Made by a program: the position numbers and the translations under genes. Of a stretch of DNA of 64,000 bases, positions 1 through 64,000 are shown one piece after another. Source of the DNA: Planotetraspora mira. GTDB taxonomy: Bacteria > Actinomycetota > Actinomycetes > Streptosporangiales > Streptosporangiaceae. Location: positions 310,001 through 374,000 of the forward strand of contig NZ_BOOO01000013.1 in assembly GCF_016863275.1 (NCBI RefSeq), written 5' to 3'. The notes beneath the pieces are model-generated. The model worked only from the letters and a program-made list of their open reading frames with translations. It was not told where the DNA came from and searched no databases. Position 1 is the first letter of the stretch; every line of letters starts with the position of its first letter.

Positions 1-729
1 GACCAGCGGCGGCAGCAACTGCGCGACCGTCGCGTGCGATCCCGCGGTGCGGGCGGCGACGAGGAAGAGGACGAGGTGCCCCGCCACCGCGCCGGCGGAC
101 AGCAGCGCCACCCGTGGCCAGACGTCGCGGGCGAGCAGGGCGGTGCGCCCCTCCGCCCATGCCGTCGCGAGGGCGCGATGCCACGGCGCCCCGCCCCGCC
201 GCGACAGGGTCCATCCGCCGATCACGAGGAGGACGGCGAGCAGGACCAGTGCGCCGATCGTCAGCACGCGGCTCGGAGCGAGGTCGTGGGCCACGGCCGA
301 GATCAGTGCGGGCTGGGTGAGCAGCACTGCCACACCCACGGCGATGAGCACCACCTGGCCGGCGAACCGTTCGAGGACCACGGCGCGCACGCCCCGGCCC
401 ACGTTCCCGGACTGCCGGCCGTGACTCACCGCCCGGTGGACGTCCCCGAGGACCCCCGCGGGCAGCAGCACGTTGAGGAACAGCGCCCGGTAACAGTCCG
501 CGACGGCCGTCGGCAGCGACAGCCGAAGGTCGAGGCGACGTGCGACGAGACACCAGCGCCAGGCGCTGACCACGGTGGTCGCCAGGCCGATCATGAGGGC
601 CGCGATCGCCGACCAGCCGTCGATCACGCGAAGCCCGTCCACGAAGGCGCCCGTGCCGAGACGCCACACGAGGACCCCCAGGATGCCCGCTCCGATGAGC
701 ATCCGCAGCCAGGGCCAGAGCCTGCGCAT
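1..729 (-). CDS. Flippase-like integral membrane protein (LPG synthase TM family), 3' end cut by window
   Basis: The reading frame starts at an ATG (729) and is still open at the window edge, giving 243 residues. The visible part is strongly hydrophobic with repeated membrane spans: about residues 9-25, 38-55, 120-140, 155-175 and 205-225. The region around residues 70-100 (FLNVLLPAGVLGDVHRA) resembles the glycosyltransferase-2-associated or lysylphosphatidylglycerol-synthase TM family (PF03706, UPF0104). Such proteins often move or use lipid-linked substrates; the aminoacyl transfer domain of true MprF cannot be judged because the gene is truncated. It lies 5 nt after the methyltransferase stop, so it is the last visible gene of a five-gene operon. 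Exact role unknown. Confidence 0.8.
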   Translation of the reverse strand, partial: MRRLWPWLRMLIGAGILGVLVWRLGTGAFVDGLRVIDGWSAIAALMIGLATTVVSAWRWCLVARRLDLRLSLPTAVADCYRALFLNVLLPAGVLGDVHRAVSHGRQSGNVGRGVRAVVLERFAGQVVLIAVGVAVLLTQPALISAVAHDLAPSRVLTIGALVLLAVLLVIGGWTLSRRGGAPWHRALATAWAEGRTALLARDVWPRVALLSAGAVAGHLVLFLVAARTAGSHATVAQLLPPLV

Positions 730-734
730 CAGCG

Positions 735-1595
735 TCACGCGGCGACCGCCCGCGGGGGGAGCACGAGCAGGTCGGTGTGGTGGAGGACGACGTCGAGCTC
801 GCCCGCCCGGCAGGCCTGGAGCCTTCTGCGCAGGTAGGGATCCGCCTGGGACGAGAGGTCGGGCCGCTGCTCGCAGGCGGCGGCGACCCATCCGCGCAGC
901 CATTCCTCCGCCAGCGCGGCGGAGTCCGCGCCGAGCCGCCAGGGGCTGGGCCGGCTCCGCACCACCGCTCCACGACGCTCGAAGGCCTTGGTGGCGGCGT
1001 CGGGGGCGTCGGGGCCGAGCAGACGGCGGCCTCCGATCGTGCGTCGCTGATGGGCGTTGAAGGCCTCGGCCAGCTCGGCGTCGAGCGGGTCGGCGGGGGA
1101 CAGGTCGGCCCTGCCCGCGACGGACAGGGTCAGCAGAGCCGGGCATCCGGCATCGACGCAGGCCGCGGCCAGGTCGTCGATCTCGTCGAACGTGAGCAGA
1201 TCCAGCAGTGCGGACGCGGTCACCAGCGACGTGCCGCCGAAGTCCTCGGCGCGGAGAGCGGTGAGGTCTCCCTGGCGGGTCTCGACCGTCACCGCGCCTC
1301 CGCCGGCCGCCGCGGCGGGCACGCCCTCATCGACGTGGGCGAGCAACTCGGGATCACGATCACGGAGGATCCAGTGTTGCGGGCCGCGCAGCCGTCCGGC
1401 GAGCCACCGGACCTGCGAGCCGGTGCCGCACCCGAGATCCTGGATGACCAGCCGCTCCGGTGAGGCCTCCGCCAGGTAGGCCCGCAGCGGGTCGAGCAGC
1501 TCGGTCGCCCTGGCCGCGGCGTCCGCGCCCTCGCGCAACGCCAGCCAGTCCGGGGTGACTCGGGCCGGCTCGTCGCCGGATGCCGGCGTGCTCAT
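735..1595 (-). CDS. Class I SAM-dependent methyltransferase
   Basis: A 286-residue protein with SAM-binding motif I, DLGCGTG, at about residues 53-59. The motif II/III regions that follow (ILRDRDPELL; SLVTASALLDLL) fit a class I Rossmann methyltransferase. The C-terminal half (WRLGADSAALAEEWLRGW) looks like a substrate-binding cap. The start overlaps the stop of the upstream glycosyltransferase gene by 4 nt (ATGA), so the two are translationally coupled. In context it probably methylates the product or a small-molecule intermediate of the pterin-synthase-like/glycosyltransferase operon. The substrate cannot be read from the sequence. Confidence 0.85.
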   Translation of the reverse strand: MSTPASGDEPARVTPDWLALREGADAAARATELLDPLRAYLAEASPERLVIQDLGCGTGSQVRWLAGRLRGPQHWILRDRDPELLAHVDEGVPAAAAGGGAVTVETRQGDLTALRAEDFGGTSLVTASALLDLLTFDEIDDLAAACVDAGCPALLTLSVAGRADLSPADPLDAELAEAFNAHQRRTIGGRRLLGPDAPDAATKAFERRGAVVRSRPSPWRLGADSAALAEEWLRGWVAAACEQRPDLSSQADPYLRRRLQACRAGELDVVLHHTDLLVLPPRAVAA

Positions 1596-2680
1596 CGTGT
1601 CCCTCCTTGTAGTCGTCCGAGCACGACGGCCATGCGCCGTGCCGTCTCATGCCACGGTTCCAGCCGCTCACGGCGATCACGCGCCGAAAGCCGGAGCCGG
1701 CGCCGCAGGCCGGGATCGCCGAACCAGCGGCGAAGCCCCGCCGAGATCGCCGCGGGGTCCTCCGGAGATACAAGGATTCCCGGCGGACCGCCGTCGGAAG
1801 CCTCGCCGAGGGTCTGCGGCACGCCGCCCACGGCCGTGGCCAGCACCGGGACCCCGCGTGCCAGCGCCTCGGTCACGACCATGCCGTACGTCTCCGAGCG
1901 GGAGGGGAGCACCACGAGGTCGGCGCCCGCGTACTCCCCGGCCAGTCGCTCACCCGTCAGCGGGCCTGCCAGTCGTACGCGGCCGGCGAGCCCGAGACGA
2001 TCGATCAGCCGCCGCAGACGGCCGACATGCGCGGGATCCCGGCTCAGCGGCCCGACGATCTCGCAGCTCCAGGACGTCTCCCGGACCTCCGCGAGGGCCT
2101 CGACGAGCAGGTCGTGGCCCTTGGTCGGGGTCACGGAGCCGACGCAGAGCAGCCGGGAGGAGCCGTCGGTGCCGGACGCCAGGGGCGCGCCGTCGGCGCC
2201 GGGGGAGACCACGTGGACCCGTTCTCCCGGCAGCCCGTGGTGGTCGATCAGCCGGCGCGCCGTCCAGGGGCTGGTGGCCACGACGACTCCGGCGGCGTGC
2301 AGGGTCTCCCGTTCGAGGGCGTCCAGGTCCGCCGCCGCGCCGGGCTCCGGTCCGATCTCGTCGCCCAGGGGCAGGTGGACCAGAACCGCCAGGCGCAGCC
2401 GCCCGGCGTGCGGGACGATCACGTCGGGGACCCCGCACGCGACGAGCCCGTCGAGGAGGACGACCGCGTCATCGGGCACCGCGGCGAGCGATCGGGCGAG
2501 CTCCGCCCGGGCGTCGTCATCCGGACGCGGCCAGGCTCCCCGTACGGAGATCTCGTGGACCGGCAGACCGCCCGCCGCGAGTCCCTGGCAGACCCGGCGG
2601 TCGTAGACGTTGCCGCCGCTCGGGGCGGCCACGTCGTCGACGTCACCGGGCAGGACGGCGAACACGCCGGCCGTGCTCAC
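1592..2680 (-). CDS. Glycosyltransferase family 4 (GT-B fold)
   Basis: A 362-residue GT-B enzyme. The C-terminal donor domain has the phosphate-contacting Lys of VTPTKGHD (K188) and the E-x7-E retaining-GT motif in [13 protein letters not shown] (E263 and E271), followed by [14 protein letters not shown]. The N-terminal half contains HLPLGDEIG and a SPWTARRL segment typical of GT4 proteins. It starts at a GTG overlapping the upstream stop by 4 nt and itself overlaps the next gene by 4 nt, so it sits in the middle of the operon. No signal peptide or membrane span is visible, so it probably acts at the cytoplasmic face. Donor and acceptor are unknown. Confidence 0.88.
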
Positions 2681-3075
2681 AGGGTGCGCTCGTACGTCGC
2701 CCAGGCGACATGCGACTCGTGCAGGGAGACCGTGATCCCGGCGAGCCCGCGGGCCCCCTCTCCGAGCGCGCCCGTGTGGACCCGTTCGGCGAGCCGGTCG
2801 GCGATGACCTTGGCCAGGTACTCGGTCGAGGTGTTGACGCCGGCGAAGGCGGGCTCGTCGTCGAGGTTGCGGTAGTTGAGATCGGCGAGCACCGCGCTGA
2901 GCTCCTGGGTGGCCAGCCCGATGTCGACGACGATGTTGTCGGCGTCGAGATCGGTGCGGCGGAACGTCGCGTCGACCACGAACGTCGCCCCGTGCAGCCG
3001 CTGCGCGGGGCCGAAGACCTCGCCGCGGAAGCTGTGAGCGATCATGACGTGGTCGCGAACGGTGATGCTGAACAA
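2677..3075 (-). CDS. 6-pyruvoyl-tetrahydropterin synthase / QueD-like protein with altered active site
   Basis: A 132-residue protein matching the T-fold 6-pyruvoyl-tetrahydropterin/6-carboxytetrahydropterin synthase family in length and order of motifs. The first zinc His is present (IAHSF, H14), and the C-terminal catalytic block is recognisable ([10 protein letters not shown]). The canonical C-x3-HGH motif is changed: A-x3-HGA, so both the catalytic Cys (A24 here) and one zinc His (A30) are replaced. The TTG start was chosen because GAGAGG lies 7 nt upstream and the homologous region begins FSITVRDH. It lies 11 nt after the dehydrogenase gene and overlaps the glycosyltransferase gene by 4 nt. 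It may act on a different substrate or by a different chemistry. Confidence 0.85.
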
Positions 3076-3086
3076 GGTGGAACCTC

Positions 3087-4070
3087 TCAGAGCTGGGCGG
3101 GGTCGTAGACGATTCGGTGACACAGAGCGGAAAGATCGCCGGCGAGACGGGACATCACCCCGGGCAGGTCATCGAACCCGCTCTCGCCGGTGATCAGCGC
3201 GTCGAACACGGGATCGGCGAGCAGGCGCAACGCCAGCGACAGCCGGTCGGAGAAGCCGCGGCGCGCACGCCGGGCCGGGGACACCATGCCCACCTGGCTG
3301 CTGCGGACGGTCAGACGGCGTGAGTGGAAGAACTCGCCCAGGGGCAGGCTGACCCGGCGGTCGCCGTACCAGCTGAGCTCGATGACCGTTCCCTCGGGCG
3401 CGAGCAACTCGAGGGACCGGACCAGCCCCGCCTCGGTGGCGCTGGCGTGGACGACGAGATCGCACTCGCCCTCGGCCTCCTCGGGCGACGCGAAGCCGAC
3501 GCCGAGCGCCGCGGCGACACCGGCCCGCGCGGGATTCACATCGACCAGTTGGACTCGGACACCGGGGAATCCGGCGAGCACCCCGGCCACGGCGCAGCCG
3601 ACCATCCCGGCGCCGACGACGGCGATCCGATCGCCGACCAGTGGCGCCGCGTCCCACAGGGCGTTCACCGCGGTCTCGACGGTCCCGGCGAGCACGGCCC
3701 GCTCCGGGGGCACCCCGTCCGGCACGGGGACGACCGCCTCGGCGGGGACCACGTAGCGGGTCTGGTGGGGGTAGAGGCAGAACACGGGACGGCCGAGCAG
3801 ATCGGGCGGCCCGTGCTCGACGACCCCGACGTTGAGGTAGCCGTACTTCACGGGCCAGGGGAAGTCGCCCTCCTGGAACGGCGCCCGCATCACGTCGTAC
3901 TGGTTCTCGGGCACGCCGCCGCGCAGGACCAGGGTCTCGGTGCCCCGGCTCACCCCCGAGCAGAGCGTACGGACCCGCACCTCGCCTGGGCCTGGCTCCG
4001 GCAGGGCGACCGATCTGATCTCGCCCTCTCCGGGAGACGTGAACCAGAAGGCACGTGCCGTACGTATCAC
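3087..4070 (-). CDS. Zinc-type medium-chain dehydrogenase (MDR superfamily)
   Basis: About 327 residues from a GTG start preceded by GAGGAG at a 7-nt spacing; longer upstream readings lack homology and a ribosome site. The N-terminal GroES-like part includes [17 protein letters not shown], and the Rossmann nucleotide-binding motif is VVGAGMVG at about 151-158. It resembles the short theronine-dehydrogenase-like proteins that travel with 6-pyruvoyl-tetrahydropterin-synthase-like genes in actinobacteria. Probably the first gene of the five-gene minus-strand operon, divergent from the CDP-alcohol phosphatidyltransferase gene. Likely an NAD(P)-dependent oxidoreductase of an unknown small alcohol or sugar intermediate. 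Confidence 0.85.
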
Positions 4071-4134
4071 CGAGCATCTCCTCAACTGGTGGATAGATGG
4101 TGCATATGGGTACGAATGAGTACAGGGGTTCCGA
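4071..4134. promoter_or_regulatory. 64-bp divergent intergenic region of the pterin-synthase-like cluster
   Basis: This short gap must carry the promoters for both the dehydrogenase operon (minus) and the CDP-alcohol phosphatidyltransferase gene (plus). It is more AT-rich than its surroundings (GTGCATATGGGTACGAATGA). Ribosome sites are visible on both sides: GAGGAG for the minus gene, AGGGG for the plus gene. No clear inverted repeat was found. Shared control of the two divergent units is an inference from the spacing. Confidence 0.45.
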
Positions 4135-4929
4135 ATGACGGCACCGTCCATACGAACTACTCCAACAACACGTGCACAGTTCGGCGCGGGTTCAATCCAC
4201 TGGGAACAGGCCGCCGGGGCGGGTGTCCAGGTCGGCCTGCTGGGCCTCCTCCACGCCGTCGTGGGCCTGAGCACGGCGAGCCTGGCCGCCGGGGTCGTCT
4301 ACACGGCCGCCCTGTGGGTGTTCCTCGCCGTCGCCGCCCGGCGGTCGGGAACCCGCTCACTGGGCCCGGCCGATCATGTCACGCTGGCCCGTGCGCTGCT
4401 CGTCGGGGGTGTGACGGCGCTTGTGGCGGTCCTGGTGATGACGGATCACCCGGCCGGAGGGCTGTCGCTGGTGATCCTGGTCACACTCGCCACGGTGGCC
4501 CTGATCCTCGACGCCGTCGACGGTCAGGTCGCCAGGCGCACCGGGACCGTGTCCAAACTGGGCGCACGCTTCGACATGGAGGTCGACGCCTTCCTGATCC
4601 TGGTCCTGAGCGTCTACGTCTCGGTCTCCCTGGGCGCGTGGGTGCTGGTGATCGGCGCCATGCGGTACGCCTTCGTCGTGGCCGGCTGGACGATGCCCTG
4701 GCTGCGGTCGGCGTTGCCGCCGAGTTTCGCCAGGAAGGTCGTGGCGGCGACCCAGGGGATCGTGCTCGTCGTGGCCGCCTCGGGCGTGTTGCCGTACCCC
4801 GTCGAGGCCGTCTCGGTCGGAGCGGCGCTGGCGTCCCTGGTGTGGTCCTTCGGCCGCGACGTCGTCTGGCTCCGGCGCAACCGCCCCGTCCGGACGAAGG
4901 CGGCACCGGCCCGGTGGGCTAGCCGGTGA
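4135..4929 (+). CDS. CDP-alcohol phosphatidyltransferase family membrane protein
   Basis: A 264-residue membrane protein carrying a perfect CDP-alcohol phosphotransferase signature, D-x2-DG-x2-AR-x8-G-x3-D-x3-D, with D126, D129, G130, A133, R134, G143, D147 and D151. Hydrophobic segments flank it (about 30-75, 85-125, 152-175, 190-225). The family joins a CDP-activated lipid or alcohol to a second alcohol at the membrane. Being divergent from the pterin-synthase-like operon, it may attach that pathway's product to a lipid, or make the lipid head group. Its end overlaps the convergent regulator gene by 11 nt. Start: ATG with AGGGG 7 nt upstream. Confidence 0.85.
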   Translation: MTAPSIRTTPTTRAQFGAGSIHWEQAAGAGVQVGLLGLLHAVVGLSTASLAAGVVYTAALWVFLAVAARRSGTRSLGPADHVTLARALLVGGVTALVAVLVMTDHPAGGLSLVILVTLATVALILDAVDGQVARRTGTVSKLGARFDMEVDAFLILVLSVYVSVSLGAWVLVIGAMRYAFVVAGWTMPWLRSALPPSFARKVVAATQGIVLVVAASGVLPYPVEAVSVGAALASLVWSFGRDVVWLRRNRPVRTKAAPARWASR

Positions 4930-5584
4930 GGCCGAGTTCTCCCGCGCGCAGCCCGGCCTGGAACCGGGAATCGGCCTCCAGCGTGGCCATGAGTTCGGCG
5001 ACCCTTCTCCGGTAGGTGCGCACGGACAGACCCAGACCTCTGGCCGCGGTCTCGTCGGTGTATCCGGCGCCGAGAGCGCGCAGGACGGCCCGGTTGTCGT
5101 CGTCGAGGTGAGGCCGGTCGCCGGACAGGTAGGCCGCCAGGTCGGTCGCATTGTCCCAAGCGGCGAGGAAGAGGGCGTGCACGCCGCTGACGAGCGCGGG
5201 CGAGGTGGTGACGGTGAACTCGCGTGGGCCCGGAGCCTCAGGGCTCGCGAGGATCATCACCCGCCGGTCGATGATGATCGTTTCGTGGGGGAGCGGGGCC
5301 GAGCTGATCCGCACCCGGCCGCCCGCGGCCGTGATCTCGTTCAGGTGCCGCCGCGACGCCTCGTCGGCGAGGGCTGACGGGGTGAGCAGCTTGCGCACCA
5401 CGAAACCGGCCGTGCCGTCCGCGTGCATCCGGCCGCTGATCGCCTCCCGTGCCTCGGGTTGCGACCACGTGTCCAGATCGCGGGCCGCGCACACGAACTC
5501 GTGACGAGCGCCGGCGAACAGATGACCCGCGCGCGCGATGAGTTCCGCGTCACCGCGGACGGTCATGACCTGGTTAGCAGTCAT
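4919..5584 (-). CDS. LuxR/TrmB-like HTH transcriptional regulator
   Basis: A 221-residue protein. The C-terminus (about 160-205) is a LuxR-type helix-turn-helix: RAVLRALGAGYTDETAARGLGLSVRTYRRRVAELM. The N-terminal 150 residues resemble the phospholipase-D-like effector domain of actinobacterial TrmB/LuxR hybrid regulators (LPHETIIIDRRVMILAS). The ligand is unknown. It is divergent from the aldo/keto reductase gene (85-bp gap), which is the most likely target. Start at ATG 5584; an internal ATG at 5566 is also possible. Confidence 0.75.
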   Translation of the reverse strand: MTANQVMTVRGDAELIARAGHLFAGARHEFVCAARDLDTWSQPEAREAISGRMHADGTAGFVVRKLLTPSALADEASRRHLNEITAAGGRVRISSAPLPHETIIIDRRVMILASPEAPGPREFTVTTSPALVSGVHALFLAAWDNATDLAAYLSGDRPHLDDDNRAVLRALGAGYTDETAARGLGLSVRTYRRRVAELMATLEADSRFQAGLRAGELGLTG

Positions 5585-5669
5585 TCATCCATTATGACCG
5601 GCCCGGCCGGGGTGGCAGCTTGTTGCCATCGCATCGACCCGGCTCCGCCGGCGGAGGAGTCTTGCCCTC

Positions 5670-6557
5670 ATGACGACGAACGGATATTCGGTTTCTCCCG
5701 CCGCGCTCACAGGGGAGTTCCGCCTCGGCGGAGAACTGCCGGTCAACCGGCTCGGTTTCGGCGCGATGCGGCTGCCGACCGGCACCTTCGGCGGTCCCGC
5801 CCGCGACCCGGAGACGGGCATCGCGGTGCTTCGCCGCGCGCTCGAACTGGGTGTGAACCACATCGACACGGCGTGGTTCTACCGCCGGGGCGGGGTGGTG
5901 GCCAACGACCTGATCAGGACGGCGCTCGCGCCGTACGTGGACGGGCTTGTGATCGCGACGAAGGTCGGGCCGTTGCCGGACTCCTCGGGAGTGCCGAGCG
6001 GTGAGGCCGGCCCCGCGCAACTGCGCGGACTCGTGGAGGACAACCTGCGCGGCCTCGGCGTGGACCGGCTCGACCTCGTCTACCTGCGTGTGGGGGGCAT
6101 GAACGCCCCCGGCGGCGTGTCGATCTCCGACCGGTTCGCGGCCCTGGCCGAGTTGCGCGAGGAAGGGCTGATCAGGCACCTCGGCGTGAGCAACGTCGAC
6201 GCCGCCCAACTGGCCGAGGCTCAGCGGATCGCACCGGTGGCGGCCGTGCAGAACAGCTTTCATGTGCAGGACCGGGGCGACGCCGAGGTTCTGGACCGAT
6301 GCGAGGAGGCCGGAATCGCCTTCGTGCCGTTCTTCCCGCTCGGCGGCGGGTGGCGGCCGATCGACGGAGCCCGTCTCGCGGGTGTCATGGCCCGTCATCA
6401 GGCCACGATGTCGCAGGTCGCGCTCGCGTGGCTGCTGGCGAGCTCACCGGTGATGCTCGCGATCCCCGGCACGGGCTCCCTCGACCACCTGGAGGAGAAC
6501 ATGGCCGCAGGGCGGATTCGCCTGACGCCCGACGACCTGGCCGCCCTCGACGATTGA
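5670..6557 (+). CDS. Aldo/keto reductase
   Basis: A 295-residue TIM-barrel oxidoreductase, the usual AKR length. The NADPH-dependent carbonyl reductase tetrad is largely present: D66 and Y71 in HIDTAWFY, and K98 in IATKVG. The fourth residue, normally His in a DLVxLHR motif, reads DLVYLR, so Arg (R140) replaces His. C-terminal cofactor-binding segments are typical (LAWLLASSPVMLAIPGTGSLDHLEEN). It is transcribed away from the LuxR-like regulator and ends just before a strong hairpin shared with the convergent phosphodiesterase gene. The physiological substrate is unknown. Confidence 0.9.
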   Translation: MTTNGYSVSPAALTGEFRLGGELPVNRLGFGAMRLPTGTFGGPARDPETGIAVLRRALELGVNHIDTAWFYRRGGVVANDLIRTALAPYVDGLVIATKVGPLPDSSGVPSGEAGPAQLRGLVEDNLRGLGVDRLDLVYLRVGGMNAPGGVSISDRFAALAELREEGLIRHLGVSNVDAAQLAEAQRIAPVAAVQNSFHVQDRGDAEVLDRCEEAGIAFVPFFPLGGGWRPIDGARLAGVMARHQATMSQVALAWLLASSPVMLAIPGTGSLDHLEENMAAGRIRLTPDDLAALDD

Positions 6558-6566
6558 GCACCGGGG

Positions 6567-6599
6567 CGCCCACGCAGACGGAGGCCGCCTGCGTGGGCG
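6567..6599. terminator. Bidirectional hairpin terminator
   Basis: An 11-bp perfect inverted repeat (CGCCCACGCAG / CTGCGTGGGCG) with an 11-nt loop lies between the convergent aldo/keto reductase and phosphodiesterase genes. There is no U-tract, as is common for actinobacterial terminators. Confidence 0.75.
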
Positions 6600-6623
6600 G
6601 TCGGGACGTTCGGGGTGTCGGGG

Positions 6624-7688
6624 TCAGCCGCGGGGGCCCCTGTACTGCCTGGGCAGGGTGAAGCCCCTGTCGGCGAGCACCGCCCGCAGGCGGTCGGGGT
6701 AGTCGGTGATGAGGCCGTCGACGCCGTCATCGATGAGCTTGTTCATGGTGGGCTCGTCGTCGACGGTCCAGGGGATCACCTTCAGGCCGAGCCGGTGGGC
6801 CTCGTCGACCATCGCCTTCGTGACGTACGGCCGGTAGCCGGGGTCGGTCACCTTCCCGTTCTGCGGGAACCCGTGGACGGGCGAGAAGGCCTTGGCCCCG
6901 AACGACTTGATCGCCTTCAGCGGGTCGCCGCCGAAGGCGTCGATGTCGATGCCGCCCAGCCAGGGCGACGCGCCGGGCTGGCCGGTCTGGAGGAAGTCGT
7001 AGTTGGTGAGCGCCACCAGCGGAAGCAGCGGCTCGACCTTCCGCATGCGCATGAGCGAGCCCCAGTCGAAGCTCTGGATCGTGACCTGCTTGATCATGTG
7101 AGCGCGACGGATCTCCCGCGCGGCGACCTGGACGAACTGCTCACGCGGCGCGGTCTCCGCCGGGGCGCCCGCCTCGACCTTGGTCTCGACGTTCAGCTTC
7201 ACATCGTGCGCGTGGAAGCGCTTGACCAGGTCGAACACCTCGCTCAGCAGCGGCATCCGGGCCCCGGGGGCGGGCCGCTGCCCGGGGAACTCCGTCAGCG
7301 GCTTCGACCCGCAGTCCAGCGTCCTGACCTGGGCGAGGGAGAGCGTGTTCACATACTTGCCGACATAGGGGTATTCGGGGTCGCCGGGGGAGGCGGGCCC
7401 GGTGTCCTGGCACTTGCGGCCGTCCACCTTGCGGTCGTGCGTGACGACGGCCTTGCCGTCCTCGGTGATCTGGATGTCCAGTTCCAGCGTGCTGACGCCG
7501 ACGCGTAGCCCGCTGGCGAAGGAGTCGAGCGTGCTCTCCACGACGAGACCGAGGCCGCCGCGGTGAGCCTGAAGGTCGAAGCTCCTGTGGTGATGTCTTC
7601 CTGACGAGGTCGCGAACGCCGGGTTCGCGAGGGCCACGACGGCCGCTCCGGCAAGTAGGGCCGCGGCGGTGCTGCGGAGTCTGGTCAC
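6624..7688 (-). CDS. Secreted glycerophosphodiester phosphodiesterase
   Basis: A 354-residue TIM-barrel GDPD-family enzyme that hydrolyses glycerophosphodiesters to glycerol-3-phosphate and an alcohol. An N-terminal Sec signal (TAAALLAGAAVVALANPAFA, cut near residue 26) points to export. Catalytic and metal residues are visible: H42 in AHRGG, E51, the ELD motif (E69, D71) and H84 in VVTHD. The C-terminal block KVIPWTVDDEPTMNKLIDDG is typical. The GTG start at 7688 was preferred because GGAG lies upstream and it begins directly at the signal peptide. It is divergent from a secreted phosphatase gene, consistent with extracellular phosphate scavenging. Confidence 0.92.
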   Translation of the reverse strand: MTRLRSTAAALLAGAAVVALANPAFATSSGRHHHRSFDLQAHRGGLGLVVESTLDSFASGLRVGVSTLELDIQITEDGKAVVTHDRKVDGRKCQDTGPASPGDPEYPYVGKYVNTLSLAQVRTLDCGSKPLTEFPGQRPAPGARMPLLSEVFDLVKRFHAHDVKLNVETKVEAGAPAETAPREQFVQVAAREIRRAHMIKQVTIQSFDWGSLMRMRKVEPLLPLVALTNYDFLQTGQPGASPWLGGIDIDAFGGDPLKAIKSFGAKAFSPVHGFPQNGKVTDPGYRPYVTKAMVDEAHRLGLKVIPWTVDDEPTMNKLIDDGVDGLITDYPDRLRAVLADRGFTLPRQYRGPRG

Positions 7689-7984
7689 ATGCGTCTCCTG
7701 GTCCGTGTACGGAAGGGGCGTGCCCCGGACGGTGTGGCGCGATGGTGCAGAGAAGTCGTGGCACGACGGCCCGGGAAGCTTCGCGGGACCCGGGCGGGCG
7801 CGACCACGGATCCCAACCTGCCGATGATCCGTGACCCCTGAGGAAACGTCCGGAGAAGGCTCGACCACCTTCTTGTTCACGTCCGGGACGCTCCCGCGCG
7901 CATCGGCTCACGGCAGTACGGCGACGCGGCAGGCCGGGCGGGGCGGCACGTCGCGCACACGACGTTCCTCGGGCGGGGCCGGCC

Positions 7985-9499
7985 GTGCCGCTCGCCGGCA
8001 TGGGCCCCGCACGCGCGTACGCCTCGGCCAAGCCCACGGACGTGATGCCCGTCAACCTGGAACTCGTGACGCTCACCGAGGACCGGGCGGTGATCACGTG
8101 GTACACCGGCGTGCCCGGCACGGACGACGGCCTGGGCCGGATGGTCCCCGCGCCCGCCGACGGAGAGGTGGTCTACGGCACCCATCCCTCGCGGCTGAAC
8201 CGCGTCGCGGGCGGCATCCGCTCGCACACGCCCTACCACCACGTGGAACTGACCGACCTCGAACCTGGCCAGACCTACTACTACCAGGCGCGATCCAACG
8301 GCAAGCTCGCCTCGCCCATGGAGTTCACCCTCATCGCCGGCAACGCGGTGGGCACCTCCGACTACGGTCGCGGCACGAATGGCCCCTTCTCCTTCACGAC
8401 GCCGCAGCCGCCACCGGGACGTTTCCTGTTCTCGATCGTGCTCTGCAACGACCTGCACATGGGTGAGACCCAGGCCGGGCTGGTCGGCGGCCAACCGCAG
8501 TACATCGGCATCTCCCAGGTTCCCGGACTCCCGCCGTACCCCGAGGTGATGCTGGAGTCCATGGTCGACGACGTCGCCAGGCTCGACCCGACCTACCTTC
8601 TGGCGGCCGGCGACATCTCGGCCGAGGCCGTGCCCGCCGACCTCAACCGGTCCCGGCAACTTCTGACCCGGTTCGGGCGGTACCGCGAGGACTACTTCGT
8701 CACGCGCGGGAACCACGATCGCGCGCACAGCGGGGACGCCTACGCCACCTGCCGGGTCGGCAGGTGGCAGGGCAACGACTGCTTCCAGGACGCCTACTTC
8801 CCCCAGGACGAGCTGACGTACTTCTCGAAGGACCTCTCGGGGCTGCACGTGATCGGCCTCGACACCTACGACAAGCCGGGCAACGGCGGCGACGCCGGCG
8901 GCATGTCGCCGGAGCAGATGTCCTGGTTCCAGGCCGATCTGGCCGCGCACAGGGACCAGCCGACCGTCGTCTTCGGGCACCACCCGCTCGTGATGACCGA
9001 CTCGCCGTTCCCGATCACTCCGGGCAGTTCCCTCGACGCCGCCCAGGCGGCCTCGGTCCTCGGCGCGTACGCGAAGACCCCCGGCGTCTTCCTTCACCAT
9101 GCCGGGCACACGCACCGCAACCACCGCACCGTCAGCCCCGCCGCGCCCGGCGTCACGCTGCAGGAGGTCGCCGCGGTCAAGGAGTACCCCGGAGGCTTCT
9201 CCCTGCTCAGGCTGCACACCGAGGGATACGCGCTGAACTTCTACAAGTGCCGCAGCGAGCTGGCGCGCGCGTGGAGCGAGCGCAGCCGGCAGGAGATCCT
9301 GGGCTACTGGCCGCAGTTCGCGCTGGGCAACCACGTCTCCGATCGCAACAGCGTCGCCAAGCGGGACCTTTCCGGGCTGCGGCGGCCGCACCACGGCCGG
9401 GGGCACGGCCATGGGCACGACGGCCACGGTCACGACGGCCACGGGCACGACGACCACCACGGCCGCTCACGCTCCGAGGTCGCACACAGCACGAACTGA
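7985..9499 (+). CDS. Purple-acid-phosphatase-like metallophosphoesterase with His-rich tail
   Basis: About 504 residues. An N-terminal fibronectin-like PAP domain (VNLELVTLTEDRAVITWYTG ... LEPGQTYYYQAR) is followed by a calcineurin-like phosphoesterase domain with dinuclear metal motifs: NDLH, GDIS, GNHD, GHHP and GHTHRNH. The last 45 residues are unusually His/Gly/Asp-rich (HGHGHDGHGHDGHGHDDHH), likely binding metal. The assigned GTG start gives PLAGMGPARAYA, which looks like the end of a Tat signal whose N-terminal part is missing. The first aspartate of the DxH motif may be replaced by Asn-Asp. Probably secreted phosphate or nucleotide hydrolysis; true start uncertain. Confidence 0.82.
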   Translation: MPLAGMGPARAYASAKPTDVMPVNLELVTLTEDRAVITWYTGVPGTDDGLGRMVPAPADGEVVYGTHPSRLNRVAGGIRSHTPYHHVELTDLEPGQTYYYQARSNGKLASPMEFTLIAGNAVGTSDYGRGTNGPFSFTTPQPPPGRFLFSIVLCNDLHMGETQAGLVGGQPQYIGISQVPGLPPYPEVMLESMVDDVARLDPTYLLAAGDISAEAVPADLNRSRQLLTRFGRYREDYFVTRGNHDRAHSGDAYATCRVGRWQGNDCFQDAYFPQDELTYFSKDLSGLHVIGLDTYDKPGNGGDAGGMSPEQMSWFQADLAAHRDQPTVVFGHHPLVMTDSPFPITPGSSLDAAQAASVLGAYAKTPGVFLHHAGHTHRNHRTVSPAAPGVTLQEVAAVKEYPGGFSLLRLHTEGYALNFYKCRSELARAWSERSRQEILGYWPQFALGNHVSDRNSVAKRDLSGLRRPHHGRGHGHGHDGHGHDGHGHDDHHGRSRSEVAHSTN

Positions 9500-9728
9500 C
9501 CGACGGGACCCTCCGGACGGGCCGCCCGGGGGAAACACGTACGCGCTCACGTGGGGGTGCGGTGTTTCCTGCGGCCGTCCGCTTGCGTCTCCGGAGCGAT
9601 CCCTCGGTGGAGGAGCCTGAGACGCGGTCAGGGAAGACGTCTTCCCTGACCGCCTGCCCAGCGGTGATGATGGCCGCAGCCCTCGGTGATCATCGTTGCC
9701 GGGGCGTCACGGGACGGGGTCGCATTGG
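9500..9728. other. Gene-free intergenic stretch containing a 30-bp palindrome
   Basis: Apart from the perfect palindrome at 9624-9653, nothing recognisable was seen here. It separates the phosphatase gene from a hypothetical gene of uncertain start. Confidence 0.5.
9624..9653. terminator. 30-bp perfect palindrome, probable terminator
   Basis: A 15-bp arm (GCGGTCAGGGAAGAC) is followed immediately by its exact complement with no loop, centred on GACGTC. It lies 125 bp after the phosphatase stop. It could act as a transcription terminator once folded as RNA, or as a binding site for a dimeric protein; the location favours a terminator. Confidence 0.6.
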
Positions 9729-10181
9729 GTGATTACAAGAAGGTCGTCGTCCGCGCGGCTGGGACATCCCTACCTGTTCGGCAATATCCCGCTCTGCCTC
9801 GATCGCGGCGGATCGGTCACCGTCACACGAGTCGGGTTCGGGGAGAATCTGGGGGACCTCAATGTGGACGCCTTCACCTTGCGGTCTTTCCACCGGCCGT
9901 TCGACAACGACGGCGTCAACCTGGGAGAGCCCATCGGACTTGAGGGACGTGCGTTGTCCGTCAAGCACGACGTCTCCCAGGCGTGCCAGCCAGAGGACTC
10001 TTCGAGGATGGAATTCGCGGAACTCGTGCTCCAGGTCTCACGCCGGACGCAGAAGACCGCGTTCGGCAGGGGCATCGTCGTCACCTATCTCTCCGACGGA
10101 GTGGAGCGCCGGTTGGGCATTTCCCTCGGCATCGGTTTATGCGCCCCCGCCGACGCACCGATCGAGAGCGTTTGCGACTGA
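9729..10181 (+). CDS. Hypothetical protein, possibly missing its N-terminus
   Basis: About 150 residues from a GTG; a TTG at 9696 is the only longer start. It contains a VTVTRVGF segment early on and a hydrophilic centre. It reads like the mature part of small actinobacterial secreted or lipoproteins (YLFGNIPLCLDRGGSVTVTRV), but no signal peptide precedes it. No family was recognised. It ends 15 nt from the convergent DUF4240 gene. Possibly a truncated gene; treat the start as unsettled. Confidence 0.5.
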   Translation: MITRRSSSARLGHPYLFGNIPLCLDRGGSVTVTRVGFGENLGDLNVDAFTLRSFHRPFDNDGVNLGEPIGLEGRALSVKHDVSQACQPEDSSRMEFAELVLQVSRRTQKTAFGRGIVVTYLSDGVERRLGISLGIGLCAPADAPIESVCD

Positions 10182-10196
10182 CGGCCTCGCCTCAGG

Positions 10197-10748
10197 TCAC
10201 TGGGCCGGGCCGTAGAAGAGGGCCGTCAGCCGAGGCAGGCGGCGTCGCATCTCCTTTTCGTCGTCGAAGTCGAAGTCCCAGTCGGGATCCAGGCGGGGAT
10301 GCCGGACCGAGAAGGACCACGGCGGCGGTTCCTCGCCCGTCACGGCCTGATATGCGTGCCAGGCCACGCTGAGGACGTCCTCCCCCTGAAGATCGTCGCC
10401 TTGGGCGTGTGCGCTCAGGACGGCGGGGAGGCCGGCGAGGGAGTCGGGGTCTTCGATCGCCTGGCCGTACGCCGCCTCGCCCTGGGCGACGAGCCAGCCC
10501 CGGAAGTAGTCGAATCCGTCGTCCGAGGCGCCGCCGTTGATCACATATGCGGCCGCCCACAGGTCCGCTCGATAGGAGGCGGTGAGCAGGTCCCAGAGCG
10601 GCGGTTCGCATGCGACGATCTCGGCCGGATCCCGCTGGGACAGCAGCGCGACCATCTGCCGGGCCACCGCCTCGGCGTCGTCGCGGGTTTCCTCGTCGAG
10701 TTCGGATCGCGCCTGGTCAACGAGGCGCCACACGTCATCGGTATTCAT
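10197..10748 (-). CDS. DUF4240 domain protein
   Basis: A 183-residue acidic protein beginning MNTDDVWRLVDQAR. The arrangement fits DUF4240: an N-terminal helical WRLVDQA segment, a central LWAAAYVINGGASDDGFDYFRGWLVAQGE, and an Asp-rich region near the C-terminus (DPDWDFDFDDE). Such proteins are small cytoplasmic products of unknown function, frequent in Streptomyces and relatives. Single gene; it faces the hypothetical gene on its left and is divergent from the carboxypeptidase gene on its right. Confidence 0.85.
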   Translation of the reverse strand: MNTDDVWRLVDQARSELDEETRDDAEAVARQMVALLSQRDPAEIVACEPPLWDLLTASYRADLWAAAYVINGGASDDGFDYFRGWLVAQGEAAYGQAIEDPDSLAGLPAVLSAHAQGDDLQGEDVLSVAWHAYQAVTGEEPPPWSFSVRHPRLDPDWDFDFDDEKEMRRRLPRLTALFYGPAQ

Positions 10749-10790
10749 GCTCGCCGAGCGTAACGGGGGTGAATCGCTCGCGATGTATGT

Positions 10791-10834
10791 CTTTATCTCG
10801 AAATTTGACCATGGTCCATAAGTTCTAGATAAAG
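10791..10834. promoter_or_regulatory. AT-rich promoter region with nested inverted repeats upstream of the carboxypeptidase
   Basis: An 8-bp inverted repeat (CTTTATCT at 10791 and AGATAAAG at 10827) encloses a second palindrome, GACCATGGTC (10807-10816). The whole stretch from about 10780 to 10920 is much richer in A+T than the rest of the window. The carboxypeptidase start is about 150 bp downstream, so this is a likely promoter/operator region with a long 5' leader. Confidence 0.5.
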
Positions 10835-10979
10835 ATTCTGTTACATTACCGGACGCACCAAATATAGAGATTTGGACCTTGACGATGATTCGCTATTTGA
10901 CGAGGATCTTGATAATTGCGCACATTCTGCCGGGACACCCCCTCCCCGGGAAACCGTGTGCCAACTGGAGGAATCTGTC

Positions 10980-13430
10980 ATGGGGCGTTCCATCAATGGC
11001 AGGGTCGGCCGCGTAGCGGTCGTACTGGCTCTGCCCATTGCCCTCACCCTCACCCTCAGCCCGAACCCCGTTCTCGCCGATCCCTCTCCGCAGACCGGTC
11101 AGGTCGTGCCGGATCGGCAGCCCAGCACCGACCAGAACGGTGTGGCGCTGCTCCGCATCGTCGTGCCCGACCAGGCGGCGGTGGACCGGCTCAACGACAT
11201 GGGCGTCGACCTCGCCGAATACAAGAAGCCTCTCGACAACGGCATCGAGGTCCACGCCGTTCTCAGCCCGCAGGAGGCCCAGGACCTCCGCGACCAGGGC
11301 TTCGACGTGCGGGGCGCCATCTCCGACCAGACGGACTACGCCCAGAACCAGGCCGAGCGCAAGTCCGCGATCATGTCCGCGGAGGCCGCCCAGGACGAGC
11401 GCGACACGCTCACCCCGCTGCGCGCCGAGTGGTTCACCAGCCTCGACGACCAGCGATTCCTCTCGGTGGAGGTCAAGTCGAGCGCCACGGACGCCGAGAC
11501 GGTGCTCACCGCAACGTGGGACAGCGGCCCGAAGACCGCGCCCGACTCCGGCGGCACGGCGACGATGTCGCGGTTCACCGACGCCGGCCAGTACATGTAC
11601 CACCGGTTCAGCTCCCCGCTGCCGATCACCGCGGCCCCCACCAAGGTGACCATCACCAGCAGCCGCGGCGGCTCGGTCACCGTGCCGGTGAACAAGTGGC
11701 TCGGTGAAAAGCGCAAGCCGCCGAGCAAGCACTACGTCGAGGACTTCGTCGACCACTACATGGACCCCACTGAGGTCACGGGTCGCATCACCTCCCTCGC
11801 CAGGCAGTTCCCGAAGATCTCGCAGATCATCGACCTGCCGAACAAGACGAACGGCTACCGCCGGGCGGCGCAGGCGCAGTTCGGCACGGCCACGGCGAGC
11901 ACCTTCTACGTGACCTCCAAGGCGTACGGAAGCGAGGGCGGCAACGACATCGGCGTGACGGTGGCGCAGCCGGCCACCGCCTCCGCCCCGCTGTCGATCG
12001 CGGTCGCCGGCAAGAACGTCACGGTCAACCTGGCCACCGACGCCACCGGCGCGATCAGCAGCACCGCCCGCCAGGTGGTGGACGCGGTCAACGCCGACAC
12101 CGCCGCCGCGGCGCTGCTGACGGCGTCGACCTACCGGGGCAACGCGGGCGCCGGCCTGGTGGCCGCCGCGCCGGCGACGAAGCTGACCGACAACCTGAAG
12201 GCGCCGGCGAGCGTCTCGCGGGCCCCGTTCCAGATGAAGGCGCTGCGCATCGGAAAGAAGCGCGACGGCTCGAAGGTCGGCGTGTTCCTCTACTGCCAGG
12301 AGCACGCCCGTGAGTGGGTGACGCCTCTGACCTGTGTGGAGACCGCCGAGCGTCTGCTTCGGAACTACGACCGCGACCCGGCGACGAAGAAGCTGGTCGA
12401 CAACCTCGACATCTTCATCATGCCGACGGTCAACCCCGACGGCGGGACGTACAGCTTCTACGACTACAACATGCAGCGCAAGAACATGACCAACTACTGC
12501 CCCGCGACCTCCGGTGACCCGGCGTCGCGTAACTCGTGGGGCGTCGACCTGAACCGCAACTTCACCGTCGGCTCGCTGTTCGACGGGTACAGCGGCGCCT
12601 CGTCGAGCTGCACCAGCGGCACGTTCGCCGGTCCGTCCGAGCTGTCGGAGCCGGAGACGCAGAACGAGGTCTGGCTGACCCACCAGTACCCGAACATCAA
12701 GTTCGCGATGAACACGCACTCCTACGGCGGCTACTTCATGTGGCCTCCGGGCGCCTACAAGACGGCGGGCCGCGAGCTGCTGCCGCGGGTCGACTTCGGC
12801 ACGGAGAACTACTTCTGGAACGCCTCCAGCCACATCCTGTCGGCGGTGCAGGCGTGGCGCGGCACGGGGATCTGGCCCGGCCAGACCGGCCCCGTCCCGG
12901 ACGTGCTGTACTCGGCGGCGGGCAACAGCGCCGACGAGCACTGGTTCAACCGCGGCATCATCGGCTGGGACTTCGAGGTGGGCGCGGACGTCTACAACGC
13001 GACCACCAAGCAGTTCGAGGCGGTGGGCTTCCAGCCCGACTTCGCCGAGGGACACGAGGAGGCGATGGAGTTCGCCAACGGCCAGCTCGCCATCCTCGAG
13101 GTCGCCAGGTCGTTCTCCGACGACAACGACCGGCCGAAGTCGAAGCTCGAGGTGACCGGCCGCACCGACTCCTCGGCCACGTTCACCTTCACGATGGACG
13201 AGCCGGCCAACGTGTACTACACGCTGGACGGCAGCCGGCCGACGCTGAGCTCGCCCAGGCTCGCCGCGGCGGGCATGCGTGAGGGCGCGCAGCAGATCAC
13301 CGTCGACAAGACCACCGAGGTCCACTGGTTCGCCGTGGACATCGCGGGCAACGTCGAGGGCAACTACAAGCCGGACGGCCACAGCAACAGCTACCGCAAG
13401 GACACGGTCAAGGTCCGCAACGTCCGCTGA
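10980..13430 (+). CDS. Secreted zinc carboxypeptidase (M14) with inserted domain and C-terminal chitobiase-like domain
   Basis: 816 residues from ATG, preceded by GGAGG. A signal peptide covers residues 1-33 (ending NPVLA). An M14 catalytic domain follows: zinc ligands H442 and E445 (EHARE), substrate Asn-Arg 525-526 (DLNRNF), third zinc ligand H580 (NTHSYGG) and catalytic E666 (WDFEVG). Between about 295 and 412 a Ser/Thr/Ala-rich domain is inserted before the HxxE motif. It resembles the small beta-rich repeat domain of phage tail-sheath and related proteins (VTVNLATDATGAISSTARQVVDAVN). Residues about 730-780 (NVYYTLDGSRPTLSSPRL) match a chitobiase/hexosaminidase C-terminal domain. It acts outside the cell on peptide C-termini. 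Confidence 0.92.
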   Translation: MGRSINGRVGRVAVVLALPIALTLTLSPNPVLADPSPQTGQVVPDRQPSTDQNGVALLRIVVPDQAAVDRLNDMGVDLAEYKKPLDNGIEVHAVLSPQEAQDLRDQGFDVRGAISDQTDYAQNQAERKSAIMSAEAAQDERDTLTPLRAEWFTSLDDQRFLSVEVKSSATDAETVLTATWDSGPKTAPDSGGTATMSRFTDAGQYMYHRFSSPLPITAAPTKVTITSSRGGSVTVPVNKWLGEKRKPPSKHYVEDFVDHYMDPTEVTGRITSLARQFPKISQIIDLPNKTNGYRRAAQAQFGTATASTFYVTSKAYGSEGGNDIGVTVAQPATASAPLSIAVAGKNVTVNLATDATGAISSTARQVVDAVNADTAAAALLTASTYRGNAGAGLVAAAPATKLTDNLKAPASVSRAPFQMKALRIGKKRDGSKVGVFLYCQEHAREWVTPLTCVETAERLLRNYDRDPATKKLVDNLDIFIMPTVNPDGGTYSFYDYNMQRKNMTNYCPATSGDPASRNSWGVDLNRNFTVGSLFDGYSGASSSCTSGTFAGPSELSEPETQNEVWLTHQYPNIKFAMNTHSYGGYFMWPPGAYKTAGRELLPRVDFGTENYFWNASSHILSAVQAWRGTGIWPGQTGPVPDVLYSAAGNSADEHWFNRGIIGWDFEVGADVYNATTKQFEAVGFQPDFAEGHEEAMEFANGQLAILEVARSFSDDNDRPKSKLEVTGRTDSSATFTFTMDEPANVYYTLDGSRPTLSSPRLAAAGMREGAQQITVDKTTEVHWFAVDIAGNVEGNYKPDGHSNSYRKDTVKVRNVR

Positions 13431-13451
13431 CCCCCCTCCGTGATGTTCCGC

Positions 13452-13481
13452 ACGGCCGCCGGTCTCCCGACCGGCGGCCGT
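13452..13481 (+). terminator. Strong hairpin terminator after the carboxypeptidase gene
   Basis: A 13-bp perfect GC-rich stem (ACGGCCGCCGGTC and its complement) with a TCCC loop starts 22 nt after the stop codon. It probably also protects the convergent decarboxylase gene end. Confidence 0.85.
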
Positions 13482-13528
13482 CGCGCGTCATCGGCCCCGC
13501 GGAGACGTGCCGGCGACCGCGCTCATGT

Positions 13529-14941
13529 TCATCGGCCTCCGGCGTCCGGCCGGGCACAACGGAGGATCGCCTCGACCGACCGGTCCACGTCGTCCTGATC
13601 GGTCGACCAGTTCGACACCGATATCCGCATCGCGGCGCGGCCCTGCCAGACCGTCCCGCTCATCCAGCAGGTCCCCTCCCGCTGCACCCGATCCACCACC
13701 GCGCGGGTGTGACCGTCGTGGTCGCCGTCGGGGGAGAGGAAGCGCACCAGCACCTGGTTGAGGGACACCTCGTTGAGCACCTCGACGCCGTCGTGGGCGG
13801 CCAACCGTCCGGCGAACCTGCCCGCCAGTGTGCAGCAGCGCTCCACCAGGTCGGCGATGCCGGTGCGGCCGAGCGTCCGGATCGCGGCGTACACGGCGAA
13901 CCCGCGGGCGCGGCGGGAGAAGTCGGGGGTGTAGTCGAGCGGGTCGCGTTCCCCGTCGGCGCCGTGGATGAGATAGCCGGCCCGGATGCCCATCGCGGCC
14001 CGGTGAGCCTCTGGATGAGCGCAGAAGACCATGCCGGAGTCGTAGGGCACGTTGAGCCATTTGTGGCCGTCGGTGGCCCACGAGTCGGCCATCTCGACGC
14101 CCGCCGTCAGGTGCCGCAACCGCGGGCTGGCCGCGGCCCACAGCCCGAAGGCGCCGTCGACGTGCACCCAGGCCCCGGCCTGGTGGGCGATCGCGCAGAT
14201 CTCGCCCACGGGGTCGAACGCCCCCGTGTTGACGCCGCCGATCTGGGCGCAGACGATCGTCGGCCCACCGCCCTCCGCGAGCGCCTCGGCGAGCGCGTCG
14301 GGGCGCATCCGCCCCTGGTCGTCCGTTTCCACGGGGGTGATCGCGTTGCGGCCCAGGCCGAGGAAGCGCAGCGCGCGATCGATGCTGTCATGTCGCTGCC
14401 GGCCCGCCAGCACGCGCAGGCGGGGCGCCCCGGCCAGCCCGTCGGCCTCGACGTCCCAGCCTTCCCGGCGCAACATCTCGTGCCGGGCGGCGGCCAGCGC
14501 CGTGAAATTGGCCATCTGACCGCCGGTGACGAACCCTACCGACGTCTGGGCCGGGAGCCCGAACAGCCGCACCAGCCACTGTCCGGCGACCTCTTCCACC
14601 GCCGAGGCGGACGGGGCGAGGGCGGCCAGGCAGGCATTCTGGTCCCACGTGGTCGCGAGCCAGTCCGCCGCCAGCGCCGCCGGATGGGCGCCGCCGACGA
14701 CGAATCCGAAGAAGCGGCCACTCGGTGTGTTCACCAGACCGGGCTCGGCCGCCGTGGCCAGCTTCGCGACCACCTCCCGCGCGTCCTCGGGGCCGTCCGG
14801 CAACGGCCCGCCGAATGCCTCGCGCAGATCCGGCCAGTTCATCGTGTTGCCCACCGGCCGGTCGGGCAGGCCCGTCAGATAGCCCAGAGACCTTTCGTAC
14901 GCCTCGGTCAGGGGTGCGGCCCAGTCCGGCTTGTCCACCAA
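13529..14941 (-). CDS. PLP-dependent decarboxylase, group II (aromatic-L-amino-acid decarboxylase-like)
   Basis: A 470-residue fold-type I PLP enzyme. Visible cofactor residues: H184 (RQRHDSID), stacking on the ring; D262 (HVDGAFG), contacting the pyridine N; and K294 in TDGHKWLNVPYD, forming the Schiff base. The TWDQNACLAALAPSASAVEE block is typical of group II decarboxylases of Trp, Phe or Tyr and related aspartate/glutamate enzymes. Exact substrate cannot be assigned. It is a monocistronic-looking minus-strand gene, 127 nt downstream of the D,D-carboxypeptidase gene, ending near a terminator. Confidence 0.88.
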   Translation of the reverse strand: MVDKPDWAAPLTEAYERSLGYLTGLPDRPVGNTMNWPDLREAFGGPLPDGPEDAREVVAKLATAAEPGLVNTPSGRFFGFVVGGAHPAALAADWLATTWDQNACLAALAPSASAVEEVAGQWLVRLFGLPAQTSVGFVTGGQMANFTALAAARHEMLRREGWDVEADGLAGAPRLRVLAGRQRHDSIDRALRFLGLGRNAITPVETDDQGRMRPDALAEALAEGGGPTIVCAQIGGVNTGAFDPVGEICAIAHQAGAWVHVDGAFGLWAAASPRLRHLTAGVEMADSWATDGHKWLNVPYDSGMVFCAHPEAHRAAMGIRAGYLIHGADGERDPLDYTPDFSRRARGFAVYAAIRTLGRTGIADLVERCCTLAGRFAGRLAAHDGVEVLNEVSLNQVLVRFLSPDGDHDGHTRAVVDRVQREGTCWMSGTVWQGRAAMRISVSNWSTDQDDVDRSVEAILRCARPDAGGR

Positions 14942-15068
14942 ATCCTCCTCGCTAGCCGCGGGCGTCGATCTGAACGTGCACGCGCCCGACGGGTCGCCAG
15001 TCTGGCACCAGCTATCAACCCATTTGCCCGAGTATCAACCTTTAAGGCCGCGATGACGGTCGGCGGCT

Positions 15069-15977
15069 CTAGGCGGCGGCGCTGCGCTGGGGCGCCGGGT
15101 TGTCCGCCGCCCAGTCCAGCAGGGACTCGGCGGTGCGGAAACGCCTGCTGGAGACGTCCTCGCCGAGGATGACGCCGATCAACCGATGTCCCTGGCGGTC
15201 CGCCGCGAACGCCAGGCAGAAGCCCGCGGCCTGGGTGAAGCCGGTCTTCACACCGAGCGCGCCCGGCAGGTCGAGCATCTCGTTGGTGTTGTTCCACGTG
15301 TGGGCGCCGTGTGCCGCGGTCGAGCCGATGCTGTACTGCTGGGTGGAGGTCACCTTCTCGAACGTCTTGTCGCGCAGGGCGGCCGCGGCCAGCCGGGCCT
15401 GGTCCTGCGCGGTGGAGTAGCCGTCGCCGCTCGCCATCGGCAGTCCGTCGGGGTTGACGTAGTGGGTGTCCTTCAGCCCGAGTTGCTGGGCGGCGGCGTT
15501 CATCTTGTCGACGAACTTGTCGACGCCGGGGCCGTAGGTGCGGGCCATCGCGTGGGCGGCGTCCGCGCCCGACGGCAGCATCAGGCCGTAGAGCAGGTCT
15601 TTCACCTGGACGCGGTCGCCGGGATCGAGATCGGCACTTGTGCCGTCGTTGTCGTTGGCATACCGCTCGTCGTCACCGGTGATGGTGACGGTGTCGGTCA
15701 GCTTGGCCTGCCTGAGGACGACGTAGGCGGTCATCATCTTGGTGAGGCTGGCGATCGGCATGCGCCGGGCACCGTCGTCGTCCAACCGGACCGCGCCCGT
15801 CGAGGCGTCGAGCAGGTAGGTCGCCCGTCCGTAGACCGGTGGCGCGCTGTCCGCCGTGGCGGAGTGGACGGATGAGGCCGGTGCCTGTGCGGACTGGGCC
15901 AGCGCCGGCGCGGAGAACCCGGTGAACATGCCAAGAACGGCCATGCACACTACCGGGATAAATTTCCTTGTATGCAT
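15069..15977 (-). CDS. D-alanyl-D-alanine carboxypeptidase (penicillin-binding protein, S11)
   Basis: 302 residues with an N-terminal signal peptide (AVLGMFTGFSAPALA) and an S11 transpeptidase fold. Motifs: S77-LTK80 (nucleophile and general base), SGA at 136-138, and K244-T-G (VKTGFT). The middle motif normally reads SxN; here the Asn is Ala, followed by Asp. It would trim the terminal D-Ala of peptidoglycan stem peptides outside the membrane. There is no C-terminal membrane anchor, so the protein may be freely secreted. The start ATG lies in an AT-rich stretch and lacks a strong ribosome site. Confidence 0.9.
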   Translation of the reverse strand: MHTRKFIPVVCMAVLGMFTGFSAPALAQSAQAPASSVHSATADSAPPVYGRATYLLDASTGAVRLDDDGARRMPIASLTKMMTAYVVLRQAKLTDTVTITGDDERYANDNDGTSADLDPGDRVQVKDLLYGLMLPSGADAAHAMARTYGPGVDKFVDKMNAAAQQLGLKDTHYVNPDGLPMASGDGYSTAQDQARLAAAALRDKTFEKVTSTQQYSIGSTAAHGAHTWNNTNEMLDLPGALGVKTGFTQAAGFCLAFAADRQGHRLIGVILGEDVSSRRFRTAESLLDWAADNPAPQRSAAA

Positions 15978-16057
15978 GCATTTGAGGCTGCCATGACATT
16001 AACGTCACTTCTGACCATATCTGGGTAAAATAATCCCGATTGTGGGTGTGGTGGGGC

Positions 16058-16783
16058 TTATGGGGCGAAAGTTTCCATGGATGTCATGGAATCGCCGGCT
16101 CGCGCGGCGCTCTCGATGAAACGGGCGATCCTCGCGGGATCGGCGAGCACGGTCAGGTGACCTCGTCCGGGCAGGTGAGTGAGACTGCCGCGGGCGCACG
16201 CCCGGAGGAACTCCTGTTCGTCGACGCGAAAGGGGTCGCGGGAGCCGTTCACCAGCCATACCCGGCCGGGATAGGCCGCGAGTGAGGCCAGGGGATCCTC
16301 GGCGGTGACGGCCTCGACGACCGAGGGCATCACCTCGCAGGAGACGCCTCCTGCGGCGAACGCCTCCGCGACCGGCCCCGGAAGCGCCCTGCGGAAGCCG
16401 TACACACTCAGGCGGCCGGCCAGCGAGGGGTTGCGGGCGGCGAGGCGGCCCGCGAGGCGGTAGACCGCGGCGCGACTCCCGGTGGGCTTCGCCGTGCAGC
16501 CCATCGCCACCAGGCCGGCCACGAGTGCGGGGTGACGTGCGGCGGTGGCGATGCCGACGTAGCCGCCGAGGGACAGCCCGGCGACGAGCGCCCGTCCGCC
16601 CAGATCGGTGATGCAGCCGGCGACGACCTCGCAGGCCGCGTCCATGTCGTACGGCATGCCGCGCCTGGAACCGTGCCCCGGCAGGTCCGGGGCGGCGGAG
16701 GGGCTCGTGAGATGGGCCCTGACCGGGTCCCACATCGTGCCGCTGACCCGGATCCCATGGATGAAGACGATCGGCGGTCCCAT
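16058..16783 (-). CDS. Alpha/beta hydrolase
   Basis: 241 residues from an ATG with AGGAGG 6 nt upstream. Oxyanion-hole segment FIHGIR at residue 7, nucleophile S71 in GLSLGG, Asp in NGSRDPF and catalytic His in GRGHLTV near the C-terminus. It is divergent from a TetR-family gene, and the two palindromic operators sit over its upstream region, so TetR-type repression relieved by its substrate or a related compound is likely. Substrate unknown (an ester, lactone or amide). Confidence 0.88.
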   Translation of the reverse strand: MGPPIVFIHGIRVSGTMWDPVRAHLTSPSAAPDLPGHGSRRGMPYDMDAACEVVAGCITDLGGRALVAGLSLGGYVGIATAARHPALVAGLVAMGCTAKPTGSRAAVYRLAGRLAARNPSLAGRLSVYGFRRALPGPVAEAFAAGGVSCEVMPSVVEAVTAEDPLASLAAYPGRVWLVNGSRDPFRVDEQEFLRACARGSLTHLPGRGHLTVLADPARIARFIESAARAGDSMTSMETFAP

Positions 16784-16800
16784 TGCGGCCTCCTCAGAGT

Positions 16801-16853
16801 ACAACGCAACGGTGCGTTGTGTTTTCCTCAGAGTACAACGCAACGGTGCGTTG
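16801..16853. promoter_or_regulatory. Two tandem TetR operators within a 29-bp direct repeat
   Basis: ACAACGCA-ACGG-TGCGTTGT occurs as a perfect 20-bp inverted repeat at 16801-16820. A second copy follows at 16835-16854, with its outermost base mismatched. The copies lie 34 bp apart inside a longer 29-bp direct repeat (from 16791 and 16825). They fill the gap between the hydrolase and TetR genes. The first copy is only 17 bp from the hydrolase start and so probably overlaps its promoter; the second abuts a TACACT -10-like box for the TetR gene. Confidence 0.85.
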
Positions 16854-16869
16854 CACTACACTCCCGGAC

Positions 16870-17478
16870 ATGGCTCCTCGCAAGAAGCGGCAGATCCTGG
16901 ACGCGACGCTCGAGTTGCTCGCGGAGAAGGGGTATGAGGGCCTCACCATCGAGGGCGTGGCCGGGCGATCCGAGGTCAACAAGACGACGATCTACCGCTG
17001 GTGGCCGTCCAAGGCGGCCCTGCTCGGCGCGGCGCTCGTCGAGGCGGAGGCGCTCGACTTCGAGGCGCCGGACACCGGCAGCCTCGCCGGAGATCTCCGG
17101 AGCCTGGTCGACGGCGTCACACGGTTGCTCACCGTCCCTCCGGCGTCCGACATCGCCGTCGCGGCGCTGGGCGCCGCCGTACACGATCCCGCCCTGGCCG
17201 ACGCGGCGAAGGGTTTCTTCGCCGACCGCTTCGCCCGAGAGCTGCCGATCTTCGAACGGGCCCGTGAGCGGGGGGAGATCGACACGTCGGCCGATCCGAT
17301 GATGATCGTCGATCTGCTCGCGGGCGCCGTCTGGTTGCGGGTCGTGTTCCGGCAAATGCCCCTGGACCAGGACTTCACCGACAGAGCGGTGGCCCTGGTC
17401 CTGCACGGCGTCCGCTCGCGTAGCGGACGTGACAGCAACCACCGGAAGGGGCGAAAGGCGAGAGCCCTTAGCGAGTAG
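16870..17478 (+). CDS. TetR/AcrR family transcriptional regulator
   Basis: 202 residues starting MAPRKKRQILDATLELLAEKG. The N-terminal TetR helix-turn-helix is clear: GLTIEGVAGRSEVNKTTIYRWWPSKAALL, residues about 25-55. The C-terminal ligand domain matches the common TetR_C group (VAALGAAVHDPALADAAKGFFADRFA). Two palindromic operators directly upstream indicate autoregulation and control of the divergent hydrolase. The inducer is unknown. Confidence 0.93.
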   Translation: MAPRKKRQILDATLELLAEKGYEGLTIEGVAGRSEVNKTTIYRWWPSKAALLGAALVEAEALDFEAPDTGSLAGDLRSLVDGVTRLLTVPPASDIAVAALGAAVHDPALADAAKGFFADRFARELPIFERARERGEIDTSADPMMIVDLLAGAVWLRVVFRQMPLDQDFTDRAVALVLHGVRSRSGRDSNHRKGRKARALSE

Positions 17479-17849
17479 AGCCCTCTCTGTCATCGCTGAA
17501 CAGTTGCGCCTTTGCAGGCCGGTGTCGGCTACGGGGCCGGCGCATCCAATGGATCACGTGATGTCTATTGCGCGCAGCGTGAGCGGGGCCGATTATCGAG
17601 GTGTCCCGGGGGCGTGGGGTGGAAGGGACGCTCATATGAGCCCAGGAGGCTCCCGGCCAGCGGGGGATGCCGTCAACCGGGGCTGGAACTTCTTCTGTCG
17701 CCAGTGCCTGCACACATTTGGACCTGTAAGTCGACCACCGAGTCACTGCAGGTGTAGTCGATGCCCTGATTGCCTGGGGAAAGGCAGCGACATGCGAGAT
17801 GCCGCCGACGGGGATCCTCCGCCAGTTCGACCACGCTGAGGGAGGATCT
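17479..17849 (+). other. Gene-poor stretch with a possible small Cys-rich ORF
   Basis: No well-supported gene. One open frame ending at 17839 encodes CRQCLHTFGP followed by HCRCSRCPDC, a six-Cys pattern like a zinc ribbon. It begins at an ATG (about 17549) without a good ribosome site and overlaps the upstream end of the membrane-protein gene. It may be a remnant or a genuine small zinc-binding protein. Base composition starts to fall here towards the low-GC island. Confidence 0.3.
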
Positions 17850-18839
17850 TTGTTCGAGCATTTCAGTCAGCAAATCGCCGGATCTTTTCCGAGACGCTTT
17901 CTATTCAACGCGTTGCTTCCGACTTTCGTATTTGCCAGCCTGACGATCTCGCTCGTGACGGCATGCCTGACGACCTTCACGCGTGTGTCGGCCTGGTGGG
18001 GGGCGTTGGACGCGGTCACCAAGGTTGTCGCCCTTCTTGGATATCTTGCCGCGATCTGGTTTCTGGCGGCGGCGGTATCCAGTCAGTGGCGAGGTATCGT
18101 TCGCCTCTTTGAGGGCTATCCACTGCGGCGCCTGAGCGTGCTTCTTGGTTGGAAGACTGTTCCGGGAGTCAGGTGGCATACAGAACGAATGCGGGTTCTT
18201 CTTGATGATAGAGACGGGGCGGTGCCGGATGTTGTCTCGGTGTATTACCGTTACTCCGGGGAAGAGTCCTCGGTTTTTCCCACGCGATTAGGAAATGTGC
18301 TGCAAGCGGCGGAGAATTACCCGAGAGATAGATACGGGGTCGACACGATCTTATTCTGGCCACGGCTATTCTCGCTGCTTCCGGAGCAATTTCAGCGGGA
18401 CTATGAGGAATATGTGGCAAATTACGAATTCCCGCTGGTCGTATCATTTCTGGCGTCGATTGCCACGACCATTTCCGGGATGGCAATGCTGTTGACAGGG
18501 CAGCCACCTTTGTTGTACGGGCTGGTCGTGGGCGGAGGATTCGTCGCAGCATATGTCGCTTACCGGTTCGCCCTGAGTGGAGCGGAAGAACTCGGCGAAC
18601 AACAAAGAACCGCTTTCGATCTCTACCGAGATAAGCTTCTGGAAATGTGGCCGACGGCTGATGACGTGCGCGATGAACGAGACGCCTTCAATATGATTAC
18701 GAGATTCGTGGTTATGGGGGGCGCGCCGGGATGGTCGGACAGCCAGAATCGGCACCGTGCTCGCCGAGACAATGGGTCACGGACGGACGTAGGCCCTCAG
18801 GCGCGCGACGGAGACGTGACTGGTGCCGAGGGCGTTTAG
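17850..18839 (+). CDS. Four-TM membrane protein of unknown function in a low-GC island
   Basis: 329 residues from a TTG with GGGAGG 5 nt upstream. Two hydrophobic hairpins are visible: about residues 17-40 plus 57-80, and 200-224 plus 228-250. Between them lies a cytosolic or extracytosolic domain of about 110 residues, with a charged C-terminal tail. No family was recognised. The DNA is markedly less GC-rich than neighbouring genes and holds two TTA codons (18288 and 18351), rare in such genomes. In Streptomyces, TTA translation depends on bldA. The 3' end overlaps the convergent SAF-domain gene by 63 bp. Probably acquired by transfer. Confidence 0.7.
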   Translation: MFEHFSQQIAGSFPRRFLFNALLPTFVFASLTISLVTACLTTFTRVSAWWGALDAVTKVVALLGYLAAIWFLAAAVSSQWRGIVRLFEGYPLRRLSVLLGWKTVPGVRWHTERMRVLLDDRDGAVPDVVSVYYRYSGEESSVFPTRLGNVLQAAENYPRDRYGVDTILFWPRLFSLLPEQFQRDYEEYVANYEFPLVVSFLASIATTISGMAMLLTGQPPLLYGLVVGGGFVAAYVAYRFALSGAEELGEQQRTAFDLYRDKLLEMWPTADDVRDERDAFNMITRFVVMGGAPGWSDSQNRHRARRDNGSRTDVGPQARDGDVTGAEGV

Positions 18840-19376
18840 CATGGTCTTCGATTCGTCCGCGGTTATCGCGACCACCACGACCTCTCTTGTCACGTCCACC
18901 ACAAGAACGTTGGTGAGCTGCGCAGATGTGGTATCAGGGGCAGTGGTCGACAACAGCACGTTCACGTGGTCTCCGCGAGCCAGTCGACCTCCCAGGGTGG
19001 TTTCGGATGTCGCCTTGATAGATGTGAACAACATTCCATCCAGATCCGTTCGGGCTAATAGTGGTCCGAGTGAAGACTCAGCGAACGGTTTGTCTTTGGT
19101 GAGGGGGGCGAGGGTGTATCGTCCGACCAGCGAGTCCGGGTTGTTCATCGGTTCTTGTGGAAGGTCTTCTGCGGGCATCTCTTGTAAGCGGATGTCTCGT
19201 TCGGTGACTCGATGAAATGCAGGCAGATCTGCAGTCGCGACGTACACCTTCTGGGGATGGCGTGCGGCGATGAGAATCACGATTCCGCCGAGTATGACCG
19301 CGCTTAACAGCGTGAACGCCACACGAGACAGGCTCCAGGCTCTGCGTGTGGGGTTGTGGGATTCGGGCGAGGGCAC
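18777..19376 (-). CDS. SAF-domain membrane-anchored protein (CpaB/RcpC-like)
   Basis: 199 residues. A signal anchor at about 16-37 (VAFTLLSAVILGGIVILIAAR) is followed by a SAF domain with the conserved DLPAFHRVTERDIRLQEMP and VGRYTLAPLTKDKP segments, then a small beta domain (TTLGGRLARGDHVNVLLSTTAPD). SAF domains bind sugars or peptidoglycan-like polymers in antifreeze proteins, flagellar FlgA and Flp pilus CpaB. No pilus genes are nearby. Its end overlaps the end of the four-TM gene by 63 bp on the opposite strand. Confidence 0.8.
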   Translation of the reverse strand: MPSPESHNPTRRAWSLSRVAFTLLSAVILGGIVILIAARHPQKVYVATADLPAFHRVTERDIRLQEMPAEDLPQEPMNNPDSLVGRYTLAPLTKDKPFAESSLGPLLARTDLDGMLFTSIKATSETTLGGRLARGDHVNVLLSTTAPDTTSAQLTNVLVVDVTREVVVVAITADESKTMLNALGTSHVSVARLRAYVRP

Positions 19377-19944
19377 GATCGTAAATTAGCGCTCGTGGCT
19401 TGTGCCCGGGTCGGCTCTGCTTCCCATCGGCTGGGCGCGGCTTGGGCCGATTCGACCTCGAAGACGAAGGGGCGGTGGCCTCGCGGTTTCACGTCGCAGT
19501 GCGACGTCGGCGGCCAACTGCACCAGGTCGTTCCTGTCTCCGCGACCTCGAACTCCTCGGCCAGCCACCTTTGTGTGACTCCCGGGAGTCGGTCGAGGGT
19601 GGCCAGTCGGGAGGTGAGCAGGACCGGTAGGTGGTGTGGAGCACCTTGATGGCGGTGATTCTCAGCAGGATCCGCTCTGTGCGGACGGCGACGAAGGTCA
19701 GTACTTCAATCGCGTCGAAGACGCTTCGGAAGGGATCCTCCAGCATGGTGACCAAAACCGGCACACCCTGCATCCTGACCGGCTCGCCCTCATGTGCCGA
19801 GCATGCCACGGACGGCACCGGCCGTAGCGCGCGATGACCGTGCTCACCGATGCACGAAGCCGAGCACCGGGGCGACGGCGCGAGGAATGTCACGCGGGCC
19901 CGCTATGGTCCCTCCGACTCTCCACTATCGAAGCGGGATCGGAC
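19377..19944. other. 568-bp stretch without a confident gene
   Basis: Several open frames exist on both strands but none has a good start, ribosome site or recognisable domain. The minus-strand frame at about 19630-19790 reads LEDPFRSVFDAIEVLTFVAV, which looks more protein-like than its surroundings and may be a decayed gene. Nothing else was seen. Confidence 0.4.
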
Positions 19945-20586
19945 ATGGGCGCGAAGACAGGTCTCCTCATACACGCGGAAGGCGACGTGGCCGATGCGCT
20001 GCAGGCGCGACCGGCACTCGACAGGGACGCCTGCCGTCGCCTGATCTCCAGGATGTCCGCCGGCAAACAGATCACGCAGATCGAGGACGGGACCCTCGGC
20101 GATGACGTCTATCCGCCTAAGGGAACCGTCTACCTGGGATGCTTCCCCGGCCTCGACATCATCACCGGCCAGCATCTGATGATCGACCGACCGTCACTGC
20201 TGGCCGCTGAGTACGTCGCCCACGACGGCAGGCGCACCTACCTGCACGCGATGCACAGCGTGGTCGACTGGCTGGCGTTCGGCGTATGGCACGACGGGAC
20301 GCTCGTCCGCGCGCTCAGCCTCGCTCCCGATGAGGGGATCATCGAGAACGTCGGTGAGGTCATGCCGTTCGAGGTGCCCTACTGGGCCGAGGATCATCCG
20401 GTGGAAGCCGAGTTCGGGGAGGAACCGTATCCCTTCCCCTTCCACCCTCTGGACCTCGGAGAGGCGGCGCTGGAGAGGTTCTTCGGCTTCTGCGTCGAAG
20501 GTTCTTCCAGCGACTTCGATGACTTCGCCGACATCGACCCTTTCGAGATCCCTCTCATGGGATTCCGCTTGACCGACGCCGAGTGA
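19945..20586 (+). CDS. DUF6928 family protein
   Basis: 213 residues beginning MGAKTGLLIHAEGDV, the typical opening of DUF6928. The LYPG-like segment is replaced by MSAGKQITQIEDGTLGD; later come VYLGCFPGLDIITGQ, SVVDWLAFGVWHDGTLVRALSLAPDEGIIENVGE and the Pro/Glu-rich PYPFPFHPLDLGEAALERFFGF, all family hallmarks. Cytoplasmic, function unknown, widely found as a lone gene in actinobacteria. It ends 29 nt before the convergent YciI gene. Confidence 0.85.
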   Translation: MGAKTGLLIHAEGDVADALQARPALDRDACRRLISRMSAGKQITQIEDGTLGDDVYPPKGTVYLGCFPGLDIITGQHLMIDRPSLLAAEYVAHDGRRTYLHAMHSVVDWLAFGVWHDGTLVRALSLAPDEGIIENVGEVMPFEVPYWAEDHPVEAEFGEEPYPFPFHPLDLGEAALERFFGFCVEGSSSDFDDFADIDPFEIPLMGFRLTDAE

Positions 20587-20615
20587 ATTTCGAGTGCAGC
20601 ACTGGTCTCCAGGCG

Positions 20616-20966
20616 TCAGGCCTCGTCTTCGAACGGCCGCACCTCGATCGGGAGCAGGCCGATCGCCTGGGCGAGCCTGCTGCCCCATTCGAGCGCCGCG
20701 TCGAGATCGGGCGCCCTGATGATCGTGAACCCGCCGAGGTGTTCCTTGCCCTCCGCGTACGGTCCGTCGGTCATGAGCACGTCGCCGTCCTTGACCCGCA
20801 GCACGGTCGCCGTGCTCGCCGGGTGCAGACGACTGGCGAAGACCCACACGCCGGCGGCCTTCATCTCCTGGTTCAGAGCGTCGAGGTTCCGGGTGATCGG
20901 ATCCATGATCTCGGGCGGGGGCGGGTCCCCGTCGGGCTGGATCACGCTGAGCATGTACTGCTTCAT
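20616..20966 (-). CDS. YciI-family protein (DGPF domain)
   Basis: 116 residues. Begins MKQYMLSVIQPDG and contains the family core TDGPYAEGKEHLGGFTIIRAPDLDAALEWG, which gives the DGPF domain its name. These are small ferredoxin-like-fold proteins, often next to sigma factors or other DGPF genes and rarely assigned a reaction. AAAGGAG lies upstream of the ATG. It is followed on the same strand by a dihydrofolate-reductase-like gene 43 nt upstream, so the two may be co-transcribed. Confidence 0.9.
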   Translation of the reverse strand: MKQYMLSVIQPDGDPPPPEIMDPITRNLDALNQEMKAAGVWVFASRLHPASTATVLRVKDGDVLMTDGPYAEGKEHLGGFTIIRAPDLDAALEWGSRLAQAIGLLPIEVRPFEDEA

Positions 20967-21009
20967 CGGGTGCTCCTTTCGCGCTTGGACGAGTGCGTCG
21001 GCGTCGATG

Positions 21010-21606
21010 TCAGGCGTCGACGGAGGCGGCCGGCCGGTAGGTGGCGATCACCACGCCAGTGGTCGTCGTCACCGAATGGGTGAGCCGGAGTCCGGCCGGC
21101 GGGCCGGCGTCGGGGAACAGGCGGCGCCCCGATCCCAGGACCAACGGATGGATCAGCAGCTTGTACACGTCGACGAGATCCTGCCCCATCAGTGACCGGA
21201 CGAGCTCCCCGCTGCCCAGGATCGCGAGGTCCTTGCCGGGCTGCTCCTTGAGCTCGGCCACGGCCTTGACGGCGTCGCCCGCCAGCAGCGTGGAGTTGAC
21301 CCAGGGGAGAGGCTCGGTCAGCGTCGTCGACGCGACGTACTTCTGGGTCTTGTCCAGCACCTCGGTGAAGGGGTTCGGCTCCGGTTGAGCGGGCCAGAAG
21401 GCGAAGAACTGCTCGTAGGTCCGCCGGCCGAACAGCAGTTCGGCGCCGCCCATCCCCTTCGCCATCTCGCCGCCCATCACCGCGTCGTTGCCCGGCTGTG
21501 CCCAGCCACCGTGCTCGAACCCGTCGCGCACGTCCTCGTCAGGCGTGCCCGGCGCCTGCATCACGCCATCGAGGGTCACGTGTTCGATCACAACGATCTT
21601 CCGCAT
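21010..21606 (-). CDS. Dihydrofolate reductase/riboflavin deaminase-reductase (RibD C-terminal) family protein
   Basis: 198 residues from an ATG with GGAGG about 10 nt upstream. N-terminal MRKIVVIEHVTLDGVMQAPG, then GGAELLFGRRTYEQFFAFWP, LAILGSGELVRSL and LLIHPLVLGSGRRLFP, all diagnostic of the RibD-C/DHFR-like reductase family. Probably a NADPH-dependent reductase in the cytoplasm; the substrate cannot be inferred. It precedes the YciI-like gene on the same strand. Confidence 0.9.
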   Translation of the reverse strand: MRKIVVIEHVTLDGVMQAPGTPDEDVRDGFEHGGWAQPGNDAVMGGEMAKGMGGAELLFGRRTYEQFFAFWPAQPEPNPFTEVLDKTQKYVASTTLTEPLPWVNSTLLAGDAVKAVAELKEQPGKDLAILGSGELVRSLMGQDLVDVYKLLIHPLVLGSGRRLFPDAGPPAGLRLTHSVTTTTGVVIATYRPAASVDA

Positions 21607-21720
21607 GCGCCCGCATCCTCCGGCCGTCCGCCGCCGGCCCGGTGCCGGCTTCTCATCCTCTGTACGAACGGCCTCCGGCGGGATCGACATCGGACGCGGC
21701 AGGGATTTCGGCCGGCCGCC

Positions 21721-22233
21721 ATGATTGGCGTTGTGATCGGAATGTCAGCGTCGGAACCCCGGCCGTGGAGTAGGTACGCCTTCACACTCGCGGGTCTCGC
21801 GGTCGTGTTCGGCGGGGGAGTCTGGCTCAGGGACGTCTGCGACCCGCCCGCGCACGTATGGGAAGAAGGGGTCACGGCGCTCGGAGGCTACGCGGCCGCT
21901 CATCCGTTGCTCGCCCTCGGATACGTCGTCGGCGGGAGTCCGATACTGACCGTCCCGGTCGTCTGGTCCCTCTGGCGCGAACTCCGGACGACCTGGACGC
22001 TGAGGAACCGCCTGGCTCTCTACCTCATCCTTCTCGGCATCGCGGCGGCGGCGGCCCTCACGGCGGCTCTCACGCTGTCCGGCGAGGACACCCCAACCAA
22101 TTTCCTCTACTACACGGTCCTGGGAGTTCTTCTGGCCACCGCGCTGCCCGGTGCGGGCGGGCTCGTGCATGTCGTGTTCGCCTGGCGCGCGGATCGCAAG
22201 GCCGGCGTCGACGCGGCAGAGCCCACGACGTAA
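21721..22233 (+). CDS. Hypothetical four-TM membrane protein
   Basis: 170 residues from ATG 21721; GTG 21733 or ATG 21742 are alternative starts. Membrane spans are visible at about 21-38, 62-84, 101-121 and 133-155. No recognised family or catalytic motif. It ends directly before a strong bidirectional hairpin. Confidence 0.6.
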   Translation: MIGVVIGMSASEPRPWSRYAFTLAGLAVVFGGGVWLRDVCDPPAHVWEEGVTALGGYAAAHPLLALGYVVGGSPILTVPVVWSLWRELRTTWTLRNRLALYLILLGIAAAAALTAALTLSGEDTPTNFLYYTVLGVLLATALPGAGGLVHVVFAWRADRKAGVDAAEPTT

Positions 22234-22238
22234 CGTGA

Positions 22239-22269
22239 CGTGGCCTGGCCGGGAGCCGGCCAGGCCACG
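22239..22269. terminator. Bidirectional hairpin terminator
   Basis: A 14-bp perfect stem (CGTGGCCTGGCCGG and its complement) with a GAG loop lies between the membrane-protein gene and the convergent asparaginase operon. Confidence 0.85.
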
Positions 22270-22284
22270 CACAAGGTCGGACGG

Positions 22285-22365
22285 CTAAAGCGCCGAGGCG
22301 GCGATCACTTCGGAGACCAGCGCGCCCGCCGTGCTGTCGATGAAGATCTCGTACGCGAGACTCAT
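22285..22365 (-). CDS. Possible 26-residue small protein coupled to the asparaginase gene
   Basis: The ATG overlaps the asparaginase stop by 3 nt (ATGA), and the frame encodes a 26-residue peptide (MSLAYEIFIDSTAGALVSEV...) that ends just before the terminator hairpin. The ATGA overlap is the normal coupling signal between genes here, but the peptide has no known relatives that I recognise and could be a remnant. Confidence 0.3.
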   Translation of the reverse strand: MSLAYEIFIDSTAGALVSEVIAASAL

Positions 22366-23312
22366 GCTTCCCCCGAAGCGTGGATCTCGCCGACCGGGAT
22401 TCCCCCGCCCAGCACCGGAACGGTCGCGAACTCCGCGGCCGGCGTGACGTCCCCGCCCGCCGCTCGCAGCGTCGCCAGAGCGATCGCGGTCGTGGCCCGT
22501 GGGCTGCCGTCGATGACCTTGACCGCCGCAGCGTGCCCCGAGGCGAGCGCGACGACGAGCACCCCTTCGGCCCCGCCCTTCGCCAGCGCGCCCGGCAGGG
22601 CCCGCATGAGCGAGGTGTTCACGTGACCGGTCCCGCCGACGTACTCGGGGTGTTCGCGCATCGCGTCCGCGACCGCCCGCGGCGCCGTCCCCGGCTCGGC
22701 GAGCACCATGGCCTGTACGGCTCTCGCCAGACCCTCCAGCGAGATGCCGAACAGCGGTGCGCCGCAACCATCGACGGCGACGTGGGCCGCCTTCTCTCCC
22801 GACAACTCCTCGACGACTGCGCGGACCCGCTGCTGGACGGGATGGCCGGGGTCGAGGTAGGAGTCGACGGCCCAGCCGGAGACCGCCGACGCGGCGAGCA
22901 TCGCGGCGTGTTTGCCCGAGCAGTTCATCCGCTCACGTGACGGCCCCTGGCCGCCTCGGATCAGCGCGTGCCGGGTGGCCTCGTCCTCCGGCCAGTCGGT
23001 GGGACAGCCCAGGGCGTCGAATCCGAGCCCGGCCTCGGCCAGCATCTCGGAGACCAGCCGCACGTGGAAGTCCTCACCCGTGTGGCTTCCGGCCGCGATC
23101 GCCAGGCGCGGGCCGTACAGGTCGGCGCCGGAGAGCAGGCAGGCGAGCGCCTGGAACGGCTTGGCGGACGAGCGCGGCAACACCGGCGCGCCGACCTGGC
23201 CGCGCGCGACGGCGGTGCGGCCGTCGGGCGTGAGAGCGACGGCGCTGCCGAAGTGCACGCTCTCCACGAACCCCGACCGCACCACCTCGGCGAGCGGGAA
23301 GAACTCAGGCAC
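22362..23312 (-). CDS. L-asparaginase II family enzyme
   Basis: 316 residues matching the Rhizobium etli-type asparaginase (asparaginase II, PF06089), unrelated to the E. coli enzymes. Typical blocks: RSSAKPFQALACLLSGA, AIAAGSHTGEDFHV, RMNCSGKHAAMLAA and VDGCGAPLFGISLEGLAR, including the conserved Ser-Ser-Lys and Cys. It hydrolyses asparagine to aspartate and ammonia in the cytoplasm. It overlaps the upstream permease gene by 8 nt, so it is part of an amino acid import operon and probably processes the imported amide. Confidence 0.9.
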   Translation of the reverse strand: MPEFFPLAEVVRSGFVESVHFGSAVALTPDGRTAVARGQVGAPVLPRSSAKPFQALACLLSGADLYGPRLAIAAGSHTGEDFHVRLVSEMLAEAGLGFDALGCPTDWPEDEATRHALIRGGQGPSRERMNCSGKHAAMLAASAVSGWAVDSYLDPGHPVQQRVRAVVEELSGEKAAHVAVDGCGAPLFGISLEGLARAVQAMVLAEPGTAPRAVADAMREHPEYVGGTGHVNTSLMRALPGALAKGGAEGVLVVALASGHAAAVKVIDGSPRATTAIALATLRAAGGDVTPAAEFATVPVLGGGIPVGEIHASGEA

Positions 23313-24114
23313 GAAAGAGCCTCCTTCGCGGCTGGCGCGCCTCGAGAGTGCGGGCCAGTTTGGACAGCGACGCGTTGACCACCAGATAGACCAGCGCGAC
23401 GACGATGTAGGTCTGGATGAGCAGGCCGTTGTAGTTCGCCAGCACCTTGCCGCTGTAGAGCAGCTCGGCGTAGCTGACGACGAAGCCGAGCGAGGTGTCC
23501 TTCAGTAGCCCGACCGACTGGCTGACGATCGAGGGCAGGACGCGCCGGGCCGCCTGCGGCAGCACGATCAGGCGCATGGTCTGCCCGTGCGTCAGTCCGA
23601 CGGCGAGCCCGGCCTCGCTCTGGCCCCGCTCGATGGACAGGATTCCCGCCCGGAAGACCTCCGCGAACAACGAGGCGTTCGAGACGGTCAGCGGCACCAC
23701 GAGTTTCCAGAACAGCGGCAGGTCCAGGCCGTACCGGGGCAGCGCGAACAGCACGACGTAGACCAGCACCAGTACGGGGATCGTCCGCACGGTCTCCACG
23801 TAGGCGGCCGACGGCATCCGGACCCACGGCCGCCGCGACAGCCGTCCGAGCGCGAGCGCCAGGCCGGCCGCCATCGAGAGCGCGGCCGACACGACCGCCG
23901 CGAGCACGGTGGACCACAGCCCGCCGAGCAGGTAGCGCCACATCGGCCAGGTCGCGTACGGCTGCCAGCGGTCGGCGGCGAGCTGGCCGTTCGCGGCGAA
24001 CTGGCGGACGGCGAGCGCCACCAGTGCCAGCAGGACGATCGCTCCTGCGACGGTCGCGATCCTGATCCTGCGGCGAGCCCGTGGGCCGGGCTCGTCGAAC
24101 AACACGTTGCTCAC
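23305..24114 (-). CDS. Polar amino acid ABC transporter permease (second subunit)
   Basis: 269 residues with five hydrophobic segments and the inner-membrane permease signature EAGLAVGLTHGQTMRLIVLPQA (EAA loop) at about 165-190. The N-terminal 70 residues form an extra TM and periplasmic stretch, as in GlnP/GltK-type subunits that pair with a shorter partner. It overlaps the next permease gene by 4 nt and the asparaginase gene by 8 nt. Confidence 0.9.
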   Translation of the reverse strand: MSNVLFDEPGPRARRRIRIATVAGAIVLLALVALAVRQFAANGQLAADRWQPYATWPMWRYLLGGLWSTVLAAVVSAALSMAAGLALALGRLSRRPWVRMPSAAYVETVRTIPVLVLVYVVLFALPRYGLDLPLFWKLVVPLTVSNASLFAEVFRAGILSIERGQSEAGLAVGLTHGQTMRLIVLPQAARRVLPSIVSQSVGLLKDTSLGFVVSYAELLYSGKVLANYNGLLIQTYIVVALVYLVVNASLSKLARTLEARQPRRRLFRA

Positions 24115-24755
24115 CGGACCACCGCCAGTCGGCGTTCGAGCCGGCCGGTCACCAAGCCGGCGCAGGCCGCGATGACCGCGTAGGCCAGGCCGGCGCCCAC
24201 GAAGATCGGAATGGGCTGAGCCTCCAGGAGATTGACCCGGTTGGCGGCGGCCGTCAGTTCGACGACGCCGACCGCCGCCGCGAGCGAGGTGTTCATCGTC
24301 AGGGCGATGAAGATGTTCCCGATCGGCTGGATGACCGTCCGCAGCGCCTGGGGCAGCACCACGTGGCGCAGGGACTGGCCGAAGGTCAGTCCCAGCGCGC
24401 GCGCCGCCTCGCCCTGACCTGAGGAGACCGCGTTGACGCCGGAGCGCAGGGCCTCGGCGATGTAGGCGCCCTCATAGAGCGCGATGACGACGGTGGCCGT
24501 GACCTGGAGGCCGGCCTGCAGGCCGATCTCCGGCAGGCCGAAGACCGCGAGGACCAGCAGGACGAGGAGCGGCAGGTTCTGCAGGGTCTCCACGTAGGCC
24601 GTCCCGATCCCGCGCAGGACGGGGACCGGGCTGACCCGCAGGGCGGCGATCACCAGACCCATGACCGCGGCGCCGGCGAACGACGCCGCGGTCAACTGGA
24701 GGGTCACGATCAGCCCCTGCCAGAACTCGGGCAGGTGATCGAGTAACGCGGACAT
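24111..24755 (-). CDS. Polar amino acid ABC transporter permease (first subunit)
   Basis: 214 residues, beginning MSALLDHLPEFWQGLIVTLQLTAASFAGA, with the EAA loop GEAARALGLTFGQSLRHVVLPQALR. This is the shorter partner of a GltJ/GltK-like heterodimeric permease. Its start shares one base with the binding-protein stop (TGATG), so it is translationally coupled. Confidence 0.9.
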   Translation of the reverse strand: MSALLDHLPEFWQGLIVTLQLTAASFAGAAVMGLVIAALRVSPVPVLRGIGTAYVETLQNLPLLVLLVLAVFGLPEIGLQAGLQVTATVVIALYEGAYIAEALRSGVNAVSSGQGEAARALGLTFGQSLRHVVLPQALRTVIQPIGNIFIALTMNTSLAAAVGVVELTAAANRVNLLEAQPIPIFVGAGLAYAVIAACAGLVTGRLERRLAVVR

Positions 24756-25687
24756 CAGGAACCCGGAACCGATCCGATCTGCGGCGGAGTCGGGGCCTCA
24801 CCCTGCACGACCGTGCCGAGGGAGCCCTTCCAGATCTGCTGCCAGACGCCCTGGCCCTGGATCTTCGTGAGCCAGTCGTTGACGAACTTCTTGAACTGGT
24901 CGTCGCCGTGCTTCAGGCCGATGCCGTACGGGTCGGTCGTGAACGGCGAGCCGACGACCTGGATCGTCGGGTCCTTCTGGGCGTCGGCGACGAGGAGCGT
25001 CTCGTCCTGGACGTAGGCGACGCCGCGGTCCTGCTTGAGCGCCTGGACGCATTCGGGGTCGCTGCCGAACGTCACGATCGTCGCCTGCGGGGCGAGCTGC
25101 TTGATGGCCGCGATGGCGGGGGTGTTCGCGCCGGCGATGACGGTCTTGCCGTTCAGGTCCTCCGGCTTGGCGATCCCCGCCGCGCCTTTCTTCACCGCGA
25201 TGGTCAGGCCCGAGGAGTAGTACGGCCCGGCGAAGGCGACCTGCTCGGCCCGCTCCGGAGTGATCGTGTACGTCTGGAAGACGACGTCGACGGTGCCGTT
25301 GCTCAGCAGCGCCTCACGGGTCTCGGACGCCGCGTTGACGATCTTCACCTTGGGCTGGCCGATGATGTACTTCGCCAGGGCCTTGCCCATGTCGGCGTCG
25401 AACCCCTCGACCTCGCCGGTCGTCGGGTTCTGCTGGGACAGCAGCGGCGCGTCGAGCGAACCGCCGACGATCAGCTCGCCGCGCTGCTTGATCTTCTCCA
25501 TCGTCGAGCCGGGCAGGATCTCGGCCGCGGAGGCGACCGGAGCCTGCGCGATCACGCTGTTGTCCTTGGGTGCGCCCGGCACCGCCGAGCTCGTCGAGTC
25601 CGTTCCGGAACAGGCCGCCGAAAGGCCGACCATCGACACGGCGGCGACAGCGGCCACCCGCCTCATGGACACCATCGGGCCCACCAT
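24755..25687 (-). CDS. Amino acid ABC transporter substrate-binding lipoprotein
   Basis: 310 residues with a lipobox signal, VGLSAAC, acylated at the Cys near residue 26. The mature domain is a family 3 solute-binding protein: KIKQRGELIVGGSLDAPLLSQQNPTTGEVEGFDADMGKALAKYI, then FQTYTITPERAEQVAFAGPYY. These bind polar amino acids, and the asparaginase next door suggests glutamine, asparagine or glutamate. It lies between the ATPase and permease genes of the operon. Confidence 0.9.
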   Translation of the reverse strand: MVGPMVSMRRVAAVAAVSMVGLSAACSGTDSTSSAVPGAPKDNSVIAQAPVASAAEILPGSTMEKIKQRGELIVGGSLDAPLLSQQNPTTGEVEGFDADMGKALAKYIIGQPKVKIVNAASETREALLSNGTVDVVFQTYTITPERAEQVAFAGPYYSSGLTIAVKKGAAGIAKPEDLNGKTVIAGANTPAIAAIKQLAPQATIVTFGSDPECVQALKQDRGVAYVQDETLLVADAQKDPTIQVVGSPFTTDPYGIGLKHGDDQFKKFVNDWLTKIQGQGVWQQIWKGSLGTVVQGEAPTPPQIGSVPGS

Positions 25688-25696
25688 CCTTTGCGA

Positions 25697-26425
25697 TCAG
25701 TGAGTGAGTACCTTGGCCAGGAAGTTCCTGGCCCGGTCCGTCGTGGGAGATTCGAAGAAGGCGTTCGGTTCCGCCATTTCGACGATCTGGCCGTCGTCCA
25801 TGAAGACCACCCGGTCGGCGGCCCTGCGGGCGAAGCCCATCTCGTGGGTGACGACGACCATGGTCATGCCGTCGGCGGCGAGCTGGACCATGACGTCCAG
25901 GACCTCGCCGACCATCTCGGGGTCGAGGGCCGAGGTCGGCTCGTCGAAGAGCATCACCTTGGGCCGCATGGCGAGCGCCCTCGCGATGGCCGCCCGCTGC
26001 TGTTGCCCGCCGGAAAGCTGCCCGGGCATCTTGCCGGCCTGCTCGGCGATCCCGACGCGGGCCAGCAGGTCCCGGGCGGTCTTCTCCGCTTCGGCACGGC
26101 TGAGGCCGCGCACCTTCATCGGCGCGAGCATGACGTTGTCCAGCACGGTCTTGTGCTGGAAGAGATTGAACGCCTGGAAGACCATCCCGACGTCGGCCCT
26201 GAGCCGGGCCAGTTCGCGGCCCTCCACGGGGGCGGGCACGCCGTCGATGAGGATCTCGCCGGAACCGGCGGACTCCAGCCGGTTGAGGCAGCGGCACAGT
26301 GTGGACTTGCCGGACCCTGATGGACCGATCACCACGACGACCTCTCCTTGGGCCACGTGAAGATCGATGTCGCGCAACACGTGGTGCTCACCGAACCACT
26401 TGTTGAGCCCTTGAACTCGAATCAT
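25697..26425 (-). CDS. Polar amino acid ABC transporter ATP-binding protein
   Basis: 242 residues from ATG 26425 with a GAAG ribosome site. Walker [11 protein letters not shown]-loop with [16 protein letters not shown], signature [15 protein letters not shown], Walker [15 protein letters not shown] and H-loop VTHEMGF. It matches GlnQ/GltL-type subunits. First gene of the minus-strand operon, divergent from a ROK regulator. Confidence 0.93.
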
Positions 26426-26529
26426 CGCCATCTTCTTTCGAAATCGAAGATAAAGCGGACCGTAATGGATGATTCTGGCGTAGGTCAACGTGTTGCCGTA
26501 CAAAGTTAACCCGTGGTATTCCTCTGTCC

Positions 26530-27672
26530 ATGTCAGGCAAAGAGAGGTTGCCGGTGCGGGGTGCGCAAGGTGATCTCCTGCGCCTCATCGCCGGCGGGCA
26601 CGCCGAGTCGCGGGCGGAGTTGGCCCGTCTCTCCGGCCTGGCGGCGTCGAGCGTCTCCCTGCGCGTCGAGGAACTGATCGGGAGCGGCCTCCTCGTCGAA
26701 GAGGGATCGGTCAGTTCGCGCGGCGGCCGGCGCCCGAGAAGGCTCCGGGTCAGTCCCACCGCGGGCGTGCTCGCGGTGGCCGACCTCGGGGGGCACCACG
26801 CGCGTCTCGGCCTGCTCGACCTCAGCGGCACTCCTCTGGTCGTCGAGGAGCGTCCCTGTGAGATCGCCCTGGGGCCGGAGGCGACTCTGAACTGGATCGC
26901 GGCGTCGTTCGACGACCTGCTGGCGACCCACGGACCGGCGGGCGTCCCTCTGCGCGGGATCGCCATCGGCCTCCCCGGGCCCGTGGATCCGGCCAGCGGT
27001 CGTGTCGTGTCGCCCTCGCGGATGCCCGGGTGGAACAACTTCCCCGTCGCCGAGCACTTCGGCGCGCACTACGACCTGCCGGTGCTCGTCGAGAACGACG
27101 CCAATCTCCTGGCCGTGGGAGAGGCCCGCGCCTGGCCGGGCTGCGAGACCGTCCTGGTGCTGAAGGCCGGCAGCGGCATCGGCTGCGGAGTGATCGTCAA
27201 CGGAGTCCTGCATCGCGGGCGCGGCGCGGCCGGCGACATCAGCCACGTCCGCGTCAGGTCGGACTCGTCGGTCACGTGCTCGTGCGGCCACCTCGACTGC
27301 CTGGAGGCCTACGCCAGCGGGGCCGCGCTGATGGGCGTCCTCGCCGAGCAGGGGATCGCCGTGGGGCGGCCGTCCGACGTCGTCGCCCTGGTGGACGACG
27401 GCATACCGGAGGCGACCGCCCTGGTGAGGAACGCCGGCCGCCTCATCGGCGAGGTGCTCACCGTCCTGGTGAACTTCATCAACCCCGACGCCATCGTGGT
27501 CGGGGGCAGCCTGTCCAAGGCGGAGCCGCTCATCTCGGCCATCCGCGCCGCCGTGTACGAACGTTGTCTGCCCCTGGCCACCCGTGACCTCGAGATCGCC
27601 GTGACGCGCTCAGGTCCGGACGCGGCGCTGCTCGGTGCGGGCATCCTGCTCCTGGACGCCGTACTCAGCTGA
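26530..27672 (+). CDS. ROK-family transcriptional regulator
   Basis: 380 residues. An N-terminal winged helix (about 10-60, [34 protein letters not shown]) is followed by a ROK sugar-kinase-like domain with ATP-binding motifs ([46 protein letters not shown]). The zinc cluster is [10 protein letters not shown]; the normal GHxxx spacing before it is altered to GDISHV. It is divergent from the amino acid ABC operon and probably controls it, although most ROK regulators respond to sugars. Confidence 0.88.
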
Positions 27673-28022
27673 CCGGCCGTCACCGGATCAGCGCTCGGCT
27701 TGCAGGCCCGGTCGCGCTGCCGCGAGCTCCGGGTCATCGCGGAGCCTCTCCGTTACCTCTCCGATCGCATCCGCCTCGCGGCTCGGCCGTACGGATCGAA
27801 GGCGAGCGACGCGTCGCCGACCAGGTGGGAGAGCACGCTCACCACCACGCTCGAGCCGTTTCCGTCGTCGTCCACGACGTGGTCGCCGGGCTGCGGCGTG
27901 CGCGCGTTCACCGGCTCTGACGAGGCAATCGCGGTCGCGCAGCCCTCGGATTCACGCCCGGACAGCAGGATGAATCGCCTTTTGTGCACCCATTGACAGA
28001 ACCTTCGTCCACTGCCAGAGTC
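27673..28022. other. Gene-poor stretch of about 350 bp
   Basis: Only weak open frames were seen. A minus-strand frame (27753-27989, 78 residues, GTG start) has no ribosome site or recognised motif, so I did not call it. No tRNA or strong hairpin is visible. Confidence 0.4.
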
Positions 28023-28045
28023 ACCAAGTGACTAGTTCACTTGGT
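28023..28045. promoter_or_regulatory. Inverted repeat operator upstream of the GntR gene
   Basis: ACCAAGTGA-CTAGT-TCACTTGGT: perfect 9-bp arms with a 5-nt spacer, 17-32 bp before the GntR-family start codons. Its symmetry and position fit an autoregulatory GntR/FadR-type operator. The creatininase and ABC genes downstream are probable targets. Confidence 0.75.
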
Positions 28046-28062
28046 CGTTTTTCGAACGTGAA

Positions 28063-28776
28063 ATGGATGGCGGCAGCATGACGGAGTACGACGCTCCGGT
28101 CTCCCCGTCGGTGAGACCGAGCCTCACCGACGGACTGATGACTCAGATCTTGGAGATCATCAGCCGGGAGAACCTGAGTTACGGCGACGGACTCCCCACG
28201 GTGCGGGATCTGGCGAAACGGTTCTCCGTCACAGCCCCGACCGTCCGGGAGGCGCTCCGCGGTCTGCAGGCGACCGGCGCGGTCGAGTTGCGTCATGGCT
28301 CGGGTGTCTACGTGGGGGCCGGCGTTTCCCGGATGGTCCTCGCCAATCCCCACACGACGGGGATCTCCACGGAGGCGACCCTGCAGCTGGTCGAGGCCCG
28401 GTTGATGATCGAGCCCACCATCGCCATGCGGGCGGCGCTGCACCGTACGTCAGACAATCTCGACCGGCTGCGGGCGGCACTGGCCACGGCTCTGCAACCG
28501 CGCGACGCCGACCAGCCGGAGGCGCGGTTGAACTTCCACCGCGAGCTCGCCGCGGCGTCGGGCAACACCGTCATCTACGAGGTGATCGACTCACTGCTCG
28601 CCGTGCGGCGTCGGGAGCAGCGGGAGGTGCGGCGGATGTACGACCACCGCGCCGACTACGACCAGCACGTCGCCATCTTCGAGGCGGTGGCGGACCAGGA
28701 CGCGGCGCGAGCCGGCGAGCTGACCCGCGCACACCTGACCGAGATCCGCAACGCGGTCGCCGCACGCCTGTCCTGA
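28063..28776 (+). CDS. GntR-family (FadR/FCD) transcriptional regulator
   Basis: 237 residues; ATG at 28063 or 28078. N-terminal winged helix at about 28-85 (GDGLPTVRDLAKRFSVTAPTVREALRGLQATGAVELRHGSGVYVG), then an all-helical FCD ligand domain (LVEARLMIEPTIAMRAALH; FHRELAAASGNTVIYEVIDSLL; HVAIFEAVADQDAARAGELTRAHL). FCD regulators sense organic or amino acids through a metal site. A perfect inverted repeat just upstream suggests autoregulation. It heads a same-strand run of creatininase-family, binding-protein, permease and ATPase genes. Confidence 0.9.
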   Translation: MDGGSMTEYDAPVSPSVRPSLTDGLMTQILEIISRENLSYGDGLPTVRDLAKRFSVTAPTVREALRGLQATGAVELRHGSGVYVGAGVSRMVLANPHTTGISTEATLQLVEARLMIEPTIAMRAALHRTSDNLDRLRAALATALQPRDADQPEARLNFHRELAAASGNTVIYEVIDSLLAVRRREQREVRRMYDHRADYDQHVAIFEAVADQDAARAGELTRAHLTEIRNAVAARLS

Positions 28777-28860
28777 CGCCGGCAGGTGACCGGAGCCGGC
28801 GAGGGCCGGCTCCGAAACTCGGCGCGCGCACAGCTGTATCGATAGGACTGGAGAGACACA

Positions 28861-29709
28861 TTGGTAGGGGTAGGGCCGCAGAGGCAGAGTCGCCCTCGGG
28901 GGAGCGGTCATCTTCTCGCCGAGATGACATGGCCTGAAGTGGAAGCAGCCCGCGAAGTCGCGCCGCTGGTGATCGTGCCGCTCGGCTCGTGCGAGCAGCA
29001 CGGCCGCGGCATGGCCTTGCAGACGGACACGGTCCGGGCAGTCGAGCTGGCGAAGTTGGTCGCCGAACGGATGGCGCCCCGCGCGGTGATCGCGCCGGAG
29101 ACGACGGTCGGCCTGTCCGAGCACCACATGGGCTTTCCCGGCACGCTCACGCTGTCGCCGCAGACGTTGCAACAAGTCATCTATGAGATCGTCCACAGCC
29201 TCCACCGGCACGGCTGGCGCAAGGTGTTCCTCCTCAACGGGCACGGCGGCAACAACGCGGTGGTCGACATCGCGTCGATCCGCATCCGCGCCGACTTCCC
29301 CGACATGCACCTCGCCTCCAGCGGCATCTCCGCCTTGGTGCCGGACGTCATCAGCCAAGAGGGGGTCAGCGAGCTGCGCGGCCATTCCTGCGAGGTGGAG
29401 ACCTCGCAGGCCCTGTACCTGGCGCCGGAGCTGGTGCGGACGGAGAGCCTGGTGCCCGGAACGCATCGCCGTTCCGACCTCGATCCCGCGGGCCGGCTCA
29501 GCCGGATGCACCCCGCGATCCACTTTCCCCAGCCCTACCACCGCCTCGACCCGAACGGCGCCCTCGGCGACGCCACCGTGGCGAGCGCCGAGTTCGGCGA
29601 ACGACAGGTGAACGCCGCCCTGGACCGGCTCACCTCGTTCTTGGAGCAGTTCATCGCCCTGCCGTTGCCCGGCACGCCATCGGCGCCGGCCACGCCCCAT
29701 TCCGTCTGA
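28861..29709 (+). CDS. Creatininase-family amidohydrolase
   Basis: 282 residues from a TTG with GGAG 8 nt upstream. Metal and active-site motifs of the creatininase/MftE family: PLGSCEQHG, TVGLSEHHMGFPGTLTL, LNGHGGN and HSCEVETSQALYL. These metal-dependent enzymes hydrolyse cyclic or linear amides (creatinine, formamides, the mycofactocin precursor). No mycofactocin genes are nearby. Its place beside an amino-acid-type ABC importer suggests it acts on the imported compound in the cytoplasm. Confidence 0.88.
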   Translation: MVGVGPQRQSRPRGSGHLLAEMTWPEVEAAREVAPLVIVPLGSCEQHGRGMALQTDTVRAVELAKLVAERMAPRAVIAPETTVGLSEHHMGFPGTLTLSPQTLQQVIYEIVHSLHRHGWRKVFLLNGHGGNNAVVDIASIRIRADFPDMHLASSGISALVPDVISQEGVSELRGHSCEVETSQALYLAPELVRTESLVPGTHRRSDLDPAGRLSRMHPAIHFPQPYHRLDPNGALGDATVASAEFGERQVNAALDRLTSFLEQFIALPLPGTPSAPATPHSV

Positions 29710-29785
29710 GCATCGACGACGGTTCCGTCGGAATCCCCGTCCATCACCTCGTCAGGCACCCCGTCCATCACCTCAAGGAGTCGCC

Positions 29786-30691
29786 ATGCCCCCCGCATCC
29801 GTACGCAGCAGACGCCGGTCCTCATCGCGGCTGGCCGCGGTCGCCATAGCGGTCGCCCTGGCCGGCACGGCCTGCGGCGGCGCCGACGGTACCGACGGCG
29901 GTGCGCAGAACGGCGCCGACCTGGGGCTGGTCAAGGCAGGTGTTCTGTCCATCGCCTTCCGCACCGACGACAAGCCGGCGTCGTTCCTGCAGGACGGCAA
30001 GGCCACCGGCATGTACGTCGATCTCATGGATGAGATCGCCAAGCGCATGGGCCTGAAGACGACATACGTCTCCAGCGACTTCGCGAGCCTGCTCCCGAGC
30101 GTTCGCAACCACCGGTACGACACCGCGGCGTTCGGCGTCCTGGTCACGCCGGAACGCGAAGCCGTCACGAACTTCACCGCCGCCGTCTCGTACGGCGAGG
30201 CTCAACTGATCTCCCTCAAGCAGTCGCCGCTCGCGACCATCAAGGACTCCGGGGGCAAGACGGTCGCCATCACCCGCGGGAGCGCGCTCATTCCGCTGCT
30301 GCAGAAGACCGCTCCCACAGTGGTCATCAAGGAGTTCCCGAACATCGCGGCGAGCGCGAACGCCCTGACCGCCGGCCAGGTGGACGGGCTGTTCTCCGGC
30401 ACGGCCACCGTGCGCGAGTTGCTCGGACAGCATGACGACTTCACCGCCTCCGAGGTGATCACGTCGGGCAAGACCGCGTTCCCCGTGGCCAAGGACAAGC
30501 AGAAGCTTCTCGACGCGGTGAACAAGAACCTCGACGGCATGATCGGGGACGGCACGTACACCCGGCTGTTCTACAAGTGGAACCCGGCGGACGCGCAGAT
30601 ACCCGAGGAACTCGTCACCGAGCATCCGGGCATGCCGACGACCGCTCCCGCCGGCGCCGCGGCGTCCGCGGCACCTTCCGCGAGCTCGTAG
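29786..30691 (+). CDS. ABC transporter substrate-binding lipoprotein (family 3)
   Basis: 301 residues with a twin-Arg-rich N-terminus and a lipobox, LAGTAC (Cys at about 31). The mature domain is a family 3 solute-binding protein (SIAFRTDDKPASFLQDGKATGMYVDLMDEIAKRMGL; YDTAAFGVLVTPEREAVTNFT). The C-terminus ends in an Ala/Pro/Ser-rich tail of about 20 residues. Together with the two genes that follow it forms a single-permease importer. Confidence 0.9.
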   Translation: MPPASVRSRRRSSSRLAAVAIAVALAGTACGGADGTDGGAQNGADLGLVKAGVLSIAFRTDDKPASFLQDGKATGMYVDLMDEIAKRMGLKTTYVSSDFASLLPSVRNHRYDTAAFGVLVTPEREAVTNFTAAVSYGEAQLISLKQSPLATIKDSGGKTVAITRGSALIPLLQKTAPTVVIKEFPNIAASANALTAGQVDGLFSGTATVRELLGQHDDFTASEVITSGKTAFPVAKDKQKLLDAVNKNLDGMIGDGTYTRLFYKWNPADAQIPEELVTEHPGMPTTAPAGAAASAAPSASS

Positions 30692-30701
30692 GAGGCCTGC
30701 G

Positions 30702-31472
30702 ATGTTCGAGGGACTTCAGCACGTGTGGGAGACGTTCTTCAACCTCGACCTCATCGGGCAGACCCTGCCGACCCTGCTGCGAGTCGGCCTCCCCAACACG
30801 CTGCTCCTGGCGGTGCTCGCCAGCGTGATCGGCGTCGTCGTCGGCGTCGTGATCGCGGCCGGGCTGATGTCGTCCAAGGTGGCGGTCCGCCTGCCGTGCC
30901 GGACGTACGTCGACGTCCTGCGCGGCCTGCCGCACATCCTCACCGTCTACCTGGTGGGTCAGGGACTGCCGCTCGCCGGGATCACGCTGTTCGGTGAGAG
31001 CACCTACGGCTATGCCGCGCTGGCGATCGGCCTGCTCGAAGGGGCCTACATGGCCGAGATCTTCAGGGCGGGATTCCAGAGCGTGGAGAAGGGGCAGACG
31101 GAGGCGGCCCGTAGCCTCGGCCTGTCCCACCTGGAGACGCTGCGGTTCGTGGTCTTCCCGACGGGAGCCCGTCGCGTCCTGCCACCTTTGACCGGGCAGT
31201 TCATCCTCGTCATCAAGGGCACCGCGCTGGTCTATCTCCTCGGCCTGACGGCCGGCCAGCGGGAGATGTTCGCGATCGCGCAGGACACGGCGATCGTCAA
31301 CGCGTCGCTGTCGCCGCTCGTGGCGGCGGGCCTCCTCTTCCTGGCGATCACGGTGCCGTTGACGTACGCGGTCAACGCCTGGGAACGGCGGCTCCGGGAC
31401 GGGCGGAAGGACGCTCCGGCCGACAGCGCGGCCGACATGGACCGGGCACTCGCCCATCAAGGCACGGGATGA
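30702..31472 (+). CDS. Polar amino acid ABC transporter permease
   Basis: 256 residues with five membrane spans and the EAA loop TEAARSLGLSHLETLRFVVFPTGARRVLPPL. Only one permease gene is present, so the transporter is probably a homodimer. It lies 10 nt after the binding-protein gene and 4 nt before the ATPase gene. Confidence 0.9.
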   Translation: MFEGLQHVWETFFNLDLIGQTLPTLLRVGLPNTLLLAVLASVIGVVVGVVIAAGLMSSKVAVRLPCRTYVDVLRGLPHILTVYLVGQGLPLAGITLFGESTYGYAALAIGLLEGAYMAEIFRAGFQSVEKGQTEAARSLGLSHLETLRFVVFPTGARRVLPPLTGQFILVIKGTALVYLLGLTAGQREMFAIAQDTAIVNASLSPLVAAGLLFLAITVPLTYAVNAWERRLRDGRKDAPADSAADMDRALAHQGTG

Positions 31473-31476
31473 CCCC

Positions 31477-32244
31477 ATGACGACACAGACCACCTCGCAG
31501 GCCCCCACGACCCGCGGCACCCCGGTCACCTTCGACCACGTGAACAAGAGATTCGGGCGGACCCAGGTCCTCCACGACATCTGCCTGGAGGTCCCGGGCG
31601 GTCAGACCACGTGCGTCGTAGGACCGTCGGGCTCCGGCAAGTCGACCCTGCTGCGCTGCACCAACCGGCTCGAGGAACCCGACGAGGGCAGGGTGCTCCT
31701 CGGCGACACCGACGTGACCGACAGGTCGGCGGACATCGACGCGGTCCGCGCACGGATCGGCATGGTCTTTCAGACCTTCAACCTGTTCCCCTACCGCACC
31801 GCGCTGGACAACATCACGCTCGCACTCCGGCGCGTACGCAAACTGCCGGCCGAGGAGGCGGCCGAGCGGGCACGCACGCACCTGGCGTCGGTGGGGCTGG
31901 CAGGTCTGGAGCATCGGCGGCCGGGACAACTGTCGGGAGGCCAGCAACAACGTGTGGCCATCGCTCGTGCCCTGGCGATGGAACCGGAGGTGATGCTGTT
32001 CGACGAAGCGACGTCCGCGCTCGACCCGGAGCTGGTCAAAGGCGTGCTTTCCATCATGCGCGACCTGGCCGGACAAGGCATGACGATGATCGTGGTGACG
32101 CACGAGATGCGTTTCGCGCAGGAGGCCGCCGGACAGGTCGTCTTCCTCGACCACGGCAGGTTGATCGAGAAGGCCGGCCCGGACAAGTTCTTCGGCGCGC
32201 CGGAAAGCCCGCGACTCCAGGCGTTCCTGAGCGCGGTCACCTGA
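31477..32244 (+). CDS. Amino acid ABC transporter ATP-binding protein
   Basis: 255 residues: Walker [11 protein letters not shown]-loop FQTFNLFPYRTALDN, signature [15 protein letters not shown], Walker B VMLFDEATSALDPE and switch His in VTHEMRF. The glycine/proline-rich N-terminal 16 residues (TTQTTSQAPTTRGTP) are an extension compared with most GlnQ-like proteins. Last gene of the creatininase-linked importer. Confidence 0.93.
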   Translation: MTTQTTSQAPTTRGTPVTFDHVNKRFGRTQVLHDICLEVPGGQTTCVVGPSGSGKSTLLRCTNRLEEPDEGRVLLGDTDVTDRSADIDAVRARIGMVFQTFNLFPYRTALDNITLALRRVRKLPAEEAAERARTHLASVGLAGLEHRRPGQLSGGQQQRVAIARALAMEPEVMLFDEATSALDPELVKGVLSIMRDLAGQGMTMIVVTHEMRFAQEAAGQVVFLDHGRLIEKAGPDKFFGAPESPRLQAFLSAVT

Positions 32245-32302
32245 CACCCGCCGCGCTCCGCACCCCCCCACCCGCGAACCTTCGACAGAAGGCTGGTTCA
32301 GC

Positions 32303-33328
32303 ATGCGCACATTCACCCCCAAACTCCTGCGCGTCGCGGCGTCGGCCGCGCTCGTCGCCGGACTCACCGCGGCCGCCGTGACGCCCGCTTCGGCGTCAGC
32401 GTCGGCTTCGGCTTCGGCGTCGGCTTCGGCGGAGCCGGTACAGCAGGCCGGTCCGCGCGGTCATCAGTCCGGGGTCGTCGACCACCGGGTCCCGAGCCGA
32501 GGCTGCCGGCGGCCGTCCACCGTGGAGTCCGGCGTCTCGGAGCAGCACACCATCGTCTCCGGTGGTGTGACGCGTTCCTACGTTCTGCACCTTCCCGCGA
32601 GCTATCGGCCTGGAAGGAAGACGCCTCTGGTCATGGCGTTCCACGGCCGCAAAGGCAGCAGCGAGCAGATCGAGGGCTTCTCCGGCATCTCGGCGCTCGA
32701 CGCGATCGCCGTCTACCCGCTGGGCCTGATAGGCGAGGGCGGCCACACCGCGTGGCAGGGGGCCCCTTATGCCTCGGGCGCCGACGATGTGCTGTTCGTC
32801 AGTGACCTGCTCAACGAACTGCAGGGCACCCTCTGCGTCGACCCGGCCCGCGTCTTCGTCACGGGAAAGTCCAACGGCGCGGGCTTCGCCGGCGTTCTGG
32901 CCTGCCGCCTGTCTCGCAGGATCGCGGCCGCCGCACCGGTCTCGGGAGCCTTCTATCAGGCCGGGGAGCAGAACTGCGCACCGCGGCGGGCCGTGCCGAT
33001 CCTGGACTTCCACGGCACCGCCGACTCGATCGTCGACTACCTGGGTGAGCCCGAAGACGGCCTCCCCCCGGTGTTCGACTGGACCGCCGCGTGGGCCGAG
33101 CGCGACGGCTGCGACGGCACCCCGCAGACGATCGTCGCCAAGGACGACATCACCGCCTTCCAATGGACGGGCTGCCGGGCCCGCTCGACGGTCATCCACT
33201 ACCGCATCGAGGGCGGCGGCCACACCTGGCCCGGCGAACTGGCCGACAGCGGCCCCGGGCACGTCACCCAGACCATCTCCGCCACCGCGGTGATGTGGGA
33301 CTTCTTCAAGGCCCACCCGCTGCGCTGA
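32303..33328 (+). CDS. Secreted esterase of the PHB depolymerase / feruloyl esterase (CE1-like) family
   Basis: 341 residues. Signal peptide ends about residue 30, then an Ala-Ser dipeptide repeat (15 residues, nt 32387-32431). The alpha/beta-hydrolase has nucleophile Ser in VFVTGKSNGAGF, oxyanion region VMAFHGRKGS, Asp in ILDFHGTADSI and His in GGGHTWPG. This is the LpqC/PHB-depolymerase arrangement. It would cleave polyester, feruloyl or acetyl esters outside the cell. Single gene between hairpins. Confidence 0.88.
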   Translation: MRTFTPKLLRVAASAALVAGLTAAAVTPASASASASASASASAEPVQQAGPRGHQSGVVDHRVPSRGCRRPSTVESGVSEQHTIVSGGVTRSYVLHLPASYRPGRKTPLVMAFHGRKGSSEQIEGFSGISALDAIAVYPLGLIGEGGHTAWQGAPYASGADDVLFVSDLLNELQGTLCVDPARVFVTGKSNGAGFAGVLACRLSRRIAAAAPVSGAFYQAGEQNCAPRRAVPILDFHGTADSIVDYLGEPEDGLPPVFDWTAAWAERDGCDGTPQTIVAKDDITAFQWTGCRARSTVIHYRIEGGGHTWPGELADSGPGHVTQTISATAVMWDFFKAHPLR

Positions 33329-33341
33329 CCGCCCGGGGAGG

Positions 33342-33379
33342 GGGCACGGGCATCGTGACAGGTCACGCGGCCCGTGCCC
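33342..33379. terminator. Bidirectional hairpin terminator
   Basis: An outer 10-bp stem (GGGCACGGGC with GCCCGTGCCC) encloses a second stem, GTGAC-AG-GTCAC. It lies between the esterase gene and the convergent oxidoreductase operon. Confidence 0.75.
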
Positions 33380-33394
33380 ACACGCCCGGGAAGG

Positions 33395-34498
33395 TCAGTT
33401 CAGCGTCGACGCGTACGGGTCCCACGCCTCGGGAAGCGGGTCGGTGGGCGGCACCTCGGTGCGGACGGGGAGGAACCGGCCACGCTCCGCGGACTCGATG
33501 ATCGCCGTCATCGTCTCCAGGACGTGGAGTGCGAGCGCCCCCGAGGCCCGGTGCGACGTGCCGGAACGAAGTGACCGTGCCATGTCGAGCACGCCGAGCC
33601 CGCGACCGGCCGTGGTTCCCTCGACCGGCAGTTCGCGCCACTCGTCGTCACGGGCGCCGCGTATCAACAACGGACCGGCGAAGGTGTTGGGATCCGGCAC
33701 CGACAGGGTGCCCTCGGTGCCGGTGATCTCGATCATCGTCCGGCGTAAGGGCGAGTCGAAGCTGAAGGTCGACGAGGCCGTCGGGCCTTCTGCGAAGTCG
33801 ATCAGCGCGGTGACGTGCGTCGGCACCTCGACCTCGAAGCTCGTGCCCGCCTTGGGGCCCGAGCCGATCACGCGATGCGTTCCGGTGCGCCGGGTGGTGG
33901 CCGCCACCTGGGAGGCGGGGCCGAGCATGGCGACCAGCGCGGTCAGGTAGTAGGGCCCGATGTCGAACAGGGGGCCCGCCCCGCGCTGGTAGAGGAACTC
34001 GGGACTCGGATGCCACGACTCGGGGCCGAGGTTCTGCATCATGGCGGTCGCGGCGATCGGCGTCCCGATGAGGCCGGTTCGCAGCGCGCGGACGGCCGAC
34101 TGGATGCCCGCGCCCAGGAAGGTGTCGGGCGCGTTGCCGACCCACAGCCCCCGAGTGTGGGCTTCGGCCAGCAACTTCTCGCCCTCGGCGAGGTCGAGTG
34201 TCAACGGCTTCTCGCCGTACACGTGCTTGCCCGCGCGCAGGGCCGCCATCGCGACGGAGGCGTGGGCGGCGGGAATGGTGAGGTTGACGACGATCTCCAC
34301 CTCCGGCAGCGCGAGGACGGTGTCCACGTCGCCGGACACCGGCACGCCATACTCTCGGGCCGCGGCGGCGGCCCGGCCGGTGTCGAGGTCGGCGACGCCC
34401 AGCACACGGGTGTCGGGGAACTCGGAGAGATGACGCAGGTAGTGGCTGCTGATCACGCCGGCGCCGACGATCGCGACGCCCACGGGCCCGTTTCTCAC
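33395..34498 (-). CDS. Gfo/Idh/MocA-family oxidoreductase
   Basis: 367 residues from a GTG overlapping the upstream isomerase stop by 4 nt. Rossmann motif VAIVGAGVISSHYL at residues 6-19, then the catalytic EKPL motif (HVYGEKPLTLDLAEGEKLL) and the C-terminal substrate domain (FDIGPYYLTALVAMLGP). These enzymes oxidise or reduce sugars and inositols with NAD(P). Paired with a sugar-phosphate isomerase, so a small sugar or inositol catabolic unit is likely. Confidence 0.9.
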   Translation of the reverse strand: MRNGPVGVAIVGAGVISSHYLRHLSEFPDTRVLGVADLDTGRAAAAAREYGVPVSGDVDTVLALPEVEIVVNLTIPAAHASVAMAALRAGKHVYGEKPLTLDLAEGEKLLAEAHTRGLWVGNAPDTFLGAGIQSAVRALRTGLIGTPIAATAMMQNLGPESWHPSPEFLYQRGAGPLFDIGPYYLTALVAMLGPASQVAATTRRTGTHRVIGSGPKAGTSFEVEVPTHVTALIDFAEGPTASSTFSFDSPLRRTMIEITGTEGTLSVPDPNTFAGPLLIRGARDDEWRELPVEGTTAGRGLGVLDMARSLRSGTSHRASGALALHVLETMTAIIESAERGRFLPVRTEVPPTDPLPEAWDPYASTLN

Positions 34499-35238
34499 AC
34501 CGCCTCCAGAGTGGACAGGTAGGTGCGGCTCTCGGCCAGGGCGTCGATGATGTCGGTCGCGCAGCTGTCGAGTTCGACGATCCGCCAGGCGTCCGGCGAC
34601 GCGGCGAGGATCTCGGGCACCGGCATGACCCCCGCGCCCACGGCGGTGTGCGGCTCGCCCTTGACGCCGGGGCCGTCCTTGACGTGCAGTGCCGCGACCC
34701 GGTCGCCGAGACGGCGCAGCAGGCCGGGCACGTCGGCGCCGCCCACGGCGGCCCAGTACGTGTCGACCTCCAGGAAGACCTCCGGAGGGAGCATCTCGGC
34801 CAGCACCTCCAGCGCGTGGCGGCCGTCGACGCGCGGCTCGATCTCCCACCAGTGATTGTGGTACCCGAGCCGCATGCCGTACGGCTTGGCGTGCTCGGCC
34901 AGGCCGCTCAGCAGGTCGGCGGTGCGGGCCAGGCCGTCGCGGGTGGTGAACTCCTCGTGCGGGATGCCGCCCGGGATGACGACCATGTCGGCGCCGATGG
35001 TGGCGATCGCGTCGAGCACGGCCGCCGGCTCCTGCTCGAGCAGTGCGTAGGCGTGGGTGCACGGCACGGCCAGCCCCAGATCATCGGTGATCTGCCGGAA
35101 GCCCTTCGGGTCTTCGGTCGGGTCGAACGGCTCCACCGCGTCGTAGCCGATCTCCGCGATCCGGCGCAGCACGCCGTCGCGGTCGGCTGCGAGTCGTTCC
35201 CGGACGGTGTAGAGCTGGACGCCCAGTGGTCTGCTCAT
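34495..35238 (-). CDS. Sugar phosphate isomerase/epimerase (xylose isomerase-like TIM barrel)
   Basis: 247 residues with an AP-endonuclease-2/IolE-type TIM barrel: MSRPLGVQLYTVRERLAAD, LGYHNHWWEIEPRVDGRHALEVL, VFLEVDTYWAAVGGADVPGLL, AALHVKDGPG. Metal ligands include the Glu and His of the LEVDTYW and HVKDG segments. It is the first gene of a two-gene minus operon with the Gfo/Idh/MocA enzyme. Substrate unknown. Confidence 0.9.
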   Translation of the reverse strand: MSRPLGVQLYTVRERLAADRDGVLRRIAEIGYDAVEPFDPTEDPKGFRQITDDLGLAVPCTHAYALLEQEPAAVLDAIATIGADMVVIPGGIPHEEFTTRDGLARTADLLSGLAEHAKPYGMRLGYHNHWWEIEPRVDGRHALEVLAEMLPPEVFLEVDTYWAAVGGADVPGLLRRLGDRVAALHVKDGPGVKGEPHTAVGAGVMPVPEILAASPDAWRIVELDSCATDIIDALAESRTYLSTLEAV

Positions 35239-35967
35239 CGCTTCATCGCTCCTGTTCCATGTCGAGCCGTACCTTGTCTGTCACGCCGGAATGGGGAGAA
35301 GGGGGCGGCGCGCTCGCGCCCGCTGCCGGTGATGTCGTCGCCGATGAAGCCGATGAACAGGGTGGTGCTGCGGGTGCTGCCGGAGTGAGGGTCACGGTGA
35401 CTCCTCGACGGGGGTAGGGACGTCGTCGATCAGCTTTGCTCTCTCCGATTCAACCCCAAAGATCGTCCGAAATGGGAGTTCCAGGCGGGGTGATGTTGCG
35501 TGCATCTTGGCCTGCCCGCTGCCCGCTGCCCGCTGCCCGCTGCCCGCTGCCCGCTGCCCGCCGCCCGCCGCCCGCCGCCCGCCGCCTGCCTGCCGCCGGC
35601 GTATGGCGACCGACACGAGCACGGTTCCCGGCGTTGAGTTCGCCGTGTCGCGTTGTTTTCCGTTGTACGGCGCCGCCGCCTGGGTCGCGAGGGGACGGAT
35701 GGCGCACCGGAGATCGGCGCGTATGGGCGCGCAGTCTGAACCTCGCCCTTCCGCCCTTGAGTGCCCGGCCGAGGGCGATGCGGACGACCGGCCCGGCGGT
35801 GGACCCGGTTCACGGCCTTGCGTATGGCTCGTTATTCCTGTTTGCCCGGCATTTGTAGCGAGACCGAGTCGCCCGATCTTTTGTATGTGTGGTGTTTTCT
35901 TCGATGGGAATTCTGGTGGGGCGCTGCCGGGGGCGTTTTTGTCGGTGGCGGTTGGTAATTTCGTGGT
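35239..35967. other. 730-bp gene-free stretch with a G-rich heptamer repeat
   Basis: No supported gene: the open frames are low-complexity products of the repeat and antisense shadows of the next gene. The main content is the heptamer array at 35514-35590. The 60 bp before the DUF222 start is T/G-rich on the plus strand and probably carries its promoter. Confidence 0.6.
35514..35590. repeat. GCCCGCY heptamer tandem array (potential G-quadruplex on the minus strand)
   Basis: About 11 tandem 7-bp units: six GCCCGCT, then four GCCCGCC and one GCCTGCC. On the minus strand this gives GGG runs separated by 4-nt loops, a classical G-quadruplex pattern. The homogeneity suggests recent slippage and possible length variation between strains. 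Confidence 0.9.
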
Positions 35968-38187
35968 GTGGTCATCGAGCGGCAGTTGATTCCTCCCGGC
36001 CTGGCGGGCATGGTGCCTGGGCCGGAGTCGGCTGCCGTGTTGCATGGGCTGGATCTGGGCCGGTTGAGCGGTTTCGACGCCGTGGTGGTCCTGCAGGCTT
36101 ATGCGCAGTTGGAGGGCTACGTTCAGGCCCGCAAGGCCGAGGTGATGGCCGAGGTGGGGCTGTATGAGCCGTCGCCGGGCGACATGGAGAAAATGGCCTG
36201 TCCGGATAAGTATTCGGCTGACGAGATCCGTGCCGCGCTGACTTTGACGCGTCGCGCCGCCGAATACGAATATTGGTTGTCTTATTTCCTGGCGACCCGA
36301 TTTCGCCGGGTGCGTGATGAGCTTTTGTGCGGCCGGATCGATAAGGCGCGCGCCCGGGTGTTCTGTGACTGGCTGGAGGACGTGCCCGAGCAGGTGGCCG
36401 ATGGAGTGGTCGCGGCGCTGTTGCCGAAGGCCGGCGGGTGGACGACCAGCCAGTTGAAGGACAAGATCAAACGCCTGTTGCTGGCCGCCGATCCAGGGTG
36501 GGCGCGGCGCAGGTATGAACGTGCGGTGCAGCGACGCCGGGTGGAGGGCACGCGTCATGATGATGGGACCGTGACCATCACCGGGCAGCAGTTGCCGGTG
36601 GATCAGGCGGCTGCGGCGATCTGCCGGGTGAATGCGATCGCGCAGAAGGCCAAGCGGGCCGGGTTGGGCAGTCCGATCGACCACATCCGAGCCGACGTGT
36701 TTCTCGGTCTGCTCGACGGGGAGCTGTCCGGCCTGGACGACGACGCGATCATCGCTGTGCTCCTCCGGGCCGCCGCGGAGGCTGCCCACGGGGATGAGGA
36801 CGACTACGACGACCAGCTTTCCGACGAGACCTTCCCCGACCTGGGGTCCGATGGTGACTCCGGGCCTGGGCCTGATGGTGACCCGCCCCGCGGTAGCGGG
36901 CCTTCCGATGAGACGCCGCCCGACTCAGACCCTGCCCCCGGACTTGATGGTGACTTCAGGGCCGTCCCCGCTGGTGACCCGCCGTGTGACAGCGGGCCTT
37001 CCGATGAGACGCCATCCGACTCAGGCTCCGAGCCCGAGCCCGAGGACAGGTTGGATTCAGGTCTGGCCGATCCCGAACATGAGCCTGAGCCGCGGGCTCC
37101 CGATGAGTCGTCCGAGTCGTCGATGGTCGGTGCGGTGGGGGAGGTGCGGGTGCGTGTGTCCACGCTCTTTCACCTGGACGACTTCCCTGGAGAGTTGGCC
37201 GGCTGGGGGCCGATCCCGGCTCATCTGGCGCGCCGTTTGGTGAAACGGCAGATCTGCGGGGAGTGGCGTTTCGCCGTCTGCGATGACGACGGCCGGCTTC
37301 TGCACGCGGGGATCACCAGGCGTCGCCCCGCAGGTTGGCCGCACCCCCCGGGTAGACCCCACAGGCATGATGAACCGGGCCGATCCGGTGGGGCGGGCAG
37401 ACCGGGCCGACCGGGAGGATCCGGCGGACCGGCCCACCCTGGCGGACCGGCCCACCCTGGCGGACCGGCCCACCCTGGCGGACCGGGCCAATCTGGGTCA
37501 GGCGGACCGTCAAGCCGCAACGGGATCGTGGAGCTGCAGATCCCGCTCACGCTGCTGCGTGAGTGGCAGACCGACCTGCCCGGGCTCGAAGGATGGGCAT
37601 CCGTCATCACCGATGTCATCCGGCAACTGGACGCGGCACGCGCCCAGGCCGCCAAGACGCCGGGCTTCGATGCCGACGGTCATGCCGAGGCGCGGCGGCG
37701 ATTCGCCGGGGCCGGGCTTCGGCGGTGGGTGCAGATCCGAGACAGGGTGTGCACCGCTCCTGGTTGCCGCGCGCCCGCAAGCAGGTCGGAGCTCGATCAC
37801 ATCAACCCGCACAGCCATGGCGGGCTCACCACCGCGCGCAATCTCGAAGCCGCCTGCTCGCACGACCACGATCTCCGTGATCATGGCTGGCGGGTCATCC
37901 AGCCGGCGCCGGGTCAGGTGATCTGGATCAGCCGCACCGGACACCGTTACCCGGTGCGCACACCACCGATCATCGAACCCTTCCCCTCGGCCTGGCCGGG
38001 CACCATGAAGGTCGATGCCGGCACCGTCGCCGAGGAGATCGACCTCGAAGCCTCCGCGTACCTGCTCTCCAGCTGGGAGGACATTCCCGTCTGGTGGGAA
38101 CCGGCATCCATCGGGCCGGGGCGGGAGCCGTTCGAGCAGTCGAAGATGCCGCCCCCGAATCCCGCGCGCGATGTCCCGCCCTTCTGA
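35968..38187 (+). CDS. DUF222 protein with C-terminal HNH nuclease domain
   Basis: 739 residues from a GTG. N-terminal DUF222 (about 25-290: LSGFDAVVVLQAYAQLEGYVQARKAEVMAEV ... MACPDKYSADEIRAALTLTRRAAEYE). A long disordered, highly acidic region follows (about 275-390, many Asp/Pro/Gly), then a Gly/Pro repeat (about 475-515, 18-bp units at 37423-37494). The HNH domain at about 590-645 reads CTAPGCRAP, LDHINPHSHGG, NLEAACSHDHDLRDHG, with the zinc Cys pair and catalytic His. DUF222-HNH proteins are abundant in actinobacteria and resemble mobile or self-propagating nucleases; function is unproven. Confidence 0.9.
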   Translation: MVIERQLIPPGLAGMVPGPESAAVLHGLDLGRLSGFDAVVVLQAYAQLEGYVQARKAEVMAEVGLYEPSPGDMEKMACPDKYSADEIRAALTLTRRAAEYEYWLSYFLATRFRRVRDELLCGRIDKARARVFCDWLEDVPEQVADGVVAALLPKAGGWTTSQLKDKIKRLLLAADPGWARRRYERAVQRRRVEGTRHDDGTVTITGQQLPVDQAAAAICRVNAIAQKAKRAGLGSPIDHIRADVFLGLLDGELSGLDDDAIIAVLLRAAAEAAHGDEDDYDDQLSDETFPDLGSDGDSGPGPDGDPPRGSGPSDETPPDSDPAPGLDGDFRAVPAGDPPCDSGPSDETPSDSGSEPEPEDRLDSGLADPEHEPEPRAPDESSESSMVGAVGEVRVRVSTLFHLDDFPGELAGWGPIPAHLARRLVKRQICGEWRFAVCDDDGRLLHAGITRRRPAGWPHPPGRPHRHDEPGRSGGAGRPGRPGGSGGPAHPGGPAHPGGPAHPGGPGQSGSGGPSSRNGIVELQIPLTLLREWQTDLPGLEGWASVITDVIRQLDAARAQAAKTPGFDADGHAEARRRFAGAGLRRWVQIRDRVCTAPGCRAPASRSELDHINPHSHGGLTTARNLEAACSHDHDLRDHGWRVIQPAPGQVIWISRTGHRYPVRTPPIIEPFPSAWPGTMKVDAGTVAEEIDLEASAYLLSSWEDIPVWWEPASIGPGREPFEQSKMPPPNPARDVPPF
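37423..37494 (+). repeat. 18-bp in-frame tandem repeat in the DUF222-HNH linker
   Basis: Four tandem 18-bp units (GGCGGACCGGCCCACCCT, the last degenerate) encode GGPAHP repeats between the acidic region and the HNH domain. Confidence 0.9.
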
Positions 38188-38274
38188 CATCCGAGCCTCG
38201 GGGCGACCTCCGAGGCCCCAAACGTCCTGCCCGGGCGTGGCGGCGCGGATCAGCGATGTTGTGGAGAAAGAACT

Positions 38275-38718
38275 TTGATCACGGAAACCACCGGCGACCT
38301 GCTACGCGATGACGCTCAGGCCCTCGTCAACACCGTCAACACGGTCGGCGTCATGGGCAGGGGGATCGCCCGGCAATTCAAGCGGGAGTTCCCGGACGTT
38401 TTCACCGCCTATGCCGAGGCCTGCGCGGACGGCCGCGTTCAGCCGGGCCACATCCTTCCCGTACGGCTGGGCGACGGCGACCGCTGGGTCCTCAATTTCC
38501 CCACCAAGCGCCACTGGCGGCAACGGTCGCGTCTGGACGACGTCGAGGCCGGACTGGATGATCTGGCCCGGATCCTCGTCCGCCTGGACATCCGAAGCGT
38601 CGCGGTTCCGCCGCTGGGCTGCGGCAACGGGGGCTTGGACTGGTCCCAAGTCCGTCCGCTCATCTTCGAGAAGCTCGGTGGCCTCGAAACCGATATCAGG
38701 CTCTACGGGCCGGGTTGA
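38275..38718 (+). CDS. DarG-like macrodomain protein without a DarT partner
   Basis: 147 residues from a TTG, GGAG 8 nt upstream. Opening ITETTGDLLRDDAQALVNTVNTVGVMGRGIARQFKREFPDVF matches the DarG/ADP-ribosyl-hydrolase macrodomain (ADP-ribose-binding NTVNxxGxMGxGIA). Middle and end: PTKRHWRQRSRLDDVEAGL and VPPLGCGNGGLDW. Full DarG is about twice as long, with a C-terminal domain, and sits beside the DarT DNA ADP-ribosyltransferase. No DarT frame is found in the flanking DNA. It may be a solo antitoxin removing ADP-ribose from thymidine in DNA, or a remnant. Confidence 0.82.
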   Translation: MITETTGDLLRDDAQALVNTVNTVGVMGRGIARQFKREFPDVFTAYAEACADGRVQPGHILPVRLGDGDRWVLNFPTKRHWRQRSRLDDVEAGLDDLARILVRLDIRSVAVPPLGCGNGGLDWSQVRPLIFEKLGGLETDIRLYGPG

Positions 38719-38818
38719 TCGAGCGCCCACCTTTGCCGAAGTGCGGTGAGCACACAGAGGATCGCGCGAACACCGTGACTCAGACGATCCAGGACCCCTC
38801 GCGAAGATAAAGAGCGCG

Positions 38819-38980
38819 GTGAGATCCACGGGTGCCGCCGTCATCGATCCCGGGCCCTGGTCGTGCGCCAAGGCGGGCACCTGCCCGGTCCTCGTGGGGA
38901 ACACGCTGGTCTACCGAGACGACAGCCACATGGCGGAGGCCTTCTCGGAGGCCGTCGCCCCGTGCTCGATGATCGGCTGG
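38819..38980 (+). pseudogene. Remnant of an OafA-type acyltransferase (C-terminal SGNH domain)
   Basis: The reading frame from about 38819 gives PGPWSCAKAGTCPVLVGNTLVYRDDSHMAEAFSEAVAP, the conserved C-terminal end of SGNH-domain acyltransferase 3 proteins (W-C...CP.VVGN.LVYRD..H). The N-terminal membrane acyltransferase and the rest of the SGNH domain are absent, and the frame beyond this point is not conserved. A degraded gene fragment. Confidence 0.7.
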
Positions 38981-39181
38981 CCGCACTCCTGGATACGGTC
39001 CCGCGCGAGCGACCCGGGCACCGGCCAGGACGGGGAGATGGAGTCTCAGCCCCGTCGTCGACTGTCCGCGGGTGCCCGGAGATATGCCGAACCACTGGGC
39101 GGGGTCAACCCGCCACAGTGTCAATGTGCGTCTCTCAGACGCCGATCTTGCGTTCCGCGCGCCGCAGGGGCGCGCGGGATC

Positions 39182-39409
39182 TCAGAGTTTGACCAGCTTG
39201 GCGTACGGCGCCGTGATCCGCTCCTGCCGTGAGCCGAAATCGACGAGGACGGCGGCTCCCTCTTCGACACCGATGACCACACCGAGGCCGTAACGGTCGT
39301 GACTCACCCGGTCGTCCACGCTGTACTGCTCGAGTGGTGGCGCGGGAAGCGGGGGCTTGAAGGGACTTGTGGGCAGATGGCGCCGGGGCGCCCCGCTAGC
39401 AGACTTCAT
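39182..39409 (-). CDS. Small actinobacterial protein with PcrA/UvrD-type Tudor-like C-terminal domain
   Basis: 75 residues from an ATG; longer readings start in unlikely sequence. The last 40 residues (YSVDDRVSHDRYGLGVVIGVEEGAAVLVDFGSRQERI) resemble the Tudor-like C-terminal domain of PcrA/UvrD helicases, which binds RNA polymerase. Conserved as a small separate protein in many Streptomyces-like genomes. Function untested; a role in transcription coupling is only an analogy. Confidence 0.75.
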   Translation of the reverse strand: MKSASGAPRRHLPTSPFKPPLPAPPLEQYSVDDRVSHDRYGLGVVIGVEEGAAVLVDFGSRQERITAPYAKLVKL

Positions 39410-39571
39410 TCTCCCGAGTATGTCTTGTCCGGGAGACCGCTCGCGACGTATTGCCGCAGGGCAGATGGTCCCGCACGTTACAAATTCATCGCGCTGCCAC
39501 ATGATCCGCAGGGCTCGGGTGAGGCCGGAGGCGGCCGGAAGCCCGAGGAAATAGGGGCTGTGCCCGCCCTG

Positions 39572-40519
39572 CTACGTCCTGAGGTGCCGGGCGTCCTCAG
39601 AATGTTGCGAGTTCGGCGCACCGAGCAGGCGGGAGATGCTGCGGGCGGTGGAAAGGACCAGCGGCACGAGATGGGCCGGTTCCGCGCCCTGATGATTGAC
39701 CACCAGGGACAGCGCGGCCACGACCTCGTCGCCGGCGCCGTAGATGGGGGCCGCGACCGTGAAGGCGTCCTCGGTGACCTGGCGGTCACTGAGCGCGTAG
39801 CCCCGGAGCCTGACCTCGGCCAGCACCCGGCGCAGCCTCACCGGATTGTCGATCGTGTAACGGGTGAAGGTCTGCAGCGGCTCGGCGAGCACCTGCTCCT
39901 GGATCTCGGGGGGCGCGTGCGCGAGCAGGACCAGGCCGCCTCCGGTCGCGTGGATGGCGAAGCGCCCGCCGACCCGGGTCAGGGTGGGCACCGCACCTCG
40001 TCCGGAGATCCGCTCGACGAAGACCACGGCCGGGCCCTCGCGCACCGAGAGCTGGACGTTCTCATGGGTCGCCTCGTACAGGTCCTCCATCAGCGGCAGC
40101 GCGACATCGCGCAGCGGAAGGCCCCGGGGGGCGAGCGAGCCGAGTTCCCACAGCTTCAGGCCGATCCGGAACTTCCCGTCCGGGCCGCGCTCCAGCGCGC
40201 CCCAGGCCGTCAGCTCGCCGAGGAGCCGGTGCGCCGTGCTGAGCGGGACGTCGGCCAGCCTGCTGATCTCCGACAGCGTGAGCTCCGGCTGGGCGGCCGT
40301 GAACACGTCAAGGAGTGCGAGCAGCCGCGAGCTGACGCTCCGGCTCCCATCCGCGCCGCCCGCGCTGCCCGCGCCGCCCGCGCTGCCCGCGCCGCCCGCG
40401 CCGCCCGCGCTGCCCGTGCCGCCCGCGCCGGACGGTCTGGAAGGCCCGGACGTGCTGCCCGCGCTGGACGGTCTGGACGGTCCGGACGCGCCGCCCGCGG
40501 CGGGTGAACGGTACGTCAT
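39572..40519 (-). CDS. IclR-family transcriptional regulator with Gly/Ala/Ser low-complexity N-terminus
   Basis: 315 residues. The first about 55 are almost entirely Gly/Ala/Ser/Pro (nt repeat 40352-40432), and no alternative start lies downstream, so this tail is probably translated. Then the IclR winged helix (about 60-110: VSSRLLALLDVFTAAQPELTLSEISRLADVPLSTAHRLLGEL) and the ligand-binding domain (FAIHATGGGLVLLAHAPPEIQEQVLAEPLQTFTRYTI). Last gene of the Rieske-reductase-P450 operon, so likely its regulator. Confidence 0.85.
   Translation of the reverse strand: MTYRSPAAGGASGPSRPSSAGSTSGPSRPSGAGGTGSAGGAGGAGSAGGAGSAGGADGSRSVSSRLLALLDVFTAAQPELTLSEISRLADVPLSTAHRLLGELTAWGALERGPDGKFRIGLKLWELGSLAPRGLPLRDVALPLMEDLYEATHENVQLSVREGPAVVFVERISGRGAVPTLTRVGGRFAIHATGGGLVLLAHAPPEIQEQVLAEPLQTFTRYTIDNPVRLRRVLAEVRLRGYALSDRQVTEDAFTVAAPIYGAGDEVVAALSLVVNHQGAEPAHLVPLVLSTARSISRLLGAPNSQHSEDARHLRT
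40352..40432 (-). repeat. 9-bp tandem repeat encoding the low-complexity N-terminus of the IclR regulator
   Basis: Nine tandem 9-bp units of CGCGCCGCC/CGCGCTGCC type. On the minus strand they encode GGA and GSA triplets at the start of the IclR-family protein. Such arrays slip easily, so length may vary between strains. Confidence 0.85.
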
Positions 40520-40532
40520 CCCACCGATCTCC

Positions 40533-41768
40533 TCATCTGCTCCGGACGGCGGCCTTCTCCACCCGGATGGGGGCGCTGGAGAATCCGCGCAGGGTGTTGT
40601 TCGGTCTCGGCTCAGGTGCGGCCGTGGGCGTCAGCGTCGCCGCGCGTCTGGCGAGCGCGGTCAGGACCACGTCGCCTTCGAGGCGTGCCACTTGCTGGCC
40701 GACGCAGCCGTGGATGCCCGTTCCGAACCCGACGTGCCCCGCGGTCCGGCGAGTGACGTCGAGTGTATGGGGATTGATCCATTTGCGGGGGTCACGATTC
40801 GCGGCGCCGAGGAACAGCAGGATCTTCTCTCCGGGGCCGATCCGCACCCCGCCGAGGTCCACCGTCCGGGTCGTCGTGCGGAAGAAGGTCTGGACGGGGG
40901 ATTCGAACCGGATCGCCTCTTCGAAGGCCAGCTTGGCCAGTGCCGGGTTCTCGTGGACCCTCGCCCACTGGCCGGGGTGCGCGGCCAGTGCGGCGAGCGC
41001 GTTTCCGATGGCGTACACCGTCGTGTCGATCCCGGCGCTGAGCAGCGAGCGGACCAGCATCGCCGCCTGCTCGGGGGTGATCCGGCCGGTGTCGGCGAAG
41101 GCCCAGATGTCCTGGCCCAGGCCACCCGCGGCGAGGTTCTCCCGGCGGCAGGCCTCGTTGATCCACTCCTGGATACGGGCCGCGTCCGCCATCGCCTCGT
41201 GGAACAGGTCGTTGCGGGGGCCGAAGCCGTTGAAGGCCATGCCGCCGTACGGCATCAGGTTCTCCCTGCCCTGTTCCGGCAGCCCGAGGGCGTCCGGGAA
41301 TACCCGCAGCGGGAAGACCTCGGCGAGGTCGCGGACGGCGTCGAAGGTGCCGCGCTCGACCAGGTCGCCCACCAGTGCCTCGGCCGCGGCGGCGAACTCC
41401 TCACGCAGGCCGCGAACCCTCCGCGAGGACAGGACCTCCGTCATGACCTCGCGGACGCGGGTGTGGTCCGGCGGGTCGGCCTCCAGGAGCAGGCTCGGGA
41501 CCCGCCACGGCTTCTCCTTGCGGAAGTCGGCGAGCCCGACGCCCGAGGCGGAGGAGAAGGCCCGCCAGTCGGTCAGCGCCGCGAAGACCTGTTCGTGACG
41601 CGCGGACGCCCAGATCCCGTAGTGCGAGAGCCGGATGACGGGGCCGGCCTCACGCATCCGCTCGTGGCGGGGATACGGGTCGGCCAGGAACGATCGGCTG
41701 AACGGGTCGTCGTCCAGGACGGGGACGGACGGGCCGGGCCCGGATGAGGTGGTCGTTCCTGAGGTCAA
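40533..41768 (-). CDS. Cytochrome P450
   Basis: 411 residues, class I bacterial size. I-helix oxygen-binding AGIDTT (about 245-250), K-helix ExxR in EEAIRFES, and the heme-binding loop FGTGIHGCVGQQVARLE (Cys ligand at about 362). It shares the order of motifs with CYP199-like aromatic acid monooxygenases, including LLLEADPPDHTRVREVMTEVLS, but substrate assignment is tentative. It lies 68 nt after a VanB-type reductase that may supply electrons, and 13 nt before the IclR gene. Confidence 0.9.
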   Translation of the reverse strand: MTSGTTTSSGPGPSVPVLDDDPFSRSFLADPYPRHERMREAGPVIRLSHYGIWASARHEQVFAALTDWRAFSSASGVGLADFRKEKPWRVPSLLLEADPPDHTRVREVMTEVLSSRRVRGLREEFAAAAEALVGDLVERGTFDAVRDLAEVFPLRVFPDALGLPEQGRENLMPYGGMAFNGFGPRNDLFHEAMADAARIQEWINEACRRENLAAGGLGQDIWAFADTGRITPEQAAMLVRSLLSAGIDTTVYAIGNALAALAAHPGQWARVHENPALAKLAFEEAIRFESPVQTFFRTTTRTVDLGGVRIGPGEKILLFLGAANRDPRKWINPHTLDVTRRTAGHVGFGTGIHGCVGQQVARLEGDVVLTALARRAATLTPTAAPEPRPNNTLRGFSSAPIRVEKAAVRSR

Positions 41769-41836
41769 TGGGTCCTCGCTCTGCTGGTTTCCAGTGGCCT
41801 GGCTTCCGTGACGGGTTCATTCGCGGCGGGCGGGTT

Positions 41837-42784
41837 TCAGAGGTCGAGCACGAGCCTTTCGCCCAGGCAGCGGGAGACGCAGATCATCATGGTCGTCCCA
41901 TCGGCGCGCTCGTCCTCGGTCAGCAACGAGTCCCGGTGGTCGGGCGTCCCCTCGAGGACGTCGGTCTCGCAGGTGCCGCAGGTGCCCTCCTGGCAGGAGG
42001 AGAGCACCGGGATCCCGGCGGCCTCGACGCACTCCAGGACGGTCTGCCCGGGGCCGACCGTGAGAGTGAGCCCGGACTGCGCGAGCACCACCTCGAACAT
42101 GCCGTCGCGGTCGTCGTGGATCGCTTCCCGGGGTGTGAACCGTTCGACGCGCAACATCTCCCTGGCCCGCGCCCCGCAGGCGTCCTCGAGAGCCGTGAGC
42201 AGCGGTTCCGGGCCGCAGCCGTAGACGAGCGTGTCCCGCGTGGCCTCCTCGAGGAACCCCCGAAGGTCCAGCAGGCCGTGCCCGTCCTGCGGGCGGACCA
42301 GGACGCGGTCGCCGTACCGGTCGAGGACGTCGAGGAACGCCATCGAGCGCCGGGTCCGCCCGCCGTAGAGCAGTCTCCAGCGGGCGCCCCCGGCGTCCAC
42401 CTCCGCGATCATCGGCAGCAGGGGGGTGATGCCGATGCCTCCGGCGACGAAGAGGTACGAAGGCGCGTCCTCGAGTTCGAAGTGGTTGCGCGGGCCGCGG
42501 ACGAGGATCCGGTCACCCGTGGACAGCGAGTCGTGCACGTAGGACGAGCCGCCCCGGCCGTCCGGTTCGCGCAGCACGCCGAGCCGGTATGCCGACGGGT
42601 CCGCCGGGTCGCCGCACAGGGAGTACTGCCGCACCAGCCCGTCGCCCAGGACGAGGTCGATGTGCGCCCCCGGCCGCCAGGAGGGCAGCGGGGTCCCTTC
42701 GGCGTGGCCGAGCACCAGGCCGACCACGCCGTCGGAGACGACGGTCTTCTCCCGGACGACGGTTACGAACTCCGGTTCGCGCAT
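41837..42784 (-). CDS. Phthalate dioxygenase reductase-like (VanB family) oxidoreductase
   Basis: 315 residues. Order of domains: FMN-binding reductase (RPGAHIDLVLGDGLVRQYSLCGDP), NAD-binding (YLFVAGGIGITPLLPMIAEVD, YGCGPEPLL), and a C-terminal 2Fe-2S ferredoxin with CQEGTCGTCETDVLEG and a final Cys in MMICVSRCLGE. It carries electrons from NADH to a Rieske oxygenase or P450. Located 6 nt after the 77-residue gene and near both the Rieske and P450 genes, so it could serve either or both. Confidence 0.92.
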   Translation of the reverse strand: MREPEFVTVVREKTVVSDGVVGLVLGHAEGTPLPSWRPGAHIDLVLGDGLVRQYSLCGDPADPSAYRLGVLREPDGRGGSSYVHDSLSTGDRILVRGPRNHFELEDAPSYLFVAGGIGITPLLPMIAEVDAGGARWRLLYGGRTRRSMAFLDVLDRYGDRVLVRPQDGHGLLDLRGFLEEATRDTLVYGCGPEPLLTALEDACGARAREMLRVERFTPREAIHDDRDGMFEVVLAQSGLTLTVGPGQTVLECVEAAGIPVLSSCQEGTCGTCETDVLEGTPDHRDSLLTEDERADGTTMMICVSRCLGERLVLDL

Positions 42785-42790
42785 CGCGGA

Positions 42791-43024
42791 CTAACGGGAG
42801 AGAGCCGGTTCGTGGACCGGCGGCGGGGGTTCCGCGGAGCCGGGCGGGTTCACGTGACCCTCCGGGTGCCGCAGCAGCCAGTCCCACAACTCGACGGGGT
42901 CTTCGAACCGCCGCCGCGCACCGCAGTGGCAGATCCCGAGCAGCAGGTCCGTGCCCGGCACCCATTCGACCGTGAAGACCGTCTCGGAGTCCGTCCTGTC
43001 CCTGAGGCCGGCCACGGCGGTCAT
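42791..43024 (-). CDS. 77-residue protein with a CxC motif, coupled to the Rieske oxygenase gene
   Basis: The ATG overlaps the oxygenase stop by 4 nt. The centre reads GICHCGARRRFEDPVELWDWLLRHPEGH, where CHCG could bind metal. No family recognised; the size and coupling suggest an accessory factor for the oxygenase or reductase. Confidence 0.65.
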   Translation of the reverse strand: MTAVAGLRDRTDSETVFTVEWVPGTDLLLGICHCGARRRFEDPVELWDWLLRHPEGHVNPPGSAEPPPPVHEPALSR

Positions 43025-44103
43025 CCCGTGGCCGCGGTGCTCGGGGCGCGGGCGGGCTCGGCTCCCTCTCCCGCCGCGATCTGCGCCGCGATCAGACGGC
43101 GGGCGGCCAGGCCGCCGGTGTCGATGTTGATGCTCAACTCCTGGTAGCCGTCGCGTTCGGCGGCGAGCACCTCGGCCAGTTTGTTCAGCGCGACGACGTC
43201 CTGGAGCACGACGGTCCTGTTGCTCTCGCGCAGGAAGTCGGACACCCCCTCGTCGTCCCGGGCGAAGTCGCGGGCGACGGCCCAGAAGTCGTGCGTGGAG
43301 TTCTCCGTCTCCGGGGTGATCGCGTACACGACCTCGACGTGGAAGCCGCCGGGGTCGGAGCCGTCGGCGTCCGGGAGCACGCCGACCGGCGCGACCCTGC
43401 TGTGCAGCAGGTAGAGGCACGGCGGGTGGTACTCGATGTCCTGCCAGCGCACGATGCGCCCGGTGATCCCGGTGGACTTGGCGTAGAACGGCGGGCAGGC
43501 CGCGTCGTCCATGTGCCTGCTGACGTAGATGATCTGCTGCTCGTCGTCGACCTCGGTGCGGATCGGCGTGTCGGCGACCTCGGGAGTCCCGATGTAGCCG
43601 CCGTGCAGGTACGTCTCGTGCGACAGGTCCAGGAGGTTGTCGACCAGCAGGCCGTAGGGGGCGTTCAGCGGCTCCATGCCGTACACGCTGGTCCACTCCG
43701 GGTGGTCGAGCCACGGCGCGCGGGGGATGTCGGCCGGGTCCGCCTTGTCCTTGTCGCCGATCCACACCCACACGAAGGAGTCCTGCTCCACGACCGGGTA
43801 GGCGGGCACGCGGGCGGTCCGCGGGATCCTCCGCTGTCCCGGCACGGCGACGCACGTCCCCGACGGGTCGTAGGTGAACCCGTGGTAGCCGCACACCACG
43901 TTGTCGCCGTCGAGGTGGCTCTCGGACAGCGGGAACCTGCGGTGCACGCAGTGGTCCGACAGCGCGATGACCTGTCCGGCCTGAGTCCGGTAGAAGACCA
44001 GGGCCTCGCCGAGGATCGTGCGGGGCAGCAGCTTCCGGTTGATCTCGTTGCCGTACGCGGCGACGTACCACCGGTTCCTGGCGAATTTGACTGGGAAGCC
44101 CAC
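43021..44103 (-). CDS. Vanillate O-demethylase-like Rieske oxygenase alpha subunit
   Basis: 360 residues from a GTG (AGGACGG upstream), beginning VGFPVKFARNRWYVAAYGNEI like VanA. Rieske 2Fe-2S ligands: CVH and CGYH (about residues 47-70). The mononuclear iron triad begins with DNLLDLSHETYLH (Asn/Asp, His, His at about 147-160). VanA-type enzymes demethylate methoxylated aromatic acids or oxidise similar rings using the neighbouring VanB-type reductase. Sequence features do not fit KshA. First gene of the minus operon, with a palindrome in the upstream gap. Confidence 0.9.
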   Translation of the reverse strand: MGFPVKFARNRWYVAAYGNEINRKLLPRTILGEALVFYRTQAGQVIALSDHCVHRRFPLSESHLDGDNVVCGYHGFTYDPSGTCVAVPGQRRIPRTARVPAYPVVEQDSFVWVWIGDKDKADPADIPRAPWLDHPEWTSVYGMEPLNAPYGLLVDNLLDLSHETYLHGGYIGTPEVADTPIRTEVDDEQQIIYVSRHMDDAACPPFYAKSTGITGRIVRWQDIEYHPPCLYLLHSRVAPVGVLPDADGSDPGGFHVEVVYAITPETENSTHDFWAVARDFARDDEGVSDFLRESNRTVVLQDVVALNKLAEVLAAERDGYQELSINIDTGGLAARRLIAAQIAAGEGAEPARAPSTAATG

Positions 44104-44174
44104 GATGTCCGTCCTGTCTCGTCGGATTCGGAGATGCCATGAGGATCGGTCGTCGGGACACTCGGATGAAACAT

Positions 44175-44195
44175 GACTTCCGGCATCCGGAAGTC
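44175..44195. promoter_or_regulatory. Perfect 21-bp inverted repeat between the Rieske operon and the Liv-type importer
   Basis: GACTTCCGG-CAT-CCGGAAGTC: 9-bp arms with a 3-nt spacer, 72 bp from the oxygenase start and 92 bp from the ABC gene start. It is in the only shared gap of these divergent operons, so it is probably the operator for their joint regulator, possibly the IclR protein. Confidence 0.75.
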
Positions 44196-44286
44196 GTATC
44201 GAGACGCAGATCACTTTTCGGCACGCTTCCACTGACCAGAAGGGCGGTTGTCATGGCCGCCCTCCACACGACCGGTGGGTGGCGGT

Positions 44287-45063
44287 GTGAACCACGGAAC
44301 ACAGGCCCTCGTGGAGGTGCGCGACCTGACCCTGCGGTTCGGCGGGGTGACGGCGCTGGCGGACGTCGCGTTCGACGTCGGCGAACGGCAGATCTGCGGG
44401 TTGGTCGGCCCCAACGGCGCGGGCAAGTCGTCGCTGTTCAACTGCGTCAACGGCTACTACCGGCCGTCAGGGGGGAGCATCCGCGTCGGCGGGGTGGACG
44501 TGCTGAGCGTGCCCGCGCACCGGACGGTGCGGCTCGGGATCGCCAGGACGTTCCAGCACCCCACACTCCAGCCGGACCGCACCGTCCTGGACAACGTGCT
44601 GCTGGGCGGGCACAGCACGCTCTCCGGCACCGTGCTGTCGGCCATGCTGGCCCTTCCCGGCGAAAGGCGCAGGGAACGCGAGCTCGTCACCCGGGCCAGG
44701 GAACTGCTGGGCTCGCTCGGACTCGCGGGCGCGGAGCGGACATCCGCGGGCGACCTGCCGTACGGGTCGCAGAAGCGGGTCGAGATCGCCAGGGCGCTGC
44801 TGAGCGGGCCGCGGCTGCTGCTCCTCGACGAGCCGGCCAGCGGGCTGACGCACAGCGAGGTCGGTGAGGTCGGCGAGCTGATCACGCGCATCCGCGCCGA
44901 CCACGGCCTGACCGTGATCGTGGTCGAACATCACATGGGCCTGATCTCCGCCGTCACCGACCACGTCGTGGCACTGGTCAGCGGCAGGAAGGTCGCGGAG
45001 GGGACCGCGCAGGCCGTGCAGTCCGACCCGGTCGTCGTCTCCGCCTACCTGGGGGCGGCGTGA
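44287..45063 (+). CDS. Branched-chain-type ABC transporter ATP-binding protein LivG-like
   Basis: About 258 residues from GTG 44287. Walker A VGPNGAGKSS, extended Liv-type loop (ARTFQHPTLQPDRTVLDNVLLGG), signature-type LPYGSQKRVEIARAL, Walker B LLLLDEPASGL and H-loop VVEHHMGL. It is the first gene of a five-gene Liv-type importer, divergent from the Rieske operon. Substrates of such transporters include aromatic acids as well as amino acids; context suggests aromatic or steroid-derived compounds. Confidence 0.9.
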   Translation: MNHGTQALVEVRDLTLRFGGVTALADVAFDVGERQICGLVGPNGAGKSSLFNCVNGYYRPSGGSIRVGGVDVLSVPAHRTVRLGIARTFQHPTLQPDRTVLDNVLLGGHSTLSGTVLSAMLALPGERRRERELVTRARELLGSLGLAGAERTSAGDLPYGSQKRVEIARALLSGPRLLLLDEPASGLTHSEVGEVGELITRIRADHGLTVIVVEHHMGLISAVTDHVVALVSGRKVAEGTAQAVQSDPVVVSAYLGAA

Positions 45064-45767
45064 GCACGCTCGAGCTTCGCGGCGTGCACGCCGGCTACGG
45101 CAAGGCCCAGGTGCTGCACGACGTGAGCCTTCACGTCGGCGACGGCTCGATCACGACCCTGCTGGGCGCCAACGGCGCGGGGAAGACGACGACGCTGCGC
45201 GCGATCAGCGGCCTGGTCCGGTCGACCGGGGAGATCCTCATCGACGGCCGGCCGATCCCGTCCGCCCCCGACGCCGTGGCCAGGCTCGGCGTCGCGCACG
45301 TCCCCCAGGGCAGGGGGACCATCGGGCAGCTCAGCGTCGACGACAACCTGAAGGCCGGGGCGCTGCTGCGGCGAGACCGCGTGCAGGCCCGCGCCGACCT
45401 GCGGCGGCTGCGCGAGTTGTTCCCCGTCCTGGGGGAGCGGGCGCAGTCGCAGGCGGCGGGTCTGTCGGGCGGTGAGCAGCAGATGCTGGCCATCGCGCGG
45501 GCACTCATGGGACGCCCATCGATCCTGCTGCTCGACGAGCCGTCGCTCGGCCTGGCCCCGCTGATCACCAAGGAGCTGTTCGTCCTGCTTCCCCGGCTTC
45601 GCGACGAGTGGGGCCTCACCGTGCTGGTGGTCGAGCAGAACGCCGACCTGGCGCTGAGCGTCGGCGACCACGCGGTCGTGCTCGAGTCCGGGCGGGTCGT
45701 GCTGACGGGCACCGCGCGGGAGATCTCCGGCCATGACGAAGTCCGACGCGCCTACCTGGGGAACTGA
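45060..45767 (+). CDS. Branched-chain-type ABC transporter ATP-binding protein LivF-like
   Basis: 235 residues with Walker A GANGAGKTTTL, VPQGRGTIGQLSVDDNL, signature LSGGEQQMLAIARAL, Walker B LLLDEPSLGLAP and VVEQNADLAL. It starts at a GTG overlapping the previous gene by 4 nt. Second ATPase of the Liv-type importer. Confidence 0.93.
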   Translation: MSTLELRGVHAGYGKAQVLHDVSLHVGDGSITTLLGANGAGKTTTLRAISGLVRSTGEILIDGRPIPSAPDAVARLGVAHVPQGRGTIGQLSVDDNLKAGALLRRDRVQARADLRRLRELFPVLGERAQSQAAGLSGGEQQMLAIARALMGRPSILLLDEPSLGLAPLITKELFVLLPRLRDEWGLTVLVVEQNADLALSVGDHAVVLESGRVVLTGTAREISGHDEVRRAYLGN

Positions 45768-45770
45768 CCG

Positions 45771-46652
45771 ATGAACCTTCTGCAGCAGGTGCTCGACGGA
45801 CTCAGCTCCGGATCGGTCTACGCCACGCTCGCCCTGGCGCTCGTGCTCGTCCACCGGTCGACCGGGATCGTGAACTTCGCACAGGGCCAGATGGCCGTGA
45901 TCTCCACGTACGTCGCGTGGACCCTCTACGACGCCGGGGTGCCCGTCTGGGGCGCGATCGGGGCGGCGATCGTGCTCTCCCTGGTCGTGGGGGCGCTGGT
46001 CGAACGGTTCCTGATCCGCAGGTTCGAAGGCGGGGAGCCGCTCGCCGCCATCGTGGTCACGGTCGGGCTGCTGATCTCCGTCAACGGGCTGGTCAGCCTG
46101 ATCTGGGGGACCGTGCTCAAGCAGTTCCCCTCGGCCTTCCCCTCGGGCGGCGTCGGCTCGGGAAGCGGCGGCACGATCGGGTACGGCACGCTCGGCACGA
46201 TCGGGGCGCTGCTCGTCGTCGTGCTGGCCCTCAACTGGCTGTTCCGGCACACCCGGCTCGGCCTCGCCTTCCGTGCGGTCGCCGCCAACCCCGAGTCGAG
46301 CGCGCTGCTCGGCCTCCCGGTGGGCAGGCTGCTCATGCTCGGGTGGGGGCTCGCCGCCGCGGTCGGCGCGCTGGCCGGCTGCCTGGTCGCCCCGAAGCTG
46401 TACCTCGCCCCGGAGATGATGGACTCGGTCCTGACCTACGCGCTGGCCGCCGCCGTGCTCGGCGGCCTCAACTCGGCGCTCGGCACCGTGCTGGCCGCCT
46501 GGTTCATCGGCGTGGTCGAGAACCTCGCGGGCACCTACGTCTCGTTCGTCGGCGGCGACATGAAGATCGCCGTGCCGCTCGTCCTGATGGTCCTCATCCT
46601 GCTGCTCAAGCCCGAAGGCGTCTTCGGCCACAAGGAGGTGCGGCGGGTATGA
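45771..46652 (+). CDS. Branched-chain-type ABC transporter permease LivH-like
   Basis: 293 residues with about eight membrane spans. The loop LTYALAAAVLGGLNSALGTVLAAWFIGVVENLAG matches LivH permeases, as does the opening MNLLQQVLDGLSSGSVYATLALALVLVHRSTGIVNFAQG. It lies 3 nt after the LivF-like gene and 4 nt overlapping the LivM-like gene. Confidence 0.93.
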   Translation: MNLLQQVLDGLSSGSVYATLALALVLVHRSTGIVNFAQGQMAVISTYVAWTLYDAGVPVWGAIGAAIVLSLVVGALVERFLIRRFEGGEPLAAIVVTVGLLISVNGLVSLIWGTVLKQFPSAFPSGGVGSGSGGTIGYGTLGTIGALLVVVLALNWLFRHTRLGLAFRAVAANPESSALLGLPVGRLLMLGWGLAAAVGALAGCLVAPKLYLAPEMMDSVLTYALAAAVLGGLNSALGTVLAAWFIGVVENLAGTYVSFVGGDMKIAVPLVLMVLILLLKPEGVFGHKEVRRV

Positions 46653-47668
46653 GCGTCGTGGTCGACGAGCCCGCGGTCACGGACGGCGGCGGGACCTCCC
46701 GCCGGCGGCGCGGGCGCGCGCTCACCGCGGTGGCGCTGGTCCTGGTGTTCGCGGTCTTCCCGCTGGTCATGAGCCCCTTCGCCAACCTGCAGGTGACGCT
46801 GATCCTGGTCTACGCCGTCGCGATCCTCGGGCTGGACATCCTGGTCGGCTGGACGGGCCAGGTCTCGCTCGGGCAGAGCGCGTTCTTCGGGATCGGCGCG
46901 TACGGCGTCGCGGCCGGCGCCGTGCACGGCTGGCCGGTCTGGGCCGGGCTGCTCCTCGGCACGGCCGTCGCCGGCGTGGTGGGCTGCCTCGTGGCCATCC
47001 CCGCCGCACGGCTGCGCGGCTACGCGCTGGGAATGATCACGCTGACGCTGCCGGTGGTCGCGGTGCCCCTCGCCAAGCGGATGGAGGTCGTGACCGGCGG
47101 CGCGCAAGGGCTCAACGTCACCATCGTCCAGGCCCCGGGGTGGACCGGGCTGGCCGCCGACCAGTGGCGCTACTACGTCGTCGGCATCGGCGCGGCGATC
47201 GTCTTCGCCCTGGCCGCCGCCCTGCGGCGCGGCCGCTTCGGGCGGGCGTTCGACGCCATCCGGGTCAACGAGGCGCTGGCGACGGCGCAGGGTGTCCACG
47301 TCACCCGGTACAAGGTGCTGGCCTTCACGCTGTCGTCCGTCTACGGCGGGGTCGCGGGAGTGCTGTACGTCGTGGCCGTGCAGTTCATCTCGCCGGAGAC
47401 ACTCGTCCTCACGCTCAGCATCTCGATGCTCGCCGGGCTCGCGATCGGCGGCCTGCGCAGCCTCCTCGGCTGCGTGCTCGGCGCCGCGTTCTACGTCGTC
47501 GTGCCCAACCTCACGGGGTCCGTGAGCGCCGGCCAGTCCTACCTCCTGTACGGCGTCTGCCTGCTCGTCGTCATGCTCCTGATGCCCAGGGGCGTCGCCC
47601 CGGCGCTCGGCCACGCCGTACGGCGAGTGGCGAACCGGCGGGAGAGGGCGGCCGCCTCTGGTGAGTGA
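46649..47668 (+). CDS. Branched-chain-type ABC transporter permease LivM-like
   Basis: 339 residues from an ATG overlapping the previous stop, AAGGAGG upstream. N-terminal charged tail of about 28 residues, then membrane spans including AILGLDILVGWTGQVSLGQSAFFGIGAYG, which is the LivM signature, and AFDAIRVNEALATAQGVHVTRYKVLAFTLSS. It closes the inner-membrane complex; the binding-protein gene follows after 103 nt. Confidence 0.93.
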   Translation: MSVVVDEPAVTDGGGTSRRRRGRALTAVALVLVFAVFPLVMSPFANLQVTLILVYAVAILGLDILVGWTGQVSLGQSAFFGIGAYGVAAGAVHGWPVWAGLLLGTAVAGVVGCLVAIPAARLRGYALGMITLTLPVVAVPLAKRMEVVTGGAQGLNVTIVQAPGWTGLAADQWRYYVVGIGAAIVFALAAALRRGRFGRAFDAIRVNEALATAQGVHVTRYKVLAFTLSSVYGGVAGVLYVVAVQFISPETLVLTLSISMLAGLAIGGLRSLLGCVLGAAFYVVVPNLTGSVSAGQSYLLYGVCLLVVMLLMPRGVAPALGHAVRRVANRRERAAASGE

Positions 47669-47771
47669 ATCCGCTCCCTGTCCCTCCTACTACGCGCTTC
47701 CTGACTTTTTCTGATCTTCCCGATTTGTCGCCATCCCCCAACCATTCGCGACCTACTACAAAGGGTTGAAC

Positions 47772-49001
47772 ATGAATCAAGCGCAATCACGAGTTCTCCG
47801 GGCCGGAGTCCTGCTCGCGGCCGCTGTGCTCTCGCTCGCCGCGTGCGGGCGTGGCGGCACGTCCTCGTCCGGCTCGCAGACGCCCGGGATCACCGACACG
47901 ACGGTGAAGATCGGGGCGAGCTACGCGCTGTCCGGCCCGCTGGCCGCCAACGGCACGGCCGCGATGAACGGCGCGAAGTCCTACTTCGACGCGATCAACG
48001 CCCAGGGCGGCGTGAAGATGTCCGACGGCAAGACCCGCAAGATCGAGGTCGTCAAGTACGACGACGGGTACGACCCGGCCCGCGCCGTCCAGAACTACAA
48101 GAAGCTGACCACCCAGGACAACGTCTTCGCGCTGTTCCAGACGTTCGGCACGGCGCCCAACCTCGCGATCATGGACTCGGCGAACGCCGAGAAGGTGCCG
48201 CAGTTGTTCGTGCACAGCGGCGCCGCCGTCTTCAGCCAGGACCAGCAGGCCAAGCCGTACACGGTCGGCTGGCAGCCGACCTACGAGACGGAGGGGGCGG
48301 CCTACGCCAAGTTCCTCACCGCCCAGGACAAGGACGTGACCGTCGCCGTCATCTCCCAGAACGACGACCTCGGCAAGGCCTTCGTCAACGGGTTCACCTC
48401 CGGGATCGCGGGAAGCAAGGTCAAGATCGTCGCGCAGGAGACGTACCAGGCGACCGACCCGACGCTGGACAGCCAGGTCACCAAGCTGGCCGCCTCGAAG
48501 GCGGACGTGCTGTTCTCCGCGATCGCCATCCCGAAGCTGACGGCGGGGGCGTTGTCGAAGGCCGCCGAGCTCGGCTGGAACCCCGAGCACCTGCTGGTCA
48601 GCCTGGTCTCCTCCGTGGACCAGGTGATCAAGCCCTCGGGACTGGACGGTTCGCACGGCATCTACAGCACCGCGTTCGTGAAGGCGGCCGACGACCAGCA
48701 GTGGGCGACGGACAAGGACGTGCAGGACTACATCGCCCGGATGAAGACGAGCGCTCCCGGCGCGGACCCGACCGTCCCGAACGCGGCCTGGGGATACGGC
48801 GCCGCCGCGACCCTGGTCAAGGCCCTCCAGGAGACGAAGACCGTCACCCGTGACGGTCTCGTGCAGGAGATCCAGAGCCTGTCCGGCGCGGTGCCGCTGC
48901 TCCTGCCCGGCCTGGAGTTGCACGCCTCGCTGGACGGACCGCCGATCAAGGAACTGCACGTCCAGCAGTTCAAGGACGGCAAGTGGAGCCTGGTCGACTG
49001 A
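47772..49001 (+). CDS. Branched-chain-type ABC transporter substrate-binding lipoprotein
   Basis: 409 residues from an ATG preceded by AAGGG. Lipobox LSLAAC (Cys at about 23), then a Ser/Gly-rich linker and a periplasmic binding fold of the LivK/aromatic-acid type (TVKIGASYALSGPLAANGTAAMNGAKSYFDAINAQGGV). This family binds branched-chain amino acids, amides, urea or aromatic acids; the divergent Rieske/P450 operon and the Hsa genes make an aromatic or steroid-derived ligand likely. Confidence 0.9.
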   Translation: MNQAQSRVLRAGVLLAAAVLSLAACGRGGTSSSGSQTPGITDTTVKIGASYALSGPLAANGTAAMNGAKSYFDAINAQGGVKMSDGKTRKIEVVKYDDGYDPARAVQNYKKLTTQDNVFALFQTFGTAPNLAIMDSANAEKVPQLFVHSGAAVFSQDQQAKPYTVGWQPTYETEGAAYAKFLTAQDKDVTVAVISQNDDLGKAFVNGFTSGIAGSKVKIVAQETYQATDPTLDSQVTKLAASKADVLFSAIAIPKLTAGALSKAAELGWNPEHLLVSLVSSVDQVIKPSGLDGSHGIYSTAFVKAADDQQWATDKDVQDYIARMKTSAPGADPTVPNAAWGYGAAATLVKALQETKTVTRDGLVQEIQSLSGAVPLLLPGLELHASLDGPPIKELHVQQFKDGKWSLVD

Positions 49002-49020
49002 TCCGGGCCGACGTGGCCTG

Positions 49021-49047
49021 AGGCGGCTCACCGGGAGTGGGCCGCCT
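49021..49047. terminator. Hairpin terminator between the importer and the convergent acyl-CoA dehydrogenase gene
   Basis: AGGCGGCTCAC-CGGGA-GTGGGCCGCCT: 11-bp stem including one G-T pair. Confidence 0.65.
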
Positions 49048-49062
49048 CCCGCCGGGTCGCCG

Positions 49063-50136
49063 TCACCCCCCGAGCACGAGCGGGCCGAGCCGGGCGCGGT
49101 GCCAGGCGGCGTCGCCGAACAACTTGGCGGCGGAGTGGGCCCGTTTGAAATACAGGTGCGCCTCGTGCTCCCAGGTGAAGCCGATCCCGCCGTGCAGCTG
49201 AACGGTCTCGGCGGCCACCGCGGAGAAGGCCTCGGCGCAGTACGCCTGGGCCGTCGCCGCGCGCACCGCCAGGTCGGGGGCGCCGGAGGCGAGTGCGCGG
49301 GCCGCGTCGTAGCTGACCGAACGGGCGGATTCGACCAGGACGTAGAGGTCGGCCAGCCGATGCCTGATCACCTGGAAGGAGCCGATCGGCCGGCCGAACT
49401 GCTCCCTGGTCTTCACGTGATCCCGCGTCATCTCCAGGCAGCGCTCGCCGCCGCCGAGTTGCTCGGCGCTGATGGCGGTGGCGGCGACCGCGATGAGCCG
49501 TTCGAGCACGCGGTGCCCGTCGGCGCCGATCAGCCTCACCGGGGCCGCGTCGAAGGTCACGCGGGCCTGGGGCCTGGTCAGGTCGAGCGTGGCCAGCGGC
49601 TCGACGCGCACGGCCGGAGTGGAAGGCTCCGCGACGTAGACGGCCAGGTCGCCGTCCCGCGTTCTGGCGGGCACGACGAACAGGTCCGCGCGTGCGCCGT
49701 CGAGCACGTGATCCTTCACCCCCGTCAGCCTGCCGTCCTCCACGTGGGCCCGGATCGCGGCCGGGTCCCATGTCCCGCTCTCCGCCCAGGCCAACGCCGC
49801 GACACGGCTGCCGTCGGCCAGGCCGGGCAGCGGTTCCACGGCTCCGCACGCGAGCAGCGCCTCGGTGGCGAGGACCGCCGAGCCGAGATAGGGCACCGGA
49901 GTGAGGGTGCGGCCCAGCTCCTCGCACACCACGTGGGTCTCCATCGCCGTGCCGCCCGCCCCGCCGTAGGCCTCGGGCACGGCGAGCCCGAAGGCGCCCA
50001 CCTGCTCCGCGAGCAGCCGCCACGCGGTCTCGTCGTAACCGGGATCCGCGTCGGGCGCGGGCCGGGCCGGCGGGTTGCGCCCGAGGACGGCGCGCACGGT
50101 GCGGCGCAGCTCCTCCTGCTCGACGGTCGTGATCAC
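49063..50136 (-). CDS. Acyl-CoA dehydrogenase (FadE-like)
   Basis: 357 residues with the shortened N-terminus seen in actinobacterial steroid-associated FadE subunits. Blocks: QVGAFGLAVPEAYGGAGGT near the start, KTREQFGRPIGSFQVIRHRLADLYV in the middle, and QLHGGIGFTWEHEAHLYFKRAHSAAKL at the end. Divergent by 67 bp from a second, larger acyl-CoA dehydrogenase. In mycobacteria such unequal pairs form alpha2beta2 steroid side-chain or ring enzymes. Confidence 0.9.
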   Translation of the reverse strand: MITTVEQEELRRTVRAVLGRNPPARPAPDADPGYDETAWRLLAEQVGAFGLAVPEAYGGAGGTAMETHVVCEELGRTLTPVPYLGSAVLATEALLACGAVEPLPGLADGSRVAALAWAESGTWDPAAIRAHVEDGRLTGVKDHVLDGARADLFVVPARTRDGDLAVYVAEPSTPAVRVEPLATLDLTRPQARVTFDAAPVRLIGADGHRVLERLIAVAATAISAEQLGGGERCLEMTRDHVKTREQFGRPIGSFQVIRHRLADLYVLVESARSVSYDAARALASGAPDLAVRAATAQAYCAEAFSAVAAETVQLHGGIGFTWEHEAHLYFKRAHSAAKLFGDAAWHRARLGPLVLGG

Positions 50137-50174
50137 GGCGGCCCCAAGAGTCCGGCGACGGTGCTCTATTTATG

Positions 50175-50193
50175 CCTAACAACTGTTTGGTAG
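50175..50193. promoter_or_regulatory. Imperfect inverted repeat between the two acyl-CoA dehydrogenase genes
   Basis: CCTAACAAC-TGTTTGGTAG contains the core palindrome AACA-AC-TGTT. It lies 11 bp before the plus-strand GTG and 39 bp from the minus-strand start, in the shared promoter region. The spacing is not the KstR pattern as I recall it (AAC-N2-GTT). Possible TetR/IclR site. Confidence 0.55.
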
Positions 50194-50203
50194 ATTATCA
50201 GTC

Positions 50204-51367
50204 GTGAGTCGCGGCGAGGCGTTCAGGCGCGAGGTCAGAGCCTGGCTCGAGGACGGTCTGACGGGCGAGTTCGCGGGTGCGCGCGGGCTCGGCGGGCCGG
50301 GCCGCGAGCACGAGGCGTTCGACGTCCGCCTCGCCTGGGAGCGCCACATGGCCGCCGCCGGCTTGACCTGCCTCGGCTGGCCCGAGCGGTACGGCGGGCG
50401 TGACGCGAGCATCGAAGAGCAGGTCGTCTTTCACGAGGAGTACGCACTCGCGCGGGCTCCCGCCCGGGTGAACCACATCGGCGAGAACCTGCTCGGCCCG
50501 ACGATCATCGCGTTCGGTACGGATGAGCAGCGCCGGCGCCTCCTGCCGCCGATCGTGGCCGTCGAGGAGCTGTGGTGTCAGGGCTACTCCGAACCCGGCG
50601 CCGGCTCCGACCTGGCGAACGTGCAGACCCGTGCGGCGCTCGACGGCGGGCGGTGGCGGATCAGCGGCCAGAAGGTGTGGACGTCCCTCGCGACGGAGGC
50701 CGACTGGTGCTTCGTCATCTGCCGGACGGAGCCCGGATCCACCCGCCACCGGGGGCTGTCCTACCTGCTGGTGCCCATGCGGCAGAACGGCGTGGAGGTC
50801 AGGCCGATCGTCCAGATGACCGGGACGAGCGAGTTCAACGAGGTCTTCTTCGACGGGGCCCTGACCGACGGGGCGAACATCGTGGGCGCGCCCGGCGACG
50901 GCTGGAGGATCGCCATGGCCACCCTCGGCTTCGAGCGCGGCGTGGCGACCCTCGGTCAGCAGGTGGGCTTCCGCGGGGAGCTCGAGGGCGTCATCGAACT
51001 GGCCCGCGAGACCGGGGCCGTCGCCGACCCGCTGCTGCGCGACCGGCTCGTCCGCTCCTGGATCGGCCTGGAGGTCATGCGGCTCAACGCGGTCCGCACC
51101 ATGGCGGGCGTCGCGGCGGGCGCGCCGGGGCCCGAGTCGTCCATCTCCAAGCTCGTGTGGGGCACCTGGCACCGGGAGCTGGGCGAGCTGGCCATTGACG
51201 TGCTCGGGGCGGCCGGCATGGTCGCGGACGGCCGGCCGTACGACCTGAGCGACGTGCAGCGGCTCTACCTGTTCTCCCGAGCCGACACCATCTACGCCGG
51301 CTCGAACGAGATCCAGCGCGACATCATCGCCGAGCGTGTGCTCGGCCTGCCCCGGGAGGCACGGTGA
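50204..51367 (+). CDS. Acyl-CoA dehydrogenase (FadE-like)
   Basis: 387 residues from a GTG. Contains EELWCQGYSEPGAGSDLANVQTRA and DGWRIAMATLGFERGVATL, and near the end DIYAGSNEIQRDIIAERVLGLPR, the FadE C-terminal motif. It is the likely partner of the divergent 357-residue subunit. Probably dehydrogenates an acyl-CoA from the steroid or ring-degradation pathway. Downstream IclR gene on the same strand. Confidence 0.9.
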   Translation: MSRGEAFRREVRAWLEDGLTGEFAGARGLGGPGREHEAFDVRLAWERHMAAAGLTCLGWPERYGGRDASIEEQVVFHEEYALARAPARVNHIGENLLGPTIIAFGTDEQRRRLLPPIVAVEELWCQGYSEPGAGSDLANVQTRAALDGGRWRISGQKVWTSLATEADWCFVICRTEPGSTRHRGLSYLLVPMRQNGVEVRPIVQMTGTSEFNEVFFDGALTDGANIVGAPGDGWRIAMATLGFERGVATLGQQVGFRGELEGVIELARETGAVADPLLRDRLVRSWIGLEVMRLNAVRTMAGVAAGAPGPESSISKLVWGTWHRELGELAIDVLGAAGMVADGRPYDLSDVQRLYLFSRADTIYAGSNEIQRDIIAERVLGLPREAR

Positions 51368-51443
51368 ACCCGCGCCCCTTCCCTCGGGCCCATGCCGTTG
51401 CTAGATTCCACGGCAAGAATTCATTTCAGTTTCGGGAGGTTCG

Positions 51444-52334
51444 ATGACCGCCCTCAGCGCCGAGCCCGAACCGACGACACCCGCACGGCGGGAGCTGCCG
51501 CTCTCGATGGTCGAGCGGATGACACTGATCATGGATGCCTTCGCCGGCCGCTCCACCCGCCTCACCCTGGAGGACGTGGCCCGCTCCACCCACCTCCCAC
51601 GCTCGACCGCGCACCGGATCCTCGACCAGCTCGTACGGCTGGACTGGCTCGACCACACGTCCTTCGGATACAGCCTGGGGCGGCGCGCGCTCGGTCTGGG
51701 CGGCAGGAACGGAAGCCACGGCGAGATCCGCGAGGCCGCCGCGCCGCTGCTGCACAACCTCCAGATCAAGACCGGGATGGTCGTCCACCTGGCGGTCCTC
51801 GACGGGTCGGACGTCTTCTACCTGGACAAGGTCGGCGGCCGGTTCGCCCTGTCCGTGCCCTCCCGCGTCGGAGGCAGGGCTCCCGCCCACTCCACGGCGC
51901 TGGGCAAGGCGATCCTCGCCTGGCTCGAGCCGGAGCAGGTCGAGGCGCTGGTCGGCCGCTCCATCAGCCGGCTGACCAGCCGCACGATCGGCGACATCGG
52001 CACCCTGCACCAGGAGCTCAACCGGATCAGGCAGCGCCGGGGGCTGGCCTTCGAACGGGGGGAGTGCTTCCCGAACATCGCCTGCGTCGCGGCGGCGATC
52101 CGCGGGCATGAGGGGCCGGTGGCGAGCATCTCCCTGGTGGGCGACGCGCGCATGCCGCTGGAGAAGGTCGCCCCTCTCGTGGTGGACGCCGCGCGGCAGG
52201 CCTCGCTGGCCTTCTTCCCCGATCTCGACTCGCCGCGGCGATCTCGCCGGGCCAGGAGGGCGCCGGACCGGACGTGGTCCTCCGAGAGCATGAACCGTTT
52301 CCTCACCGTCGGCCAGGACGGCGACTGGCTCTGA
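51444..52334 (+). CDS. IclR-family transcriptional regulator
   Basis: 296 residues, GGGAGG upstream of ATG. N-terminal winged helix at about 25-85 (LPLSMVERMTLIMDAFAGRSTRLTLEDVARSTHLPRSTAHRILDQL). The IclR effector domain follows (GMVVHLAVLDGSDVFYLDKVGGRFALSVPSRVGGRAPAHSTALGKAILAWL). IclR proteins commonly control aromatic and steroid catabolic genes. Sits 76 bp after an acyl-CoA dehydrogenase gene and beside the hsaB-like gene. Confidence 0.93.
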   Translation: MTALSAEPEPTTPARRELPLSMVERMTLIMDAFAGRSTRLTLEDVARSTHLPRSTAHRILDQLVRLDWLDHTSFGYSLGRRALGLGGRNGSHGEIREAAAPLLHNLQIKTGMVVHLAVLDGSDVFYLDKVGGRFALSVPSRVGGRAPAHSTALGKAILAWLEPEQVEALVGRSISRLTSRTIGDIGTLHQELNRIRQRRGLAFERGECFPNIACVAAAIRGHEGPVASISLVGDARMPLEKVAPLVVDAARQASLAFFPDLDSPRRSRRARRAPDRTWSSESMNRFLTVGQDGDWL

Positions 52335-52352
52335 TCCTCCACGGCTGTGGGG

Positions 52353-52928
52353 TTACCCCCAGTGGTCGCCCCAGCCCCAGAGGTTGGCGAGCGCGGGCTG
52401 CACGGGGGGCTCGTGGCCGTCGACGCCGAACCGGCCGCGGAAGAAGAGCATCGGGCGTTGCTCGGTGATCTGTTCCAGTTCGAGCACCCGGCCGATCACC
52501 ACGTCGTGGTCTCCCGCCACATGCACGTCGTGCACCTCGGCGTGGATCCTGAGCAGCACGTCGGGCAGCGCGGGGGTGCCCCACCGGGACGGGTGCCAGC
52601 CGAGCCCGTCGAACTTCTTCCCCTTGCTGGAGCCGAACCGGCCGCAGATGTCGACCTGCTCCTCGCCCAGGACGTTGACGCAGAAGAGTCCCGAGTTCCT
52701 GATCCTCGGCCAGGTGCGGCCGTTGTGATCGGCGCAGAAGAGGATCAGCGGAGGCTCGAGGGAGACCGAGGCGAACGACTGGCACGCGAAGCCGACCGGC
52801 CCGCCGTCGTCGATCCCGGTGACGATCGTCACGCCGCTCGCGAACATTCCCATCGCGCGGCGGAACTCCGCGGGCGTGGGCGGAGCCACGCCGACAGGGT
52901 GTGTCGTCAGGGCGGGCTCAGCTGTCAT
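52353..52928 (-). CDS. hsaB: Flavin reductase (HsaB-like)
   Basis: 191 residues. Typical FMN/FAD reductase: GMFASGVTIVTG, GFACQSFASVSLEPPLILFC, FCVNVLGEEQ, and the C-terminal LFFRGRFG. It would reduce flavin for the HsaA oxygenase, which hydroxylates the phenolic steroid intermediate. Sequence and location beside HsaD and KstD support HsaB, but the family is broad. Transcribed opposite to HsaD. Confidence 0.8.
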   Translation of the reverse strand: MTAEPALTTHPVGVAPPTPAEFRRAMGMFASGVTIVTGIDDGGPVGFACQSFASVSLEPPLILFCADHNGRTWPRIRNSGLFCVNVLGEEQVDICGRFGSSKGKKFDGLGWHPSRWGTPALPDVLLRIHAEVHDVHVAGDHDVVIGRVLELEQITEQRPMLFFRGRFGVDGHEPPVQPALANLWGWGDHWG

Positions 52929-53161
52929 GCGGTCACCTCGAGTTCGGCGTCTCAGCCGCCGCGTCGCGGCGTCTGCAAAACGACGTTAAGCCCCGGGCTG
53001 TTCCCGGCCGACGGCGGATCCCGTTGAGTGGACGCCGCCCGCGCACCCCGGCGCCGCCGGCGGCGGGCCCCGGGGGTCTCGCTCATCGGGATGATCATCA
53101 CGGCGGGCCGGTGACGTCGATTACCGTCCCCGGGAGCCGACCCTCCTATGACTGGGGCGAT

Positions 53162-54031
53162 ATGACCACGGAGCTGACCTACGAGTCGACGGCGCGTGAG
53201 CTCGCGACCGACCAGGGAGTGCTGCGTTATCACGAGGCCGGTGAGGGCCCGCCGCTGCTGCTTCTGCACGGCTCGGGTCCCGGGGTCACCGGCTGGCGGA
53301 ACTTCCGCGGCAACCTGCCCGTGTTCGCCGACCACTTCCGCTGCCTGGTCCTCGAGTTCCCCGGGTTCGGAGTCAGCGACCCGACCGGCGAGCACCCCAT
53401 GGTGGCCGCGAACGGCGCGGTGATCCGCTTCCTCGACGGGCTCGGGCTCCAGCAGGTCGACGTGATCGGCAACTCCATGGGCGGCGTCGTGGCCGCCCAG
53501 TTGGCGATCGCCCGTGCCGACCGCGTGCGCAGGCTGGTCACCATCGGCGGCATCGGCAGGAACCTGTTCAGCCCCGGCCCGGGTGAAGGCATCAACCTCC
53601 TCATGGAGTTCACCGAGGAGCCCACCAGGGAGGCGCTCGTCCGGTGGCTCAACTCCATGGTCTACGACCCGGCGCTCGTCACCGAGGAGCTGATCGAGGA
53701 GCGCTGGGCCCAGGCCACCGACCCGGCGACGCTGGCCGGCGCGCGCCGCATGTACGGCAGGGCCGCGTCCGCGGCTCGTACGGCGGCGTTCGCCCGCTCG
53801 GACGCTCCGCCGTACTGGGCGATGCTGCACAGGCTCAAGGCCAAGACATTGATCACGTGGGGCCGTGACGACCGGGTGAGCCCGGTCGACATGGCGATCC
53901 TGCCGATGCGCACGATCCCCGACGCCGAGTTGCACATCTTCCCCGACTGCGGTCACTGGGTGATGATCGAGCAGAAGGCCGCCTGGGAGAGCGTCGTGCT
54001 CGGCTTCCTGACGAGGAAGGACGCCCAGTGA
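53162..54031 (+). CDS. hsaD: meta-cleavage product hydrolase (HsaD-like)
   Basis: 289 residues, alpha/beta-hydrolase. Oxyanion region LLLLHGSGPG, nucleophile S105 in IGNSMGG, Asp in TWGRDDRVSP and His in FPDCGHWV near the C-terminus. Matches the BphD/HsaD family: hydrolyses the ring-cleavage product of HsaC between C5 and C6. The start ATG was preferred over earlier ones because the sequence begins TTELTYESTARELATDQG. Overlaps the following KstD-like gene by 4 nt. Confidence 0.88.
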   Translation: MTTELTYESTARELATDQGVLRYHEAGEGPPLLLLHGSGPGVTGWRNFRGNLPVFADHFRCLVLEFPGFGVSDPTGEHPMVAANGAVIRFLDGLGLQQVDVIGNSMGGVVAAQLAIARADRVRRLVTIGGIGRNLFSPGPGEGINLLMEFTEEPTREALVRWLNSMVYDPALVTEELIEERWAQATDPATLAGARRMYGRAASAARTAAFARSDAPPYWAMLHRLKAKTLITWGRDDRVSPVDMAILPMRTIPDAELHIFPDCGHWVMIEQKAAWESVVLGFLTRKDAQ

Positions 54032-55710
54032 GCGAGTGGGACCACGAATTCGATCTCGTCATCGTCGGCAGCGGCGCGGGCGGCATGGCCGCCGCGCTGA
54101 CCGCGCAGGACAGCGGCCTGTCCGTGGTCGTGGTCGAGAAAGGCGGGAAGTACGGCGGCAGCACGGGGATCTCCGGCGGCGGCATCTGGATTCCCAACAA
54201 CCCCACCCTGCGGGCGAAGGGCCATGACGACAGCCGTGAGTCGATCCGCCGTTATCTCGACCTGCTGACCGAGGGCCGGGTGCCGGCCGCACGGCTCGAC
54301 GCGTTCGTGGACAACGGACCCGCCGCGATGAAGTTGCTCGGCAGGAGCAGGTGGATGCGGTTCTTCTGGGTGAAGGGCTACGCCGACTACCACCCGGAGT
54401 TGGAGGGCGGGCGCCCGCAGGGCCGCTCGATCGAGGCTCTGCCGTTCGACACCCGCAAGCTCGGCGACGACGAGAAACACCAGCGTCCCAACAGCATGAA
54501 GGGCCCACTGGGCCTGTGGATCACCGCCAAGGACTACCGCGACCTGGCCATGGTCAAGCGCACCTGGCGCGGCCGCTGGGCCTCGGTGATCGCGGCCTGG
54601 CGGGTCTCGTCCAACGTCGTCCGCCGCCGGCACATGGCCACCGGCGGGCGTGCGCTCGTCGCCCGGCTGCGGATGGCGCTCAAGGACGCGGGCGTCCCGC
54701 TCTGGCTCAAGGCGCCCATGACCGATCTCGTCACCGGCGACGACGGCGCCGTCACCGGCATCGTCGCCCGGCGCGACGGCGGGACCGTCAAGATCCGCGG
54801 CAGGTACGGCGTGCTGCTGGCGACGGGCGGGTTCGACCACAACCCGGAGTTGCGCGCGAAACACCTGCCCGAGGGGGGGAAGGCCGACTTCGGCATGGGC
54901 GCCAGGGAGAACACCGGCGACGGCATCCTGGCCGGGGAGCGCCTCGGTGCCGCACTCGACCTGATGGACGACGCCTGGTGGATGCCGTCCGTGCGGCATC
55001 CCGCCGGCGCGACCATCCCGCTGGTGTCCGAGCGGTGCATCCCGCCGTCGATCATCGTGTCGTCGGAGGGCAGGCGGTTCACCAACGAGTCCTCGCCGTA
55101 CGTGAACTTCGTGCACGACCAATTGGCGGGCGGGCACGTTCCGGCGTGGTTCGTGATGGACGCCAAGGCGAGGGGCCGCTATCCGTTCGCGCAGATCCTC
55201 CCGGGGGCGCCGATCCCGAAGGATTTCTACGAGAAGGGTGTGGCGTTCGAGGCCGGCACCATCGCCGAGCTCGCCGGCAAGATCGGTGTCCCCGCCGATG
55301 CTCTGGCTGACTCCGTGGAGCGGTTCAACCGGTTCGCCGAGGCGGGCAAGGACGAGGATTTCGGCCGCGGTGACAGCGCGTATGACCGGTATTACGGAGA
55401 CCCGACGCTGAAGAATCCGAACCTCGATGTGATCGACCGGGCGCCGTTCCACGCGTTCCGGATCGAGGTCGGGGATCTCGGCACGAAGGGCGGGCTGGTC
55501 TGTGACGAGCACAGCCGTGTCCTGCGGTCGGACGAGTCGGTGATCGAGGGCCTGTATGCCACGGGCAACACCTCGGCCTCGGTGATGGGCAACGAATACG
55601 CCGGTCCGGGTGCCACGATCGGCCCCTCGATCGTCTTCGGATACATCGCCGCACGGCACGCGGCGGCACGCGCCCGGTCGAGCGGGCACGCGGCGCGGTC
55701 CGCTAGATGA
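54028..55710 (+). CDS. kstD: 3-ketosteroid delta-1-dehydrogenase (KstD-like)
   Basis: 560 residues, FAD-binding. N-terminal FAD motif DLVIVGSGAGGMAAALTAQ, then GGSTGISGGGIWIPNNP, the classic KstD block. Later LLATGGFDHNPELR, and C-terminal NEYAGPGATIGPSIVFGYIAARHA with the catalytic Tyr. Introduces the C1-C2 double bond into 3-keto-4-ene steroids. It overlaps HsaD and the KshB-like gene by 4 nt each. C-terminal tail is short and Arg/Ala-rich. Confidence 0.88.
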   Translation: MSEWDHEFDLVIVGSGAGGMAAALTAQDSGLSVVVVEKGGKYGGSTGISGGGIWIPNNPTLRAKGHDDSRESIRRYLDLLTEGRVPAARLDAFVDNGPAAMKLLGRSRWMRFFWVKGYADYHPELEGGRPQGRSIEALPFDTRKLGDDEKHQRPNSMKGPLGLWITAKDYRDLAMVKRTWRGRWASVIAAWRVSSNVVRRRHMATGGRALVARLRMALKDAGVPLWLKAPMTDLVTGDDGAVTGIVARRDGGTVKIRGRYGVLLATGGFDHNPELRAKHLPEGGKADFGMGARENTGDGILAGERLGAALDLMDDAWWMPSVRHPAGATIPLVSERCIPPSIIVSSEGRRFTNESSPYVNFVHDQLAGGHVPAWFVMDAKARGRYPFAQILPGAPIPKDFYEKGVAFEAGTIAELAGKIGVPADALADSVERFNRFAEAGKDEDFGRGDSAYDRYYGDPTLKNPNLDVIDRAPFHAFRIEVGDLGTKGGLVCDEHSRVLRSDESVIEGLYATGNTSASVMGNEYAGPGATIGPSIVFGYIAARHAAARARSSGHAARSAR

Positions 55711-56726
55711 CGCAGCAGGGACCGCTCATGGTGCGGGTCGTCGAGGTCATCCGCGAGACCTCCGACGCCCACTCGCTCGTTCTCGAGCCCGCCGACGGCG
55801 ACCACTCCCGGCTGGGCTACCGGCCCGGCCAGTTCCTCACCGTCCGGGTGCCCACCACGCGCCCGGAGGGCGCCGCGCGCTGCTACTCCCTCAGCAGTTC
55901 GCCGGTGTGCGACGACAAGCTCAAGGTGACCGTGAAGCGCACGCGGGGCGGCTACGGGTCCAACTGGATCTGCGACAACGTCACCGAGGGCGATCTGCTC
56001 GAGATCCTGCGCCCGTCGGGCACGTTCACCCCCGCCTCGCTCGACGACGACCTGCTCCTGCTCGCGGGCGGCAGCGGCATCACGCCCGTCATGTCGATCC
56101 TCAAGTCGTGTCTGCGCGCCGGCACCGCGGCGGTCACCCTCGTCTACGCCAACCGGGACGAGAAATCGGTGATCTTCCGGGACGAACTCGTCGCGCTCAC
56201 CGCCGAGTACGGTGAGCGGCTGACCGTCGTCCACTGGCTGGAGTCGGTGCAGGGCCTGCCCTCCGCGGCCGGTCTCGCCGCCGTGGTCCGGCCGTACGCC
56301 GGGCGGGAGGCGTTCGTCTGCGGGCCGGGACCGTTCATGGATCTCGCCACGCGGATACTCGCCGGCGGGCGGATCCACGTGGAGCGCTTCGAGTCGCTGG
56401 CCACCGACCCGTTCGCCGGATCGGAGGTCGTCATCGACGTGTCCGGCCCGGTCAGCACGGTGGAGGTCGAGCTGGACGGTGAGACGAGGACGCTGGCCTG
56501 GCCCGCGGGCAACAAGCTGCTCGACGTGCTCCTGGACGCCGGGATGGACGCGCCGTTCTCCTGCCGGGAGGGGTCCTGCAGCGCGTGCGCCTGCGTGCTG
56601 CTCGAGGGCGAGGTCACGCTGGAGCGCAACACCGTGCTCGACAGGCAGGACCTCGCCGACGGCCTGATCCTGTCCTGCCAGGCGATCCCGGTCAGCGAGC
56701 GGCTCAAGGTCACCTACGACGGCTGA
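55707..56726 (+). CDS. kshB: KshB-like reductase (3-ketosteroid 9-alpha-hydroxylase reductase)
   Basis: 339 residues, CDH/PDR-type reductase: FAD-binding YRPGQFLTVRVPTTRPEGAARCYSLSSSP, NAD-binding LLLAGGSGITPVMSIL, FVCGPGPFMDLA, then a C-terminal plant-type ferredoxin CREGSCSACACVLLEG with the final Cys in ILSCQAIP. Matches KshB, which feeds electrons to the Rieske oxygenase KshA. No KshA gene lies in the window, so it may be encoded elsewhere, or this reductase may serve the VanA-like oxygenase. Confidence 0.85.
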   Translation: MTQQGPLMVRVVEVIRETSDAHSLVLEPADGDHSRLGYRPGQFLTVRVPTTRPEGAARCYSLSSSPVCDDKLKVTVKRTRGGYGSNWICDNVTEGDLLEILRPSGTFTPASLDDDLLLLAGGSGITPVMSILKSCLRAGTAAVTLVYANRDEKSVIFRDELVALTAEYGERLTVVHWLESVQGLPSAAGLAAVVRPYAGREAFVCGPGPFMDLATRILAGGRIHVERFESLATDPFAGSEVVIDVSGPVSTVEVELDGETRTLAWPAGNKLLDVLLDAGMDAPFSCREGSCSACACVLLEGEVTLERNTVLDRQDLADGLILSCQAIPVSERLKVTYDG

Positions 56727-56833
56727 ACCCGCCCCGCGTTCCTGCCGGTTCCCACTGAGCGGGAAAGCGCGCACCGGCGGGGAGCCGTGACTGGAACCGT
56801 GGAAATCCCGAGGGCCGATCGCAGGAGGACTGG

Positions 56834-57619
56834 ATGCTGGACGGGGCGCAGCGAGCGTCCGTGGCCGGACGGCTGTGGACGGCGGAGCGGGACCGGGTGC
56901 CGATCGAGCCGCTGACCGACGCCTACCCGGGCATCGACGTGGTGGACGCCTACGAGATCCAGCTCGTCAACATCCGCCGCCGCCTCGCCGACGGGGCCCG
57001 GGTGTACGGGCACAAGGTGGGGCTGTCCTCCCTGGTGATGCAGCGGATGATGGGCGTCGACGAGCCCGACTACGGCCACCTGCTCGACACGATGGTGTTG
57101 TCGGAGGACGTCCCCGTCGAGGCCGGCAGGTACTGCCATCCCCGGATCGAGGTCGAGATCGGGTACGTGCTGGGGGCGAGCCTCCCGGGCGAGGGGTGCA
57201 CCGAGGAGGACGTGCTCGCCGCCACCGAGTACGTCGTGCCGAGCCTCGAGCTGATCGACAGCCGCGTCAAGGACTGGCGCATCGGACTGGCGGACACCAT
57301 CGCCGACAACGCGTCCTCGGCCGGCGTGCTGCTCGGCGCCGCCCGGGTGAGCCCGGCCGACCTGGACCCCGCGGACGTCGAGGCCGTGCTCTACCAGGAC
57401 GGCACGGAGATCGCCCGGGGCAACACCAACGCCGTCCTCGGGAACCCCACCACCGCCGTGGCCTGGCTGGCCAGGAAGGTGGCCGCCTTCGGGGTGGAAC
57501 TCGAGGCCGGTCACGTCATCCTCCCCGGGTCCTGCACCAGGGCCGTCGACGTGCGCCCCGGCGACACCTTCCGCGCCGAGTTCGCCGGGCTCGGGTCCGT
57601 GACCGCTCGATTCGAATGA
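56834..57619 (+). CDS. hsaE: 2-hydroxypenta-2,4-dienoate hydratase (HsaE-like)
   Basis: 261 residues. Begins [43 protein letters not shown], and has the metal-binding Glu pair of [10 protein letters not shown] plus a later Glu in [10 protein letters not shown]. Hydrates the C5 dienoate from HsaD to 4-hydroxy-2-oxovalerate-type product. AGGAGG upstream. The gene follows kshB after 107 nt and is 13 nt from hsaG. Confidence 0.88.
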
Positions 57620-57632
57620 GGGTGAGACAGCA

Positions 57633-58517
57633 GTGACCAAGGCGACCGCCGCGATCGTCGGTTCGGGCAACATCGGGACCGACCTGATGTACAAGCTGCT
57701 CCGCTCCGAGCTGATCGAGCCGCGCTGGATGATCGGCGTCGAGGCCGACAGCCCCGGGCTGAAACGGGCGGACGCCGCGGGCCTGATCGCCTCCGCCGAG
57801 GGCGTCGAGTGGCTGCTCGCCCAGGAGGAACGGCCCGACATCGTCTTCGAGGCGACCTCGGCGTACGTGCACAGGGAGAACGCGCCCAGGTACGAGGCCC
57901 TCGGCATCCGGGCGGTGGACCTGACGCCCGCCGCCGTCGGGCCGGCGGTGGTGCCCGCGGTCAACCTCGGCGCCCACCTCGACGCGCCGAACGTCAGCCT
58001 GATCACCTGTGGCGGGCAGGCGACGATCCCCGTCGTCCACGCCGTCTCGCGGGTCACCGAGGTGTCCTACGCCGAGATCGTCGCCAGCGTCGCCTCCCCG
58101 TCGGCAGGCCCGGGGACCCGCGCCAACATCGACGAGTTCACCCGTACCACCGGCCGGGGCATCGAGACGATCGGCGGCGCGGGGAGGGGCAAGGCGATCA
58201 TCATCCTCAACCCTGCCGAGCCGCCGATGCTCATGCAGGACACCGTCTTCTGCGCGATCCCCGCCGACGCCGACACGGACGCGATCGCCGCGTCGATCAG
58301 GGACGTCGTCGGGGCCGTGGCGTCGTACGTGCCCGGCTACCGGTTGCGCGCGGAACCGCAGTTCGACGACCCCACGCCCGTGAGCGGCGGCCTCGCCAGG
58401 GTCGCGGTGTTCCTGGAGGTCGAGGGCGCGGGGGACTTCCTGCCGCCCTACTCCGGCAACCTCGACATCATGACCGCCGCAGCCACCAAGGTCGGCGAGG
58501 GCCTCGCGCGGACCTAG
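57633..58517 (+). CDS. hsaG: Acylating acetaldehyde dehydrogenase (HsaG-like)
   Basis: 294 residues from a GTG. Rossmann motif [18 protein letters not shown] at the start, and the catalytic Cys in [16 protein letters not shown]. Oxidises acetaldehyde or propionaldehyde from the aldolase to the acyl-CoA, channelled between the two subunits. The aldolase gene follows 37 nt downstream. Confidence 0.92.
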
Positions 58518-58554
58518 TCACCAGGGACTCCCAGCCACAAGGAGATCGACCCCC

Positions 58555-59577
58555 ATGCCCTACAGCGCCGACCTGGACATCCGGGTCACCGACTCGTCGC
58601 TGCGCGACGGCTCGCACGCCAAGCAACACCAGTTCACCGTCGAGCACGTCCGCTCCGTCGTCGCCGCGCTCGACGACGCGGGCGTGCCGGTGATCGAGGT
58701 GACGCACGGCGACGGGCTAGGCGGATCGTCGTTCAACTACGGCTTCAGCCACACCCCCGAGCAGGAGCTGATCAAGACCGCCGTCGCGACCGCGACGCGG
58801 GCGAAGATCGCGTTCCTCATGCTGCCCGGTCTCGGGATCCAGGACGACATCCGGGAGGCCGCCGACAACGGCGCGAGCATCTGCAGGATCGCCACGCACT
58901 GCACCGAGGCGGACATCTCGGTCCAGCACTTCGGGCTGGCCAGAGAGCTGGGCCTGGAGACGGTCGGCTTCCTGATGATGGCGCACAGCCGGCCGCCCGA
59001 GGTCCTCGCCCGGCAGGCCCGGATCATGGCGGACGCGGGCTGCGAGTGCGTGTACGTCGTCGACTCGGCGGGCGCCCTGATCATGGAGCAGACCTCCGAC
59101 CGGGTCGCCGCGCTCGTGGCCGAACTCGGGTCCGACGCCCAGGTCGGCTTCCACGGCCATGAGAACCTCGGCCTCGGCGTCGCCAACTCGATCCTCGCGG
59201 TCCGGGCGGGCGCCCTCCAGATCGACGGCTCGACCCGCAGGTTCGGCGCCGGGGCGGGCAACACGCCGGTCGAGGCGTTCGCCGCCGCCGTCGAGAGGCT
59301 CGGCATCCGCACCGGCATCGACACCATCAAGATCATCGATGCCGCCGAGGACGTCGTCCGCCCGATCATGGACGGCGAGTGCCTGCTCGACCGGATGGCG
59401 CTCACCATGGGCTACACGGGCGTCTACTCCAGTTTCCTCAAGCACGCCGACCGCCAGGCGAAGAAGTACGGCGTGCCCGGCGCCGAGATCCTGCTCGAGG
59501 CCGGGCGCCGCAAGCTCGTCGGCGGCCAGGAAGACCAGCTCATCGAAATCGCAGTCGCCCTCGCGGCGAAGAAGTGA
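58555..59577 (+). CDS. hsaF: 4-hydroxy-2-oxovalerate aldolase (HsaF-like)
   Basis: 340 residues. DmpG-type aldolase: catalytic/metal motifs [17 protein letters not shown] near residue 10-26 and [17 protein letters not shown] near 195-211; the C-terminal communication domain contains [16 protein letters not shown]. Cleaves 4-hydroxy-2-oxoacid into pyruvate and an aldehyde passed to HsaG. Next gene after 8 nt is the HsaA-like oxygenase. Confidence 0.92.
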
Positions 59578-59585
59578 GAAAAGCC

Positions 59586-60770
59586 ATGGGCAACCCGGTA
59601 CTCGAAGCGATCACCCAGAGGGCCGAGGAGATCAGCGCGCTCGGCTCCGCGAACGAGACGCTGTGCAGGCTGGACGACCAGGCCGCCAAGGTGCTGCGCG
59701 AGGCCGGCGTCATCCGGATGCTCCAGCCGAAGATCCACGGCGGGTTCGAGTTCCATCCGCGCGAGTTCGCCGAGACCGTCATGAAGATCGCCAGCCTGGA
59801 CGGCTCGACCGGCTGGGTCGCCGGGGTCGTCGGCGTGCATCCCTGGGAGATGGCCTACGCCGACCCGAGGGTCCAGGAGGAGATCTGGGGGGAGAACCAG
59901 GACACCTGGATCGCCTCGCCGTACGCGCCGATGGGCGTCGCCCGGCCGGTCGACGGCGGCTACGTCTTCAACGGCCGCTGGCAGTTCTCCTCCGGCACCG
60001 ACCACTGCGACTGGATCTTCCTCGGCGGCATGCTCGGCGACGAGGAGGGCAAGGTCGCCAAGCCGCCGGAGTCGCTGCACCTGATCCTCCCGCGGTCCGA
60101 CTACGAGATCGTCGAAGACTCGTGGAACGTGGTCGGCCTGCGCGGCACCGGCAGCAAGGACGTCATCGTCAGGGACGCGTTCGTCCCCGACTACCGGGTC
60201 ATCCCGTTCTCGAAGGTCGTGGACGGCAGCGCGGCCAGGGAGGCGGGGCTGACCAACCCGACCTACCACCTGCCGTTCTCCGTCGCGTTCCCCCTCGGCA
60301 TCACCGCCTCCGTGATCGGCATGGCCGAAGGCGCCCTCGCCCACCACCTGGCCTATCAGAAGGGGCGGGTGCAGATCACCGGCACCAAGATCAAGGACGA
60401 TCCGTACGTGCTCTACGCCATCAGCGAGGCCGCGGCGGACATCGCGGCCGCGCGGTCGGCACTGCTCGACAACGCCTCGCGGATGTACGACCTCGTCGCG
60501 GCGGGCCGTGAGGTCACCTTCGACGAGCGGGCGGTGAGCCGGCGCACCCAGGTCCAGGCGGCCTGGCGGGCGGTCCGGGCGGTCGACGAGATCGTCAACC
60601 GGTCCGGCGGGAACGCCATGCGTGTGGACAACCCGATTCAGCGCTTCTGGCGTGACGCTCATGTGGGCCTGACGCACGCCATTCACGTGCCGGGCGCGGT
60701 CTTCCACGTCTCGGCGCTGACCCAACTCGGCATCGAGCCGCCCCAAGGCCCGATGCGCTCGATGATCTGA
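59586..60770 (+). CDS. hsaA: Flavin-dependent hydroxylase (HsaA-like), acyl-CoA dehydrogenase fold
   Basis: 394 residues from an ATG with GAGAAA upstream. Group D flavin monooxygenase with acyl-CoA-dehydrogenase fold: SLDGSTGWVAGVVGVHPWEMA, VFNGRWQFSSGTDHCDW, GLRGTGSKDVIV, GNAMRVDNPIQRFWRDAHVGLTHAIH near the end. It adds a hydroxyl to the phenolic secosteroid with flavin from HsaB. Followed by an unrelated Gly-rich gene, then hsaC. Confidence 0.9.
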   Translation: MGNPVLEAITQRAEEISALGSANETLCRLDDQAAKVLREAGVIRMLQPKIHGGFEFHPREFAETVMKIASLDGSTGWVAGVVGVHPWEMAYADPRVQEEIWGENQDTWIASPYAPMGVARPVDGGYVFNGRWQFSSGTDHCDWIFLGGMLGDEEGKVAKPPESLHLILPRSDYEIVEDSWNVVGLRGTGSKDVIVRDAFVPDYRVIPFSKVVDGSAAREAGLTNPTYHLPFSVAFPLGITASVIGMAEGALAHHLAYQKGRVQITGTKIKDDPYVLYAISEAAADIAAARSALLDNASRMYDLVAAGREVTFDERAVSRRTQVQAAWRAVRAVDEIVNRSGGNAMRVDNPIQRFWRDAHVGLTHAIHVPGAVFHVSALTQLGIEPPQGPMRSMI

Positions 60771-60816
60771 CGCGCTCCGGCCGATCATCTGGACGGGTTA
60801 ATAGGACTAAACTCCC

Positions 60817-60839
60817 AACGGTCAACAATGTTGCCCGTT
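60817..60839. promoter_or_regulatory. 23-bp inverted repeat upstream of the Gly-rich gene
   Basis: AACGG-T-CAACA-A-TGTTG-C-CCGTT, one mismatch (T/C), centred on 60828. It lies 47 bp after the hsaA stop and 13 bp before the TTG start of the Gly-rich gene. A well-formed operator, indicating that the Gly-rich gene has its own regulation. Confidence 0.75.
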
Positions 60840-60851
60840 AGGTGAGCGGCT

Positions 60852-62027
60852 TTGAACATCCCTCCACAGCCAGGTGCCGAGTGGCGGTTCAACCCCCCGC
60901 CCGGCTGGCCGGTTCCTCCCAGGGACTGGATCCCGACTCCGAACTGGACCGGGCCCGCCCCGGGTTGGCCCGAGCCTCCGGCGAACTGGCAATGGTGGGT
61001 ACGCGATGTGACGGCGTTACGCGACACCATGGCGTTCGGTCAGGCTCCGGTGGGTCAGGCCACGGGTGGGTTCGGGCAGGCTCCGGGTGGGGGCGGCCGG
61101 GCTCCGATGGGCCCGGGTGCGATGCGTCCGGGTCCGCCGGGTCAGGCTCCGATGGGCCCGGGTCCGGGTGGGTTCGGACAAGGCGGCTTCGGACAGGGTG
61201 GGTTCGAACAGGGCGGCTTCGGGCAGGGTGGGTTCGGGCAGGGTGGGTTCGGGCAGGGTGGGTTCGGGCAGGGTGGGTTCGAACAAGGCGGGTTCGGGCA
61301 GGGTGATTTCGGCCCGGCCCAGGGGGGTCCCGCATCCTTCGGCCCCGCCTTCTCCGGCCCTGATTCGTTCGAACCGGCGGGGATGGAGGCCGGTCGGCCG
61401 GGTACGGGCCCCGAAGCCCGGTGGAAGCCGTTCGCGGCCATCGGCGGCGCTGTCGTGGTCGGCGTCCTGGCCGCCTTCGCGATCTATGGCGTGCATGGCG
61501 GCAAGGCCGCCGGCACCCCCTCAGCCGGCTCCACCGGCTCCACCGCCTCTGCCTCCGCACCGCAGAAGAGCGCCGCCGCGCACGCGCAGGCCGTGGCGAT
61601 CGACAAGGTCCTCGACCAGAGCAAGCCCAGCCGGGGCAAGCTCCAGCAAGGACTCAGCCAGATGCGGCCGCCCTGCTCGAAGGCCGACCAGGGCATCGCG
61701 GCGATCCAGCAGGCCGCCGACCAGCGGGCCGAACAGGTCCAGCGGGCGAAGAAGCTGAAAGTCGACGCGCTCGCACGCGGCTATACGCTGAGGCAGCATC
61801 TCGTGGACGCGCTCACGGCCTCGCAGCAGGCCGACGCGGCGTACCTGAAATGGGCGAAGAAGTACCAGGCCAACGGCTGCTCCGGGCCCACGGAGGGAGA
61901 TGCCTACTACGACGCCGGAAACGCGGCCTCGGTGAAAGCCACCAAGTCCAAGTCCGCGTTCGTCGCCCTGTGGGGTTCGATCGCGGAGCAGGAGGGACTG
62001 CCCGCTCGCAGCCAGGGTTCGATCTGA
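60852..62027 (+). CDS. Trp/Pro-rich, Gly/Phe/Gln-repeat membrane protein
   Basis: 391 residues from a TTG. Residues 1-48: Pro/Trp-rich PGAEWRFNPPPGWPVPPRDW and PTPNWTGPAPGWPEPPANWQWW, a cytosolic motif common in actinobacterial membrane proteins. Residues 105-150: nine GGFGQ/GGFEQ repeats. One membrane span at about 196-218 (KPFAAIGGAVVVGVLAAFAIYG). Extracytoplasmic C-terminal domain with two Cys (PPCSKADQG; NGCSGPTEG) and helical AAADQRAEQVQRAKKLK. Function unknown; interrupts the hsa gene order and has its own operator. Confidence 0.75.
   Translation: MNIPPQPGAEWRFNPPPGWPVPPRDWIPTPNWTGPAPGWPEPPANWQWWVRDVTALRDTMAFGQAPVGQATGGFGQAPGGGGRAPMGPGAMRPGPPGQAPMGPGPGGFGQGGFGQGGFEQGGFGQGGFGQGGFGQGGFGQGGFEQGGFGQGDFGPAQGGPASFGPAFSGPDSFEPAGMEAGRPGTGPEARWKPFAAIGGAVVVGVLAAFAIYGVHGGKAAGTPSAGSTGSTASASAPQKSAAAHAQAVAIDKVLDQSKPSRGKLQQGLSQMRPPCSKADQGIAAIQQAADQRAEQVQRAKKLKVDALARGYTLRQHLVDALTASQQADAAYLKWAKKYQANGCSGPTEGDAYYDAGNAASVKATKSKSAFVALWGSIAEQEGLPARSQGSI
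61167..61301 (+). repeat. Nine 15-bp tandem repeats encoding GGFGQ/GGFEQ
   Basis: In-frame 15-bp units (GGTGGGTTCGGGCAG and variants) within the Gly-rich membrane-protein gene; the last unit degenerates to GDFGP. Probably length-variable. Confidence 0.95.
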
Positions 62028-62066
62028 GTCCGGTACGCCGGGAGGACGCCGAGAGCGCGGTGGCGG

Positions 62067-62140
62067 TGAGTCCGCTCCGCGCTGCTCCTCTTGAGTCCGC
62101 TCCGCGCTGCTGCTCCTGAGTCCGCTCCGCGCTGCTCCTT
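62067..62140. repeat. Three 25-bp tandem repeats downstream of the Gly-rich gene
   Basis: TGAGTCCGCTCCGCGCTGCT begins each of three copies starting at 62067, 62092 and 62117. They lie in the untranslated gap before hsaC; no coding or clear hairpin role was seen. Confidence 0.8.
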
Positions 62141-62290
62141 GTGAGGCGGTCGAAGTCGCCGTAGACGGGGACTCTCACTCAGCGGGAGCCCCGAGGCGGC
62201 AGCACGCCCTGTCTGTCACTTTGGGGTGGACGACGGCCGCTCGCTCAGGCCAGGCCCGAGCGTGGGTGCAGCGAGATCGGCACCGGCAGA

Positions 62291-63241
62291 TTGGTGGACA
62301 GGGTGACACAGATCCGAGGACTGGGCTATCTCAAGGTCCAGACGCGTGACATCGAGCGCTGGCGCGAGCTCGTGATCGACGGGCTCGGCTTCGCGGAGGG
62401 TTCCGGGCCTGAGCCGGACGCCCTGTACCTCCGGATGGACGAGCGGCAGGCGCGGCTCATCGTGGTCCCCGGCGACTCCGACCGGGTGCTCGCCATCGGG
62501 TGGGAGGTCCGCGACCAGTTCGCTCTCGCCGCCGTCGGCCGCGCCGTCGAGGCGTACGGCACGCCGGTCAAGGTGCTCTCCGAGCAGGAGTCCATCGACC
62601 GCGCGGTGGAGCAGGTGATCGCGTTCACCGATCCCGGCGGTCATCCGATCGAGGTCTACTTCGGCCCCGTGCTCGACCACAGCCCCGTGCTCACCGGCAG
62701 GGGGCAGCGGTTCGTGACCGGCCCGCAGGGGATGGGCCACGTGGTGCTGCCCACCACGACGATGGAGGAGACCGTCTCCTTCTACACCGAGGTGCTCGGC
62801 TTCCTGCCGCGCGGCGCGATGAAGCTGGGCCGGCCCAGGCCGCCGTTCCGGCGGCTTCGCTTCATGGGCGTCAACCAGCGGCACCACAGCCTCGCGATCG
62901 CCCCGGCGGGACACTCAGGGGACCCGGGTGTGGTGCACCTCATGGTCGAGGTCGACAGCCTGGACGCGGTCGGCCGGGCGCTGGACAGGGTGAACCAGCT
63001 CGGCTTCTCCATCTCCTCGACCCTGGGCCGCCACACCAACGACAAGATGGTCTCCTTCTACGTCCGCGCGCCCGGCGGCTGGGACATCGAGTACGGCACC
63101 GACGGCATGCTCGTCGACGAGACGTACTACACGGCCGAGGAGATCAGCGCCGACAGCTACTGGGGCCACGACTGGTCAGGCTCCGAACCGCTGGCCGCCT
63201 TCGGGCCCGGGGCGGGGTCGGGGGCGGGGTCCCGAGCATGA
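62291..63241 (+). CDS. hsaC: Extradiol dioxygenase (HsaC-like)
   Basis: 316 residues from TTG 62291; GTG 62294 or 62303 are alternatives that fit the family's start better. Two-domain vicinal-oxygen-chelate fold: N-terminal RGLGYLKVQTRDIERWRELVIDGLGF, then the iron ligands His (QGMGHVVL), His (VVHLMVEVDSLD) and Glu (WDIEYGTDG), and the active-site RHHSLAI and SFYVRAPGG. Cleaves the catechol made by HsaAB. C-terminal Gly/Ser-rich tail is short. The next flavoprotein gene overlaps its stop by 4 nt. Confidence 0.9.
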   Translation: MVDRVTQIRGLGYLKVQTRDIERWRELVIDGLGFAEGSGPEPDALYLRMDERQARLIVVPGDSDRVLAIGWEVRDQFALAAVGRAVEAYGTPVKVLSEQESIDRAVEQVIAFTDPGGHPIEVYFGPVLDHSPVLTGRGQRFVTGPQGMGHVVLPTTTMEETVSFYTEVLGFLPRGAMKLGRPRPPFRRLRFMGVNQRHHSLAIAPAGHSGDPGVVHLMVEVDSLDAVGRALDRVNQLGFSISSTLGRHTNDKMVSFYVRAPGGWDIEYGTDGMLVDETYYTAEEISADSYWGHDWSGSEPLAAFGPGAGSGAGSRA

Positions 63242-64000
63242 GCATGGGCGCCGTGCCGCCGGTCGAGCCCGTGCCCGCAGATTCGATCACAGCCTTCGAC
63301 CATGAATGCGACGTGCTCGTCGTCGGCTTCGGATGCGCCGGCGCGGCCGCCGCCTTCGAAGCCGCTGCGGCGGGCGCCGACGTGCTCGTGCTGGAGCGCG
63401 CGGGCGGGCCCGGCGGCTCCTCGGCGCAGTCCGGGGGAGAGCTCTACCTCGGGGGCGGCACCGCGGTGCAGCGGGCGTGCGGCTTCGACGACGATCCGGA
63501 CAACATGTTCGCCTTCCTCAAGGCGGCGCTCGGCCCGCACGCCGACGAGGAGAAGCTGCGGCTGTACTGCGACGAGAGCGTCGAGCACTTCGAATGGTTC
63601 CGCGGCCGGGGTCTCACCTTCAACGAGACGTTGCACGACGCCCCGACCTGGATGCCCCTGACGACCGACGGCCTGATGTGGCTGGGCGAGAACGCCTGGC
63701 CGTACAACACGATCGCCCGGCCGGTTCCCCGCGGGCATCGGCCGGCGACCGAGGCGTTCGGCGGCTGGCTGCTCATGGAGAAGCTGGCCGAGGCCGCGAA
63801 GGCCGCAGGTGCGGCCTGCCACGCCGACACCCGCGCCGCCAATCTGATCGTGGACGACGACGGCCGGGTGGCCGGAGTCGTGGCGCGCAGATACGGCGAG
63901 ACGCTGACCTACCGCGCACGCCGGGCGGTGATCCTCACGACCGGCGGCTTCGTCGACAACGAGCAGATGCTGGCCGACCACGCCCCGGTGCTGCTCGGCC
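63238..64000 (+). CDS. KstD-like FAD-dependent oxidoreductase, 3' end cut by window
   Basis: The frame opens at an ATG overlapping the hsaC stop and is still open at the window end (254 codons seen). FAD-binding motif VLVVGFGCAGAAAAFEAAAAGADVLVLERA at about 25-55, then GGSSAQSGGELYLGGGTAVQ and ILTTGGFVDNEQM. This is the fumarate-reductase/KstD superfamily. The GGELYLGGGT block differs from the KstD upstream and resembles the other steroid dehydrogenases of this superfamily, such as 4(5-alpha)-dehydrogenase; assignment tentative. Confidence 0.75.
   Translation, partial: MSMGAVPPVEPVPADSITAFDHECDVLVVGFGCAGAAAAFEAAAAGADVLVLERAGGPGGSSAQSGGELYLGGGTAVQRACGFDDDPDNMFAFLKAALGPHADEEKLRLYCDESVEHFEWFRGRGLTFNETLHDAPTWMPLTTDGLMWLGENAWPYNTIARPVPRGHRPATEAFGGWLLMEKLAEAAKAAGAACHADTRAANLIVDDDGRVAGVVARRYGETLTYRARRAVILTTGGFVDNEQMLADHAPVLLG

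Follow-up and report, generated by a model that had tools for sequence, protein, structure and literature searches.

What does a 77-residue protein do when its gene lies between those of a Rieske oxygenase and its reductase, and can that one reductase also serve a cytochrome P450 encoded in the same operon? Both questions are raised by a locus of Planotetraspora mira, contained in a 64,000-nucleotide stretch of contig NZ_BOOO01000013.1 (the whole of which is referred to here as the window). The reading that we favour, at a probability of roughly 0.55, is that this is a methoxybenzoate O-demethylation operon in which VanB feeds VanA and most likely also the P450, and in which the small protein is a conserved metal-binding third component that aids VanA. 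Such an operon would strip methoxy groups from lignin-derived acids, and the much-studied two-part vanillate demethylase may thus have an overlooked third part. The O-demethylation step that VanAB catalyses forms a bottleneck for microbial lignin valorisation, and engineering of VanAB-type Rieske enzymes is described as difficult in the accessible part of PMC13288931.

The operon and its enzymes

The genes for VanA (a Rieske oxygenase), the 77-residue protein, VanB (a PDR-type reductase), a CYP199-type P450 and an IclR-family regulator follow one another in this order and orientation on the minus strand (Table 1). A preliminary description of this DNA had placed the first four in one operon, and all four are found where it put them; the regulator gene, which begins 13 nt past the P450 gene, was missing from it. 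The regulator likely controls the operon, and its best NCBIfam match is the PcaR/PcaU/PobR subfamily, with a score under the cut-off of that family. Divergent from the operon are ORFs that we take to encode a branched-chain-type ABC importer and its substrate-binding protein, for which uptake of the acid substrates is possible; three ORFs of this region are common to two Planotetraspora loci. In Streptomyces NBC_00342, a relative of the operon adjoins a pca cluster.

Table 1. Features of the operon and its surroundings, in window positions
Feature	Position	Strand	Description
vanA, type II VanA-like Rieske oxygenase	43021..44103	-	360 aa, GTG start; PF00355 and PF19112, identity to RHA1, tree
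Small gene	42791..43024	-	77 aa, ATG start; third gene of type II van operons; no family match
ATGA overlap of vanA stop and small-gene start	43021..43024	-	4 nt, read from the sequence
C32-x-C34 ... H53-x3-H57 motif	42854..42931	-	Candidate Cys2His2 metal site; conservation among members
vanB, PDR/VanB-type reductase	41837..42784	-	315 aa; PF00111 and PF00175; C-terminal 2Fe-2S domain
CYP199-type cytochrome P450, PbdA-like	40533..41768	-	411 aa, TTG start; PbdA active-site residues
IclR-family regulator	39572..40519	-	PF01614, PF09339
Presumed branched-chain-type ABC importer genes and substrate-binding protein	44248..49001	+	Divergent from the operon; ORF list

VanA is 67.8% identical to VanA of Rhodococcus jostii RHA1 over 351 columns, which makes it type II under the recruitment rule of at least 60% identity to the RHA1 protein (PMC9867520). 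It matches PF00355 (70.4 bits) and PF19112 (145.5 bits), both above cut-off. C52, H54, C71, H74, D159, H162, H167 and D302 are invariant in 16 aligned members; we take the CxH...CxxH pattern to hold the Rieske ligands, and DxxHxxxxH with the later Asp those of the mononuclear iron. Identity to type III VanA is about 36%, and VanA and VanB of R. ruber R1 share 36% and 37% identity with those of RHA1, in agreement with the published value of 36% (PMC9867520).

VanB is 58% identical to the RHA1 VanB and 59% to PbdB, the reductase of the RHA1 P450 system PbdAB. PF00111 and PF00175 are matched above cut-off and PF00970 below it (17.0 of 21.1 bits), and nearly the whole protein can be aligned with phthalate dioxygenase reductase (2pia), which is among the nearest solved structures together with the reductase domains of 780-residue P450 chains. 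No other close PDR-type reductase is encoded in the genome.

P450s are assigned to a CYP family above 40% identity and to a subfamily above 55%. At 54% identity to PbdA the window P450 falls within family CYP199 and slightly short of the level for subfamily A, the comparison for the latter having been made with PbdA only. It keeps PbdA residues R84, S87, S237, F173 and F176, and the carboxylate clamp (Arg84, Ser87, Ser237) is also kept in all nine other operon P450s. PbdA is the para-methoxybenzoate/veratrate demethylase of RHA1, a CYP199 enzyme that PbdB drives without a ferredoxin (PMC11530827). By this likeness the window P450 would take off the para-methyl group, turning veratrate into vanillate and p-methoxybenzoate into 4-hydroxybenzoate, and VanA would take off the meta-methyl group of vanillate to give protocatechuate. 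We infer that the two most likely act in succession, from veratrate through vanillate to protocatechuate; a vanA-small gene-vanB-CYP199 order would then be a natural one-operon route between these compounds with a single reductase.

VanB would pass its electrons to VanA, and in this genome the P450 most likely receives them from it too. The preliminary description had proposed one reductase for two oxygenases and noted the lack of a separate ferredoxin gene. The latter holds for the operon, but ten Fer4_13 matches lie elsewhere in the genome, and because of these a general ferredoxin could supply the P450 in place of VanB. CYP199A4 of R. palustris was used with the ferredoxin HaPux and its reductase HaPuR (PMC10825196, as far as its accessible part goes), in keeping with this alternative. 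We regard it as somewhat unlikely, given that a P450 follows vanB in operons whose distribution needs about five changes on the tree, and that the cognate partner of PbdA is so close to the window VanB. The order vanA-small gene-vanB-P450 recurs in other families, and the genome context thus suggests that one VanB may supply both oxygenases, although a P450 served by a PDR-type reductase without ferredoxin is a principle already published for PbdAB.

A small gene that accompanies vanA

The position of the 77-residue ORF is conserved in more than 100 other loci and dN lies well below dS (0.009/0.08 and 0.13/0.49 against two Planotetraspora species, core 50 codons), so that it is a real gene rather than a frame left open by chance in overlapping, GC-rich sequence. 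The description of the protein as tightly coupled and without a recognised family is borne out. Its start overlaps the vanA stop by 4 nt, as in 101 of 118 loci, and the ATGA arrangement likely couples its translation to that of vanA. With E values up to 1 allowed, neither Pfam nor NCBIfam gave a family, ferredoxins included, and PHROGs gave none either; 34 of 35 members were without a Pfam match, the remaining one having a chance match (Peptidase_S15, E 0.11), and sequence searches against solved structures returned chance matches only.

The motif C-x-C-x18-H-x(1-3)-H is present in 119 of 119 complete members (one further member is incomplete), with both cysteines and the first histidine invariant and the second histidine 2-4 residues further on. 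AlphaFold predicts a beta-beta-beta-alpha fold of three strands and one helix, with a mean pLDDT of 76 for the whole protein, 86 for the core domain and block means above 92 for residues 21 to 50. The Cys2His2 set is like that of C2H2 zinc fingers, and in the models it is predicted to be arranged like theirs, two cysteines by a hairpin and two histidines at the end of a helix. The usual cysteine spacing of these fingers is CxxC. The small protein differs in its CxC spacing, its extra strand and its sequence, which matches no finger family, and its models gave no Foldseek match at E < 1, no VIA-align match above Z 3.7 and no PDB match for the domain.

The preliminary description had named absence of the small protein from all homologous operons as evidence against its view; of 125 type II vanA loci left after removal of redundancy, 118 have the gene. 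In R. jostii RHA1 (locus identity fixed by a 100% match to pRHL1) it lies between vanA and vanB, and it is present at all 11 loci with 67-73% identity from the family holding RHA1. None of the eight type III-like loci has it, among them the one with the vanAB sequence of R. ruber R1. By genome, 20 of the 25 Rieske-anchored genomes of the class have it next to vanA; a profile search of the phylum matched 13 of 396 genomes at E 0.01 (8 strong, 5 weak at E 6e-4 to 0.007), and among 72,556 plasmid records four matched, all from Pseudonocardia or Streptomyces. Two weak matches in small actinobacterial genomes show a CxCG...HP pattern and have no Rieske match in their neighbourhood.

The small protein tracks VanA rather than the P450. 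Its gene adjoins vanA in 79 of 80 named loci, stays with vanA in Microtetraspora malaysiensis although vanB is not adjacent, and has a counterpart of its own beside a second VanA-like Rieske gene (43%) in a LigAB-type ring-cleavage operon. Most loci carrying it have no P450. A part in the P450 system was rejected, as a P450 is present at only 10 of 117 type II loci with more than 2.5 kb downstream and two of these ten (L200 and L201, both vanA-vanB-P450 operons) are without the small gene; none was found in the surroundings of PbdAB in RHA1 that were examined. Five of the seven type II loci without it lie inside the core clade (L157, L221, L229, L200 and L201), and since about four lineages of the type II clade on the tree are without it, the protein is not strictly essential to all type II enzymes. 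Residue changes in VanA tied to its loss were considered and set aside: 12 columns were found, where 200 random draws, each of five rows, averaged 2.0, but 12 columns also came up in one draw or more, and long branches lead to some of the rows that lack the gene.

Candidate roles of the small protein

Judged from sequence and predicted fold, our best guess for the small protein is that it binds metal and serves VanA as an accessory subunit or as an assembly factor. It would form a small Cys2His2 domain that probably holds zinc, be made in step with VanA through translational coupling, and bind VanA, aiding its folding, metal loading or docking with VanB. Of the roles proposed earlier, electron transfer is the weakest; that of an assembly factor, or else a role as accessory subunit, would fit better.

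It is unlikely that the protein acts as a metallochaperone or iron-sulfur assembly factor, supplying VanA with its mononuclear iron or Rieske cluster without remaining as a lasting subunit. Iron could be bound transiently by CxC and HxxxH, translational coupling with vanA would suit the role, and loss in some lineages is what may be expected of a helper replaceable by general machinery; yet the presence of two cysteines and two histidines in so compact a beta-beta-beta-alpha domain is more suggestive of a fixed zinc site, and known assembly factor families in Pfam and NCBIfam gave no match. It is very doubtful that the protein tunes the operon as a one-finger DNA- or RNA-binding or IclR-interacting regulator. 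The C2H2-like motif and an IclR gene near 103 of 128 type II loci (counted before duplicate loci were removed) speak for this, but a product coupled to vanA would be expected in amounts like those of an enzyme, Trp and acidic residues, not basic ones, are abundant in the core, and the gene is kept where no IclR gene was found nearby. Cys2His2 is also the ligand set of Rieske-type clusters. An electron carrier from VanB to VanA or the P450, which this set and the position beside vanB in 115 loci might suggest, is highly improbable, as VanB already has a 2Fe-2S domain, PbdB reduces its P450 directly (PMC11530827) and L200 and L201 do without the gene.

Taking the accessory role in VanA further, we suggest only tentatively that type II vanillate O-demethylases, that of RHA1 included, could be three-component enzymes: in most actinobacteria possessing the enzyme, a Cys2His2 metal mini-protein of about 50-90 residues would work as a subunit of VanA, one left out of the "two-component" description and of two-gene constructs. 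The R. ruber R1 enzyme, a type III VanAB, functions in a foreign host although no small protein accompanies it (PMC9867520), which counts against a general need. If stability or full activity depended on the third protein, type II enzymes transplanted as two genes would all be incomplete, the missing gene being about 150-270 nt long; the protein would also be a new kind of small partner for Rieske oxygenases.

Comparison with known systems

The CYP199A4-HaPux-HaPuR system shares with the window a related P450 and, in the accessible part of its account, para-demethylation of veratrate (PMC10825196), but takes its electrons from a ferredoxin and a ferredoxin reductase that are separate proteins. 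VanAB of R. ruber R1, of type III, likewise pairs a Rieske oxygenase with a VanB-type reductase and acts on meta-methoxybenzoates (PMC9867520); unlike in the window, its vanA and vanB are 1 nt apart with no small gene. PbdAB of RHA1 resembles the window P450 and VanB in sequence and active-site residues, but stands at a separate locus with its own reductase, in the order reductase then P450. The type II VanAB systems of R. jostii RHA1 and Streptomyces NL15-2K are described as two-component in published accounts whose accessible parts do not mention a third gene; among the open-access papers searched, none dealt with a gene separating vanA from vanB in a vanillate operon, which is not proof of its absence from print. 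The RHA1 locus has the same order as the window, the small gene again lying between the other two, and differs in that its IclR gene adjoins vanB, whereas in the window the P450 gene lies between the two.

Composition of the operon and type of its oxygenase

The preliminary description had placed a Rieske oxygenase, a VanB-type reductase, a P450 and a 77-residue protein in one operon, and this gene set was found at 40533–44103, all co-directional, with family searches agreeing for the enzymes. With an IclR regulator the group extends to five genes on the minus strand (39572–44103). The small third gene shares 4 nt at its start with the vanA stop, and the remaining intergenic gaps are 6 nt (small gene–vanB), 68 nt (vanB–P450) and 13 nt (P450–IclR). 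The family searches of the five genes gave zero matches for the small protein, upholding the earlier statement that it had no recognised family.

Genes of the van operon in the window
Feature	Position	Strand	Family searches
VanA-like Rieske oxygenase (vanA)	43021–44103	minus	agree
77-aa ORF (small gene)	42791–43024	minus	empty
VanB/PDR-type reductase (vanB)	41837–42784	minus	agree
P450	40533–41768	minus	agree
IclR regulator	39572–40519	minus	agree

The IclR gene encodes an N-terminal Gly/Ser/Ala/Pro-rich stretch of ~58 residues (40340–40519) that precedes the DNA-binding domain. Elsewhere in the window, the run at 49063–63241 resembles actinobacterial steroid catabolism, with ORFs that we take to be acyl-CoA dehydrogenases and KstD-, KshB- and Hsa-like proteins; the only gene scanned in it, a reductase (55707–56726), has Fer2, FAD and NAD domains. 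The ORF at 38275–38718 is presumably macrodomain-like, judging by sequence resemblance.

Donoso et al. (PMC9867520) recognise three VanA types: type I from Proteobacteria, type II from Actinobacteria (among them Rhodococcus jostii RHA1 and Streptomyces NL15-2K) and type III from R. ruber R1. The RHA1 and R1 proteins share 36% identity. By sequence, the Rieske protein of the window is a type II VanA: VanA and VanB are 68% and 58% identical to the RHA1 pair, and the two nearest named loci, both Planotetraspora, have VanAs 98% and 90% identical. VanA matches at E 1e-60 occur in 19/251 genomes of the family of RHA1, for which the name Mycobacteriaceae is inferred. One of these 19 is RHA1 itself, as its second contig and pRHL1 are 100% identical over 4 kb at the same coordinates, and locus L189 matches both published R. 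ruber R1 primers exactly; between these loci VanA is 36% and VanB 37% identical, which fits the published figure.

Distribution and features of the small gene

The small gene is a regular component of type II van operons. The homologue search proposed in the preliminary description found it in 118 of 125 type II loci, so it is not absent from homologous operons, and in 0/8 type III-like loci; this pool combines Rieske-anchored loci with loci found via the small protein (3 duplicates removed from 128), and as ~8 of the 125 were found via the small gene alone, the count is biased in its favour. In Rieske-anchored sets, which overlap slightly, the gene follows vanA in 79 of 80 named actinobacterial loci (best 80 of 582), beside vanA in 20 of 25 genomes with a close VanA (296-genome class sample; the five others were inspected), in all 11 Mycobacteriaceae loci with VanA 67–73% identical and none of 8 at about 36%, and in two of three plasmid loci (a fourth, near-identical plasmid was left out). 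The RHA1 order is vanA, small gene, vanB, IclR, and R1-type vanAB have a vanA–vanB spacing of 1 nt. On a Pseudonocardia plasmid the gene is annotated 'hypothetical', and on the Streptomyces NBC_00342 plasmid it is present and missing from the listed annotation, itself incomplete. In L199 (3773–6156) the small gene and P450 of one genome both seem frameshifted, through sequencing errors or decay.

Members are 48–120 aa long, with start sites picked by script, and share a core of ~45 residues. Leu28, Cys32, Cys34, Pro43, Trp47 and His53 (window numbering) are invariant where present among 120 sequences, and a second His follows 2–4 residues past the first in 119/119 complete members, the only exception being one frameshifted copy. 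The AlphaFold model has three short strands and one helix; the two Cys come directly after strand two, and the His pair is found at the helix end and beyond it. This predicted layout is that of a C2H2 zinc finger but differs in its CxC spacing and additional strand, and no family or fold match backs kinship with C2H2 zinc fingers. Weak relatives (CECG...WVLGHP) occur in two small actinobacterial genomes (L063, L064), with no Rieske match nearby, and may be a sign of a broader CxCG mini-protein family.

The small gene goes together with VanA. In 101/118 loci it begins within the vanA stop, with a 4-nt overlap, and in Microtetraspora malaysiensis it follows vanA with vanB not adjacent. It is present in 115/119 type II loci with vanB adjacent, two further loci with the gene ending before vanB would be visible, and three solitary vanA genes have neither vanB nor small gene. 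In the VanA tree (FastTree, some weak branches), the 118 small-gene loci all fall within a single clade of 123 rows that has 100% local support; L042 and L225, the two type II loci outside this clade, do not have the gene. Five rows inside the clade also lack it, in about four separate places, so early presence of the gene in the clade, followed by several losses, is probable on this tree. It would be useful, not indispensable.

In Microtetraspora and a relative (L156, 158–5024; L036, 9200–15284), a meta-cleavage operon with LigA, LigB, a LigK-type aldolase and a PIG-L protein, possibly for syringate or methylgallate, holds a VanA-like Rieske protein 43% identical and, further downstream, its own, second small CxC gene. 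On the Streptomyces NBC_01431 plasmid (L042, 5620–13184), a 58% identical VanA-like Rieske protein and VanB adjoin NRPS and shikimate-like genes; such an oxygenase may also serve natural product synthesis.

The P450 and the probably shared reductase

The top solved relatives of the P450 are CYP199 enzymes. It is 54% identical to RHA1 PbdA, which was recognised by its 397 aligned residues being the same as those of 9g9q. The P450 of the window keeps Arg84, Ser87, Leu90, Phe173, Phe176, Arg236, Ser237, Ala241, Thr245, Val288 and Phe291, all those checked among the residues that PMC11530827 names for substrate binding. The same paper ties an Ala between the two Phe to veratrate use; this position, whose alignment column is one off from the published number 174, is Gly in the window and Ala in six, Gly in two and Thr in one of nine other operon P450s.

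A P450 follows vanB in 10/117 type II loci with sufficient downstream sequence. These are the window, two Planotetraspora loci, four from Mycobacteriaceae, one on a Pseudonocardia plasmid and two, without the small gene, from another family. This placement requires about five changes on the VanA tree, and the VanBs found with a P450 do not form a group of their own but are placed among ordinary VanBs. No second close PDR-type reductase occurs in the genome, the most similar one after VanB being 31% identical and elsewhere in the window; 10 Fer4_13 ferredoxin matches lie elsewhere in the genome.

Proposed working and comparison with known systems

Most likely, by analogy with relatives, from which the reactions are drawn, the P450 would remove the para-methyl of veratrate and VanA the meta-methyl, yielding protocatechuate and two formaldehyde; only gene order, orthology and conserved residues are established steps. 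Protocatechuate-type dioxygenase matches (PF00775) are present elsewhere in the genome. For the small protein, three features favour a candidate zinc-holding accessory subunit, or a folding and docking aid, of VanA: it is coupled to vanA, its Cys2His2 set does not vary, and it is associated with two VanA clades. Its repeated loss counts against this reading.

The enzymes are of known kinds, and a P450 with a PDR-type reductase and no ferredoxin is already known: according to PMC11530827, PbdAB works without ferredoxin on p-methoxybenzoate, veratrate and isovanillate. Searches of open-access literature, outside which the most relevant older papers lie, found no report of the small gene. Two points are new here: a small third gene recurs in type II van operons, that of RHA1 among them, and CYP199 has joined the type II van operon repeatedly.
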